From Bacillota bacterium (GTDB taxonomy: Bacteria; Bacillota; Sulfobacillia; DUSP01; JBFMCS01): a stretch of DNA of 44,272 nt. The notes beneath the pieces were generated by a model, which saw only the letters and a list, made by a program, of their open reading frames with translations, had not been told where the DNA came from and did not search any database. The DNA lies in the NCBI GenBank assembly GCA_040754315.1, contig JBFMCS010000026.1, forward strand, positions 1 through 44,272. Direction: 5' to 3'. Below, piece by piece: positions 1-44,272 of the stretch; within the stretch, counting starts at the first letter, position 1, and the number at the start of each line of letters is the position of its first letter. The translations under genes and the position numbers were made by a program.

Positions 1-59
1 ATCCGTTCACCGTTGACCACCACGAAATCCTCACCAATCTCGTTTATAGTATACATCAT
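1..59 (-). CDS. 5' end of an unidentified gene (runs off left edge)
   Basis: A reading frame opens on the minus strand with two adjacent ATG codons (59-57 and 56-54) and stays open to the window edge, giving about 19 residues that begin MMYTINEIGEDF. A purine-rich stretch (AGGGAAG) lies roughly 6-12 bases upstream and could serve as a ribosome-binding site. It follows the truncated phosphofructokinase in the same direction with a gap under 50 bases, so it may be the next gene of the polyol operon. Too little is visible to assign a function. Confidence 0.4.
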   Translation of the reverse strand, partial: MMYTINEIGEDFVVVNGER

Positions 60-105
60 TTTTACTTCCCTGTCAAATGCTTCGGGCAGGTTTCTAGAGG
101 AAAAG

Positions 106-636
106 TCAGTTATCCGGTAACTGTTTCATCCTCCCCATGACCTCAATCACGAAGCCCCGTTCCAGCGCTGAAGCGGTATCACGCACCCTGTCAACAGAGG
201 ACACGATGGTGTTAGCCGCTGTATCAAAGCCTATGCAGGCGTCAGTCTCGGCCACGTCGTTATCTATCGTAGCGGGAATCGCCACCACTGGCACCCCGGC
301 CTGGGCCAGGCAGGCCGCAGCCTTGACCGAACCCTCCCCGCCTATGATCACCAGGCCCTCCACGCCCTCATCAGCCAGGCAGCCTGCGGCCCTACCCACG
401 CCATTGTCCTTGAACTCCTGAGACCTGCTGGTGTGGAGTATGGTTCCGCCACGGTTGATGATGTCCGCAACGGAACCCAGGTCCATCTCCTGGGCCTCCC
501 GGTTCAACAACCCTGCAAGCCCTCGCCTGAAGCCCGTTATCTGGCATGAATGGTAAATCCCCGCCCTCACCACAGCCCTTATGGCAGCGTTCATGCCCGG
601 CGCATCCCCGCCGCTAGTCAATACGCCCAAGCGCAT
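106..636 (-). pseudogene. 6-phosphofructokinase, truncated to N-terminal half
   Basis: The product would be 176 residues against about 320 for bacterial PfkA. Residues 1-169 match the family well: the ATP-binding GGDAPGMNA near residue 9, a GGEGS loop at 99-103 (usually GGDGS, so the Mg-binding Asp is replaced by Glu), the catalytic TIDND at 123-127, and the FVIEVMGR segment at 162-169. The frame then leaves the family immediately (KQLPDN, stop) and no continuation is seen in any frame, so the C-terminal substrate domain has been deleted. In a galactitol-type pathway a kinase of this family would phosphorylate tagatose-6-phosphate before aldol cleavage. It is last of the recognised genes in the minus-strand PTS operon. 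The missing half should make it inactive. Confidence 0.8.
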
Positions 637-797
637 ATGCAGCCCCCCACATCCCCTTCGCAGTCACCGAAACCGCCTTGCCCTTACTGGAGTGTTCAGC
701 CTTCTCTCACCGGAGCGCCGCCCTCAGAAACACCCAGTTGGAGCACCTGGAGGGGGCCATCGTGAGGTCCATCTCCCGCCTTATGGCCCAAAGACCA

Positions 798-824
798 GGG
801 GAGCCCTTTCTTTCAGGGCTCCCC
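798..824. terminator. Perfect 10-bp hairpin downstream of aldolase gene
   Basis: GGGGAGCCCT (798-807) and AGGGCTCCCC (815-824) form a perfect 10-bp stem with a 7-base loop, starting nine bases past the aldolase stop codon. There is no good T-run on either strand, so it may be a weak terminator or an mRNA-stabilising 3' hairpin between the aldolase and the phosphofructokinase remnant. Confidence 0.55.
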
Positions 825-832
825 TTGGCAGT

Positions 833-1480
833 TCACTCCTGCCCGTAGGTCGCAACAAACTCCTCATGCAACCTGGCCGCCTCTTCATCGGGTATGACCG
901 TTGGCTTCCCTATGGACCTGGCAAGCCAGAAGACTCGCGCCGCATCCTCAGTGACAACCGCCGAGAAGAAGGCATCCCTCAGATCAGGGCCCACCGTCAC
1001 CACCCCGTGGTTTTGCAGCAGCACCGCATTCCGGCCTTCCAAAGCCTTCACGGCTGACCTGCCCAGTTCCTCCGTTCCCTCAGACGCAAAGGCCGCGGTT
1101 CTCACTGCCCCCCCCACGGCGTTGGCCAACTCCCCTATCACCAAGGGTATCTCGAGGCACAGCACCCCGATGGCCGTGGCATAGGGTGAATGGGTGTGCA
1201 CCACAGCCATCACCTCAGGCCGGGAATGATAGATGTGCAGGTGCATTGGCGTCTCAGAGGAGGGTTTACGCGCTCCGTCGACCACCGTTCCCTCCGGGCT
1301 CAGCACAACCACATCGCCGGCCGTTATCTCATGATAGAACATGCCGCTGGGCTTGATGGCCACCAGCCCGGAGTTCGGGTCCCTGGCGCTCAGGTTACCC
1401 CAGGTCAAGGTCACCAAACCCTCTGCGTGGAGCATGCGCCCTACCGACACCACCTCTTGCCTGAGTTCCTCCAGTAGCAT
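833..1480 (-). CDS. Class II aldolase/adducin family (fuculose/ribulose-phosphate aldolase type)
   Basis: A 215-residue protein, the normal length for the AraD/FucA family of zinc-dependent aldolases, which cleave or epimerise ketose phosphates in the cytoplasm. Visible signatures are the phosphate-binding GNLSAR (28-33), KPSG (43-46), the SSE catalytic loop with Glu76, the zinc ligands His95 and His97 in VVHTHS, and His158 in QNHG. It lies 26 bases downstream of the zinc dehydrogenase in the PTS operon, so the likely job is to cleave the ketose phosphate made by the dehydrogenase into dihydroxyacetone phosphate and an aldehyde. Galactitol operons normally use a GatY-type aldolase instead, so the substrate may be another polyol such as a pentitol. 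Family certain, substrate unknown. Confidence 0.85.
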   Translation of the reverse strand: MLLEELRQEVVSVGRMLHAEGLVTLTWGNLSARDPNSGLVAIKPSGMFYHEITAGDVVVLSPEGTVVDGARKPSSETPMHLHIYHSRPEVMAVVHTHSPYATAIGVLCLEIPLVIGELANAVGGAVRTAAFASEGTEELGRSAVKALEGRNAVLLQNHGVVTVGPDLRDAFFSAVVTEDAARVFWLARSIGKPTVIPDEEAARLHEEFVATYGQE

Positions 1481-1506
1481 AGCGTCCCTCCGGGTTCTGA
1501 CCTAGT

Positions 1507-2547
1507 CTAGCACGGCACAACCTTGATCTTCAGGGCAGTGGCGGCCTTCGCCGCCTCGAAGGCCTGCACCACATCATCCAGGCAGAAGACCTGTGTGATG
1601 TAGTCTTCCGGTCTAACTACGCCGGTCCTCACCAATTCCAGCGCCTCATCGTTCTCAGCCCGGGTGTAGGCGTAGGAGCCCATCACGGATATCTCCTCGT
1701 AATGGATGTAGTTGCCATCCAGACACACGCCAGCCCTGTCCTTTGGCAGTCCTCCGAATACCACCACGCGCCCGCACTTCCTCGTAACCAGGACAGCCTG
1801 GGAAACCGCCTCGGGTGAAGGGCACGCCACGATGGCCACATCGGCCCCCACGGGGTAGACCGCCCGGAATGATTCTACCATGTCGCCCTTGGATGGGTCG
1901 ATCACGAGATCCGGGGAAAAGGCCTGGACAAGAGATAGTCTCGCACTACTTATCTCCACCATGGTAACGCTGCGGGCCCCCCGGTGCCGCGCAAGCTGCA
2001 GGTGCATGCATCCTATGGGGCCAGCCCCGATCACCACGATGTTGTCGCCCAGGCCTATGCCGGATATGTGCTGCGCGTGAACACAAGACGACAATGGCTC
2101 AACCAGCGTGGCCGCATCATAGGAGAGTCCGTCAGGCACGTGGCGAACCCATCCCTTTTCCACCACCACCTGAGGCACAAGCACATACTCGGCAAACCCA
2201 CCCGGGAAGTGCCTACCAAACTCCAGCTTATTCTCGCATACATGCTCATTGCCGCCCAGACAGTATTCGCACTCCCCGCAGGGGGTATCCTGCATGGCAA
2301 CCACCCGGTCTCCCGGTCGGAAGCCGCCTATCCCTTGACCTGGGGCCTCAATGACATCCCCGGCGAATTCGTGCCCCAGGATTACCGGCGGCACGATGCT
2401 GCTGGATCCAGCGACATACGTCCTAAGGTCCGACCCACATATGTTGCAGCCCCTGACCTGAACCAGGAGATCACCAGGACGTGAAACCGGAACTGGCACT
2501 TGCTCAACTCGAATCCGATCCGGGCCATGCCAAACCGCTGCTTTCAT
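1507..2547 (-). CDS. Zinc-dependent medium-chain dehydrogenase (polyol-phosphate dehydrogenase, GatD-like)
   Basis: 346 residues from the ATG at 2547, chosen because the family begins MKAAVWHG and because GAAGGGAG lies about 11 bases upstream; an upstream in-frame extension would overlap the IIC gene. It is an NAD(P)-linked alcohol dehydrogenase of the sorbitol/galactitol-1-phosphate/threonine dehydrogenase group. Visible motifs are the catalytic zinc site CNICGSD and GHEFAGDV, the structural zinc site with four Cys (CGECEYC and the later HVC), and the Rossmann GAGPIG. It sits between PTS IIC and the aldolase, so it probably oxidises the incoming polyol phosphate to a ketose phosphate. Exact substrate unknown. 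Confidence 0.85.
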   Translation of the reverse strand: MKAAVWHGPDRIRVEQVPVPVSRPGDLLVQVRGCNICGSDLRTYVAGSSSIVPPVILGHEFAGDVIEAPGQGIGGFRPGDRVVAMQDTPCGECEYCLGGNEHVCENKLEFGRHFPGGFAEYVLVPQVVVEKGWVRHVPDGLSYDAATLVEPLSSCVHAQHISGIGLGDNIVVIGAGPIGCMHLQLARHRGARSVTMVEISSARLSLVQAFSPDLVIDPSKGDMVESFRAVYPVGADVAIVACPSPEAVSQAVLVTRKCGRVVVFGGLPKDRAGVCLDGNYIHYEEISVMGSYAYTRAENDEALELVRTGVVRPEDYITQVFCLDDVVQAFEAAKAATALKIKVVPC

Positions 2548-2570
2548 GGTGCCAAGGGCTCCCTTCAGGT

Positions 2571-3845
2571 CTATAGCGCGCCTACCACGAGCATTTGGAT
2601 TTTGTATATGATCCACGTCATCCACTGCGAACCGATGGACAGGCAGGTTGCCAGGCTTGAACCCTCAGGGAATGCGAATCCTACCTGGCGGCCCAGCTGG
2701 GTCATGGCAGGGGCGTAGTCTGAGGCAATGTACAGGATGGGGATCATGAAGAGGGTACCCATGAGCCATCCCCTGAAGATATTGCCCTTGCAAGGCACTA
2801 CCGCCCAGACCACGAAGAACACCAGACCGCCCAGTTCCGCAAGGGGAAGCGTTATGTTGCCGGGAAGTACCAGGGCCAGCACCAGTATGGTGGGGATCAA
2901 TAGCAGAGCGGTGGCGATGATCGATGGGTGTCCCACGACCACGGCAGCGTCCAGCCCGATGTACACCGCGCGCCCGGCGAAACGCTTCTTCATGAATTCC
3001 GCGGCGCTCTCTGACAGTGGCATCAGCCCCTCCATCAGTACGCCTATCATCCGGGGAAGGAGGAACATGGCCGCAGCCAGCGATATAGCTGTATTCAGCA
3101 TGGTGGGCAAGTCGGTCCGGGCTATGGCCGCGAGGGTCGTGCCAATTATGATGCCAAGAACGGTGGGCTCACCCAGGACCCCGAAGCGTTGCTGGATCTT
3201 CTCCGGTGACCAGTCTATTTTAGATATCACCGGGATCCGGTCGAGGAGGCGGTTAAAGGGGATACCTATGAGCGCCCAGCCCGTTGACTCAATGTGAGGA
3301 ATGGATATGCCCTGGAGGCCAAAGAACTCCGCCACATATGGGGCCGAATAGTCGGCCACCTTGAATATGATCGCCATGGCAATACAGGCGCCCAGCACGG
3401 AGAACCACAGGTTGCCTGTGAGCATGTACACAACGCCACCGAGGAAGAGCGGCTGCCAGTAGTTCCAGATGTCCACGTCCAGTGTCCGGGTCCACCCCAG
3501 GGCCAGCATGGCGATGTTGGTCAGCAGAACACCCACAAGGATGAAGGGCACGACCAACCCCGAGCCCCATGCGATGCTGGCAGCAATGGGCCACCCGACG
3601 TCCACAGCGGTCAGTTTGAAGCCGTATGTCTCGACCATTGAATTTACCACCGTCATGATGGTGTTGGATAGGAGTGCGATGACAAGATTGATTCCGATGA
3701 ACCCTATTCCCACCGTGATGCCACTTCGAACGGCGCGGCCCAGCTGCTGGCCGAACACCAGTCCTAGGATGGTGAGGATGATAGGCATGAAGATCGCCGG
3801 TCCGGCACCCATGACGAAATCTATGGCGTTCATCAAGGCTTGCAT
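2571..3845 (-). CDS. gatC: PTS system galactitol-family IIC permease
   Basis: A 424-residue, strongly hydrophobic protein with about ten or more membrane segments, matching the GatC/SgcC galactitol IIC family in length and in conserved stretches such as MPIILTILGLVFGQ near the N-terminus and the cytoplasmic loop around DRIPVISKIDWSP. It forms the sugar channel across the cytoplasmic membrane and works with the IIB and IIA genes just upstream, taking up a hexitol or pentitol with phosphorylation. The gene follows IIB with a gap of about 45 bases. The family also carries arabitol, ribitol and other polyols, so galactitol itself is not proven. Confidence 0.9.
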   Translation of the reverse strand: MQALMNAIDFVMGAGPAIFMPIILTILGLVFGQQLGRAVRSGITVGIGFIGINLVIALLSNTIMTVVNSMVETYGFKLTAVDVGWPIAASIAWGSGLVVPFILVGVLLTNIAMLALGWTRTLDVDIWNYWQPLFLGGVVYMLTGNLWFSVLGACIAMAIIFKVADYSAPYVAEFFGLQGISIPHIESTGWALIGIPFNRLLDRIPVISKIDWSPEKIQQRFGVLGEPTVLGIIIGTTLAAIARTDLPTMLNTAISLAAAMFLLPRMIGVLMEGLMPLSESAAEFMKKRFAGRAVYIGLDAAVVVGHPSIIATALLLIPTILVLALVLPGNITLPLAELGGLVFFVVWAVVPCKGNIFRGWLMGTLFMIPILYIASDYAPAMTQLGRQVGFAFPEGSSLATCLSIGSQWMTWIIYKIQMLVVGAL

Positions 3846-3891
3846 AGAGTTCTATCTCCTTTCGGCGCTCTTTGTTAGAATCTGTGAACTG

Positions 3892-4176
3892 TCACTTCTT
3901 TAGCTCATCCACGATGCGCTTGATGGTCTCAGCCTTGCCCAAACCCGTGACAAAGGAGATCCCGTTTATCAATGGGATTCCGAAGTCACCCTGAAGCGCA
4001 GTCATACTTACGATGAGGTCGGCCTCGTTCGCCCTGAGCCTTGCCTCGTGAGGAGTGAGTTTGATGGTCTGGACATCGATGCCCGCGGAAGCCGCTGCCT
4101 TCATGATCTCCCTCTCCGCCACTGTTGAGGTTATGCCCGCTGTCCCACATACCACCAGCACCCTCTTCCTAGTCAC
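3892..4176 (-). CDS. gatB: PTS system galactitol-family IIB component
   Basis: A 94-residue soluble phosphocarrier. The phosphorylated Cys10 lies in VVCGTAGITS, the P-loop-like signature of lactose/galactitol IIB proteins, and the rest has the expected small alpha/beta fold length. It takes phosphate from IIA (gene 15 bases upstream) and passes it to the sugar bound by IIC (gene downstream). Gene order A-B-C is the usual one for this family. Confidence 0.9.
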   Translation of the reverse strand: MTRKRVLVVCGTAGITSTVAEREIMKAAASAGIDVQTIKLTPHEARLRANEADLIVSMTALQGDFGIPLINGISFVTGLGKAETIKRIVDELKK

Positions 4177-4191
4177 ACGTACACCCCCTTA

Positions 4192-4698
4192 TCAAGATTC
4201 TTCAGGCATCATCCTGCCCTTTATCCGAGAAACCAGATCCTCGTGGGACAGGGGAGATTCCACCAGCGATCTCCAGAAGCGGGCATCCTCGAAGCTGCGT
4301 GTGATGCTTCCCAGAACCTGGGCCTGCTGATCCGGATTGGCCAAGGCCAGCATGACGACTACCTGCACGCTCACCTGCTCCTCCGGGCAATCCATCCTAT
4401 GGAAGGCTACGGGTTCTGAAAGCAGTGCCACACACATGGCCGAGCGCAGGGCCAGCCCGGCGTCAGCGTGAGGTATGGCAAAGCCTATGCCCTCCGTGGG
4501 AAGGCCCGTGGGGTAGTTGGCCTCCCGCTCCAGCAGCGCTGGGAGAAACCTCTCGTCAACGGCGCCGGCGGCCTGGAGTCTCTTGGCCATCGCCTCCAGG
4601 AGGTCCGGTTGGGTGGGGACTGTGTCCCCAGGGAATCTCAGGAGCAAGTCGGGTGTCAGCATGGGGGGATCAGCCATGTGCCTCATCCCGCCGTTCAT
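4192..4698 (-). CDS. gatA: PTS IIA component (fructose/mannitol/galactitol type)
   Basis: 168 residues. The active-site histidine is in GIGFAIPHADA, the classic signature of this IIA domain; the protein accepts phosphate from HPr and hands it to IIB. Two consecutive ATGs exist (4701 and 4698); the second is preferred because GGAGG lies 6 bases before it rather than 3. Later ATGs at 4686 and 4677 are possible but have weaker signals. The start lies inside the last codons of the DeoR gene (about 28 bases of overlap), so translation is probably coupled to the repressor. Confidence 0.88.
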   Translation of the reverse strand: MNGGMRHMADPPMLTPDLLLRFPGDTVPTQPDLLEAMAKRLQAAGAVDERFLPALLEREANYPTGLPTEGIGFAIPHADAGLALRSAMCVALLSEPVAFHRMDCPEEQVSVQVVVMLALANPDQQAQVLGSITRSFEDARFWRSLVESPLSHEDLVSRIKGRMMPEES

Positions 4699-5467
4699 CA
4701 TCGACCTCCGCCACTATGACCCTGATACCCGCCTCTTTCAATCGCTGGATGTGGCTGGGAGAACACCGGCTGTCAGTCACCACAACGTCAATGGCTGTCA
4801 AAGGGGCTACCGTCAGGAGCGCCACCGCGTCGAATTTTGAGTGGTCAACCATCAGAACTGTCTCGGATGCTCCCTCTATCATGCATTTGCGCATGTTGAC
4901 TTCCTCATCGAAGTAGTCCGTGAGGCCGTGCTGCAGTGAAAGCCCCGCCCCACCTATGAAGGCCTTATCCACATGAAGGTTCTTCAGGGCATGCAAGGCA
5001 TGATTGCCATACACTATCCAGTCCTTGCCCCGAACCCACCCCCCCAAGAGGAAAACCCGGATATTCCCGAGCTGCTCCAGCAGCATGGCGACCTCTATAG
5101 ATTGGGTGGCCACCATCAGATCATCCTTGTGGGAGATGCTCCGGACAAGCTCCATCGCGGTGGTCCCGCCCTCTATGATGATGCAGTCACCGGGTTCGAT
5201 CAGGCGGGCCGCCGCCCGGCCTATTGCACGCTTCTCGGTGATCATCTTGGTGGCGCGGGCCGCGTAAGGAATTTCCACACCGCGCTGTTTTACAGCTACC
5301 ACCCCGCCGTGGGTTTTTGCAATAAGCCCGTCCTTCAAGAGGTGCCCCAGGTCCCTCCGGATAGTTTCCGCTGAGACACTGAGAGCGCTAGCCAGCTCCG
5401 CTGGCCTGGTGATCGGCTGGCTCTTCACGTACTCCAACAGCTTGACCCGGCGGTCCCTCGCATTCAT
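4670..5467 (-). CDS. DeoR-family transcriptional repressor of the polyol operon
   Basis: 265 residues from the ATG at 5467, chosen because AGGAGGGG stands just upstream and the family starts with a short lead into the helix-turn-helix; the frame is open further upstream but without family similarity. The N-terminal winged helix includes LSVSAETIRRDL and KTHGGV, the DeoR recognition region. The C-terminal DeoRC domain has IIIEGGTTAMEL and the GGWVRG and DYFDEEV segments, a sugar-phosphate-binding fold. It heads the PTS operon and diverges from HPr/Enzyme I, so it most likely represses one or both arms and is relieved by a phosphorylated intermediate of the pathway. Confidence 0.88.
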   Translation of the reverse strand: MNARDRRVKLLEYVKSQPITRPAELASALSVSAETIRRDLGHLLKDGLIAKTHGGVVAVKQRGVEIPYAARATKMITEKRAIGRAAARLIEPGDCIIIEGGTTAMELVRSISHKDDLMVATQSIEVAMLLEQLGNIRVFLLGGWVRGKDWIVYGNHALHALKNLHVDKAFIGGAGLSLQHGLTDYFDEEVNMRKCMIEGASETVLMVDHSKFDAVALLTVAPLTAIDVVVTDSRCSPSHIQRLKEAGIRVIVAEVDDERRDEAHG

Positions 5468-5523
5468 GCCATCCCCTCCTGCGCCTTGTGAATTCGGCGT
5501 AAAGTTGCAGGATTCCTCTTTTC

Positions 5524-5543
5524 GTGTGTGGAATTTCACTCAC
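5524..5543. promoter_or_regulatory. Imperfect palindrome, candidate DeoR operator in divergent promoter region
   Basis: GTGTGTG (5524-5530) and CACTCAC (5537-5543) form arms matching at six of seven positions around an AT-rich GAATTT centre. It is the clearest dyad in the roughly 215-base divergent region between the DeoR and HPr genes, where an operator would be expected. The assignment is inferred from position and symmetry only. A second, 6-bp hairpin (5647-5652 with 5660-5665) lies just before the HPr ribosome-binding site. Confidence 0.4.
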
Positions 5544-5683
5544 ATGAGCAAAAAAACACATCCTGGCGAGATCGCAGCCAAGATCAGGGTGGATCTGGAG
5601 CAGGAGACGGTAAGAGCGCATGGAACGATCCGCTAGGGTGAACGAGGCTGGCGCGTTCAGCCAGCGGAGGAGTGGAGGAGCAA

Positions 5684-5941
5684 GTGGTGGAGAGGATGGT
5701 AACAATCCGGACAGAGGCAGGCCTCCATGCCAGGCCCGCCGCCCTATTCGTCCAGGCGGCCGCCAAGTACTCATCCCGGCTGAGCGTACTCAAGGACGGC
5801 AGGGAAGCGAACGCCAAGAGCATCCTGGAGGTACTTGCCCTGGGCGCGGGCCGCGGATCCGTCGTCACATTGAAGGCAGAGGGACCCGATGAGGATGCAG
5901 CCATGGAGAGACTCGTATCCATCCTATCCGGGGATATCTGA
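5684..5941 (+). CDS. ptsH: HPr phosphocarrier protein
   Basis: 85 residues when started at the GTG at 5684. This start is chosen because GGAGG lies 5 bases upstream and because it places the phosphorylated histidine of GLHARPA at exactly position 15 and the serine of NAKS at exactly 46, the canonical HPr numbering. His15 accepts phosphate from Enzyme I and passes it to IIA. Ser46 is the site used by HPr kinase in gram-positive bacteria for catabolite control. The gene is divergent from the polyol operon and followed by Enzyme I after only a few bases. GTG at 5672 or 5687 are alternative starts. Confidence 0.92.
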   Translation: MVERMVTIRTEAGLHARPAALFVQAAAKYSSRLSVLKDGREANAKSILEVLALGAGRGSVVTLKAEGPDEDAAMERLVSILSGDI

Positions 5942-5955
5942 CAGGAGGGATGACG

Positions 5956-7656
5956 GTGTTGAAAGGAAAAGGGGTTTCCCCCGGGATAGCCGTTGGTCCT
6001 GCCTTTTTTCTCAAACGACCCGAACCGTGCCCCGAAAGCCAAGGGCTGGCTGCAACCGGGCAGTCCCTTTCCAGCCTGCGCCAGGCCTTCAAGAAGGCCT
6101 CGCTGGAGCTGGAAGCCCTGGAGGAGAAGGCCAGGAGGGAACTGGGTCCTGACCATGCCTCTATCCTCGCCGCTCAGAGGCTGATGCTGGAAGACCCGGC
6201 GCTCTGGGACAGGATCGAGCAAGGTGTCCTCGCCCAAGGCAGGCCTGTCTCCGAAGCCCTGCAAGTGGCGGTGGACGAGATGGCCCTGGCCCTGGAGAGC
6301 CTGGATGACCCATATATCGGGGAACGCGCCGCAGACATCAGGGATGTGGGCGCCAGGGTCCTGCGCATTCTGCGGGGGGGCCAGGGTCAACCTGGACTGA
6401 CCCTGGATGAGCCGGCGATCGTCGTGGCGTGGGAACTGGCGCCGTCAGAGACCATCCAGTTACCGCGAGAGATGGTCCTGGGGATCCTCACAGGGGCGGG
6501 GGGCAAGACGTCCCACACAGCGATCATCGCACGCCAGATGGGAGTCCCCGCCGTGGTTGGCGCGGGCGATGGGATCCGCGAGATCATCCAGGGCCAGACA
6601 CTGGTGCTCGACGGGGATGAGGGTACGGTCATCCCAGGCGCCGACCCCGAGACGCTCTGGACCTACCAAGAAAGGGCAAGGAGATCAAAAGCGGCGGCAG
6701 AGGCAACCAAAGCCTGGGCATCCCTCCCCTCAGTGACCAAGGACGGCAGGAGGATTGAGGTGGCATGCAACATCGCCTCACCCCAGGATGTCCCCGGATG
6801 CCTGGAGGTGGGATGTGATGGCATCGGCCTCTTTAGAACCGAGTTCCTTTACACCGGAAGGGACCCTTCGCCCAGCGAGGAGCAGCAGTTCGAGGCCTAC
6901 AGGCAGGTGGTGGAGGCACTGGCGCCGCGGCCGGTGATAATCAGGACCATGGATGTGGGCGGGGACAAGGCTCTCCCCTGTCTCGGCCCTGAAAAGGAGG
7001 ATAATCCCTTCCTCGGGTTCCGGGGGATACGGGTATGCCTCGGCAATCCCGAGGCGTTCAAGACGCAACTCAGGGCGATCCTGCGCACCAGCCCCTTCGG
7101 GAAAATAAGGATCATGTTTCCCATGATCACGGCACTGGAGGAGCTGCGACAGGCCAAGGACCTGCTAGAAAGGGTGCAACGGGACCTCATCCTGGAGGGA
7201 CTCGAGGTGGATGACAGCGTGCAGGTGGGCATCATGATAGAGGTGCCCTCTGCGGCAGTCATGGCCAGGGAACTGGCAAGGGAGTGTGACTTCTTCAGCA
7301 TAGGCAGCAACGACCTCATCCAGTACACCCTCGCCGCTGACAGGTTGAATGAGAGGGTTTCCTACCTTTACTCTCACTATAACCCGGCAGTGCTAAGGCT
7401 CATCGACCTGACGGTCAGGTCCGCTCACGCCGAGGGCATCTGGGTGGGCATATGCGGTGAGATGGCGGCGGACGCCAGCATGGTTCCCTTCCTCATCGGC
7501 GCCGGGATCGATGAGCTTAGCGTGGCCCCATCAGCCCTGCTCAGGGTGAAGGAGAACCTCCTTTCCTGCGACTCGACGGAGGTGGCGAACATCGCCAGGG
7601 AGGTGCTCTCGTTGCCCACGGAAGCCGAGGTCAGAAGTGCCCTGATGAGGGCTTGA
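5956..7656 (+). CDS. ptsI: Phosphoenolpyruvate-protein phosphotransferase (PTS Enzyme I)
   Basis: 566 residues from the GTG at 5956, preferred because AGGAGGG lies about 7 bases before it whereas the ATG at 5950 abuts it. The product starts with the family-typical LKGKGVSPGIAVG. It takes phosphate from phosphoenolpyruvate onto the histidine of GGKTSHTAIIAR (about residue 187) and passes it to HPr. The PEP-binding barrel shows GLFRTEF, RTMDVGGDK, FLGFRG, GIMIEVPSA and FFSIGSNDLIQYT, and the C-terminal catalytic Cys is in ICGEMAAD. Length and motifs are complete. It forms a two-gene unit with HPr. Confidence 0.95.
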   Translation: MLKGKGVSPGIAVGPAFFLKRPEPCPESQGLAATGQSLSSLRQAFKKASLELEALEEKARRELGPDHASILAAQRLMLEDPALWDRIEQGVLAQGRPVSEALQVAVDEMALALESLDDPYIGERAADIRDVGARVLRILRGGQGQPGLTLDEPAIVVAWELAPSETIQLPREMVLGILTGAGGKTSHTAIIARQMGVPAVVGAGDGIREIIQGQTLVLDGDEGTVIPGADPETLWTYQERARRSKAAAEATKAWASLPSVTKDGRRIEVACNIASPQDVPGCLEVGCDGIGLFRTEFLYTGRDPSPSEEQQFEAYRQVVEALAPRPVIIRTMDVGGDKALPCLGPEKEDNPFLGFRGIRVCLGNPEAFKTQLRAILRTSPFGKIRIMFPMITALEELRQAKDLLERVQRDLILEGLEVDDSVQVGIMIEVPSAAVMARELARECDFFSIGSNDLIQYTLAADRLNERVSYLYSHYNPAVLRLIDLTVRSAHAEGIWVGICGEMAADASMVPFLIGAGIDELSVAPSALLRVKENLLSCDSTEVANIAREVLSLPTEAEVRSALMRA

Positions 7657-7857
7657 TGCCCTGCGGGCGGCTGGAACAAAAGCCACAGGCAGCCTTCCAT
7701 ATGCCTATCCAACAGCCTCTTGACTGAGGTGGTACGTGGAGATAGTGCAAGCCGGGACGGCCCTCCCTGTGCTAGATCGCAGCCCCTGCCCCCATGACAC
7801 GCTGCCGTCATCACCGTCAGTGACGATGGGTGCCCGGTCCCACGGATGAGCCAGGCC

Positions 7858-8085
7858 TTATGTGATACTCCGGCGGGACATGCCGGAGGCCAGCGCGGTT
7901 GCAGCGATAGTCACCCCGGCACCACGGCGTCCAGCGCTAGCTAGTGACGGCCACTCCGGGCCCTTGAGGAAAAGGGCTCTTATGGGGTTTATGCCATAGC
8001 TCAGCGGGTTGAACATGGCCACCCTGGCGAGCCACGCCGGCATCATGGCGTTGGACGTGAAACACTGCGGGAGAAGTCGGCGCAA
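7858..8085 (-). pseudogene. Relic of an ABC-2 type permease C-terminus
   Basis: The minus-strand frame contains a stretch resembling the last periplasmic loop and final membrane helix of ABC-2 export permeases: PAWLARVAMFNPLSYGINPIR followed by a hydrophobic segment and a short basic tail. Only about 65 residues remain, and the frame runs directly into the saccharopine-dehydrogenase relic with no start or upstream domain. It appears to be a leftover fused by deletion. Recognition rests on the NPLSYG pattern alone. Confidence 0.35.
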
Positions 8086-8094
8086 CCGTTTCGG

Positions 8095-8545
8095 ATATCC
8101 CTCTCACCACATCCATGCTCTCAGCGGCCTGGGCTGCCATGGCGTTGGTGGTTCCGGGACACCGCCAATCCCTACAATGGCCGTGAGCCCCGCTTCCCTG
8201 AACTCACTGTCCAGTTCCAATTGCCTCCCTGTCTGGTGGAAAAGGCCCCCCTAGATCTGTGTGGTGAGTCCCTGCCACGATGCAGGCCATCATCACCTGA
8301 GTATCATGGTAGTACTGAGTGCAGTTGACCGTGACAGCCGAGCCCTTAATAGAACCAGCCAATACCTCATCGTCCATGATATCTACTCTGGGGTATGTGG
8401 CTTTGGGTCCAGCCTTCCGCGCCAGGGCATCGCCAGCATCATCGATATCTCCGATCAGCACCTCTTTAACCTGGGAGATCTTACAAAGGTCCATGACAGT
8501 AGCACGCCCCATGGCACCGGCTCCACCCAGCACTGTGACCCTCCC
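8095..8545 (-). pseudogene. Frameshifted saccharopine-dehydrogenase-like gene
   Basis: The clean part (8545 down to about 8220) reads VTVLGGAGAMGRATVMDL then DIDDAGDALARKAG and VNCTQYYHDTQVMMACI and THHTDLGG, the Rossmann N-terminus of the saccharopine/lysine-6-dehydrogenase family. The match then continues in a second frame (LELDSEFREAGLTAIVGIGGV) and a third (TNAMAAQAAESMDVVRG), so at least two indels have broken it, and the C-terminal domain is missing. A stretch just upstream (8570-8762, YFDGRWANSPP) looks like the C-terminal domain of the same family and may come from a tandem copy. Confidence 0.6.
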
Positions 8546-8762
8546 CCTCCTTCGAGTGGCTTGGCCGTTTGATTAGCGAGGCCCGTGCCAGTGGAGTACA
8601 CCCACCAGGCCAATGGACTTCGAGAGTGCTGCCGCCCGTGCCGAAATGTTCCAGGATCGCCGGAGGCGAATTCGCCCACCTCCCATCGAAATACACCACC
8701 AGTCCGGCCAAGAATTGGGGGGTGTCCACACCGGTGCTGGGAGGCGGGAAGATGAAACGCAT

Positions 8763-9177
8763 CTATGAGCTTCCGAAAGGACTGCAGCTGTTGCCCTAGG
8801 TGCCCAGCGTGATAGGGAAAGCCAACATCGAGATTAACCTGGGGGTATTGTCCAACAGGCCCAGGGGCATGAGAGAGCGATGAGATGAAAGACACGGTCT
8901 AGAGGGTATTAGGCCTAGCCAAAATCTATCTTGGCATGCACAGGGCGAGGTATAGAGGCTTGGCACGAGTCACCATAAGTCTTCCTGACCTTCATCTTCA
9001 TCAACGCCAAGCGAATGCTGGTTCTCAGGCTTTGACCAAAGGTGGCGGTGGCGGGTACATGAGCATGGTGAAATGAGAGGCAACCTGGGGTGTCTAGCCA
9101 CAGTCTTCCTCCAACCCATCATTGGTGCCAGCTATTCCTTCCTCATTCTCCCACACCTCGAGAACGAGAAATCCTAA
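8763..9177. other. No supported gene; decayed intergenic DNA
   Basis: All frames on both strands are short and show no family signature that I can recognise, and no stable hairpin followed by a T-run is visible. With the relics to its left and the diverged repeat to its right, it is best described as decaying DNA. Confidence 0.5.
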
Positions 9178-9381
9178 GATGACTATCAAGTTAGGTCAGC
9201 ATAGGTGACAATTTGGCCGGTTATGCAGGCCAAGAGCAATGGGCAAAGAGTTCAGGTCGCGACCAACCTCCGGCTAGATCGGTAAAGAACTCATCCAGGT
9301 AGGACTGTAAGTGTGTCTCGTAAGTACAACTACAGGCCCTGCCCAGAGGGAAGATCTCCTGAAAAAGATTGATAGTCATCA
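9178..9381 (+). repeat. Diverged direct repeat, copy A (upstream of ger operon)
   Basis: About 200 bases starting GATGACTATCAAGTTAGG, recurring in the same orientation at 13841-14041. Shared blocks include CTATCAAGTTAGGTCAGCAT, TTGGCCGGTTATGC, GGGCAAAGAGTTCAGGT, CATCCAGGTA, CTACAGGCCC and AAGATTGATAG. By eye well over two thirds of positions agree, with one gap of about 14 bases in copy B. Both copies preserve a short peptide pattern near the 3' end (TGPAQRE followed by KIDSH), so the source may be a degenerate coding sequence, perhaps of a transposable element. The two copies bracket exactly the ger operon. Confidence 0.75.
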
Positions 9382-9638
9382 ATCCTAATCAATCCTGGGG
9401 TTTTGCGAAGGCCTCTCTAAACAGGAGCATCGCACACCCCCCGAGGGGCTGGGGCCCTGGCGCGCTGCCAGCGAGGTGGTCATAGCGCCAGGCCCACCTC
9501 AATCCATGGGATTGGACCGTGGCATCTATTACCTGATAGGGATAGACCGTTCTCCGGCGGCTACCCCCTTCCCCGTTTGCCCCACAGTATAGCCAGGTGT
9601 TCATTAAGGGATCATACTAGAAGAAGGAGAGGAGTGCG
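9382..9638. other. Leader region of the ger operon
   Basis: There is no gene here. The region should hold the forespore-specific promoter of the germination operon, but no sequence with acceptable sigma-G boxes and spacing stands out: GTATA at 9587 and CATACTA at 9613 are 21 bases apart, against the usual 17-18. An AAGGAGAGGAG ribosome-binding site lies immediately before the first gene. Confidence 0.5.
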
Positions 9639-11231
9639 GTGCTGAAGGAGTTGTTGCGGGTTGTGGCTCGGAGAAGGGCTCCAAGAAACCAGATAGGACA
9701 AAGGCCATCTACCCCCCTGTCAAAACACATCGGGGATGAGATCAACGCTATCACAGGGTTGTTTGGTCATCCTAGCGACCTGATAGTAAGGCAGTTTCTG
9801 GTTGGAGGACGGCCTAACTGGAAGATCGCCGTAGTGCTCCTGCAGGGCATCGTTGATGAGGTTGCCGTGAATGACACGATTCTCAAGCCCCTCGTTCTAT
9901 GGGCAAGACCGACTCTCATCGACATGCAGAAGAGGGACATCATGCACCAGATGAAGACCCGCATCATAACCGCGCAGGATGTGATTGAGGTCCGGACCCG
10001 TGAAGAGGCCATATCTCACATTCTGGCTGGCCAATCAGTAATCCTGGTAGAGGGGCAAGAAGTCGCTCTTGTCGTACGTACAAAGAGCGTTCCCTCTAGA
10101 GGCATTGAGCAGGCTACTAGCGAGCAAACGGTTAGGGGCCCACGGGTTGGCTTTACGGAACTAATCAGAGACAACCTGGCACTTCTGCGCCTGCATATGA
10201 AGACACCGGACCTTGCTGTGGAGGACTTGAGAGTAGGTCGAAAAAGCCAGACAGACGTCAGGCTAATCTACCTGAGGTCCATTGTCCACCCGGAGATTAT
10301 CCAGGAGGTGCGGCGCCGGGTAAAATCCATCGATACCGACGTTGTGCTGGATAGCGGGATGATCCAGAACCTTGTTCGAGACCATCCATACTCAATCTTT
10401 TCAACCATAAGGGCTACGGAAAGGCCAGATTCCACCATTGCTGACATTAACGAGGGTCGTGTAGCCCTCTTGGTGGACGGGAGTCCCTTTGCCCTCACTA
10501 TGCCTAACCACTTCTATTCATTCTTTGCCTCGCCTGAGGACCACTACGTGGGTTTCCCTGTCACCTCAACCCTGAGGATATTCCGGGTGCTAGGCTTCTT
10601 CCTTTCGGTCATGATTACGCCCTTATACATTGCCGCCACATCATTTCACCAAGAACTCATACCACTACCGCTGCTCCTCAATATCGCAGCCACACATGCG
10701 GCGGTTCCTTTCCCGGTGGTGGTTGATGCTCTTATTGCTGAAGTAATAGTGGAAATCCTGCGTGAGGCCGGCGTTAGGTTGCCCCAGCAATTTGGCCCGG
10801 CTGTGAGTATCGTGGGAGCCTTGGTTCTCGGTCAAGCCGCTGTACAGGCCGCATTCATAGCCCCCGGGCTGGTTATAGTCATTACTGCAGCCACAATAGC
10901 ATCCTTCTCGGTACCCCGGGCAGAGGCAGCAATATCCTTTAGGCTGTTGCGTTTTCCTCTTCTTCTTGTGGCGTCAATACTGGGCCTCTATGGGATTGCC
11001 CTAGGGCTGCTGGTTGTTTTATACCATGTTTCCTCAATGAAGTCCCTAGGCATGCCCTTCATGGCCCTCTACACGCCCGGGCGTGTCAGTGAAATTGGCG
11101 AAAATCTTGTAATCGTGCCAGCACAGGTTGCAAGGCCTGTGAGGCCATCGGCCCATAGGGACAGGTTGAGACGCGGGACACCGCCAGAAATCCGCGAGCC
11201 CCGGGAGGACGGGGACACAGGAGAAGAGTGA
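9639..11231 (+). CDS. Spore germination receptor subunit A (GerA family)
   Basis: 530 residues from a GTG preceded by AAGGAGAGGAG. The GerA/SpoVAF family has a large N-terminal soluble domain (here about residues 1-300) and a C-terminal membrane domain. Visible family features are the GHPSDLIVRQF segment near residue 43, VEGQEVALVV, PYSIFSTIRATERPD, and LPQQFGPAVSIVGALVLGQ in the membrane part, with four to five hydrophobic helices between about 305 and 460. It would form the nutrient germinant receptor in the inner membrane of the spore together with the next two products. First gene of the operon; its stop is one base before the next start. Confidence 0.93.
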   Translation: MLKELLRVVARRRAPRNQIGQRPSTPLSKHIGDEINAITGLFGHPSDLIVRQFLVGGRPNWKIAVVLLQGIVDEVAVNDTILKPLVLWARPTLIDMQKRDIMHQMKTRIITAQDVIEVRTREEAISHILAGQSVILVEGQEVALVVRTKSVPSRGIEQATSEQTVRGPRVGFTELIRDNLALLRLHMKTPDLAVEDLRVGRKSQTDVRLIYLRSIVHPEIIQEVRRRVKSIDTDVVLDSGMIQNLVRDHPYSIFSTIRATERPDSTIADINEGRVALLVDGSPFALTMPNHFYSFFASPEDHYVGFPVTSTLRIFRVLGFFLSVMITPLYIAATSFHQELIPLPLLLNIAATHAAVPFPVVVDALIAEVIVEILREAGVRLPQQFGPAVSIVGALVLGQAAVQAAFIAPGLVIVITAATIASFSVPRAEAAISFRLLRFPLLLVASILGLYGIALGLLVVLYHVSSMKSLGMPFMALYTPGRVSEIGENLVIVPAQVARPVRPSAHRDRLRRGTPPEIREPREDGDTGEE

Positions 11232-11232
11232 T

Positions 11233-12348
11233 TTGTGGGGTAAAATCAGTTCCAGACAACTGCTCTTCATGGTCTCATTGTCCAGGATATCGATTGTCGT
11301 GGTTTCCTTGCCTGTGATAACCGTGACCAAAGTTCTCCAGGACGCCTGGATCGCCGCCATAGTGGCAACGGCCATATCTCTCCTGCTAGGAACACTGCTA
11401 GGCTCACTCATGATGAGGTTTCCGAAGCGGAGCTTCGCCGAAATCTCCCGAGACTCCCTGGGACTTTTCCTGGGGATCCCCACTGGGCTCTTGGTAAGCC
11501 TCTTGTTCTGCTTCATTGCCCTATTGAGAACTCGGGAGTTAGCCTTCTTGTTGATGACATCAGCGCTCCCGGAAGCACCAGATTCGGTCGTGGCCATCAC
11601 GGCATGGCTGGTGGCCGCCTATGGCGCCTACTTGGGCCCGGATGCCATGGGTCGCAGTGCCGAATTCCTTTTCACCCTTGTGGGGCTATCCATCATTACT
11701 GGCTTCATTCTCCTCTTCATGTCTCCGGTAAGACCCGACATCTTCTTCCTTGAACCCATACTAGCGCGGGGAATCCTGCCTGTCATCCACGCTTCTGCGA
11801 ATCCCATCTTCTGGTTCCTCATGTCCAGTGGCTTGGCGCTAGGACTGGGTAAATACTGTGTTGATCCGCCCAGGATCAGGCGTGCGGTGAACGGAGCGCT
11901 TCTCATCTCTGGGATCACGCTGGTCGTCCTGTCGGTGACAGTACTGATTTACATGGGACCTTACCAGGCAAAAGACCAGTTTTCCCCATTGCTTTCCCTG
12001 GCTCATATAGCCTTCGTCGCAGGCATCGTTGAAAGGCTTGATATCGTCGTTGCCACCTTGTGGATGCTTGGTGTGGTGTTCGACGTGACCGTTCTTCTTC
12101 TTGTCGCCTCAATAATGCTGGCGGATGCTCTTGGAACCCGGCCGAAGTCCGCTGTCCTTGTCCTTTTCGCTGCGGGACTGGTTCCCCTCGCATTCAGGTT
12201 AGGCGACCCATTCCAATTACGCAAGGTCCTTGAACCGGTGCCCACCACTTTGGCAACCGTAGCCCTTTCTGGACTTATTGGCCTAGTCTTCCTGGTATCA
12301 GTGATTCGTGGTATTGGCCGTGGAAGGGGGAGGCTCAAGAATGGCTAG
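11233..12348 (+). CDS. Spore germination receptor subunit B (GerB/endospore permease family)
   Basis: 371 residues from a TTG at 11233, starting with ISSRQLLFMVSLSRISIVVV, the usual start of GerB proteins (APC-superfamily permease fold). About ten hydrophobic helices cover the whole length. GerB is the integral membrane subunit thought to bind the germinant. The start follows the GerA stop directly and the end overlaps the start of the GerC gene by 8 bases, consistent with coupled translation in a classical gerA-B-C operon. TTG is used as start; no other in-frame start sits close to an SD. Confidence 0.9.
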   Translation: MWGKISSRQLLFMVSLSRISIVVVSLPVITVTKVLQDAWIAAIVATAISLLLGTLLGSLMMRFPKRSFAEISRDSLGLFLGIPTGLLVSLLFCFIALLRTRELAFLLMTSALPEAPDSVVAITAWLVAAYGAYLGPDAMGRSAEFLFTLVGLSIITGFILLFMSPVRPDIFFLEPILARGILPVIHASANPIFWFLMSSGLALGLGKYCVDPPRIRRAVNGALLISGITLVVLSVTVLIYMGPYQAKDQFSPLLSLAHIAFVAGIVERLDIVVATLWMLGVVFDVTVLLLVASIMLADALGTRPKSAVLVLFAAGLVPLAFRLGDPFQLRKVLEPVPTTLATVALSGLIGLVFLVSVIRGIGRGRGRLKNG

Positions 12349-13660
12349 TGGCCAAGGACGGTTGCCTACGGGTCTTCTTATATGCCTTCTGGCATTGGGC
12401 ATTTCCGGCTGCTGGGGCAGTATCGAGACAGATGACTTGGCGATAATCGGCTCCGTTGGCCTTGATAGGGTGACCCCTGGCAAGGTGCTGGTCTCGCTGG
12501 AGGTCAGTAACCCACAGGCCTTGGCTGCTGGTCTCGGCCAGCAGGGAGTGGCCAATACTGTGGGGTGGGTGCTGATGGAAGAGGGATCCACAGTGCCCAA
12601 CGCGATCAAGAACGTTCAGCGAAGGGTCCCACAAAAGATATTCCTAGGCCAAGTTAGCACTATAGTAGTGGGCATGAACCTGGCTCGGGATGGGGTTCAG
12701 CCTTACCTTGACTATTTCGCCAGGGAGAACCTAGTGCGAAGAAGTATCTATATCACAACCTGCGACTCGGCAGCTGGTCTTCTTCAAAGACCCTTTATAC
12801 AGAACCTGCCCTCTTTGACCCTAAGGGGATTGGTGGATGCAACAACACGCTTCTCCGGAAAATCTGTCCGGGTTTCACTGAACGAGTTCCTCATGAAGAT
12901 GGCGGAGCCCGGGATTGAACCGATAACCATGCATACCGCTGGAAGGAAGACCCAAGACACTCAGGTTAAGAAGCAGGGCGGAGAAGTACGGCAGGCCAAG
13001 CCCTCGGCCAGCCGGGAGCAGCCACTGGAAAGCGAGTTAAACATCCCTGGAATGCTTCCCCGTGATTCCCCAGTGCTTGACCCCCTTAGCGAGTATGGTA
13101 CGGGGGAAAAACTCCGCGGGCTCACCATCAATCTGGGAATCGCGGCGTTCAGAGATGATAGGCTGGTAGGGTTTCTTGATGGCAATGACGCCAGGGGGTA
13201 TCTATGGGTCACCGCTAGGATGGTGAGGGGCTCGATCGTGGAGGTGCCCAATCCTAGGCGAGAGGGCGTCATCCTTGCGCTTCTTGTCAGAAGCGTGGAA
13301 TCGTCCTTGACTCCCATCCTGGATGGTAAAACCCCAAGAATGAAGGTTGAGGTGCGTCTGGAACTGGAAATGAGCCAGATTCCCCAAGACCTGTATGATG
13401 ATGACCTCCGGTTGAGACAGGAAATCCAAGCAGCTGTCAATGAGCTGGTAAAGGGGGAAATGCGGAAGACCCTCCGAACGGTGCAACAGGAGTTCCGCTC
13501 CGATATCTTTGGCTTTGGCCAGTCACTGTACAGGAAATACCCCAAGGCATGGGAAGCAATGGCATCAAAATGGAACGAGGAGATCTTCCCAGAAGTGGAA
13601 GTGGACCTTACCGTTGACAGCAAGATCCTAATATCGAATGCAGTATTTCGCTCGAAGTGA
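12341..13660 (+). CDS. Spore germination lipoprotein (Ger(x)C family)
   Basis: 439 residues from the ATG at 12341, chosen over upstream in-frame codons because GGGGGAGG precedes it and because it gives a proper lipoprotein signal: basic N-terminus, hydrophobic LLICLLALG and lipobox ISGC, with Cys at about residue 24 followed by WGSIETDDLAIIG, the typical mature start of GerC. The middle shows the conserved IFLGQ segment, and the C-terminal domain ends DLTVDSKILISNAVF. After lipidation it would be attached to the outer face of the spore inner membrane and complete the germinant receptor. It overlaps the GerB gene by 8 bases. Confidence 0.92.
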   Translation: MASGQGRLPTGLLICLLALGISGCWGSIETDDLAIIGSVGLDRVTPGKVLVSLEVSNPQALAAGLGQQGVANTVGWVLMEEGSTVPNAIKNVQRRVPQKIFLGQVSTIVVGMNLARDGVQPYLDYFARENLVRRSIYITTCDSAAGLLQRPFIQNLPSLTLRGLVDATTRFSGKSVRVSLNEFLMKMAEPGIEPITMHTAGRKTQDTQVKKQGGEVRQAKPSASREQPLESELNIPGMLPRDSPVLDPLSEYGTGEKLRGLTINLGIAAFRDDRLVGFLDGNDARGYLWVTARMVRGSIVEVPNPRREGVILALLVRSVESSLTPILDGKTPRMKVEVRLELEMSQIPQDLYDDDLRLRQEIQAAVNELVKGEMRKTLRTVQQEFRSDIFGFGQSLYRKYPKAWEAMASKWNEEIFPEVEVDLTVDSKILISNAVFRSK

Positions 13661-13840
13661 CCCCACCACCCGAGGAAACATGAAGAAATGAGTTAACCCG
13701 TTCTCCCTTGTTTGCACTGGCCGCTACTGCGAGAAACAAGTGAGGCTCCTGCCCAGGGTTTCAGAAAAACACCGCGGTTACGCCACGTGGGGTAACGTAG
13801 AGCTCGCCGGTGTCCTGGCGCTCATTGCCTCAATATGGAA
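13661..13840. other. Ger operon downstream region
   Basis: No gene is visible. A small dyad GTTAC...GTAAC (around 13777-13795) is present but no convincing terminator T-run follows the GerC stop. Confidence 0.4.
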
Positions 13841-14041
13841 GATGGCTATCAAGTTAGGTCAGCATAAGTGATAACTTGGCCGGTTATGCGGGCTGATAGC
13901 AGGTGGGCAAAGAGTTCAGGTTGCCACCGGTAAAGATACATCATCCAGGTAAGGCTGTAAGTTTGTCTTGTATAGCATAGCTACAGGCCCGGCCCAGCGG
14001 GAGACCGTCCTGGACAAGATTGATAGCCATTATATGGAATC
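13841..14041 (+). repeat. Diverged direct repeat, copy B (downstream of ger operon)
   Basis: Second copy of the roughly 200-base repeat described at 9178, in the same orientation. It starts GATGGCTATCAAGTTAGG and ends AAGATTGATAGCCAT. A frame through its 3' half stays open to 14165 (TGPAQRETVLDKIDSHYMES and onward), slightly longer than in copy A. No similarity to a named insertion sequence can be stated from inspection. Confidence 0.75.
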
Positions 14042-14265
14042 ATGGCCGCGCAGCCCACATCCCCCTGTTCGAACACAACAATCGGTGTTCGCCGTGGTGA
14101 CGGTGAGCGAATTGTACAAGGAGATTCAGATTAGGTTGTATGGGCTCGAGGACAGGACCTCTTAACCGGCACCCCCACCTTGTACCAACACCAAGGCTGG
14201 ATGCCCTCACTTGCAGTCCCGAAGATAGAAGCCTGCCCACACAGTGGATTTTCGTGAGACAGGCT

Positions 14266-14568
14266 CTACAAATGAGAAAATGGAAATGCCAGTACGTTTG
14301 TCCCCAATGGTAGGCGAACACTGCCAGGATGGACCACGTAACCCGGCACGGCCTTATCACCAAAGTCTCGCAGAAACGTCCTAATAGAGGAGCCCATGGC
14401 CGGGTGTGGCGTCGCCGTAGTCTTCACCTCAATGGGGACGAGTCTCCCACCGGTCTCAACAACGATGTCTACCTCTATTCCGGCGGAGGTTCGCCAGAAA
14501 TAAACTTGTGGGGTCTGACCACGGTGTGTGAGTGTCTTCACTATTTCTGACAAGACTGCTGTTTCCAT
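14266..14568 (-). pseudogene. C-terminal fragment of a DUF4143-type ATPase
   Basis: A 100-residue frame carries METAVLSEIVK, then VYFWRTSAGIEVDIVVETGG and VPIEVKTT, the signature end of AAA/DUF4143 proteins (a PD-(D/E)XK-like nuclease fold: the Asp of EVDIV and the E-x-K of IEVKTT). Complete members are about 400 residues with an N-terminal P-loop ATPase. Upstream on the same strand only broken similarity remains, so this is probably a decayed gene. Small stand-alone DUF4143 proteins are an alternative but unlikely. Confidence 0.6.
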
Positions 14569-15131
14569 GAGCGGGCACCCATAGGGCCAGAGGCAGCGTG
14601 TTCTGGGCCCTTGACCTCATGGGGCTCCCGAGAGATGATCTTCTGGGTTCATCGCAGCCTGAACAGACCCGGTACTCCTGCCTGATGACCCTGGGTTGGT
14701 TATGGTCCAGCCATCCGATCGCACGTAGGGTTTTACGGGAACCGGAGCTACCCTGAAACACCTTGGCTTGTCAAGATTCCTCCGCCCATCGTCAACCATG
14801 ACTCTCGTTAGGTTACCGGAACCGGAGTCTCATCACGCCTCTCCTCTGCCGCGCCCATAGATCCCACCAACTGGCAGCGCCTTCCAGGAAACCATGGAAT
14901 GTCCCCGCTCCAGCATGGGAATTGACCAGTGGTTCCCGTCCAGCACGCCCTGTCACGACTCGGGTTACAGGACGGACAAGATGCCTCTGTCAGGGAGTGG
15001 ACATCTCCTGAGTGCGGGACATTCACGACCGCGACGAGAAGGCAGGTGGAGCACCGAAGCGGAGGGCTTTGACCTCCTTACATCTTTCGGCCTAACAAGC
15101 CTAGACCGCGAACACCTAGGAAGACCGCAAC
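14569..15131. other. No supported gene; decayed DNA
   Basis: Several medium open frames occur on both strands, but none has recognisable domains, a good ribosome-binding site or consistent coding character. The segment lies between two gene fragments and probably holds further unrecognisable remains. Confidence 0.5.
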
Positions 15132-15269
15132 CTGCGCCTGGATGGTATACCCCCCATGCCTCGAGGGGTTCCCCAGATCCTCGTGAAGTTCCAGTATGAC
15201 CTCGACGGAATACTTCACGTGTCAGCCCTGGAGCGCTCCGGGGAAAGGGAGAGGACCATGTCCATCGTG
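15132..15269 (+). pseudogene. Fragment of Hsp70/DnaK substrate-binding domain
   Basis: A plus-strand frame of about 46 residues reads [20 protein letters not shown] and continues [17 protein letters not shown]. This matches the start of the DnaK beta-sandwich substrate-binding domain, whose family form is [24 protein letters not shown] followed by HVSA. No ATPase domain precedes it and no C-terminal lid follows. The last 48 bases overlap the 3' end of the TPR gene on the opposite strand, so a rearrangement joined the two. The match is clear by eye though short. Confidence 0.75.
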
Positions 15270-15845
15270 GGCGTAAAACTCCCGTTCCTGGGGTTTCAGT
15301 AAGCGGCCCTGGGGTCCGTCAAGCCAGTCAACGAATTCAGCTAGGGCTCCAGCGCCACCTGCCCGGTCCGAGTCCTTCGCCATGGTCCTCTCCATGCGGG
15401 CCAGCGCCAAGTGGAACAGGGCCCTGTCATGGTTGGGTTCCAGGGCGAGCACTCTCTGGTATTCCGCTTCCGCCCGTTTCAGGTTCCCTGATCGGTGAAA
15501 CTCCAGCCCGAGGTGGTAGGGATAGCTTGCCCTGGAGGGCCACAGGGAAGAAGCCTCCGTCAGGTAGCTCATGGCTGCCTGGTACCTTCCCTGTAAACGC
15601 TGTACTTGGGCCATGCGGAAGCAGGCCTCGGCCATGAAGGAACGGACCTCTTCCAGCCGCGCCTCGGGATCAGAACGCCGCCACAGCGAGAGGGCCTCCT
15701 TGAAGTCCCCCTTCATGAACCGGTCCCTCCCTAGGGAAACCAATTCAGCCAGGGGGTCCCCGGAATGCGCCCCGGGACAGCACCTCGGCTGTTTGGAACC
15801 CCGGGATGTATTGGCTTTCATCTTCTTCCGCTGGCGCTTATTCAA
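15222..15845 (-). CDS. Tetratricopeptide-repeat protein, probably with replaced C-terminus
   Basis: 207 residues with a basic N-terminus ([10 protein letters not shown]), no signal peptide, and three to four TPR units between about residues 35 and 150, for example [40 protein letters not shown] and [23 protein letters not shown] units mediate protein-protein contacts. The last 16 or so residues are encoded by the strand opposite the DnaK fragment, so the natural C-terminus has probably been lost. Hsp70 and TPR genes commonly sit together, and the pair may be remains of one chaperone cluster. Whether it is still expressed is unknown. Confidence 0.6.
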
Positions 15846-16276
15846 CTGCGCGGTTCACCCCCACGCGTATGGGACCTTCAGGTGGCCTTCCCTGCACGGT
15901 AGCATCATAAGAGAGCTTGCAGAAAGTGCCGTTGCTGGTTCTTCGCATCCCGGTGAACCGGCCATTCCTGCCTGCGGGAAGACTTCAGAAGACTCAGTCT
16001 GATAGAGGATCCCTCTATAGAGGCCTGTGGCACCGGCGGATTCCGGCCAGCGGGACCGCCGGGATCACAGAGTACCCACCCTCATCTATGTGGTTCTACC
16101 TGCTGGAAGCACCAGACCTTCACGTCGACCGCAAACGTCTGATGGAGTGGAAACACCATCTCTTCCAGAAAGGCAAGATACCTAAGTGACATTTACTGTT
16201 AACCGATCCCCTATGCTAGCGGTCACCTGAATTCCAAAAACTGCGAAAGAAGGATTCTGAAAGCAGGTGTAAGCCT
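15846..16276. other. No supported gene
   Basis: The region contains a 12-base palindrome (CCTCTATAGAGG, about 16010) and GC-rich dyads near 16030-16060. A plus-strand frame ending at 16189 has a plausible peptide (MWFYLLEAPDLHVDRKRLME) but no start signal and no family I recognise; it may be the end of a lost gene. Confidence 0.45.
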
Positions 16277-18517
16277 TCACGAGTCCATCAGGCTCGCCAA
16301 GTGCTGATTGAGAGCATCGATCCTGAGTTGCGCTTCTTCCATCTGATCAAAGAGCCCTAGCACCTCTTGCTGAAGACTGGGATCCAGTATGCATTTGTTT
16401 ACCCAGATCTCATAAAGCACTCTATCTCGAATGTCAAAAGACGCACTGCCTCTGGCCTGCAGGACCATTTGCCTTCGTACGTCAGGACTGTTGAGTACAA
16501 ACTTCAACAGCCTCGGGTCAATGATCGACTCAAGTATCGTGAACCGATTACTCGTAATGCAGCCATCCTCTTTTTCGCCTACTATGACAGCACTTCTACC
16601 CGAATGAAGTGCTGTCTTTGCAGCAAGGCTGTCTCTATGATTTGGAACAAGCACATCTCCCTTTCTTACCATCAATCTCAAACGGGCCTTCTTCAGGAGT
16701 TCATCGCTATTCCCCATATGTGTGCGAAGCACAACCCCTCTATCCATGTCCGTATCAGAAACCTCAAAGTACCGAACGTTGGTCGAGAATTGGATCTCAG
16801 ACTTCTTCATCGTGCGATTTGCTATTTTACATAGATCGGTTAGCCGCACATGAGCCCCAATTCCGTAGCAGTCCGCACGGTTTACCGCAGCATCCAGCCA
16901 ATTAGGGTCCCACCGGCTAAAGCCGCGCAGGCGTTCCATCTCAACCCAACACCTATCAACCCTATTGTGACGTTTCCACAGTGACAAGACATGATCAACC
17001 TCGGATCCGTTCACGGCGCGACCACGCCTGTCATACCCAATGTTAGCCAGACTGAAGAAGAACACCTCATTCCGCCTCTGCCCGACGGCAGGCTTTCTAT
17101 GAAAGAACAGCAAGGCCCCCTCTATCCCGCAATCTGTGTGAACAAAAGCATCTCGGGGTAGTCCAATGATTTCCGTTATATCTACCTGTCCAGACAACCA
17201 GTTGCGCAAGCGTACGTAGGAGATTGCTTCTCCATTGAGAACGCTTGATGGTATGACTAGGGCCGCCCGGCCGCCTGGTTTGAGCAGGTTGACTGTCTTG
17301 ACAATGAAGGGTACTACCTTATTCACCCGAGTGCCGGCCCCGGGAAGGGTATTGGAGTATGGTAGGTACTCCTCGCTTTCAAATCCTGCAAATGGCGGGT
17401 TCCCAACGATAAGGGAGAACCCATCGCCTTGGAACCCGAAGTCGCCAAGCTGCATCTTCAGTGCATCGCCCTGAATGATCTTTGCGTTACTAGCACCGTG
17501 GAGAAAGCAGTTCATCAGTGCGGCAAGTACCATCCTCTCCTGGATGTCGCAACCGAAAACCCTTGGTGAAGTGCCTCCATGACATGCACTGGAGAATGCC
17601 TCCAAGAGAAATGTGCCTGAACCACAGCACATGTCCAGGATGTCATCTTCCGCAGTTGGCTGAGCTATCTTGACCGCAATCTCAGCGATGGGTCTAGGAG
17701 TAAAATACGCACCCAAACTGCCACGGAAGGTCGAACTGACGATTTCTTGGTAGAACGTTCCCAATACGTCAGTCTGACCACCTATTTCGAGGGTTAGGCG
17801 TATGGAATAGGCTGAAAGGGTTTGCAGGCACGCAATAAGGCTGGCATTATCCAGGTCTACTCTGGATCGAAACCGCTCGCAGCCGATACTTTCCAGTGCT
17901 TCATCACAAAACGTAATGAACTCGTCAAGACAATCGGCTCTTGCAGCAAGGCGTGAAAGGTAGAGGTCCCCAGGGTTCTTGGCCTCATCGTATATCTTTG
18001 CGGCAAGAAGAAGAAGGATTGTGTCAAACAGCCTCAAGCGATCGTGCCCGTGAGCAGCAAATATGGCGTCTCTTACCCTGCAAACTAGTTGGCGAAGATC
18101 ATATATGCTTATGATTGGGTGCAGGTCTCTTATGCGGATGGGGGGAGTCTTTCTTCTAAGTTGGTTAGAAACCGGCAAGAAGTCTATTCTGCCAAAGGCA
18201 TGAGGGGAGGCTGCTGTTGTGATAAACTCCTTCCCATCATTCGTGAAGGATAGGTAGCGTATGGATGGCGGCATGTCCATCCTCTTGACATCTGCTAGGT
18301 GCTCCATGCTAAGATGCCGCAAAGGCCAAGGACTCCAGAGCAACCGGATTACTGGCTTCAATGGAGAGTCAGACGATGAAAGGTCAGATAAATGGCGAAA
18401 ACCACAAGGGGTTACAGGAGAGAAGGCAACCTGTGCAGGTGTCACGTACCCCAGCTTTCTAATAGATGCGTTTATGGCATCAAGAATATCGTTGGGAAGC
18501 GTAGCAGATGAACTCAT
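16277..18517 (-). CDS. Solitary N6-adenine DNA methyltransferase with HsdS-like C-terminus
   Basis: About 746 residues from the ATG at 18517 (GTG at 18526 is an alternative). An N-terminal helical region is followed by an N6-adenine methyltransferase core: LGAYFTPRPIAE (about 271-282), the SAM-binding motif I DMCCGSGTF (298-306), the acidic FGCDIQ strand, and the catalytic motif IV NPPF (376-379). The last 180 or so residues resemble a type I specificity subunit: SNRFTILES, LLKFVLNSPDVRRQM, and a terminal helical LFDQMEEAQLRIDALNQHL. Such a fusion can recognise and methylate its own site. No endonuclease gene lies nearby, so it may be an orphan (regulatory or anti-restriction) enzyme or a type IIG-like remnant. 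It is flanked by decayed DNA and the thiamine operon. Confidence 0.85.
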   Translation of the reverse strand: MSSSATLPNDILDAINASIRKLGYVTPAQVAFSPVTPCGFRHLSDLSSSDSPLKPVIRLLWSPWPLRHLSMEHLADVKRMDMPPSIRYLSFTNDGKEFITTAASPHAFGRIDFLPVSNQLRRKTPPIRIRDLHPIISIYDLRQLVCRVRDAIFAAHGHDRLRLFDTILLLLAAKIYDEAKNPGDLYLSRLAARADCLDEFITFCDEALESIGCERFRSRVDLDNASLIACLQTLSAYSIRLTLEIGGQTDVLGTFYQEIVSSTFRGSLGAYFTPRPIAEIAVKIAQPTAEDDILDMCCGSGTFLLEAFSSACHGGTSPRVFGCDIQERMVLAALMNCFLHGASNAKIIQGDALKMQLGDFGFQGDGFSLIVGNPPFAGFESEEYLPYSNTLPGAGTRVNKVVPFIVKTVNLLKPGGRAALVIPSSVLNGEAISYVRLRNWLSGQVDITEIIGLPRDAFVHTDCGIEGALLFFHRKPAVGQRRNEVFFFSLANIGYDRRGRAVNGSEVDHVLSLWKRHNRVDRCWVEMERLRGFSRWDPNWLDAAVNRADCYGIGAHVRLTDLCKIANRTMKKSEIQFSTNVRYFEVSDTDMDRGVVLRTHMGNSDELLKKARLRLMVRKGDVLVPNHRDSLAAKTALHSGRSAVIVGEKEDGCITSNRFTILESIIDPRLLKFVLNSPDVRRQMVLQARGSASFDIRDRVLYEIWVNKCILDPSLQQEVLGLFDQMEEAQLRIDALNQHLASLMDS

Positions 18518-18712
18518 ACTTGTCACCTGGCCACCTCATTCCTGACGCTACTGGGCAGTCTATCCTCTTAACCGTATTATGGCTTCAGTATTAAGGTCAA
18601 GTCATTCTTTCTACGCTCTTCAAGTGCCCTGCGTAACCCCCTGCAGTACAGAAGCCTATCAAAACGCTGATAGAAACAGTGCTTCTGATGCAAGTGGATG
18701 CAAGTCGCGCCC

Positions 18713-18741
18713 TTGACTCAGGTGTCAAGGTGGAGTAGACT
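18713..18741 (+). promoter_or_regulatory. Sigma-A promoter of the thiamine operon
   Basis: TTGACT (18713-18718), a 17-base spacer, and TAGACT (18736-18741) form a good housekeeping promoter. Transcription would start near 18748, immediately before the TPP riboswitch. Confidence 0.7.
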
Positions 18742-18761
18742 TTGGTTACAAACCTCATAGC

Positions 18762-18860
18762 GTATGGCGGTGGGGGTGCTGGCCTGAAATGGCTGGCTGA
18801 GACGGGAAAGCCCGAACCCCTCGAACCTGACATGGGTAATACCAGCGGAGGGAACTGTCG
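18762..18860 (+). promoter_or_regulatory. TPP riboswitch (THI element)
   Basis: The conserved core is present in order: GGGGGTGCT (18772-18780), CTGAGA (18797-18802, the pyrimidine-sensing arm), a CGGG...CCCG stem, GAACCTGA (18823-18830), GGGTAATACC (18834-18843) and GGAGGGAAC. It lies between a sigma-A promoter and an intrinsic terminator in front of thiC, so thiamine pyrophosphate binding should favour premature termination. Confidence 0.95.
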
Positions 18861-18873
18861 CAGATTCTACGGT

Positions 18874-18905
18874 GGACCGCGCCTTTTCCGGTGGCGGTCC
18901 TTTTT
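18874..18905 (+). terminator. Riboswitch-controlled intrinsic terminator
   Basis: GGACCGC (18874-18880) pairs with GCGGTCC (18894-18900), followed directly by TTTTT (18901-18905). It is the expression platform of the TPP riboswitch. thiC starts about 80 bases further on. Confidence 0.9.
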
Positions 18906-18982
18906 GATCCCCTGCCCTTCGCCCCGTCTGGCGCCCCTTCCGGGGCTTCCCTTCCCGCCCGGTATGACAGGGGGTGTTTCCC

Positions 18983-20281
18983 ATGCAGATAGACATGTCA
19001 AGGAGAGGCAGCGTGACCCCTGAGTTGCTGCCGGTGGCTTCAGACGAAGGGCTTGCACCTGAGGACCTCGCGGGGCTCGTGGCATCGGGGGAGGCGGTGA
19101 TTCTTCACACCCGCCTCAGGAACGATGTGCGCCCTGTGGGGATCGGCAAGCGTCTCAGAACCAAGGTGAACGCGAACATCGGGGCGTCCGATAGGAGATC
19201 CTGCCTCGAAGAGGAAGTGGCGAAGGCGTTGACCGCCGTGGAGGCTGGGGCTGACACCCTGATGGACCTGAGCTCAGGGCGGGACGTCCGGGCGATAAGG
19301 ACCGCGATCCTAGAGGCGTCAGAGGCGCCAGTGGGCACCGTTCCGGTATACCAGGCGGCCCTCGAGGCCCGCGAACGCGAAGGGAGCGTCCTCCGCATGA
19401 GCCCCGACGGTCTGTTCTCGGTTATCGAGGAGCAGGCCGCAGAGGGCGTGACGTTCATGACACTCCATGCGGGACTCACCCGCACCACGCTGGAGAGCCT
19501 GCGCCGGGAGGGGCGGCAGGCTGGGATGGTGAGCCGTGGAGGGGCCCTCCTGGCGGCGTGGATGATCCACCGGGATGCGGAAAACCCTCTATATGAAGGG
19601 TTTGACCGCCTTCTGGAGATCCTCTTGAGGTACGATGTCGTTCTCAGCCTGGGCGATGCCTTGAGACCCGGCTCGGTGGCTGATGCCACTGACCGGCCCC
19701 AGATAGAGGAGCTGGCGCTCCTCGGCGAGCTCGTGCTCCGTGCCAGGAATGCCGGGGTCCAGGTGATTGTTGAGGGGCCTGGGCATGTACCCCTGGACCA
19801 GGTGGAGGCGAATGTACTCCTGGAGAAGCGCCTTTGTCACGAGGCGCCTTTTTACGTTCTCGGGCCGCTGGTGACGGATGTCGCTCCCGGGTACGATCAC
19901 ATAGCCGGCGCCATAGGGGGTGCCCTGGCGGCTGCGTCCGGGGCGGATTTCCTCTGTTACCTGACCCCCGCGGAGCACCTGGGCCTTCCCTCCCTTGAGG
20001 ACGTCCGCGAGGGGGTCATCGCCTCACGGGTGGCGGCCCACGCCGGGGACCTGGTAAAGCGGGGGCGGGTGGCGTCCGCCTGGGATAGGCGGATGGCCAG
20101 AGCCAGGGCCGCCCTGGACTGGGAGGCCCAGGTGAGCCTGTCGGTGGACCCGGAGCGAGCTCGCAAGTACCGCTCCTTGAGGACCGGCGAAGAGCCCGGC
20201 CCCTGCAGTATGTGTGGCGCCCTCTGCGCCATGGACATTGTGAAGGGCTTTCTGGGAAGGGAGGGATCAAATTGCGTGTAG
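18983..20281 (+). CDS. thiC: Phosphomethylpyrimidine synthase ThiC
   Basis: 432 residues from the ATG at 18983, preceded by AGGGGGTG at a good distance. ThiC is a radical-SAM enzyme that rearranges aminoimidazole ribotide into the hydroxymethylpyrimidine phosphate of thiamine. Visible features are KVNANIGASD, ADTLMDLSSG, GTVPVYQA, MTLHAGLT, MVSRGGALLAAW, VEGPGHVPLDQ and, at the C-terminus, the iron-sulfur motif CSMCGALC. The length is that of the short clostridial/archaeal form, lacking the roughly 150-residue N-terminal extension of the enterobacterial and Bacillus enzymes. First gene after the TPP riboswitch. Confidence 0.95.
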   Translation: MQIDMSRRGSVTPELLPVASDEGLAPEDLAGLVASGEAVILHTRLRNDVRPVGIGKRLRTKVNANIGASDRRSCLEEEVAKALTAVEAGADTLMDLSSGRDVRAIRTAILEASEAPVGTVPVYQAALEAREREGSVLRMSPDGLFSVIEEQAAEGVTFMTLHAGLTRTTLESLRREGRQAGMVSRGGALLAAWMIHRDAENPLYEGFDRLLEILLRYDVVLSLGDALRPGSVADATDRPQIEELALLGELVLRARNAGVQVIVEGPGHVPLDQVEANVLLEKRLCHEAPFYVLGPLVTDVAPGYDHIAGAIGGALAAASGADFLCYLTPAEHLGLPSLEDVREGVIASRVAAHAGDLVKRGRVASAWDRRMARARAALDWEAQVSLSVDPERARKYRSLRTGEEPGPCSMCGALCAMDIVKGFLGREGSNCV

Positions 20282-21123
20282 GGAGGGCTCTGACGGTGGC
20301 AGGCTCCGACAGTGGCGGAGGAGCCGGGATACAGGCCGACCTCAAGGTGTTTACCGCCATGGGCATCTACGGGATGAGCGCCGTGACCGCCGTCACCTCG
20401 CAAAACACCACGGGTGTCAGGCGTATAGACCCCCTGCCCCCGGAGGCGGTGGCCGCCCAGATGGAGGCGTGCCTGGAGGACATCGGGTGTGATGCGGCCA
20501 AGACCGGGATGCTCCAGGGCCCGGCGATAGTACAGGCGGTCGCCGAGGTGTTCCGGACGTTCAGGGTACGGAACCTGGTGATTGACCCAGTGATGGTGGC
20601 CAAGAGCGGGGATGTGCTTCTTGAGCCCGCCGCCCGCACTGCGCTGAGAGAAAGCCTTCTCCCGCTGGCTGCGGTCGTCACCCCGAACCTGGCGGAGGCT
20701 GGTGAACTTGCCGGCATCCCGGTCAGGAAATACGCGGACATGAGGGAGGCAGCGCGGCGCATAGCGGGGCTTGGCCCGCCCCTCGTTGTGGTCAAAGGCG
20801 GGCACCTTGACGGGGACCCGGCAGACCTTGTGTATGACGGACGAGAGTTTCACGTTCTAGCCATGGCCCGCATCCGTACCCGGAACACGCACGGCACGGG
20901 GTGCTCCTTTTCGGCGGCTATCACTGCCGGGCTTGCGCGGGGGCTCGGGGGGCTGGAGGCCGTCCGGGCGGCCAAGGAGGCCGTGACGTGGGGGATCGCC
21001 AACGCCCCGGGCCTGGGCAAGGGGTACGGGCCCACCAACCACATGTATTTCTTGAGAGAGGGCGTTTTGCCCGGAAACCTTCAAGGGGGGAAGAGAGAGT
21101 GCACGCAGCCGGAGAGCATCTGA
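20272..21123 (+). CDS. thiD: Hydroxymethylpyrimidine (phosphate) kinase ThiD
   Basis: 283 residues from a TTG at 20272. This start is chosen because the family begins a few residues before TVAGSDSGGGAGIQADLK and because GGGAGG precedes it; it overlaps the end of thiC by 10 bases. The ribokinase-fold signatures are the AGSDSGGGAG substrate loop and the anion-hole NTHGTGCSFSAAI near residue 210. The enzyme phosphorylates the ThiC product to the diphosphate used by ThiE. The 3' end overlaps thiM by 25 bases. Confidence 0.93.
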   Translation: MRVGRALTVAGSDSGGGAGIQADLKVFTAMGIYGMSAVTAVTSQNTTGVRRIDPLPPEAVAAQMEACLEDIGCDAAKTGMLQGPAIVQAVAEVFRTFRVRNLVIDPVMVAKSGDVLLEPAARTALRESLLPLAAVVTPNLAEAGELAGIPVRKYADMREAARRIAGLGPPLVVVKGGHLDGDPADLVYDGREFHVLAMARIRTRNTHGTGCSFSAAITAGLARGLGGLEAVRAAKEAVTWGIANAPGLGKGYGPTNHMYFLREGVLPGNLQGGKRECTQPESI

Positions 21124-21914
21124 AGCGCATTAGGGAAAGGACCCCGCTGATCCATCACATCACCAACTGGGTTGTGACCAATTTCACCGCGAACGTCACC
21201 CTGGCGCTGGGGGCATCGCCCGTCATGGCGCACGCGCCCGAAGAGGTTGAGGAAATGGCGTCGTGTGCCGGGGCCCTGGTAATCAACATTGGCACCCTCA
21301 CGCTTCCACTGGTGGAGACCGCGCTGAGGGCGGGCAGGGCCGCGAACGCCTCCGGGGTTCCGGTCGTGCTTGACCCGGTGGGGGCCGGGGCCACAAGGCT
21401 GAGGACGGAGAGCGCATCAAGGATACTCAATGAGACGAAGGTGAACGTGATCAGGGGAAACCTCTCAGAGGTCGCGAGCCTCGCGGGCGAGGATGTCGCC
21501 ATCCGGGGTGTGGACTCTGCGGCAACGGGGATCGACGCGTCCCGGCTTGCGTTCTCCCTGGCCCGGAGACTTGACTGTACCGTGGCAGTTACGGGTCCAG
21601 TGGACTGGATAAGCGACGGGAATGGCCTCTATAGCGTCCATAACGGCCACCCGCTCCTGGGACGCGTGACAGGCACGGGGTGCGCCGCCACAGCGGTGGT
21701 CGCCGCCTTCGCAGCTGTCGAGAAGGACCTTGCCTCGGCGGCTGCGTCGGGGCTCGCCTTCTTCGGACTGGCTGCGGAGAGGGCGGCAAAGGAGGCTCCA
21801 GGGCCGGGTACCTTTGCCACGAGGCTACTCGATGAGATCTACGCCATTTCGCAGGAGGATCTGGCTAGGGGAGCCAGGGTAAAACGGCTGGAGGCTGGGC
21901 AGGATGAAGCGTGA
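21099..21914 (+). CDS. thiM: Hydroxyethylthiazole kinase ThiM
   Basis: 271 residues from the GTG at 21099, preceded by AAGGGGGGAAGAG; a longer upstream frame is an overlap with thiD and has no family similarity. Motifs are PLIHHITNWVV, NFTANVTLALGASPVM, VVLDPVGAGAT, NVIRGNLSE and the catalytic GRVTGTGCAATAVV. It phosphorylates hydroxyethylthiazole, a salvage step. As no thiazole-synthesis gene lies in the operon, it is the only visible source of the thiazole moiety here. Confidence 0.93.
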   Translation: MHAAGEHLKRIRERTPLIHHITNWVVTNFTANVTLALGASPVMAHAPEEVEEMASCAGALVINIGTLTLPLVETALRAGRAANASGVPVVLDPVGAGATRLRTESASRILNETKVNVIRGNLSEVASLAGEDVAIRGVDSAATGIDASRLAFSLARRLDCTVAVTGPVDWISDGNGLYSVHNGHPLLGRVTGTGCAATAVVAAFAAVEKDLASAAASGLAFFGLAAERAAKEAPGPGTFATRLLDEIYAISQEDLARGARVKRLEAGQDEA

Positions 21915-22548
21915 CCTGAGGCAGGCCCTCAGGCTCTACCTCGTGACAGACCGCAGCCTTTCCATGGGGCGGAGCGAGGAGGAAGTGGTGAGGGCTGCCG
22001 CGGCCGGAGGCATCACGGCTGTCCAGCTCCGCGGCAAGGACATGACATCCCGCGAGCTCTGGAAGGCGGGCGTTACACTCAGGCGCCTCGCGTCCCGGGA
22101 GGGGCTCTTGTTCATAGTCAATGACCGCCTGGATGTGGCCATGGCTGTGGGAGCCGACGGAGTGCATCTCGGGCAGGAGGACCTCCCCGTCGCGGAGGCG
22201 AGGAGGCTGGCGCCTCACCTCATCATAGGGGCCACGGCAGGAAATGAGGACGAGGCTAGGGAGGCTGAGGTTGCCGGGGCGGACTACCTGGGCACTGTGG
22301 CTGTATTCCCGACAGCCACCAAGACCTATTCCGAGCCGCCCCTGGGCCTCGGGGGGCTGGGGAGGCTGTGCCGGGCAACCCGCCTTCCGGTGGCTGCAAT
22401 GGGCGGGGTGAAGGCCGAAAACGCCAGGGCGGTTCTGGACGCGGGGGCCGCCGGGATTGCTGTGGTCTCCGCCATCGTATCGGCACCTGATCCAAGTGAG
22501 GCGGCGAGGAGGCTCAAGATGGAGGTGGAAGGGGTGTCGCGAGAATGA
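21904..22548 (+). CDS. thiE: Thiamine-phosphate synthase ThiE
   Basis: 214 residues, a complete TIM-barrel ThiE. Motifs: LYLVTDRSLSM at the N-terminus, VQLRGKDM, VNDRLDVAMAVGADGVHLGQ, GATAGNEDEA (normally GxSxH; the usual Ser is Ala here), ADYLGTVAVFPTATK, AAMGGV and AGIAVVSAIV. It joins the pyrimidine diphosphate and thiazole phosphate to thiamine phosphate. The ATG lies inside the last codons of thiM (11-base overlap) with GGAGG upstream, and its stop overlaps the thiL start. Confidence 0.93.
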   Translation: MKRDLRQALRLYLVTDRSLSMGRSEEEVVRAAAAGGITAVQLRGKDMTSRELWKAGVTLRRLASREGLLFIVNDRLDVAMAVGADGVHLGQEDLPVAEARRLAPHLIIGATAGNEDEAREAEVAGADYLGTVAVFPTATKTYSEPPLGLGGLGRLCRATRLPVAAMGGVKAENARAVLDAGAAGIAVVSAIVSAPDPSEAARRLKMEVEGVSRE

Positions 22549-23525
22549 AGGTGGGGGAGTTCGAACTCATAAAGATGCTGGCCAGGGTTCTCGGCGATCC
22601 CCCCGGCGGAATATATCGCTTCATAGGGGATGACACGGCAGTCCTTGAGCCCCCCCGGGGGAGGCTCCTCTTCGCGTCCGACATGGTGGTCGAAGGGATC
22701 CACTTCCGGCTTGATTTCGCGGTACCCTGGGAGGTAGGGTGGAAGGCGCTGGCTGTGAACGTGAGCGACATTGCCGCAATGGCCGGGAGGCCTCTTTACG
22801 CGGTGGTCTCACTGGGGGTGAGTGCTGAAGAGAGGCCTTCGGAACTCTACGAGGGGATCTACCGGGGGATGGCCGCCGCGGCCTCCCGTTACGGCGTTGC
22901 GATAGTGGGGGGAGACACCGTCAAGACTGGGGGGCCTTTGGTCATTGACGTATCGATCATAGGAGAGGCGGAAAGACCCGTATTGAGGTGCGGCGCCCGG
23001 CCGGGTGACCTGGTTGCCGTTACCGGGGCGCTGGGGGCTTCTGCGGCCGCTCTCGAGTGGTTTCTCTCGGGGCGTTCTCGCGAGGGCCCGGGCTTCGTGG
23101 ACAAGGCGGTGCAGGCGCACCAGGCGCCTGAGGCCCGGGTAAGGGAGGCGCAGGCCGCAGCTGGCACGGGGGGGGTCACAGCCATGATAGATGTGAGCGA
23201 TGGGCTCGCGGGGGATCTAGGGCACATATGCGAAGAATCGGGGCTCGGCGCCCTCCTGGACAGGGAAGTGCCAGTCGACCCAGCGGCGAGGGCAATGGCT
23301 CTCAATCTAGGCAAAGACCCGCTGGAGTGGGCGCTTCACGGAGGGGAGGACTACCAGCTCCTGATGACGGTGGACCCGGCGAGGAAGGAAACGGTGGCAG
23401 AGGCAGTGATGTCATGCGGTACGCCGCTTACGTACATTGGCAGGATGAGGCAGGGCGAAGGGGTTCACATAAAAACAGGAGACATGGAGGTCCGCCTGGG
23501 AAAGGGTGGGTACACCCACTTCTGA
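22545..23525 (+). CDS. thiL: Thiamine-monophosphate kinase ThiL
   Basis: 326 residues starting with ATG at 22545, which overlaps the thiE stop by 4 bases (ATGA). Motifs of the PurM/ThiL fold: GEFELI at the start, IGDDTAVLEP, DMVVEGIHF, VNVSDIAAMAG, GGDTVKTGGP, VTGALGASAA, MIDVSDGLAGDL and HGGEDYQLL. It converts thiamine phosphate to the active cofactor thiamine pyrophosphate, closing the pathway and producing the ligand of the operon's riboswitch. Last gene of the unit; no clear terminator is visible after it. Confidence 0.95.
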   Translation: MKVGEFELIKMLARVLGDPPGGIYRFIGDDTAVLEPPRGRLLFASDMVVEGIHFRLDFAVPWEVGWKALAVNVSDIAAMAGRPLYAVVSLGVSAEERPSELYEGIYRGMAAAASRYGVAIVGGDTVKTGGPLVIDVSIIGEAERPVLRCGARPGDLVAVTGALGASAAALEWFLSGRSREGPGFVDKAVQAHQAPEARVREAQAAAGTGGVTAMIDVSDGLAGDLGHICEESGLGALLDREVPVDPAARAMALNLGKDPLEWALHGGEDYQLLMTVDPARKETVAEAVMSCGTPLTYIGRMRQGEGVHIKTGDMEVRLGKGGYTHF

Positions 23526-23700
23526 GCCGGCGCTCCGGGAGACCCCGGGGCAGGCCTGGCTTCGGTCGGCCTCTAACGGATAGGCGTGAACGGTAGAAGT
23601 CCGGTAAGGAACCCCACCATGGCCGCGGAGGAGTAACCACCAACGGCGTCGGGGATGTACAGGGCACCGTAGAAGGGTATGCGGGAAGGGAGGATCACCC

Positions 23701-24045
23701 ATGGCCATCATACCACAGCAGGGGTTGTTTGGGTGGGAAGAGATCGAGGAACTTGGAGATCTTGAACGGCTGCGGCTGGTGATAGAGCACATGCCGGACG
23801 AGGAATTGATGCGGGTCCTTGAGTCAGAGAGGGCAAAAGGCAGGGACGATTATCCCGTACGCGGTGTGTGGAACTCGGTCCTGGCAGGGGTGGTGTCAGC
23901 ATCCATTCGGCCGAGAGCTGCGGCTCCAGGTTATTTTGCTCAGGTGCTGAAAGACCTGGAGGCTGAGCCCGAGCGGTTTGTGGTGGCGTGGGACGAAGAA
24001 AAACTTGGGGGTACAATATGTTACGGTAATTGTCTTCGCTTTTGA
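23701..24045 (+). pseudogene. Broken N-terminus of a DDE transposase
   Basis: The frame starts with an ATG after AGGGAGG and reads FGWEEIEELGDLERLRLVIE then MPDEELMRVLESERAKGRDD and YPVRGVWNSVLAGVV. This resembles the N-terminal region of a transposase type common in Moorella/Desulfotomaculum genomes (IS4/IS1182-like). After residue 65 the expected QHPS continuation is in another frame, and only about 50 more residues follow before a stop. The catalytic domain is missing, so it is a relic. The family label rests on memory of similar N-termini. Confidence 0.55.
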
Positions 24046-24209
24046 CCAACGTGTCATCGGGACGTGCACCCGTAGGCAATCTGAAACCCATGCACAACCC
24101 GCAGGTGCGTTTTTGCCTCTATCAGGGTACCCCCCCCTCGATTCCTCGGCAATAGGAGGCGCGTGCCGTTCCTCATTGACTCCGGACCCCGGATGCGCCT
24201 AGTACAGCG

Positions 24210-25350
24210 TCAACTCTTAAACTGTGGATAAAGCCTCTTTAACTTGATCCTTGCCTCATCGGTCGTGAATTGCCAGTCGACGCCTTTTTGATTGCTGTTT
24301 CTTGTTGTTTCCCATTCCGCCAACTCAATGCAAAGAGATTCGATTGAGGAAATCCGGCGGTCAAGACACTGTTTAGTCATTGCGCTCAGTTCTATTTCGG
24401 CTATATTGAGCCAACTACCGTGCTTCGGCGTGTAGTGGATCTCAAGACGCTTAGCAAGACTTCTGGCTATCTCCGGTGGAAACGCCACATAAAGCGATGC
24501 CATGGTGTGCGTATTCAAGTTATCCATAACCAACCGGATCTTTAGGGCGTCTGGATAGTGAACCTCAAGCAGTTCCTTGACTTGATTTGCCCAGTCAATC
24601 TGAGTTCTTCTCTCACAGGCCGCTACGTGCCTGCAACCTGCAAGCGGTTCTGTGAAAACGAAAATACTGCAAGTCCCGTGTCGAACATATTCACCGTCCC
24701 GACGCTCCTGTTTCCCAGGCTCCATCGGGATCGGAGTTCGGGTTTCACCCAGAAGCTGATACGGCTTTTCATCCATGCAGATGACTGGATACGATTCACA
24801 AAAGGGCTGCTGGTATAGATCCAGGACGTCTTCCATACAGGCGACAAAGGCGGCGTTTTGTTCAGGTGGAATACACCAGTGTTTACGAAGGTGCGGCTTG
24901 AGTTCGTTTTTTTAAGAGCCGTCCTACGGCCTCATGTGAGAAGCTGTCAATGTACTGCAATTCAACCGCTTTATCCGCCAACACCCTGAGCGACCATCTG
25001 GATCGCCCCGGTGGAGGAGAGCTGCAACTGAGCGCAATGATCTTTGCCTCTACCTCGCCGGTAATCTTGGGCTCAACTGGTGGTGTTTTCCGCTTCTTTC
25101 TGCCGAGCGCGGCCTGCAGCCCTTCTTCAGAGTATTGTCGTCTAATGGTATGAACCGTTTGCTGGTGAACATGAAAGAGCCTCGCGATCTCTGCTTCACT
25201 CTTTCGCCCGCTTTCACCGTTCTCATCCGCAGCCAACAGCACATTAGCATGCATGATGATTTTGGCTGAGGCAGAACCTTTGGAAACGATCTTGAGCAGG
25301 GTCTTTCGTTCATCATCAGAAAGACGAACATGGTATCTTAGCTTTGGCAT
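24210..25350 (-). CDS. IS630-family transposase, expressed by -1 frameshift
   Basis: The first frame (25350-24883) gives a 155-residue N-terminus with a helix-turn-helix (SEAIARLFHV-like segment [19 protein letters not shown]) and the IS630 linker [13 protein letters not shown]. The second frame (down to 24210) carries the DDE catalytic domain: first Asp in ICMDEKPYQ, second in LVMDNLNTH, and Glu in [13 protein letters not shown]. Reading back one base at a run of seven A joins them smoothly: ...LLKK then [17 protein letters not shown] and [10 protein letters not shown]. The joined protein is about 380 residues, the family norm. The start ATG is part of a hairpin arm. Confidence 0.85.
24907..24913 (-). 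promoter_or_regulatory. Slippery heptamer A_AAA_AAA for -1 frameshifting
   Basis: On the minus strand the zero frame reads CTC TTA AAA AAA CGA, so the last base of TTA plus two AAA codons form a canonical X_XXY_YYZ site. A -1 slip leads straight into the frame of the catalytic domain. A single-base deletion of a longer A-run in a dead copy is the alternative. Confidence 0.55.
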
Positions 25351-25388
25351 GGTATACCCCTCCTCTCTCTGAAGAAGAGTATACCATG
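25348..25388 (-). promoter_or_regulatory. Hairpin sequestering the transposase start codon
   Basis: CATGGTATAC (25348-25357) and GTATACCATG (25379-25388) are perfect 10-base arms. In the minus-strand transcript the transposase ATG is the last three bases of the 3' arm, and its SD (GAGGAGGGG) lies in the 21-base loop. Transcripts entering from outside would fold and hide the start, a known way for insertion sequences to limit transposase production. Confidence 0.6.
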
Positions 25389-25476
25389 AAACTGGTTCTT
25401 ATTATAGTTTTAGGGTTGACACTACACTAGTGTGAACACAGGGTGACAGGCTTGGGGTGGGGAAACCTTCACGGGG

Positions 25477-25794
25477 CTACGAATCTCTACGTTCATGTGC
25501 CAGAAGATACACTTCATCATTAGCCCTTCTGGAAACCACAACGACCTTCATGGTGGCGTCTTCCCGCGAGACTTTGTAGACCACTCGCAAACCTAATTTT
25601 CGAATTTTGATCTTGCAGTAGCCTGTCAGGTTCATGCTGCTTCTACTGGCCAGGGGTTTTCCATAGCCACCCTCCATCAGGGGTAATGGATTAACCGCCA
25701 CCTTGTTGACGGCTTTCAACACCTGGATGCGTTGTGACGGGTCAAGCCGTCTGATGTCCTCCAATGCTTCTCTCAAATACTCCACCTTCCACAT
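25477..25794 (-). CDS. RelE/ParE-family toxin
   Basis: 105 residues with the RelE-fold pattern: WKVEYLREALEDIRRLDPSQ at the start, KIKIRKLGLRVVYKV in the central sheet and VVVVSRRANDEVYLLA at the end. Proteins of this group cleave mRNA on the ribosome. The start codon immediately follows the stop of the upstream antitoxin gene (TAG ATG), the usual antitoxin-first arrangement. It is within the mobile-element zone next to tRNA-Val. Confidence 0.85.
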   Translation of the reverse strand: MWKVEYLREALEDIRRLDPSQRIQVLKAVNKVAVNPLPLMEGGYGKPLASRSSMNLTGYCKIKIRKLGLRVVYKVSREDATMKVVVVSRRANDEVYLLAHERRDS

Positions 25795-26124
25795 CTATTC
25801 TGTCTCCACGTCTGCACCGTCTAAGTCAGCCTCAGTGATGCCCAGTTCCTGCATGGCTTTTTCCACTGGGATGAAATCCCCTGCCCCTGTATTTTCCATC
25901 CGCTTCCCGGCTTCTATGAATAGGTGATAGTCCTCGATGGCCTCAAGCATCTGCCCATAGGATTCTGGTGAGAGTAGTACGCAGACGGGGGAGTTGTTCT
26001 TAAGCACAATCTTGAAGCCTGTTTCACGAACCTCCTCAAAAACCCTGTTGGCTTCGCCCTTGTTGAAGCGGGAAATCGGCACAAGAGAATTCACTAAGTC
26101 TTTGATAGAGACGGCCTTCTGCAT
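25795..26124 (-). CDS. Phd/YefM-family antitoxin
   Basis: 109 residues from the ATG at 26124, preferred because AAGGG lies 8 bases upstream; a GTG at 26133 is in frame. The N-terminal Phd/YefM DNA-binding domain shows VPISRFNKGEANRVFEEV, FKIVLKNNSPVCVLLSPE and YGQMLEAIEDY. The acidic C-terminal tail (about residues 80-109) would wrap and neutralise the toxin. First gene of the module, behind an AT-rich promoter with a perfect palindrome. Confidence 0.87.
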   Translation of the reverse strand: MQKAVSIKDLVNSLVPISRFNKGEANRVFEEVRETGFKIVLKNNSPVCVLLSPESYGQMLEAIEDYHLFIEAGKRMENTGAGDFIPVEKAMQELGITEADLDGADVETE

Positions 26125-26163
26125 AACATTCACCCTTCTCAGTGACAGTCATGGACTGCTGTT

Positions 26164-26201
26164 CTTGCTAGCAAGCTATATCATATCTATAAATTTGTCA
26201 A
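26164..26201 (-). promoter_or_regulatory. Promoter and palindromic operator of the toxin-antitoxin module
   Basis: On the minus strand TTGACA (26201-26196), a 15-base AT-rich spacer and TATAGC (26180-26175) resemble a sigma-A promoter with a short spacer. CTTGCTAGCAAG (26164-26175), a perfect 12-base palindrome, abuts the -10 box, where antitoxins of this family bind to repress their own genes. Confidence 0.5.
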
Positions 26202-26334
26202 GGCATTTATCCATGAAGCTATTTGCTCTAATTGCTCTAAGATCCTGCCGTATTGATCATCCCGAGCACTTACCAGCGGTTACGGTACTCATCTCGGCTG
26301 GCCCTGGCCACTCCGTGGGGCATGCTGTCCATAA

Positions 26335-27090
26335 CCCTCTACGAGCATCTTCGAGCGCGACCTCTCAGCAAGAACGATCCGTTACGTTCACGCCGTGTTG
26401 AGAAATGCCCTCGAACAAGCAGTCAAATGGCGTCTTCTCCAGCAGAACCCGGCTGACAATGTTGATCTGCCCAGACAACAGCGGGAAGAAATGCGGCCAT
26501 TATCCTCAGACGAAGTGAAGCGCTTTCTAGAGGCTTGCGAGGAAGACCGATTTGGTGTTGTCTTTAGGCTTCTCTTAACTACCGGCCTCCGCCCGGGTGA
26601 GGCGCTGGCCCTAAGGTGGTCAGACATGGACCTGGAAACCGGGCGACTACATGTCCAGCGAAGCCTTGCACCTGGCAAGGGTTTCGAGGAGCCCAAGACA
26701 CCCCGTGCAAGGCGGGTGGTTCCCTTGCCTCCACCCGTAACTAAGGCCCTAAAGCAGCATGGAAAGACGCAAGCCGAGGCACGCCTTCAGGCCGGTGAAA
26801 ACCGGCAGGACCTTAGCTTGGTGTTTACCGGAAGTGATGGCCAGCCTGTCCACTACCGCAACCTGGTACGGACACTTCAAACCTCTTAGCCAAGGCCGGC
26901 CTTCCCGATGACATCAGGATTCACGACCTCCGCCACAGCCATGCTACGTTGCTGCTGAAGGAGAGCGTAAATCCCAAGATCGTTAGTGAACGCCTCGGAC
27001 ATGCCAGCGTAACTCTCACCCTGGGTGCATACAGCCACGTCCTGCCCGACAGCAGAAGGAAAGTGAGGCATCTTGAGTTTCAAGCACTAT
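26335..27090 (+). pseudogene. Tyrosine integrase, N-terminally truncated and frameshifted
   Basis: The first frame covers part of the SAM-like N-terminal domain (ERDLSARTIRYVHAVLRNA) and the catalytic domain start with the first Arg (LLTTGLRPGEALALRW). It stops at 26889 after RNLVRTLQTS. Similarity continues in other frames: HFKPL, then LAKAGLPDD and HDLRHSHATLLL (His-x-x-Arg box), ERLGHASVTLTLGAYSHV (second His and the nucleophilic Tyr). At least two indels are needed, and the DNA-binding N-terminus is missing, so it is inactive. It points at the 3' end of the tRNA-Val gene, the normal position of an integrase at its attachment site. Confidence 0.8.
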
Positions 27091-27147
27091 ACAAGCACAA
27101 GAAAGACTTTGACCACCCTCTTGGGTGGCCGGTTTTATCGGTTTACC

Positions 27148-27222
27148 TGGTGGGCGGCACAGGGCTTGAACCTGTGGCCTCGTGAATGTGAGTCACGCGC
27201 TCTTCCACTGAGCTAGCCGCCC
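27148..27222 (-). tRNA. tRNA-Val (anticodon CAC)
   Basis: The minus strand folds into a complete cloverleaf: acceptor GGGCGGC/GCCGCCC, D arm GCTC...GAGC, anticodon stem CGTGA/TCACG with loop CTCACAT (anticodon CAC, reading GTG), T arm ACAGG-TTCAAGC-CCTGT, discriminator A and an encoded CCA. The integrase relic ends next to its 3' end, suggesting it was an integration site. Confidence 0.95.
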
Positions 27223-27237
27223 GTTGATGTCGACCCC

Positions 27238-27266
27238 ATTATACCTAATGAACTCCCGCATTTCAA
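27238..27266 (-). promoter_or_regulatory. Sigma-A promoter of tRNA-Val
   Basis: On the minus strand TTGAAA (27266-27261), a 17-base spacer and a perfect TATAAT (27243-27238), ending 15 bases before the mature tRNA 5' end. Confidence 0.85.
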
Positions 27267-27488
27267 CCCTACGCCCTAGACCACAGCTAGGCACCCTTGC
27301 TCCGGCCCTTTTTATACCAGGCCTTGGGCGCCTAATTCCCAGCAGAGCCACCATTTACCGTTGATCCCCATATACTGAATACTGTAACGTTATAGAGCAG
27401 TACTAGTTTACGTAACAAGGAGGATCTAAACGGTTCATGTTGAACACCCAGTACCTTGTTGACATTCACACGAAGAGAGGCGCTCACC

Positions 27489-28496
27489 ATGGCTCGCATC
27501 ATAGAAAAGGAGACAGCACAAACACTACCGCTTAAGCGGTACCCAGGGAACCCCATCCTTGAACCCAAGAGGGGCCATTGGTGGGAGTCCCGTTATGTGC
27601 TGAATTCTGGGGCTATCCGGATCAACGGTGTCGTCCACATCTTCTACAGGGCACTGGGCACTGACGGTGTGTCCCGGCTGGGCCTCGCCAGGAGCCCCGA
27701 TGGCCTGTGCATAGAAGAGAGACTGGCACACCCGGTGTTTGAGCCAATAGGTGAAGCCGAGAAGATGGGCTGTGAAGACCCACGCCTATTCATGATGGGG
27801 GATCGTGTCTTCCTGTTCTACAACGCCTATGACGGTCGCCTGGCTCAGATTGGCCTGGCGTCAATAGACGTAGAAGACCTTCTGGCAGACCGGTGGGACC
27901 GCTGGGAGAGGCACGGGCACATGTTCCCTGGCCAGCCTCACCGGAATCCGGTACTGTTTCCTGAGCGGACAAACGGTGAATACGTGCTGTACTACAGGAT
28001 CAAGCCAAACATAGTGATATCCAGGGCGCAGGACCTTACGTGCCCCTGGAACGCTGATGATGGCCGGTTCTTCATGGGTCCCCGGGAAAACTACTGGGAC
28101 GACTCCTTCATTGGAGGAGGAGCCCCGCCCATTAAAACCGAGTATGGATGGCTCCTGATATACCACGGAGTGGACCAGAATCTCGTCTACAGGCTGGGCG
28201 CTTTCCTGGTAGCCCTGGATGACCCATCGACGGTGCTGTACAGGACACCCGACCCCGTCCTGGAACCCAGGGAGGTTTGCGAGGTGGGTGAGCCCGGCAA
28301 GTGCTGGGTGCCCAATGTGGTGTTCACGTGTGGCGCTGTGCCCCGCGAGGACAAGGAAGTCCTGGGAGCTCACGACGAGATCTTGGTGTACTACGGCGCC
28401 GCCGACAGTGTCATCGGTGTAGCTACAGCTTCCGTATCTGACCTGGTACCCTGTGTAGCTGGATGGCACGAAGATGAGGAAGGCGCCCCCGGTTAA
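27489..28496 (+). CDS. GH130-family beta-mannoside phosphorylase-like enzyme
   Basis: 335 residues from the ATG at 27489 (AGAGAGG upstream); in-frame codons further up lack similarity. The five-bladed propeller of GH130 is indicated by RYPGNPILEP, WWESRYVLNSGAI, FYRALGTDGVSRLGLARSPD, the catalytic Asp in GCEDPRL (about residue 97), DDSFIGGGAPPIKTEYGWLLIYH and the C-terminal YYGAADSVIGVAT. GH130 enzymes split beta-linked mannosides with phosphate to mannose 1-phosphate; linkage (beta-1,2 or beta-1,4) cannot be told here. It has no signal peptide, so it acts in the cytoplasm. It is convergent with the sigma-54 activator gene and close to the GT/GH94 operon. A strong AAGGAGG at 27417 precedes a 32-codon frame (27437-27535) that overlaps its start. 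Confidence 0.88.
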   Translation: MARIIEKETAQTLPLKRYPGNPILEPKRGHWWESRYVLNSGAIRINGVVHIFYRALGTDGVSRLGLARSPDGLCIEERLAHPVFEPIGEAEKMGCEDPRLFMMGDRVFLFYNAYDGRLAQIGLASIDVEDLLADRWDRWERHGHMFPGQPHRNPVLFPERTNGEYVLYYRIKPNIVISRAQDLTCPWNADDGRFFMGPRENYWDDSFIGGGAPPIKTEYGWLLIYHGVDQNLVYRLGAFLVALDDPSTVLYRTPDPVLEPREVCEVGEPGKCWVPNVVFTCGAVPREDKEVLGAHDEILVYYGAADSVIGVATASVSDLVPCVAGWHEDEEGAPG

Positions 28497-28512
28497 CCGC
28501 GGGGCGCCTTCC
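28478..28512. terminator. Bidirectional terminator hairpin between convergent genes
   Basis: GGAAGGCGCCCC (28478-28489) and GGGGCGCCTTCC (28501-28512) form a perfect 12-bp stem; the GH130 stop codon lies in the loop. No long T-run follows, but the position between convergent genes and the stability fit a two-way terminator. Confidence 0.75.
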
Positions 28513-28551
28513 ACCGTTTGCCAAGCTACCAGTGACCACATCACGTGGAGT

Positions 28552-30384
28552 CTACCGTCTCCTGACGGGCAGTGTGATACCCAGTTCCTGTATCTTCCTA
28601 TACAACGTAGTGCGGCTGATCTTGAGCATGCGTGCAATGCGTTCCTTGCTCTCGCGACTGTCTCCGTACTTCATGAGGCAGCTCTCAATGATATCCCTTT
28701 CCTGCTCACGTATGCGTTTCTTCAACGATAGGGACTCATCCCGGGCACCATGAATCGCGGCCTTCCTCACCCTGAAGGGAACACTGTCAATGGTGATTGT
28801 CTCACCTGTCTCCATATTTGCCGCATACTCCACCGCGTTCTCCAGCTCCCTAACGTTCCCTGGCCAATCATAGTTCCACAGGACAGACATGGCTGCCTTG
28901 CTGAACCCCCTGAAGTTCCTTCCCAGAAACCCGGAGTGTTTACGCAGGAAGGCCTCAAGGAGAACAGGGATGTCCTCCTTCCTCTCCCTCAGGGGCGGTA
29001 TGTAGATGGGAATGACATTGAGCCGGAAGAACAGGTCCGACCGGAACTCACCATCCCTGATCATGGTCTCAAGGTCCCTGTTGGTTGCCGCGATGATCCT
29101 CACATCCACAGGAAAGGTTCTCCTTCCACCTATACGGTCTATGCGCCGTGTCTGGAGAACGTTCAGAAGCTTCACCTGGAGATGAAGAGGAAGGTCCCCT
29201 ATCTCATCCAGGAAGATGGTGCCCCCGTCGGCCAGCTCGAACTTGCCGGACTTCCCTTCCCTTCTTGCACCGGTGAATGCCCCTCCCTCATAGCCGAAGA
29301 GCTCCGACTCAAGGAGTGACTCGGGAATTGCGCCGCAGTTCACGGTTATGAAGGGCCCTGAACCCCTGAGGCTCTCATGGTGAATGGCCCTGGCAAAGAG
29401 CTCCTTGCCAGTACCACTTTCCCCGGTGATCAGCACCGTGGAGTTGGTCCCGGCGATACGCAGTGCCTTGTCCTTAACCTCAAGGAGAGTCTCGCTCTGC
29501 CCCTTGATGTCATCGAACCCGTAGCGCTGACCTGAATCCGTCACTGCGTAGACTAGGCGGCGGACATCGCTCACGTCCCTTAGCGATGCCACTACCCCCA
29601 CCACGCTGTCCCCGTCCAGTACCGGCCTCGCGCTGGTGAAGACGTGAACGCGGCTGGACTGTGACCCGTAGATCTCCTCCCGGTTCACTATCTCTCTTCC
29701 TGTCCTGAGTACCTCAAGCACACAGGAATTGGGCCAGCGGCTGGCCAAGGGCTTCCACACCAATTCCCGCCTGGGAATACCAGTGACCGCCTCAGCGGCC
29801 CTGTTAGCGTGGGTAACCACACCCTTACCGTCTATAGTCAGCACTCCTTCGCTGATGGTCTCGAGTATGGTAGTCATCTGGCTTGAGGCGAGCCTAAGCC
29901 TCTCCAATCCCTCGGTCTCTGACACCTTGCTGGCAATCATGTCCGCCATTCTCCTGAGAAACAGCAAAATGGTATCTCGCTGGCTGAGGAGGGTCTTGCG
30001 CTGTTCGCTGTTAAAAGCGGCAAAGCCAATAACACCCAGGACCTCATCTAAAAGCATGATCGGGCTGCATATCTCAGCCAGTTCTTCAGTCTCACCCTTG
30101 AGGGAAGAGGGATCATACGTGGGATCACTGGCGGGGTTTTCAACAACGTATGGTTCCCGAGTGTTCATTACCCGGCCATACAGGAAACCTGCATTCCTGT
30201 CGCCCCATTCCAGCTTGTCACCCACGCGTAGCCTGTACTTAGACGTTCCAGCCACAACCGTGAGCTCGCTGTCCACGATTTCTGTCTCCACTCCAAGGGC
30301 AGCCGATATCGCCTCAGCCACCTGCTGGACCGTATCCCCTATCTCCGAAAGGCGCGACAATGGGCGGCACCCCCGGTTCCACAT
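28552..30384 (-). CDS. Sigma-54-dependent transcriptional activator (GAF-PAS-AAA-Fis)
   Basis: 610 residues. An N-terminal GAF-like sensor (about 20-150) is followed by a PAS domain (about 170-275, with ILETISEGVLTIDGKGVV and ANRAAEAVTG), the AAA+ domain with Walker A GESGTGKE (321-328), the sigma-54 contact loop GAFTGA (368-373) and Walker B GGTIFLDEIGDL (387-398), and a C-terminal Fis-type helix-turn-helix (ERIARMLKISRTTLYRKIQ). There is no receiver domain, so it probably senses a small molecule directly. It lies between the GH130 gene and the GT/GH94 operon, which has a sigma-54 promoter 6 kb away, so it probably activates that operon. The ATG has a weak SD; an in-frame TTG eight codons later, behind GGGGGTG, is an alternative start. 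Confidence 0.9.
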   Translation of the reverse strand: MWNRGCRPLSRLSEIGDTVQQVAEAISAALGVETEIVDSELTVVAGTSKYRLRVGDKLEWGDRNAGFLYGRVMNTREPYVVENPASDPTYDPSSLKGETEELAEICSPIMLLDEVLGVIGFAAFNSEQRKTLLSQRDTILLFLRRMADMIASKVSETEGLERLRLASSQMTTILETISEGVLTIDGKGVVTHANRAAEAVTGIPRRELVWKPLASRWPNSCVLEVLRTGREIVNREEIYGSQSSRVHVFTSARPVLDGDSVVGVVASLRDVSDVRRLVYAVTDSGQRYGFDDIKGQSETLLEVKDKALRIAGTNSTVLITGESGTGKELFARAIHHESLRGSGPFITVNCGAIPESLLESELFGYEGGAFTGARREGKSGKFELADGGTIFLDEIGDLPLHLQVKLLNVLQTRRIDRIGGRRTFPVDVRIIAATNRDLETMIRDGEFRSDLFFRLNVIPIYIPPLRERKEDIPVLLEAFLRKHSGFLGRNFRGFSKAAMSVLWNYDWPGNVRELENAVEYAANMETGETITIDSVPFRVRKAAIHGARDESLSLKKRIREQERDIIESCLMKYGDSRESKERIARMLKISRTTLYRKIQELGITLPVRRR

Positions 30385-30463
30385 AACCTGCCTGGGGAAT
30401 ACTTCGCCAGTGCCGCCATTCCTCCTGGTGTCCCGGGATTGGGAACATCACCTAGCCCAAGAG

Positions 30464-31489
30464 TCAGGATGTGTGCTCCTCAAGTACTCGCCGATAGACA
30501 CCCAGGTAGCCTTGGACCATGCGCTCCCTCGAGAAGCGTTCCTTCACCCATTCCCGTATTGGCCTTGGGTCTAAGGATGACACACCCGCTATAGCCCGGA
30601 CCCCTTCCCGGACATCCTGGACGATACGGCCTGTGACACCATCCTCGACAACCTCGGGGATGGATCCGTAGGGATAGGCCACCACTGGAGTACCGCAAGC
30701 CATAGACTCCACCAGGGAAAGGCCGAAGGCCTCCGGCCTGGGAGCCATGTGCAAGAGAGCCACACACGACGGGAGTAAAGCGTTCTTTCCCTCAATGCCG
30801 ATGGGGCCTATATACCTTACCCGGTCCCCGTCCAGGTGAGGCTCCACCATTTCCCGAAAATAATCCCGGTCTTGAACAATACCAGCAATGGTCAATCTTT
30901 CCCCGGCGGCAAGGCTTGTTTCTATAGCCAGGTGCGTCCCCTTATCCGGCGCGATCCGCCCGAGGTAGGCAAGCCCATCCCTGCGTCCCTCACCGAACCG
31001 GTACTCCTCGACGGGGATGCCGTGGTAGACGGTGTCGATGTACTCCAGTTCCGGGTGCCGGCTGGCGTTGCTAATGGAAACGTATTTTACCCTTCCAGAG
31101 TACTTCCGGTAGACTGGGAGAATGGAGGGGCCAGAAAACCCGTGAATGGTCGTGACCACAGGGGTGTCCACCATTCGGGAAAAGGCCAGTGGCATGAAGT
31201 CGTAGTGGTTGTGAACGAGGTCGAAGGATCCCTTCTTTGCCTCCTCAAACACCGAGGAGACATGAAGGTATTCCTCTACCTTCGAATCCAGGTTAGGGTC
31301 TTCGTACAACGGCCTTGGGCAGGTCCACAATAGGCGGCCCCTGGTAATGGAATCCCCCGTCGCAAATAGCGTAACTTCCTCTCCGGTCTCGCCTAATCCC
31401 TCTGCCACAAGGCTGGCTACCATCTCCCAAGGCCCGTAGTGCCGCGGGGGCGTCCTCCAGCATATGGGGGAGACTATGGCGATCCTCAT
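30464..31489 (-). CDS. GT4-family glycosyltransferase
   Basis: 341 residues with the GT-B fold of family 4. The N-terminal domain starts MRIAIVSP with the glycine-rich acceptor loop at YGPWEM and DLVHNHYDF. The C-terminal nucleotide-sugar domain shows YLGRIAPDKGTHLAI, the E-x7-E motif in PEAFGLSLVESMACGTPVV, and SIPEVVEDGVTG. It is a cytoplasmic retaining glycosyltransferase; donor unknown. The gene overlaps the end of the GH94 gene by 4 bases and is the last of the operon. Confidence 0.87.
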   Translation of the reverse strand: MRIAIVSPICWRTPPRHYGPWEMVASLVAEGLGETGEEVTLFATGDSITRGRLLWTCPRPLYEDPNLDSKVEEYLHVSSVFEEAKKGSFDLVHNHYDFMPLAFSRMVDTPVVTTIHGFSGPSILPVYRKYSGRVKYVSISNASRHPELEYIDTVYHGIPVEEYRFGEGRRDGLAYLGRIAPDKGTHLAIETSLAAGERLTIAGIVQDRDYFREMVEPHLDGDRVRYIGPIGIEGKNALLPSCVALLHMAPRPEAFGLSLVESMACGTPVVAYPYGSIPEVVEDGVTGRIVQDVREGVRAIAGVSSLDPRPIREWVKERFSRERMVQGYLGVYRRVLEEHTS

Positions 31490-33879
31490 CCCTTGGCAGG
31501 CCCCTGGGCACGTCCCATGACTACATCCACCTGGTGCCTCTTGGCGTCCTTAAGATCCGGTAGCACCTGGCCCTCATGGGGCTTACCATCGATCTTCACT
31601 TGTCTCACTCCCCAGGACACGCGGTCCGGGTTCTCCACCCTGATGTCGTATGTGGCACCCCTGAACTCACGTTGGAAACGGTAGCCTTTCCATTCTGGGG
31701 GAATGCAGGGGTCCACCATCAGGCCACCGTACTCAGGTCTCACTCCAAGGATCCACTCGGTACACACCTTGAACATCCACGGTGCCGTTCCCGTGGTCCA
31801 GGAGAATTCCCCCATGCCGGAGTAAGGGGACTCAGGTCCGTGGACGTACTCTGCGTACACATAGGGCTCCGCCTTGTACCGGAGAATATCCCGGGACTGT
31901 GTAAGGAAAAGAGACTTGCGGTAGTACTCGTAGGCAACATCTCCCCGGCCTAAAATGGCCTCGGCCATCACAGCCCAGGCAACGGAGTGGTTAAACACCG
32001 CACCGTTCTCCTTGGACCCAGGAGAGAACATGGTTATTATGCCGATCCGCGGATCCGGGCCAGAATAGGCAGGAAGGAACAGTGCAGGTCCATAAGGTGT
32101 ATCCAACACTTCCCTCACGCTATCCATGGCCGCAATCGCCCTGTCCCTGGGGGCTATGCCGCTGAGCACGGGCCACGCCTGAGCGTTCAGGAACACGCGC
32201 CCTTCATCGTTCTTGGAAGAACCAATAGTATAGCCATCATCGGTCACTGCTCGGACATACCACTTCCCGTCCCAGAAGTGCTCATTCACGGCCCTGGCCA
32301 ACTCGTTGTACGAACCCCGGCAACTGTCCCTGGTTAAATCGTCCCCTCTCTCCTTGGCCAGTGCCTCGAGTTCCCTCAAGGCCAAGGCCAGGAGCCCCGC
32401 TGTGAAAACACTCTCACCCCTGCCCGCGGACCCTACTTGGTCAAGGCCGTCATTCCAGTCCGCCGCACCCATCAGCGGTATCCCCCTGGAGCTCAGGCGC
32501 CCCAGGGTGTATTCAACTGCCCGCTGGATGTGCTGGTAGATGATCCCCTCTCCCTCGTCGTAGTACGCACAGGACTCATCAAGAAAACCCATCTCCCCTG
32601 TCTCCCGCACGTAGGCAGCCACTGCCAGCACCAGCCACAGGGGGTCGTCCGAGTGGCCGGTCCGGGGTCCCGAGCCAGATATGGGATCCCAGTTGTGAAG
32701 GGTTCCCCCGTCCCTGAACTGGTGGGCCGCGATATCCCTAAGCCTTGTCTTGACGCGCCCAGGCTCCATGGGAACTACCCCCAGGACATCCTGGCAGGTG
32801 TCGCGAAAACCTATTATGCTACCTCCCCCTACATAGTAGCTGCTCATCCTGGCCCAGTCGAAGGTGAAGCGTGACTGGTACTTGTTCCATACATTGATGG
32901 CTAGGTCGAGGCTGTCATCAGGGGTATCTACGCGAAGCCTGCCTATGTATTCCCTCCAGTGGACCGCCAGCCTCTCAGACTCCTCCGCCACAGCCTCAAG
33001 CTGGGAGAACCTCGTCACCAGAGACTGGGCCTCCTCAATGCTCCCGGCAGCCCCCACCGTTACCGTGAACTCCCACTCCTCCCCTGGGTCAAGAAACACG
33101 GGAAGCTGGAAGGCCCCGCAGCTATCCCGCCCCGTGGAAACGGAATTCGCCAGGAGCCCTCGTTCCACACCCACGGGGTTCTGCGTGGACCGGTACATTC
33201 CGGTGAAGCTCTCCCTGACAGTGTCGAACCCCTCCTGAACGGCGCTGGTACCCATGAAGGCTATCTTGTCCCAGGGAGCATGGGGCTTCTGGGGCCGGTG
33301 CCCGATGTTCCACAGGTTCTTCCGGGCGACGATCATACCCTCCCGCAGTTCAACCTGGTTGAAGAGGCCGGAGAACCCCGTCTCAATGAGGTCGAAGGCA
33401 TAATTTCCCAGGCACCACTCAACGTAAGGGAAGATGGTAAGCTCCCTGGGAATCCCCGTGCTGTTGCCGATCTTAACCCGCCAAACCTCAAGGTTCGCCC
33501 CTAGGGGAACAAAGTACAGTATGTCACCCATGATGCCGCGCGTCTCGGAGACTATCCTTGTATAGCCTAGTCCGTGCCGGGCCTGCCAGTAGCTGGGGAG
33601 TCTCTGCACGGGCTGCCACGTAACGGACCAGTACTCACCGGTGACCCGGTCCCTTATGTACACGTACCTCCCGGGCCTGTCGCTCAGGACTGTCTCGGGG
33701 GGGTAAGCCCGGGTTATCCTGCTATACCCGGAACTGCCAAGAAAGGAATACCCTCCGCCGGTATGGGACACCAGCGCGCAGTACTTCCCATTGGTGATGC
33801 AGTTAATCCAAGGCCTTGGCGTGTCATAGCGATCGATGATGTACTCAAGCCCATCCTCAGAGAAACGCCCGTAACACAA
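31486..33879 (-). CDS. GH94-family phosphorylase (cellobiose/cellodextrin phosphorylase-like)
   Basis: 797 residues from a TTG at 33879 with AGGTGA upstream. It has the full GH94 layout: an N-terminal beta-sandwich starting YGRFSEDGLEYIIDRYDTPR, a linker, the (alpha/alpha)6 catalytic barrel and a C-terminal cap. Catalytic Asp477 is in GAADWNDGLD; other conserved stretches are GGGSIIGFRDTCQDVLG, GGTLHNWDPISGSGPRTGHSDDP and MFSPGSKENGAVFNHSVAW. GH94 enzymes phosphorolyse beta-glucosides (cellobiose, cellodextrins, chitobiose, beta-1,2-oligoglucans) to sugar 1-phosphate. No signal peptide is present, so the substrate is intracellular. The co-operonic glycosyltransferases suggest turnover of an endogenous glycan rather than only imported cellodextrins. 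Confidence 0.9.
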   Translation of the reverse strand: MCYGRFSEDGLEYIIDRYDTPRPWINCITNGKYCALVSHTGGGYSFLGSSGYSRITRAYPPETVLSDRPGRYVYIRDRVTGEYWSVTWQPVQRLPSYWQARHGLGYTRIVSETRGIMGDILYFVPLGANLEVWRVKIGNSTGIPRELTIFPYVEWCLGNYAFDLIETGFSGLFNQVELREGMIVARKNLWNIGHRPQKPHAPWDKIAFMGTSAVQEGFDTVRESFTGMYRSTQNPVGVERGLLANSVSTGRDSCGAFQLPVFLDPGEEWEFTVTVGAAGSIEEAQSLVTRFSQLEAVAEESERLAVHWREYIGRLRVDTPDDSLDLAINVWNKYQSRFTFDWARMSSYYVGGGSIIGFRDTCQDVLGVVPMEPGRVKTRLRDIAAHQFRDGGTLHNWDPISGSGPRTGHSDDPLWLVLAVAAYVRETGEMGFLDESCAYYDEGEGIIYQHIQRAVEYTLGRLSSRGIPLMGAADWNDGLDQVGSAGRGESVFTAGLLALALRELEALAKERGDDLTRDSCRGSYNELARAVNEHFWDGKWYVRAVTDDGYTIGSSKNDEGRVFLNAQAWPVLSGIAPRDRAIAAMDSVREVLDTPYGPALFLPAYSGPDPRIGIITMFSPGSKENGAVFNHSVAWAVMAEAILGRGDVAYEYYRKSLFLTQSRDILRYKAEPYVYAEYVHGPESPYSGMGEFSWTTGTAPWMFKVCTEWILGVRPEYGGLMVDPCIPPEWKGYRFQREFRGATYDIRVENPDRVSWGVRQVKIDGKPHEGQVLPDLKDAKRHQVDVVMGRAQGPAKG

Positions 33880-33889
33880 TAGCGGTCAC

Positions 33890-34108
33890 CTACCTGAGCC
33901 TGATCTCGTTTACCACATTTCTTACCCCAGGAGCACCCCGGGCGATGACCTCCGCTTCCTTGACGCAGCCTTCCTCACCCACCGCGCCGGAAAGAAACAC
34001 CGTGCCGTTGCGGGCAATCACCTTGATCGGATACGTGGCGAGGAATTGATCGGCTCCAAGCAGGCTTTGTACATGTTGTGCCAAGGCAACATCCTTCAGG
34101 TCATCCAT
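33890..34108 (-). CDS. Small stand-alone BON-domain protein
   Basis: 72 residues from the ATG at 34108 (AAGGAGG about 11 bases upstream; an upstream in-frame extension lies in the preceding gene). The sequence fits one BON unit: LAQHVQSLLGADQFLATYPI then KVIARNGTVFLSGAVGEEG, VKEAEVIARGAPGVRNVVNE. BON domains usually bind phospholipid surfaces and occur in envelope proteins, often with a signal peptide, which is absent here. It stands between the alpha/alpha-toroid gene and the GH94 gene. Its role in a sugar operon is unclear; it could be a membrane or glycan docking partner. Confidence 0.75.
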   Translation of the reverse strand: MDDLKDVALAQHVQSLLGADQFLATYPIKVIARNGTVFLSGAVGEEGCVKEAEVIARGAPGVRNVVNEIRLR

Positions 34109-34124
34109 GAGAAGGTTATCCTCC

Positions 34125-35195
34125 TTACGCGGCCACGTGATGGCGCTTCTTGGCGCACTCAAGTAAGGATAGATAGGCTATAAAAAAGGCTAGTACGGAC
34201 TCGGCACCCATGTTAAGGTTAACACCCTCTGGGGTGATGCCGTCATGGCATCCTCCCGTCCTCTCATCGTAGAGGGCTTTCCCCGCAGAGTTCCTACCGA
34301 GAAACCACTGGAACGCCATGTGAGCCAGGCGGTAGTACCTTTCCTCCCCGGTGGCGTGATAGGCCTCCCCACATGCCAGCACCAGTGTTCCCATGTCCAC
34401 GGGCTGCTCGTCGTACTCAGCCATGGTGTACCCCTTCTTATACCATCCCCTATTGCCCACTGTCTTGAAGTGGCGGCCACGCCAGGTCTGGCCCGTAAGG
34501 AACGCCAGCGTCTCTTGGCCACAACCCAGGTACCGGTCATCCTTGATCTCGCGGTAGGCCGCGAAGAGCGACGCTGGCAAGAGCCCATTATCGTAGGCAA
34601 GTATATCCTCATACCACTGCCACTGGGGCTGGGAGTACCATTCCTTCTGCGTAACCAGGGAATCAGCCAGCACCTTCATGATGCCCTTTATCATCGTTGC
34701 CTCCAACCCCTCCCCGCTACCCAGAGAGAGTAGGCGGAACCTGAGGCCCAGGATCGCCTGGGCCCTTGCCCTGGGGGCCTTTAGCCTCTCACACCAGGGG
34801 AGGGCTCCATTGAAGAGTCTCTCCCCATTGAGCCTGATGGCGGGGTTCTGGCTCATAGTAGCCCGCCCGCTGGCCCATAGGCACCGGCCAAGGCAGTCTT
34901 CAGAGCCCACGTCGTCAACAAAACGGCGGGAGTAGTCCATGAGGTTATGGAAACGGCCATCGGCCAGCTGGGAGTGCTTCAGGTAGGCCATGTAGACCTC
35001 AATCAAGGGGGTGACGCCCTGAATACCCGCCTCTTCCAGCGCCAAGGCGACCACGAGTGCCCGGGCATTGTCGTCCGTTGCATAGCCTGAGTCCCTGTCT
35101 GGCAGAGAGTAGGCAGCGTGCTGTATCATGCCCGTATCGTCGGTGAGCCGTACAAGGTGATCCGTTTTGGGCGCCGGGTACCTGTTCAGCTGCAA
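34125..35195 (-). CDS. Alpha/alpha-toroid (six-hairpin) glycan-associated protein
   Basis: 356 residues from a TTG at 35195 with AGGTGAGGTGA upstream. The sequence is mostly helical with regularly spaced aromatic and acidic residues, as in six-hairpin glycosidase folds: HAAYSLPDRDSGYATDDNARALVV near the N-terminus, GRFHNLMDYSRRFVDDVGSEDCLGR, WQWYEDILAYDNGLLPASLF and a C-terminal EGVNLNMGAESVLAFF. I know this family mainly as a domain fused to or beside GT4 glycosyltransferases in beta-mannan/glucan gene clusters; no reaction is assigned. Here it is encoded 17 bases after one GT4 gene, consistent with the pair acting together. Confidence 0.65.
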   Translation of the reverse strand: MQLNRYPAPKTDHLVRLTDDTGMIQHAAYSLPDRDSGYATDDNARALVVALALEEAGIQGVTPLIEVYMAYLKHSQLADGRFHNLMDYSRRFVDDVGSEDCLGRCLWASGRATMSQNPAIRLNGERLFNGALPWCERLKAPRARAQAILGLRFRLLSLGSGEGLEATMIKGIMKVLADSLVTQKEWYSQPQWQWYEDILAYDNGLLPASLFAAYREIKDDRYLGCGQETLAFLTGQTWRGRHFKTVGNRGWYKKGYTMAEYDEQPVDMGTLVLACGEAYHATGEERYYRLAHMAFQWFLGRNSAGKALYDERTGGCHDGITPEGVNLNMGAESVLAFFIAYLSLLECAKKRHHVAA

Positions 35196-35212
35196 GTCAC
35201 CTCACCTGATAG

Positions 35213-36454
35213 CTATTCATGCCTCCTGCCAGACACCGGTACATCCATGGTGGCGACACGCCGCGCGGTCCCACGCAAAGACGCCCTGAAGACATCCCGG
35301 TAACAACGGGCGACATTGGGCCACTGGATCCGGGCACGGTACGCCACCGCCCTGGCCTCCAGGTCTCTCTGGAGATCTGGTGACCTGAGAATTGCCCCAG
35401 TGGCGGCTGCCAGAGAACGGGCGTCAGTGAAGTTTGAGAAGAGGCCGCGCCCACCCTCCAGGACCTCCCTGGCATATATGAAGGGAGTGGAGACCACGGC
35501 GCGTCCCATGGCGAGGGCATAAGCCAGGGTTCCGCTGGATATCTGTTCTTCGTTAAGGTAGGGAGCGACATAGACATCTGTTGCCACCAGGTACCTCAGC
35601 AGGTCCTGCTGGGAGAGATACTCGTTTACGAAACGAACATTCCCTTCAACCCCTATCCTGTGCGCGACTTCCTGCAGGTGCTCCCTGTAGGACTCGCCGT
35701 ACTTCCTCCTGACTACGGGATGGGTCTGCCCAACAACCAGGTAGATGATGTCGGGGAACTCCTTGAAAAGCCGGGAAACCGCCTCGATGACGTACTCTAC
35801 GCCTTTGCCTGGATTGATGAGCCCTATGGTCGAAAGTACCTTACAGGGGCAGAGAGACAGCTCCTTACGGATGACCTCCCTGTCCAGCCCTTCCGCTGTG
35901 GGGACACCGTGGGGTATTGTCACCACCATGGAAGGGTCAATATCGTATAGTTCCTGCAGGAGTTCCTTTCCCGCCTTTACCATGACTACCACGGACTTGG
36001 AGAGCCCAGCGATGGCTCTTACGATGGTCTTGACGCGCCTGCTGGGCCTTCTCAGCACCGTGTGGAATGTGGTCACCACTGGCTTGTTTAGGGCCTCCAG
36101 GAGGGCGATGACATACTCGCCGTCGTCCCCACCGAATATGCCAAACTCGTGCTGGATGGATACCGCCTGGGCTGGGCACTGAGTGTTGATGCGATGGGCA
36201 GCCTCAGTATAGGAGGTAATGTCATCCTGGAGAATACGGGCGGTCACGCCCGGCCCAACCGTGTCCGTTATCTCCTCGACCAGGGAGACCACGGGGAACC
36301 CAATGGTCTCAAGCGGCCTGGGGCCGCTGGCGAGACCCTCCATGGCGTGCCTCAGGTCCTGAGTGAACGTGGCTATGCCGCACCTTCGTGGCGGGTAGGT
36401 GCTGACAAAGACTACCGGGGGACAGTCAAATGGGCCCGAGACACGGAGGTTCAA
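35213..36454 (-). CDS. GT4-family glycosyltransferase, first gene of the glycan operon
   Basis: 413 residues from a TTG at 36454 behind a near-perfect GGAGGTGA. GT-B fold: FVSTYPPRRCGIATFTQDL at the N-terminus, VSIQHEFGIFGG, VVTTFHTVLRRPS, then STIGLINPGKGVEYVIEAV and ISSGTLAYALAMGRAVVSTP in the nucleotide-sugar domain. The second Glu of the usual E-x7-E is replaced (EQISSGTLA), as is typical of this subgroup as I recall it. It is about 100 bases downstream of a sigma-54 promoter. The next gene follows after 17 bases. Confidence 0.85.
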   Translation of the reverse strand: MNLRVSGPFDCPPVVFVSTYPPRRCGIATFTQDLRHAMEGLASGPRPLETIGFPVVSLVEEITDTVGPGVTARILQDDITSYTEAAHRINTQCPAQAVSIQHEFGIFGGDDGEYVIALLEALNKPVVTTFHTVLRRPSRRVKTIVRAIAGLSKSVVVMVKAGKELLQELYDIDPSMVVTIPHGVPTAEGLDREVIRKELSLCPCKVLSTIGLINPGKGVEYVIEAVSRLFKEFPDIIYLVVGQTHPVVRRKYGESYREHLQEVAHRIGVEGNVRFVNEYLSQQDLLRYLVATDVYVAPYLNEEQISSGTLAYALAMGRAVVSTPFIYAREVLEGGRGLFSNFTDARSLAAATGAILRSPDLQRDLEARAVAYRARIQWPNVARCYRDVFRASLRGTARRVATMDVPVSGRRHE

Positions 36455-36564
36455 GACGGGTTCACCTCCAGATGATAGCCTGATGTCTAAGGGAAGAAAA
36501 CCATGACAGGATTATGATGCCCAGGACCGCACCTTATGATTCTTCCCCACGAAAAGGCTAATAA

Positions 36565-36580
36565 TGCCAAGAAGATGCCA
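36565..36580 (-). promoter_or_regulatory. Sigma-54 (-24/-12) promoter of the glycan operon
   Basis: The minus strand reads TGGCATCTTCTTGGCA. Against the consensus TGGCACG-N4-TTGCA it keeps the GG and GC doublets exactly 10 bases apart. Transcription would start near 36554, giving a leader of about 100 bases before the first GT4 gene. A sigma-54 activator is encoded at the other end of the same locus. Confidence 0.7.
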
Positions 36581-36636
36581 GCGTAAAACCTTGAGGTGTT
36601 TAGTAGAGGGCAAGAAGCCATGTGTCGTCGTGAAAA

Positions 36637-36660
36637 AGGAGGCGCGCTAAGCGGCCTCCT
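36637..36660 (-). terminator. Intrinsic terminator of the tRNA-Met transcript
   Basis: On the minus strand AGGAGGC and GCCTCCT arms (36660-36654 and 36643-36637) form a GC-rich stem followed by TTTTT. It insulates the tRNA gene from the sigma-54 operon downstream. Confidence 0.85.
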
Positions 36661-36675
36661 AATCGGCGGATAAAA

Positions 36676-36750
36676 TGGTGCGCCCGGTGTGGATCGAACA
36701 CACGACCTATCGATTATGAGTCGACTGCTCTGCCTCTGAGCTACGGGCGC
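36676..36750 (-). tRNA. tRNA-Met (anticodon CAT)
   Basis: Complete cloverleaf on the minus strand: acceptor GCGCCCG/CGGGCGC, D arm GCTC...GAGC, anticodon stem GTCGA/TCGAT with loop CTCATAA (anticodon CAT), T arm GTGTG-TTCGATC-CACAC, encoded CCA. The fully paired acceptor excludes an initiator tRNA. It fits elongator Met best; a lysidine-modified tRNA-Ile2 cannot be fully ruled out by eye. Confidence 0.88.
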
Positions 36751-36761
36751 GTTACACGTAC

Positions 36762-36789
36762 AGTATAGCACAACAGCCGCCCAATGCAA
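36762..36789 (-). promoter_or_regulatory. Sigma-A promoter of tRNA-Met
   Basis: On the minus strand TTGCAT (36789-36784), a 16-base spacer and TATACT (36767-36762), ending 11 bases before the tRNA 5' end. Confidence 0.7.
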
Positions 36790-36991
36790 CCCGTTGCCGC
36801 CTCCGAACCCGCATCAAACCCTTCCCAGGCTGGGCTTTTACTCATTAACCCTCGAGCTCACCGTTTCTCACTCCGGCGTCTCTCGCCTGCCCGGTTCAGG
36901 CACCGGGGCAAACCCCTTTGCGCCACCCTTGCCAGGATGGTCTTCCAGGAGTGGACATCAATTCCAGGCACAAGTGTCCCTGGCGGGCAAA

Positions 36992-38554
36992 TCATTCAAA
37001 TCCCAGTACATTTACGGCATGCAGGCTTCCATTACCTGTGCCATCCCCCAGCTGCCCACGGTCATTCAGGCCCCAGGCCCTGACAGCACCAGGCGCCAGG
37101 ACCGCAACGGAGTGGGAGCCCCCGCCAGCAACAGCCTGCACCATCGCCAGGCCAGCCAGCTCCACCGGGTTCCAGCGGTCGAAGGTTGTACCATCGCCCA
37201 ACTGCCCGGAACCGTTGCTGCCCCATGCCATAACCTTACCATCCTCTAGAATAGCCAGGGAATGCCTGGCCCCGCACATCACCACGGAAGCGGTACCTAG
37301 CCCTGAAACCTTAACAGGAACGCTTCTCCACCCTATTGTCCCGTCTCCCAGTTGTCCTTGTCCGTTGTACCCCCAGGCCATGACCCTTCCGTCTGAAAGG
37401 AGCGCCAGCGAATGGCGAGCCCCGGCGGACACAGACACCGCTGCCTGTACCTGGCTCACCTGCACGGGTTCTGATCTAGCCGAATTGCTGCCGTCACCCA
37501 GCTGGCCGTATGTGTTTCCTCCCCACGCTACCACACGGCCGTCGTCCAGCACTGCCAGGGAATGCTCCGAACCTGCGGCAATTGCCACCGCATTGTTGAC
37601 GTTCTTCACTGCCACGGGGCTCCGCCTCGTGATGTGGGTTCCGTCTCCCAGCTGCCCATTTGCGTTGTTACCCCACGCCATCACCCGGCCATCAGATAGG
37701 AGCGCCAGTGAATGAGAATCCCCAGCAGCCACCGAAATGGCATCCACGATCCCTGTATCCACAGGCCTCGTTCTCACCGCCGTGCTTCCATCACCCAGCT
37801 GCCCGCTCTCATTCCTTCCCCAGGCCAGCACCCTCCCACATGACAGCACAGCCAGGGAGTGGGTAAGACCCGCCGCCACGCCAGCCGCCTCAGCGAGGCC
37901 CACAACGCTGGTAGGGGCAGTGCGGTACGCAAAAGAGCCGTCGCCCAGCTGGCCAAACATGTTTTCACCCCAGGACATTACAGAACCGTCAGGCAACAAT
38001 AGTAGTGAATGGGAGCCGCCTCCTGCCACCGTCACCGGCTTCGCGGGCCCTGGTGCCTCCCCTGATCCCATGTCCAGTTCAAACTGGGTGAAGAAGGTGT
38101 CCGGCTTGCTGTGCCGGGGTGAAGAGGCTGTTTCCTGTGTGGCGAACACCAACCCTGTGGGGGTGACACAGTAGTAGATCATTTCCCCGCGGGACCTATC
38201 CAGCCCGAAAGCAGCTGCGCTCCGGGCAGGTTCGAACTGTAGATATCCTCCCACCAGGGAATTGCCTGCAGGGTCCTGGGCCGTCATGGAGAGGTCCCAT
38301 CCAAAGACCTCCCCTTCGCGGTGAACCCCTGGTGTGTCCCCCGCCGGGAGGTAACCGGATTCCGCGTGGAAACGGTCTACGGCCACTTGCAGGCGTGCCA
38401 GCGTGCTGCGCAGGGCCTGGTGCCTTGCGCGCCTCACCAGGTCCGGCATTGAAGCCCTGGTCACTGCCAGTAACGTACCCATCAAGGCCAGTGCAATAAG
38501 CAACTGTACTAGGGTGCCCCCAATGCGCCACTGAAGCGTCCGGCCCCAGATCAC
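36992..38554 (-). CDS. Pseudopilin fused to a seven-blade RCC1 beta-propeller
   Basis: 520 residues from a GTG at 38554 that overlaps the ATPase stop (GTGA) behind GGGGGAGGGA. Residues 1-35 form a type III (prepilin) signal: short basic leader, Gly12 as cleavage site, then GTLVQLLIALALMGTLLAV. The conserved Glu5 is Gln and the usual Phe1 is Gly. Residues 45-140 are paralogous to the pilin at 41320 (for example GGYLQFEP, LDRSRGEMIYYCVTPTGLVFATQ). Residues 173-520 hold seven RCC1 repeats, each with HSL.LL.DG.V.AWG.N..GQLGDG. RCC1 propellers bind proteins or other ligands. After PilD-like processing this would be a minor subunit with a large propeller head, probably exposed at the pilus tip or cell surface. 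Last gene of the operon. Confidence 0.88.
   Translation of the reverse strand: MIWGRTLQWRIGGTLVQLLIALALMGTLLAVTRASMPDLVRRARHQALRSTLARLQVAVDRFHAESGYLPAGDTPGVHREGEVFGWDLSMTAQDPAGNSLVGGYLQFEPARSAAAFGLDRSRGEMIYYCVTPTGLVFATQETASSPRHSKPDTFFTQFELDMGSGEAPGPAKPVTVAGGGSHSLLLLPDGSVMSWGENMFGQLGDGSFAYRTAPTSVVGLAEAAGVAAGLTHSLAVLSCGRVLAWGRNESGQLGDGSTAVRTRPVDTGIVDAISVAAGDSHSLALLSDGRVMAWGNNANGQLGDGTHITRRSPVAVKNVNNAVAIAAGSEHSLAVLDDGRVVAWGGNTYGQLGDGSNSARSEPVQVSQVQAAVSVSAGARHSLALLSDGRVMAWGYNGQGQLGDGTIGWRSVPVKVSGLGTASVVMCGARHSLAILEDGKVMAWGSNGSGQLGDGTTFDRWNPVELAGLAMVQAVAGGGSHSVAVLAPGAVRAWGLNDRGQLGDGTGNGSLHAVNVLGFE
36995..38038 (-). repeat. Seven tandem RCC1-coding repeats of about 150 bp
   Basis: The DNA shows seven in-frame repeats of roughly 145-155 bases. 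The encoded core HSLALLSDGRVMAWG appears almost identically in units 3 and 5, and GQLGDG occurs in all seven. Near-identity of some units at DNA level points to recent duplication or gene conversion, while the outer units are more diverged. Confidence 0.9.
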
Positions 38555-40107
38555 ACTCCCTCCCCCTTTTCATCTACCCTGCGGTCCCACGTGTTCGTAC
38601 ACACCGGATAGGCGATTTCCATTACCTCTTGCACTGAGGTGATCCCCCGCTCTACCTTGGATACCATGTCTGCGCCCAGGCTCCAGTAATCTGCACTCCC
38701 CAGGGCTGGCACCAGGCCCTCAGGGCCGGATTGCACCAGCAAAGACCGCACCTGGGCTGTCGGGACTAGAAACTCGAAGACCCCGGATCGCCCCCTGTAG
38801 CCCGTGCCAGAACAGTGGGGGCAGCCCTTCCCTCTGAAGGCGGTTGTCACATAGCTCCCACCCAGTCTCTTGAGGTGATCCCGTTCTTCCTTGACAAGTG
38901 CCAGCCGCTGGATGCACCGGGAACATATGCGCCTGACCAGTCGCTGAGCCACCACGCAGTTGACCGGAGGCACCGCCGAGGATCCGGGTCCTCCATACTC
39001 CGAGAGCCTTCGCAGGGCCGAGAGCGCGTCTGGGGCATGCAGCGAGCACAATACCCTGTGGCCGGTGGAGGCTGCCGTAAGGGTGACCCTGGCGCTCTCT
39101 TCACACCGCACCTCGCCAATCACCAGCACATCCGGATCCGTGCGCAAGGCGGCACTCAGGCCAGATCCAAAGGTCCAGCCTCTCCCGGGCTTGATCTCTA
39201 TCTGTGTGGCCCCGGGAAGCCTCCACTCCACAGGGTCCTCCATGGTCACCACATTGGTACCTCCCATGTCTAGGAGCGTGCTGTATAGAGTCGTGGTCTT
39301 ACCGGATCCGGTGGGGCCGGCAATGACCGTTAGTCCCGGTAGCCTGGACATCACGGACTCCTTGAAACATCGAAGGGTGTGAGACTCAAAGCCCAGGCGT
39401 TCAAGAGGGAGGAGGCCCCGGCCCCTATCCACCAGGCGGCAGGCAATCCGTTCCCCGTTCAGGGTGGGAACGACGGTAGCCCTCACCGTAACGACCCCTT
39501 CCTGGGTATTGACCACAGCCCTCCCGTCCTGCGGTGAGTGGTGTTCCACCACGTTCATCCCGGCGAGTACCTTGACCCTGTTCACCACCCAGCTGTAGTC
39601 TGGCAGGGGAATGGTCCCTACATCTACCAGGCTGCCATCGATCCGGTAACGGAAAAGCGCCGAGTCTTCCCCCGGTTCCATGTGGAGATCTGAGGCTCCG
39701 GCCTTGGCAGCCCCTGCCAAGAGCGAGTCTACTACCGCAGGCGCCCATGTCATCATCCCCTTCTCATCCTTGCCGTCCCCTGGTCGTGCCCTCCCATGGC
39801 AGCCAGATAGCAGTTCCTCCCCGATGTCCTGGGCAGGAACCAGCCTCCAGCGAACTTCAAGACCGGTGATATCCTGGACCAGCCGGGCAAGACTACTGTG
39901 GACACTGCTGGCGGCCAATTCTAGCACCCCGTCGCGGACTCGCAATGGGACTACTTGATAGAGACGAGCCATGTACTCTGGGATAACGTCCAGCGCTGAA
40001 GCCTCTAACTCAGATACGAGGCGGGCTTCCCCTGGCAAATCAAGGTCCCCCTGTCTCCTTGAGGCGAGGCTTGGCCTTGCAGTAGCCATGGGATTGACCC
40101 CCCTCAT
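38551..40107 (-). CDS. Type IV pilus/type II secretion assembly ATPase (PilB/GspE-like)
   Basis: 518 residues. An N-terminal N1E/MshEN-like domain (about 25-105) precedes the ATPase domain with Walker A GPTGSGKTTT (264-273), the Asp box around MEDPVEW, Walker B DPDVLVIGEVR (324-334), the His box TGHRVLCSLHAPDAL, and the tetracysteine zinc site (Cys395, 398, 429, 432). In the Walker B extension the usual Asp of GEIRD is Cys335. It powers assembly of the pseudopilus from the cytoplasmic face. It starts inside the stop of the platform gene (ATGA) and ends inside the start of the RCC1-pilin gene, so the three are translationally coupled. Confidence 0.92.
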   Translation of the reverse strand: MRGVNPMATARPSLASRRQGDLDLPGEARLVSELEASALDVIPEYMARLYQVVPLRVRDGVLELAASSVHSSLARLVQDITGLEVRWRLVPAQDIGEELLSGCHGRARPGDGKDEKGMMTWAPAVVDSLLAGAAKAGASDLHMEPGEDSALFRYRIDGSLVDVGTIPLPDYSWVVNRVKVLAGMNVVEHHSPQDGRAVVNTQEGVVTVRATVVPTLNGERIACRLVDRGRGLLPLERLGFESHTLRCFKESVMSRLPGLTVIAGPTGSGKTTTLYSTLLDMGGTNVVTMEDPVEWRLPGATQIEIKPGRGWTFGSGLSAALRTDPDVLVIGEVRCEESARVTLTAASTGHRVLCSLHAPDALSALRRLSEYGGPGSSAVPPVNCVVAQRLVRRICSRCIQRLALVKEERDHLKRLGGSYVTTAFRGKGCPHCSGTGYRGRSGVFEFLVPTAQVRSLLVQSGPEGLVPALGSADYWSLGADMVSKVERGITSVQEVMEIAYPVCTNTWDRRVDEKGEGV

Positions 40108-41252
40108 ATGGCCTCCAGGAGCCTGTAGGTAGGTAAGATGACCGAGAGGGCGATTAAGGCCACAAGGCCCCCGGCTATCGCGAGGGAGACTGGTTCAAGG
40201 ATGGCAAGGGCTCTGGCCGCAGCACGGTCAGCCTCGCCTTCGTAGAGCATTGCCGCCTTTTTCAGAACCTCACAGGTGTTGCCCGCGCTGTGGCTGGCGT
40301 GTACCGCATGGCATACCTCCCAGGGAAGCCCTGGAATTGCGGCCAGTGCCTGGTCCAAGGGCATACCCCCCACGATCATGGGGATGATACGCTGAACCCC
40401 GCGTTCAAGGCGAGGGCTTCCACAGGACTGGGCTGCCAAAGCCATGGCTTGGCCAATCTCAACTCCCGAGGAGAGTCCCTCCGACAGGGCATGGGCGAAA
40501 CGACTCACCTGGTTCAACCTGAGAACCCTCCCTGAGAGGGGCAGTACCCCCCACATTTTTTCTAGCCTCTCCTTGCCGGTTGACCCCCGGAACACTGCGA
40601 AATACAATAATACGGTGATCAGGGTGACCGGAGCCAATTTTACGGGGTGCCTAAACGCATAAAGGCAAGCACTCATAAACCAAGTGATAGGACGGGGCAT
40701 GGAGGCTCCCATCATGCCAGCCATCTCCAGGCTTCCAGGGAATACCGACAAAGAGAGGTATGTAATAGCCGCGAAGACGGCCAGGAAAACTAGTATGGGA
40801 TAGGTCATGACAGCCTCTGCCTTTCGCTTCACTGAGATGGATCGCTCTAAATGGCATGCGCACCTATCCAGGGCTGCAGGGAAAGCCCCGTTTGCCTCAC
40901 CCGCCTGAAGCATTGACACGTGCAGTGGGGAGAAAAACCCAGGATACCGAGCCATGGCGTCTACGAATCCCTGCCCGGCCCTGACCCTCGCTGCAACACC
41001 GGCGAGGACTGGGCTCCAGGCACCTGCCGTCCCTCTAGACAGGATCTCCAGGGAAGCCAGGACGGGGATCCCCATCTTAAGCATGGCGTGGAGCTGGCGG
41101 AACACAGAAACAATGATTGCGGGATCGGGGCCGGTGAGCCACCCGCAGCAGCCGCCCCAGGCTCTCCGGGCGCTACCCCTCTCTTGCCCCTCCCCCAGGT
41201 GCCCCCCTGGTATCCCTGCCGCCTTCCGGGATGTACGGAGTAACCTGAACAT
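40104..41252 (-). CDS. Type IV pilus/type II secretion inner-membrane platform (PilC/GspF-like)
   Basis: About 382 residues from the ATG at 41252, preferred because GGAGGGG lies 9 bases upstream (ATG at 41273 is possible). It has two T2SF cytoplasmic repeats: the first around FRQLHAMLKMGIPVLASLEIL and GFVDAMARYPGFFSPLHVSM, the second around NQVSRFAHALSEGLSSGVEI, separated by three membrane helices (VMTYPILVFLAVFAAITYLS and others) with a C-terminal helix. The N-terminal 35 residues are poorly conserved. It links the ATPase to pilin polymerisation. Confidence 0.9.
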   Translation of the reverse strand: MFRLLRTSRKAAGIPGGHLGEGQERGSARRAWGGCCGWLTGPDPAIIVSVFRQLHAMLKMGIPVLASLEILSRGTAGAWSPVLAGVAARVRAGQGFVDAMARYPGFFSPLHVSMLQAGEANGAFPAALDRCACHLERSISVKRKAEAVMTYPILVFLAVFAAITYLSLSVFPGSLEMAGMMGASMPRPITWFMSACLYAFRHPVKLAPVTLITVLLYFAVFRGSTGKERLEKMWGVLPLSGRVLRLNQVSRFAHALSEGLSSGVEIGQAMALAAQSCGSPRLERGVQRIIPMIVGGMPLDQALAAIPGLPWEVCHAVHASHSAGNTCEVLKKAAMLYEGEADRAAARALAILEPVSLAIAGGLVALIALSVILPTYRLLEAI

Positions 41253-41278
41253 CAACGATCGCCCCTCCCTCATGGGAA

Positions 41279-41306
41279 CCCGGGCGGGGCCTACCCCCCG
41301 CCCGGG
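41279..41306 (-). promoter_or_regulatory. Stable hairpin between pilin and platform genes
   Basis: CCCGGGCGGGG (41279-41289) and CCCCGCCCGGG (41296-41306) form an 11-bp all-GC stem with a 6-base loop. It starts 13 bases after the pilin stop codon. Without a T-run it would act as an attenuator or a 3' stabiliser, keeping pilin levels above those of the assembly proteins. Confidence 0.6.
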
Positions 41307-41319
41307 AACCGCTTGACTG

Positions 41320-41808
41320 CTATAAGATGTCCGTCAAGGACAGGATGCCGCTTACGTCATTCTGGGTGTAGACCGGGACGTCATCCTCCTCTGTCCACCC
41401 ACCCTGGCTCGGTTCTGCCTGTGTGGCAAAGACCCGTCCTGAAGCGGTAACCCCGTAGTACACCCTCTCACCGTCTGCCGCCCTTAGCCCAAGGTCCACC
41501 GGGTTGTCATTGGGCGCAAACTGCACATACCCACCCAGAAACCCTTCTTTGGCGGAATCCGAGGCGGACAGGGCAATAACACCAGCCACCTGCCCCGCCT
41601 CGGGCTGGATTTCGCTGGGGTATACATTGGTTTCTGCGTAGAACCGGTCACAGGCCGACTGAATCACCGCCAGGGTTGCCCCGAAGGCTGCTTCCTTGGC
41701 CCTGGTTGTGGCTGCGGGAACCACGCCCACAACAACTGACGTCAGTACTGATAGTACAATCACCACAATCAGAAGCTCGACCAGAGTGAACCCCTTGCTC
41801 CTGCGCAT
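41320..41808 (-). CDS. Prepilin-type major pseudopilin (PilA/GspG-like)
   Basis: 162 residues from the ATG at 41808; GGGAGG lies about 10 bases upstream and the start gives a canonical prepilin leader MRRSKG followed by FTLVELLIVVIVLSVLTSVV (cleavage after Gly6, Phe1 and Glu5 present). The globular part has the GspG-like ACDRFYAETNVYPSE segment, then GGYVQFAPNDNPVDLGL and ADGERVYYGVTASGRVFATQ, which are repeated in the RCC1-pilin of the same operon. It should be the main structural subunit. It heads the operon; the extended upstream frame lacks a signal. Confidence 0.92.
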   Translation of the reverse strand: MRRSKGFTLVELLIVVIVLSVLTSVVVGVVPAATTRAKEAAFGATLAVIQSACDRFYAETNVYPSEIQPEAGQVAGVIALSASDSAKEGFLGGYVQFAPNDNPVDLGLRAADGERVYYGVTASGRVFATQAEPSQGGWTEEDDVPVYTQNDVSGILSLTDIL

Positions 41809-42306
41809 CCTTGCAGACCTCCCAGTCCGGTTGCCCTCCCCACTGCACAGCATGCCCACGTAATGGAAAGCGGTGTGGGAACGACAACCCTGATCTGGAC
41901 CGGGCGACCTCTCTTCCCTCAATGAGAGGTGCTTCCATTTTATTCCAAGTTCCGGCAGATTGCAAGCCTCCGTGTCGAACCCTGGTTGCTCCTGGAACCC
42001 TATGATCGCCAGCCGAGGCGTGCCGTTGGCCCAGTCCTCGAAGAAGGTGTTTCTTACTGCGGGATCGAGGACAGTTGATGTGAACCCTCTGAAACTTGGC
42101 GCGTTAAGGCATTGCGCTTATTATGCCGATGGGGTATCGTAGTGATGCCCTAGTTTCACCGAGATGGTAGATCCAGGGAATTTGACCCGCAAGCATCCGG
42201 GGATGGCGCTTGCTCACCAAGCCGGGCGCCCCTCCGGTGATAACACCTGCATGAAGGTCCTGGCCTTTCCAATCTTGGAGTATTCTCTGGACGGAGGGTG
42301 TAGTCC
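41809..42306. other. Divergent intergenic region between pilin operon and methyltransferase
   Basis: About 500 bases without a convincing gene. A short plus-strand frame from 42163 overlaps the methyltransferase start but has no SD or family match. The promoters of both flanking units must lie here, but no -35/-10 pair or riboswitch core is clear enough to mark. Confidence 0.5.
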
Positions 42307-43137
42307 ATGGACGAAGTGCTGACGCTGCTGGAAAAGCCCGAGTTTCCCCGCTCCAACAAGTATGACGCAGGCTGGGTTCTTGAGAACCAGATGGGGCCGA
42401 ACGCCCTCTGGCTTATGGAGTGGCTCTGTGAGGCGGTCCCGCTTGAGACCGGTATGAGGGTGCTGGACCTCGGCTGTGGCAAGGCCATGACCAGCATCTT
42501 CCTGGCTCGGGAGTTCGGGGTACGCGTCTGGGCGGTCGACTTGTGGATCTCTCCTGACAGCAACTGGAGACGCGTCTTAGATGCGGGCACCGCCGGCTTG
42601 GTGTGCCCACTGCAAGCCGAGGCGCATGCCCTGCCATTCGCCCAAGGCTTCTTCGATGTTGCCGTCTCTGTTGATGCCTACCAGTACTTCGGCACCGATG
42701 AGCTGTACCTTGATTACCTCAGCCGCTTCGTTCGACCCGGCGGCTTCCTGGGAATAGCTGTTCCCGGGCTCATGCGGCCCATAGGCAATAGACCACCCAG
42801 CCACCTCACCGAGCCTCAAGCCAACGGCAAGGTATTCTGGGACAGTACGTGCCGGAGTGCCAAGACGGCGGATTTCTGGCTCGACCTCTGGGAGCGCTGC
42901 CCCATGGTTTTAGGCACGAGCGTCCAGGTGATGCCGGAAGGGTGGCGTCACTGCCGTGACTTTGAGCGAGCCTTGGAAGTAGCCGGAAAAGGCATACATC
43001 CTTCTGACGCTGAGGCACTGGAAAGGGACCAGGGACAGTTTGTAGGACTGCTGCGTGTAGTGGCACGCCGCACTGAGACAGTCGGGGAATGTCTCTATGA
43101 TCCGCGCCTGGGGATCCGGGAGGGGATCGATGGGTAG
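42307..43137 (+). CDS. SAM-dependent class I methyltransferase
   Basis: 276 residues; the ATG is preceded by GGAGGG at 9 bases. The Rossmann core starts with motif I VLDLGCGKAMTS (about 56-67), followed by VWAVDLW (acidic strand 2), the LPFAQGFFDVAVSVDAYQYF motif IV region and VRPGGFLGIAVPG. The layout resembles small-molecule methyltransferases of the UbiE/cyclopropane-synthase-like group. The N-terminal KYDAGWVLENQMGPNALWLMEW is shared with uncharacterised cytoplasmic methyltransferases of Firmicutes as far as I recall. Substrate unknown. Confidence 0.85.
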   Translation: MDEVLTLLEKPEFPRSNKYDAGWVLENQMGPNALWLMEWLCEAVPLETGMRVLDLGCGKAMTSIFLAREFGVRVWAVDLWISPDSNWRRVLDAGTAGLVCPLQAEAHALPFAQGFFDVAVSVDAYQYFGTDELYLDYLSRFVRPGGFLGIAVPGLMRPIGNRPPSHLTEPQANGKVFWDSTCRSAKTADFWLDLWERCPMVLGTSVQVMPEGWRHCRDFERALEVAGKGIHPSDAEALERDQGQFVGLLRVVARRTETVGECLYDPRLGIREGIDG

Positions 43138-43220
43138 GGTGACACTGCCTTAGATAACCGGAGTAGGCCTAGACCCCCTTTGCAGGATCCTCTCAACTAC
43201 CGCCGGGACCCTGTTGCTGT

Positions 43221-43581
43221 TCACCATGATCGGACAACATGGCGTTTCCCTGGGCGATCCGCATGCGAGTCCCGCATCCACAGCAAATCCTTGCGGGTGA
43301 GGGGGAGCTCCACCACCTCATGGCATTCCTTGCAGAACACCCACTGCAGACCTTTGTCCTTGTGAGCCAACTGGCAGTGTGTTATGGATTTCAAAGGTGT
43401 GCCCGCAGTTACTGCAGGTGCGACACTCCACCCAGAAATGCAAGACTAATCTCTCGCCTGAGCCTGGGACAGTGGTCTTGTGGAAGGAGGTAAGTTGTGC
43501 GGAATTCGGTCCGGCAGGCGATGGAGGCGCTGACTGACCCCGGCAGCGCCGGAGCCGGGCCTTGAACCGTTCGATGTCCAC
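43221..43581 (-). pseudogene. Possible frameshifted zinc-ribbon protein
   Basis: One minus-strand frame (43581-43318) contains VECRTCSNCGHTFEIHNTL, a zinc-knuckle pattern. The overlapping next frame continues CQLAHKDKGLQWVFCKECHE and ends at 43223. Joined by one frameshift they would give a small protein with Cys-x2-Cys pairs. Coding character is modest and the family is not recognised. Confidence 0.3.
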
Positions 43582-44069
43582 GGCCCCGTCCGGGCGGCGT
43601 TCGCGGCCAGGCGGAACAGAGTCTCGCCGTCCACCTCCGCGAAGCGCCGGACGGCAGGCCTCGAAACAGAGAACCGGGAAGGATGTGAAGGGTGGCGCAA
43701 GTGACGTGAGTACGGCGGAAACGACGAGACCCCGAGGAGATCAACCCACGGGGTCTTGCGTTAAACAAGAACCGCTGAAATCAGCGGGTGATTTATGGCT
43801 CCCCGTTTGCAACCCTCTTCATAACCGTTCTCCACTCGGATGTCAATCCGAAAGCGCTTATCATTCAACGAGTTATCAAAGAGCATGCCGTTCCGGCAGG
43901 CCGGAAGCGGTGTTGACCTGGATTTCATCCCTCTGCCTGACAACGTGAAGTTCACCGGGAGGCGGGTGCCTTTTCCCGCCGATCCGGTGGAACGGTTTGT
44001 TCGGAGGCGGTGATGCCTCTTTTCTCATCTGGCTCGTCATGGGCATACCCAATAATGTGCGCTAGCCAA
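43582..44069. other. No supported gene; two hairpins
   Basis: AGACCCCG (43727-43734) pairs with CGGGGTCT (43749-43756), and CCGCTGA (43772-43778) pairs with TCAGCGG (43781-43787); neither is followed by a strong T-run, though either could end transcripts from the left. Short frames on both strands in 43800-44030 (for example a 42-codon plus-strand frame from about 43885) have no recognisable similarity. Confidence 0.45.
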
Positions 44070-44272
44070 CTAGAAATGTGCTATGCCCCCCTTCTTGAAC
44101 GCATAAATCGCCCACCCCAGCGTTTCTCGTCCCCACCTCAGATATGCTGTCTTACTCTCACGCACTCGCTTCAGCACGGTCTCCACATCTGGATCATCCC
44201 GATGATCACTCGCCCAGGTTTCCGCAGCATACCACTGTAACCCTTCATATCTATCCCAGTCATCCTGGCTGC
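44070..44272 (-). CDS. C-terminal end of a methyltransferase-like gene (runs off right edge)
   Basis: A minus-strand frame enters from the edge and ends at the stop 44072-44070. Its 67 residues begin SQDDWDRYEGLQWYAAETWA and end LRWGRETLGWAIYAFKKG. This tail (DDWDRYEGLQW, then HRDDPDVETVLKRVRES) resembles the C-terminus of class I SAM methyltransferases as I recall them. It cannot be confirmed without the upstream part. The open frame and residue composition support real coding. Confidence 0.6.
   Translation of the reverse strand, partial: SQDDWDRYEGLQWYAAETWASDHRDDPDVETVLKRVRESKTAYLRWGRETLGWAIYAFKKGGIAHF

Follow-up and report, generated by a model that had tools for sequence, protein, structure and literature searches.

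The locus at positions 36992..38554 (-) raises the question of whether a pilus machine can carry, as one of its own subunits, a complete seven-blade RCC1 propeller, and, if so, where such a subunit would act and from where its propeller was obtained. The gene lies at the 3' end of a pilus operon in a 44,272-nucleotide stretch of DNA (the window) from a Bacillota bacterium of the class Sulfobacillia (GCA_040754315.1, contig JBFMCS010000026.1, positions 1 to 44,272). In our reading, it encodes a modular pilin, probably located at the filament tip and presenting a ligand-binding propeller, of which we infer both the tip position and the ligand.

The gene forms a single intact frame of 520 aa, with coordinates and strand exactly as given in an earlier sequence-only reading. 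Its GTG start shares bases with the stop of the upstream PilB gene (GTGA) and is preceded by a purine-rich ribosome-binding site, AAAAGGGGGAGGGAGT-GTG. The protein consists of two modules, a pilin (residues 1–157) and seven RCC1 repeats (residues 169–520), joined by a short linker. The leader VIWGRTLQWRIG (residues 1–12; 38519..38554 (-)) ends at the presumed prepilin cleavage site G↓GTLVQ, which is placed by alignment with the operon pilin. The remainder of the pilin module (residues 13–157; 38084..38518 (-)), a hydrophobic helix with a GspG-like head, is delimited by its identity to the operon pilin, by the GspG profile and by the structure models. The linker (residues 158–168; 38051..38083 (-)) is marked by low pLDDT between the modules, and the seven-blade propeller (residues 169–520; 36995..38050 (-)) is assigned from Pfam, the AlphaFold model and the match to UVR8. 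The blades are 43–64% identical to one another in protein and only 50–68% in DNA, and the G+C content is even across the fusion point and equal to that of the neighbouring genes; neither recent expansion of the repeats nor an artefact of assembly is therefore likely. No other RCC1 gene was detected in the source genome.

All four genes of the operon lie on one strand in the order pilin-PilC-PilB-RCC1-pilin. The first encodes a pilin of 162 aa, probably the major one (41320..41808 (-); N_methyl 3.7e-8, GspG model 6.2e-10), with an ATG at 41808, beyond which its open frame extends to 41922; its signal is canonical, and its best match among the signal and pilin models is GspG. It is followed by a PilC/GspF-type platform protein of 389 aa (40104..41273 (-); T2SSF 2.4e-40), the stop of which overlaps the PilB start, and by a PilB/GspE-type assembly ATPase of 518 aa with an MshEN domain (38551..40107 (-); T2SSE 3.4e-84, MshEN 2.7e-7). 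The pilin/platform/ATPase operon described in the sequence-only reading is thus confirmed by Pfam for both the PilC (T2SSF) and the PilB (T2SSE) neighbour. A tRNA-Met lies downstream of the RCC1-pilin. Within the operon, no PilM/N/O, PilT or prepilin peptidase gene is seen, so these would have to be supplied from elsewhere. A single prepilin peptidase match exists in the genome, on a different contig, and another cluster, on contig 51, comprises pilins together with PilB-, PilT- and PilC-like genes.

The pilin module (residues 1–157) is 38% identical to the operon pilin over 141 aa (E 7e-26) and, judged from this alignment, is a diverged paralogue of it. This identity, together with the Pfam matches described below, bears out the earlier description of a pilin-type domain followed by seven RCC1 repeats in one open frame. 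As for the prepilin signal claimed alongside it, the cleavage region aligns with that of the operon pilin (RIG↓GTLVQLLIA in the RCC1-pilin, SKG↓FTLVELLIV in the operon pilin), but the usual Phe1 and Glu5 are replaced by Gly1 and Gln5, and neither the N_methyl nor the TIGR02532 model matches the RCC1-pilin. Such a degenerate signal would fit a tip subunit and also an unprocessed protein. Glu5 is absent in the capping K subunit and in Streptococcus sanguinis PilA (PMC9934059); however, the Kelch-bearing relatives of the RCC1-pilin described below retain Glu5, so its absence is no general tip mark in this pilin family. The family profile gives its longest alignment with GspG (5wda), and other pilins are also matched. 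In both structure models, a helix runs from residue 2 to about residue 65, and confidence in the head is low; the RCC1-rich alignment contains no homologues of the pilin part. A pilin module, an extra module foreign to pili (the RCC1 propeller) and pilus assembly genes alongside are all found at this locus, as in the "modular pilins", an established class (PMC8179133).

The propeller is matched by WD40_RLD (9.8e-100), RCC1 (2.2e-74, six stretches) and RCC1_2 (5.3e-72, seven stretches), and with Pfam E-values of 1e-72 to 1e-100, chance matches are out of the question. In the AlphaFold model, residues 175–216, 223–266, 272–315, 322–365, 372–415, 422–465 and 472–517 form the four-stranded blades of a closed seven-blade propeller, with most of the region 171–520 (318 residues) above pLDDT 90. 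This high-confidence model was built on an RCC1-rich alignment to which 14 RCC1 proteins from viral contigs were added; it replaces an earlier three-sequence model, which was too shallow (pLDDT 49). The best structural match is UVR8 (Z 55–57, rmsd 1.5–2.6 Å, about 350 residues), followed among solved structures by HERC2, RPGR and RCC1. Structure prediction of the whole protein, which had been proposed as a check, therefore returns the expected closed seven-blade propeller, with UVR8 matched at Z 57. Seven repeats in a closed propeller place the protein in the RCC1 superfamily. UVR8 and the other RCC1-like domains share this fold but are eukaryotic, intracellular and without a pilin part. Nucleotide exchange on Ran is not expected from a surface protein. 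With a pI of 6.0, the propeller is mildly acidic and thus gives no pointer to DNA binding. For the PilC/PilY1-type propeller (IPR008707), no such Pfam model matches the RCC1-pilin, for which only RCC1-type models are listed.

The sequence-only reading knew of no characterised pilus subunit of such a design, yet one has been published: the minor pilin PilX2 of Nanosynbacter lyticus TM7x bears an RCC1 propeller and is required for binding to the host (PMC12206443). When pilX2 is deleted, binding drops from about 10.6% of host cells to 4.6% and thin pili stay in place, and no PilD signal is predicted in PilX2 (PMC12206443). In a protein search of 332 Patescibacteria and 398 Bacillota genomes, in which the N-termini of the best RCC1 matches were examined (at most the best 30 loci per search), at least four further RCC1-pilins are found (G419, G217, G460 and G583), distributed over at least one other Bacillota family and at least three Patescibacteria. 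In G460, the gene is surrounded by pilin genes, and the design of its product recalls that of TM7x PilX2. The G217 protein has a PilX-type N-terminus and is encoded among pilin genes with PilC nearby. In G583, a Bacillota genome of another class than the source, the protein has a prepilin-like signal and, by eye, an Ig-like spacer, and its neighbours are PilT, PilB and PilC. The G419 protein has a canonical signal, yet its gene stands outside any pilus cluster. The pilin module of the source shows no significant BLAST match to those of G583, G217 and G460 and shares only the N-terminal helix region with that of G419. A single-protein scan of viral contigs yields no relatives. An RCC1-alignment scan of the same kind of contigs gives 47 loci (L212–L258), and RCC1 proteins seem to be common in environmental phage contigs; by a simple pattern, none of these RCC1 frames has a pilin-like N-terminus.

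Of 154 genomes of the class, 8 contain a full-length match to a profile of the pilin module, and the corresponding operon slot can be compared. In G028, G046 and G058, which belong to one family, the gene directly 3' of PilB encodes a homologous pilin module, a Gly/Pro-rich linker and 11–12 Kelch repeats (L042:6980-9967, L044:6472-9237 and L045:12471-15239, respectively). The Kelch repeats are spaced by about 48 residues, and their number suffices for two six-blade propellers; two of the three proteins match N_methyl above the curated cut-off. The Kelch-pilins also bear an extra C-terminal stretch of about 70 aa. In G019, the operon goes on through PilM-/PilO-like and pilin-like genes and ends in a secreted protein of 748 aa with a PQQ-type propeller and a PKD domain (L053:17148-19394), a possible unfused counterpart of the RCC1-pilin. 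In G015, a secreted protein of 412 aa lies directly 3' of PilB (L180:6368-7606); it has no Pfam match and by eye is perhaps a propeller, and a late pilin in this operon runs off the end of the contig. The contigs of G052 (Bacillota bacterium SM1-B18.1) and G084 stop before the 3' slot. In all five genomes where the operon is readable and a recognisable 3'-side domain is present, that domain is a propeller, and among these five the pilin-fused propellers are only of the RCC1 and Kelch types. Among the class genomes searched, the RCC1 version is found once, namely in the source genome. With regard to the recurrence anticipated in the sequence-only reading, RCC1-pilins do recur beside pilus genes in other lineages, whereas the same slot beside PilB in same-class genomes holds Kelch repeats. 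An alignment-based scan of named genomes mostly returns unrelated pilins and names one relative, G052. Other RCC1 proteins of the class (those of G028, G052, G072, G036 and others) were considered as candidate pilins and rejected, as their N-termini are not those of pilins. The branches of the pilin-module tree are long, and a shared origin of the RCC1- and Kelch-fusions is neither supported nor rejected by it.

The origin of the propeller was addressed with a tree of 25 RCC1 domains, five of them pilin-borne. The five pilin-borne propellers need five label changes, at least three of which are forced by well-supported branches, and they cluster no more than shuffled labels. The secreted RCC1 protein of G028 is the sister of the source propeller (96/89), and that of G052 joins next (94/93), both from the same class as the source; between the G583 propeller and a secreted RCC1 protein of G863, a genome of the same family as G583, identity is 71%. 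From these relationships, the source propeller was probably taken locally, from a secreted RCC1 protein of its own class, and repeated local capture, in which a pilin is fused to a propeller already in the lineage, would be the simplest account. Because the bootstrap had not fully settled, such repeated capture is likely rather than proven. Tentatively, and with somewhat less than even confidence, the 3' end of the operon may be viewed as a swappable slot, the same tip position being refilled by unrelated beta-propellers from secreted proteins of the own lineage. The propellers exchanged there might be RCC1, Kelch and perhaps, as a separate protein, PQQ, which we hold as tentatively as the slot itself. 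If this is true, selection at the pilus tip keeps the fold class and not the sequence.

The RCC1-pilin is most likely a binding subunit at the tip, by analogy with the adhesive modular pilins PilB and PilC of S. sanguinis, which are modelled at the tip (PMC8179133, PMC9934059), and with TM7x PilX2. The prepilin peptidase, whose gene lies on a different contig, would cut the leader, and the operon PilB and PilC would insert the hydrophobic helix into a filament. The tip position follows from the argument that a bulky C-terminal module clashes with the subunits above it (PMC8179133); the propeller would find room only at the tip or close to it, exposed on the outside of the cell, and would serve as the binding part, its putative partner being a polymer on a surface, a protein or another cell. 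The tip binder of the sequence-only reading is therefore retained as the most likely interpretation by analogy, with its position and its ligand kept at the level of prediction. It is unlikely, by comparison, that the protein stays out of filaments and is held at the cell surface in the membrane, with the pilin helix serving as its signal anchor. The degenerate signal (Gly1, Gln5) and the silence of N_methyl and TIGR02532 would agree with such an anchor, as would TM7x PilX2, which also lacks a predicted PilD signal and the deletion of which leaves thin filaments (PMC12206443). However, the whole pilin head is kept beyond the helix, the start overlaps the PilB stop, two of the three Kelch versions score above the N_methyl curated cut-off and all three occupy the same operon slot.

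The tip-subunit reading is also to be weighed against a secretory role, in which the operon builds a short secretion pseudopilus and the propeller recognises or pushes exported substrates. The GspG model as best match of the operon pilin, the longest family-profile alignment with GspG 5wda and the minimal gene set without a PilT of its own all point in this direction, but Secretin (PF00263) has no match genome-wide at a stated completeness of 100%, and no other type II secretion genes are seen in the operon, which makes this role very improbable. The earlier label "pseudopilin", which implies type II secretion, is accordingly dropped. That the fusion arose as a chimera during assembly, or is a gene in decay, is hardly credible: it occurs once among the class genomes searched, with no second copy from a close relative, but the gene is internal to the contig and overlaps PilB, its G+C is even, its blades diverge and no stop interrupts it, and comparable fusions recur in other genomes.

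Compared with TM7x PilX2, the RCC1-pilin likewise has a C-terminal hepta-bladed RCC1 propeller, a noncanonical signal and a pilus system that has a PilB and a PilC of its own; its pilin module differs in being paralogous to the operon pilin and of GspG-like type, PilX2 being compared by description only. The candidate Patescibacteria counterparts of PilX2, in G460 and G217, give no significant BLAST match to the source pilin module, and in the RCC1 tree their propellers branch apart from the source propeller. With S. sanguinis PilB (vWA) and PilC (lectin), it shares a bulky non-pilus module, a short linker and a single-membrane bacterium, but there the module is vWA or lectin and not a propeller, and three minor pilins exist where one is seen here. 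The PilC/PilY1 tip adhesin of double-membrane bacteria also places a beta-propeller at the pilus tip, a position that is predicted for the RCC1-pilin; PilY1, unlike the latter, falls outside the pilins and has a propeller of the IPR008707 type. In the literature searched, no paper was found that joins kelch, type IV pili and minor pilin, and Dataset S1 of PMC8179133 might list RCC1 or Kelch pilins. As far as the literature searched shows, the Kelch-for-RCC1 exchange in one operon slot is new, and so is the evidence that pilins have repeatedly captured propellers locally. The RCC1-pilin, so far characterised in one episymbiont, is thereby extended to Bacillota, and the data suggest that the pili of unrelated bacteria repeatedly gained beta-propeller heads when a pilin was joined to a propeller available in the same lineage. 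The RCC1, Kelch and PQQ forms on related pilus machines offer a natural series for asking why propellers suit tips and how specificity evolves.

Several further features are observed in the window. Adjoining the pilus operon, positions 27456-36454 hold an apparently glycan-related cluster, in which further glycosyltransferase-like genes, large carbohydrate-active-looking proteins and a sigma-54-type regulator are recognised by eye; Pfam confirms only one glycosyltransferase and a BON-domain protein. At 24210-27222, transposase-like pieces in two neighbouring frames and an integrase-like frame are seen by eye, the latter close to a tRNA-Val (27148-27222), and this region is perhaps a mobile-element remnant. 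Meanwhile, three successive frames at 9639-13660 resemble, by eye, the spore germination receptor subunits A, B and C, which suggests that the source bacterium is a spore former.
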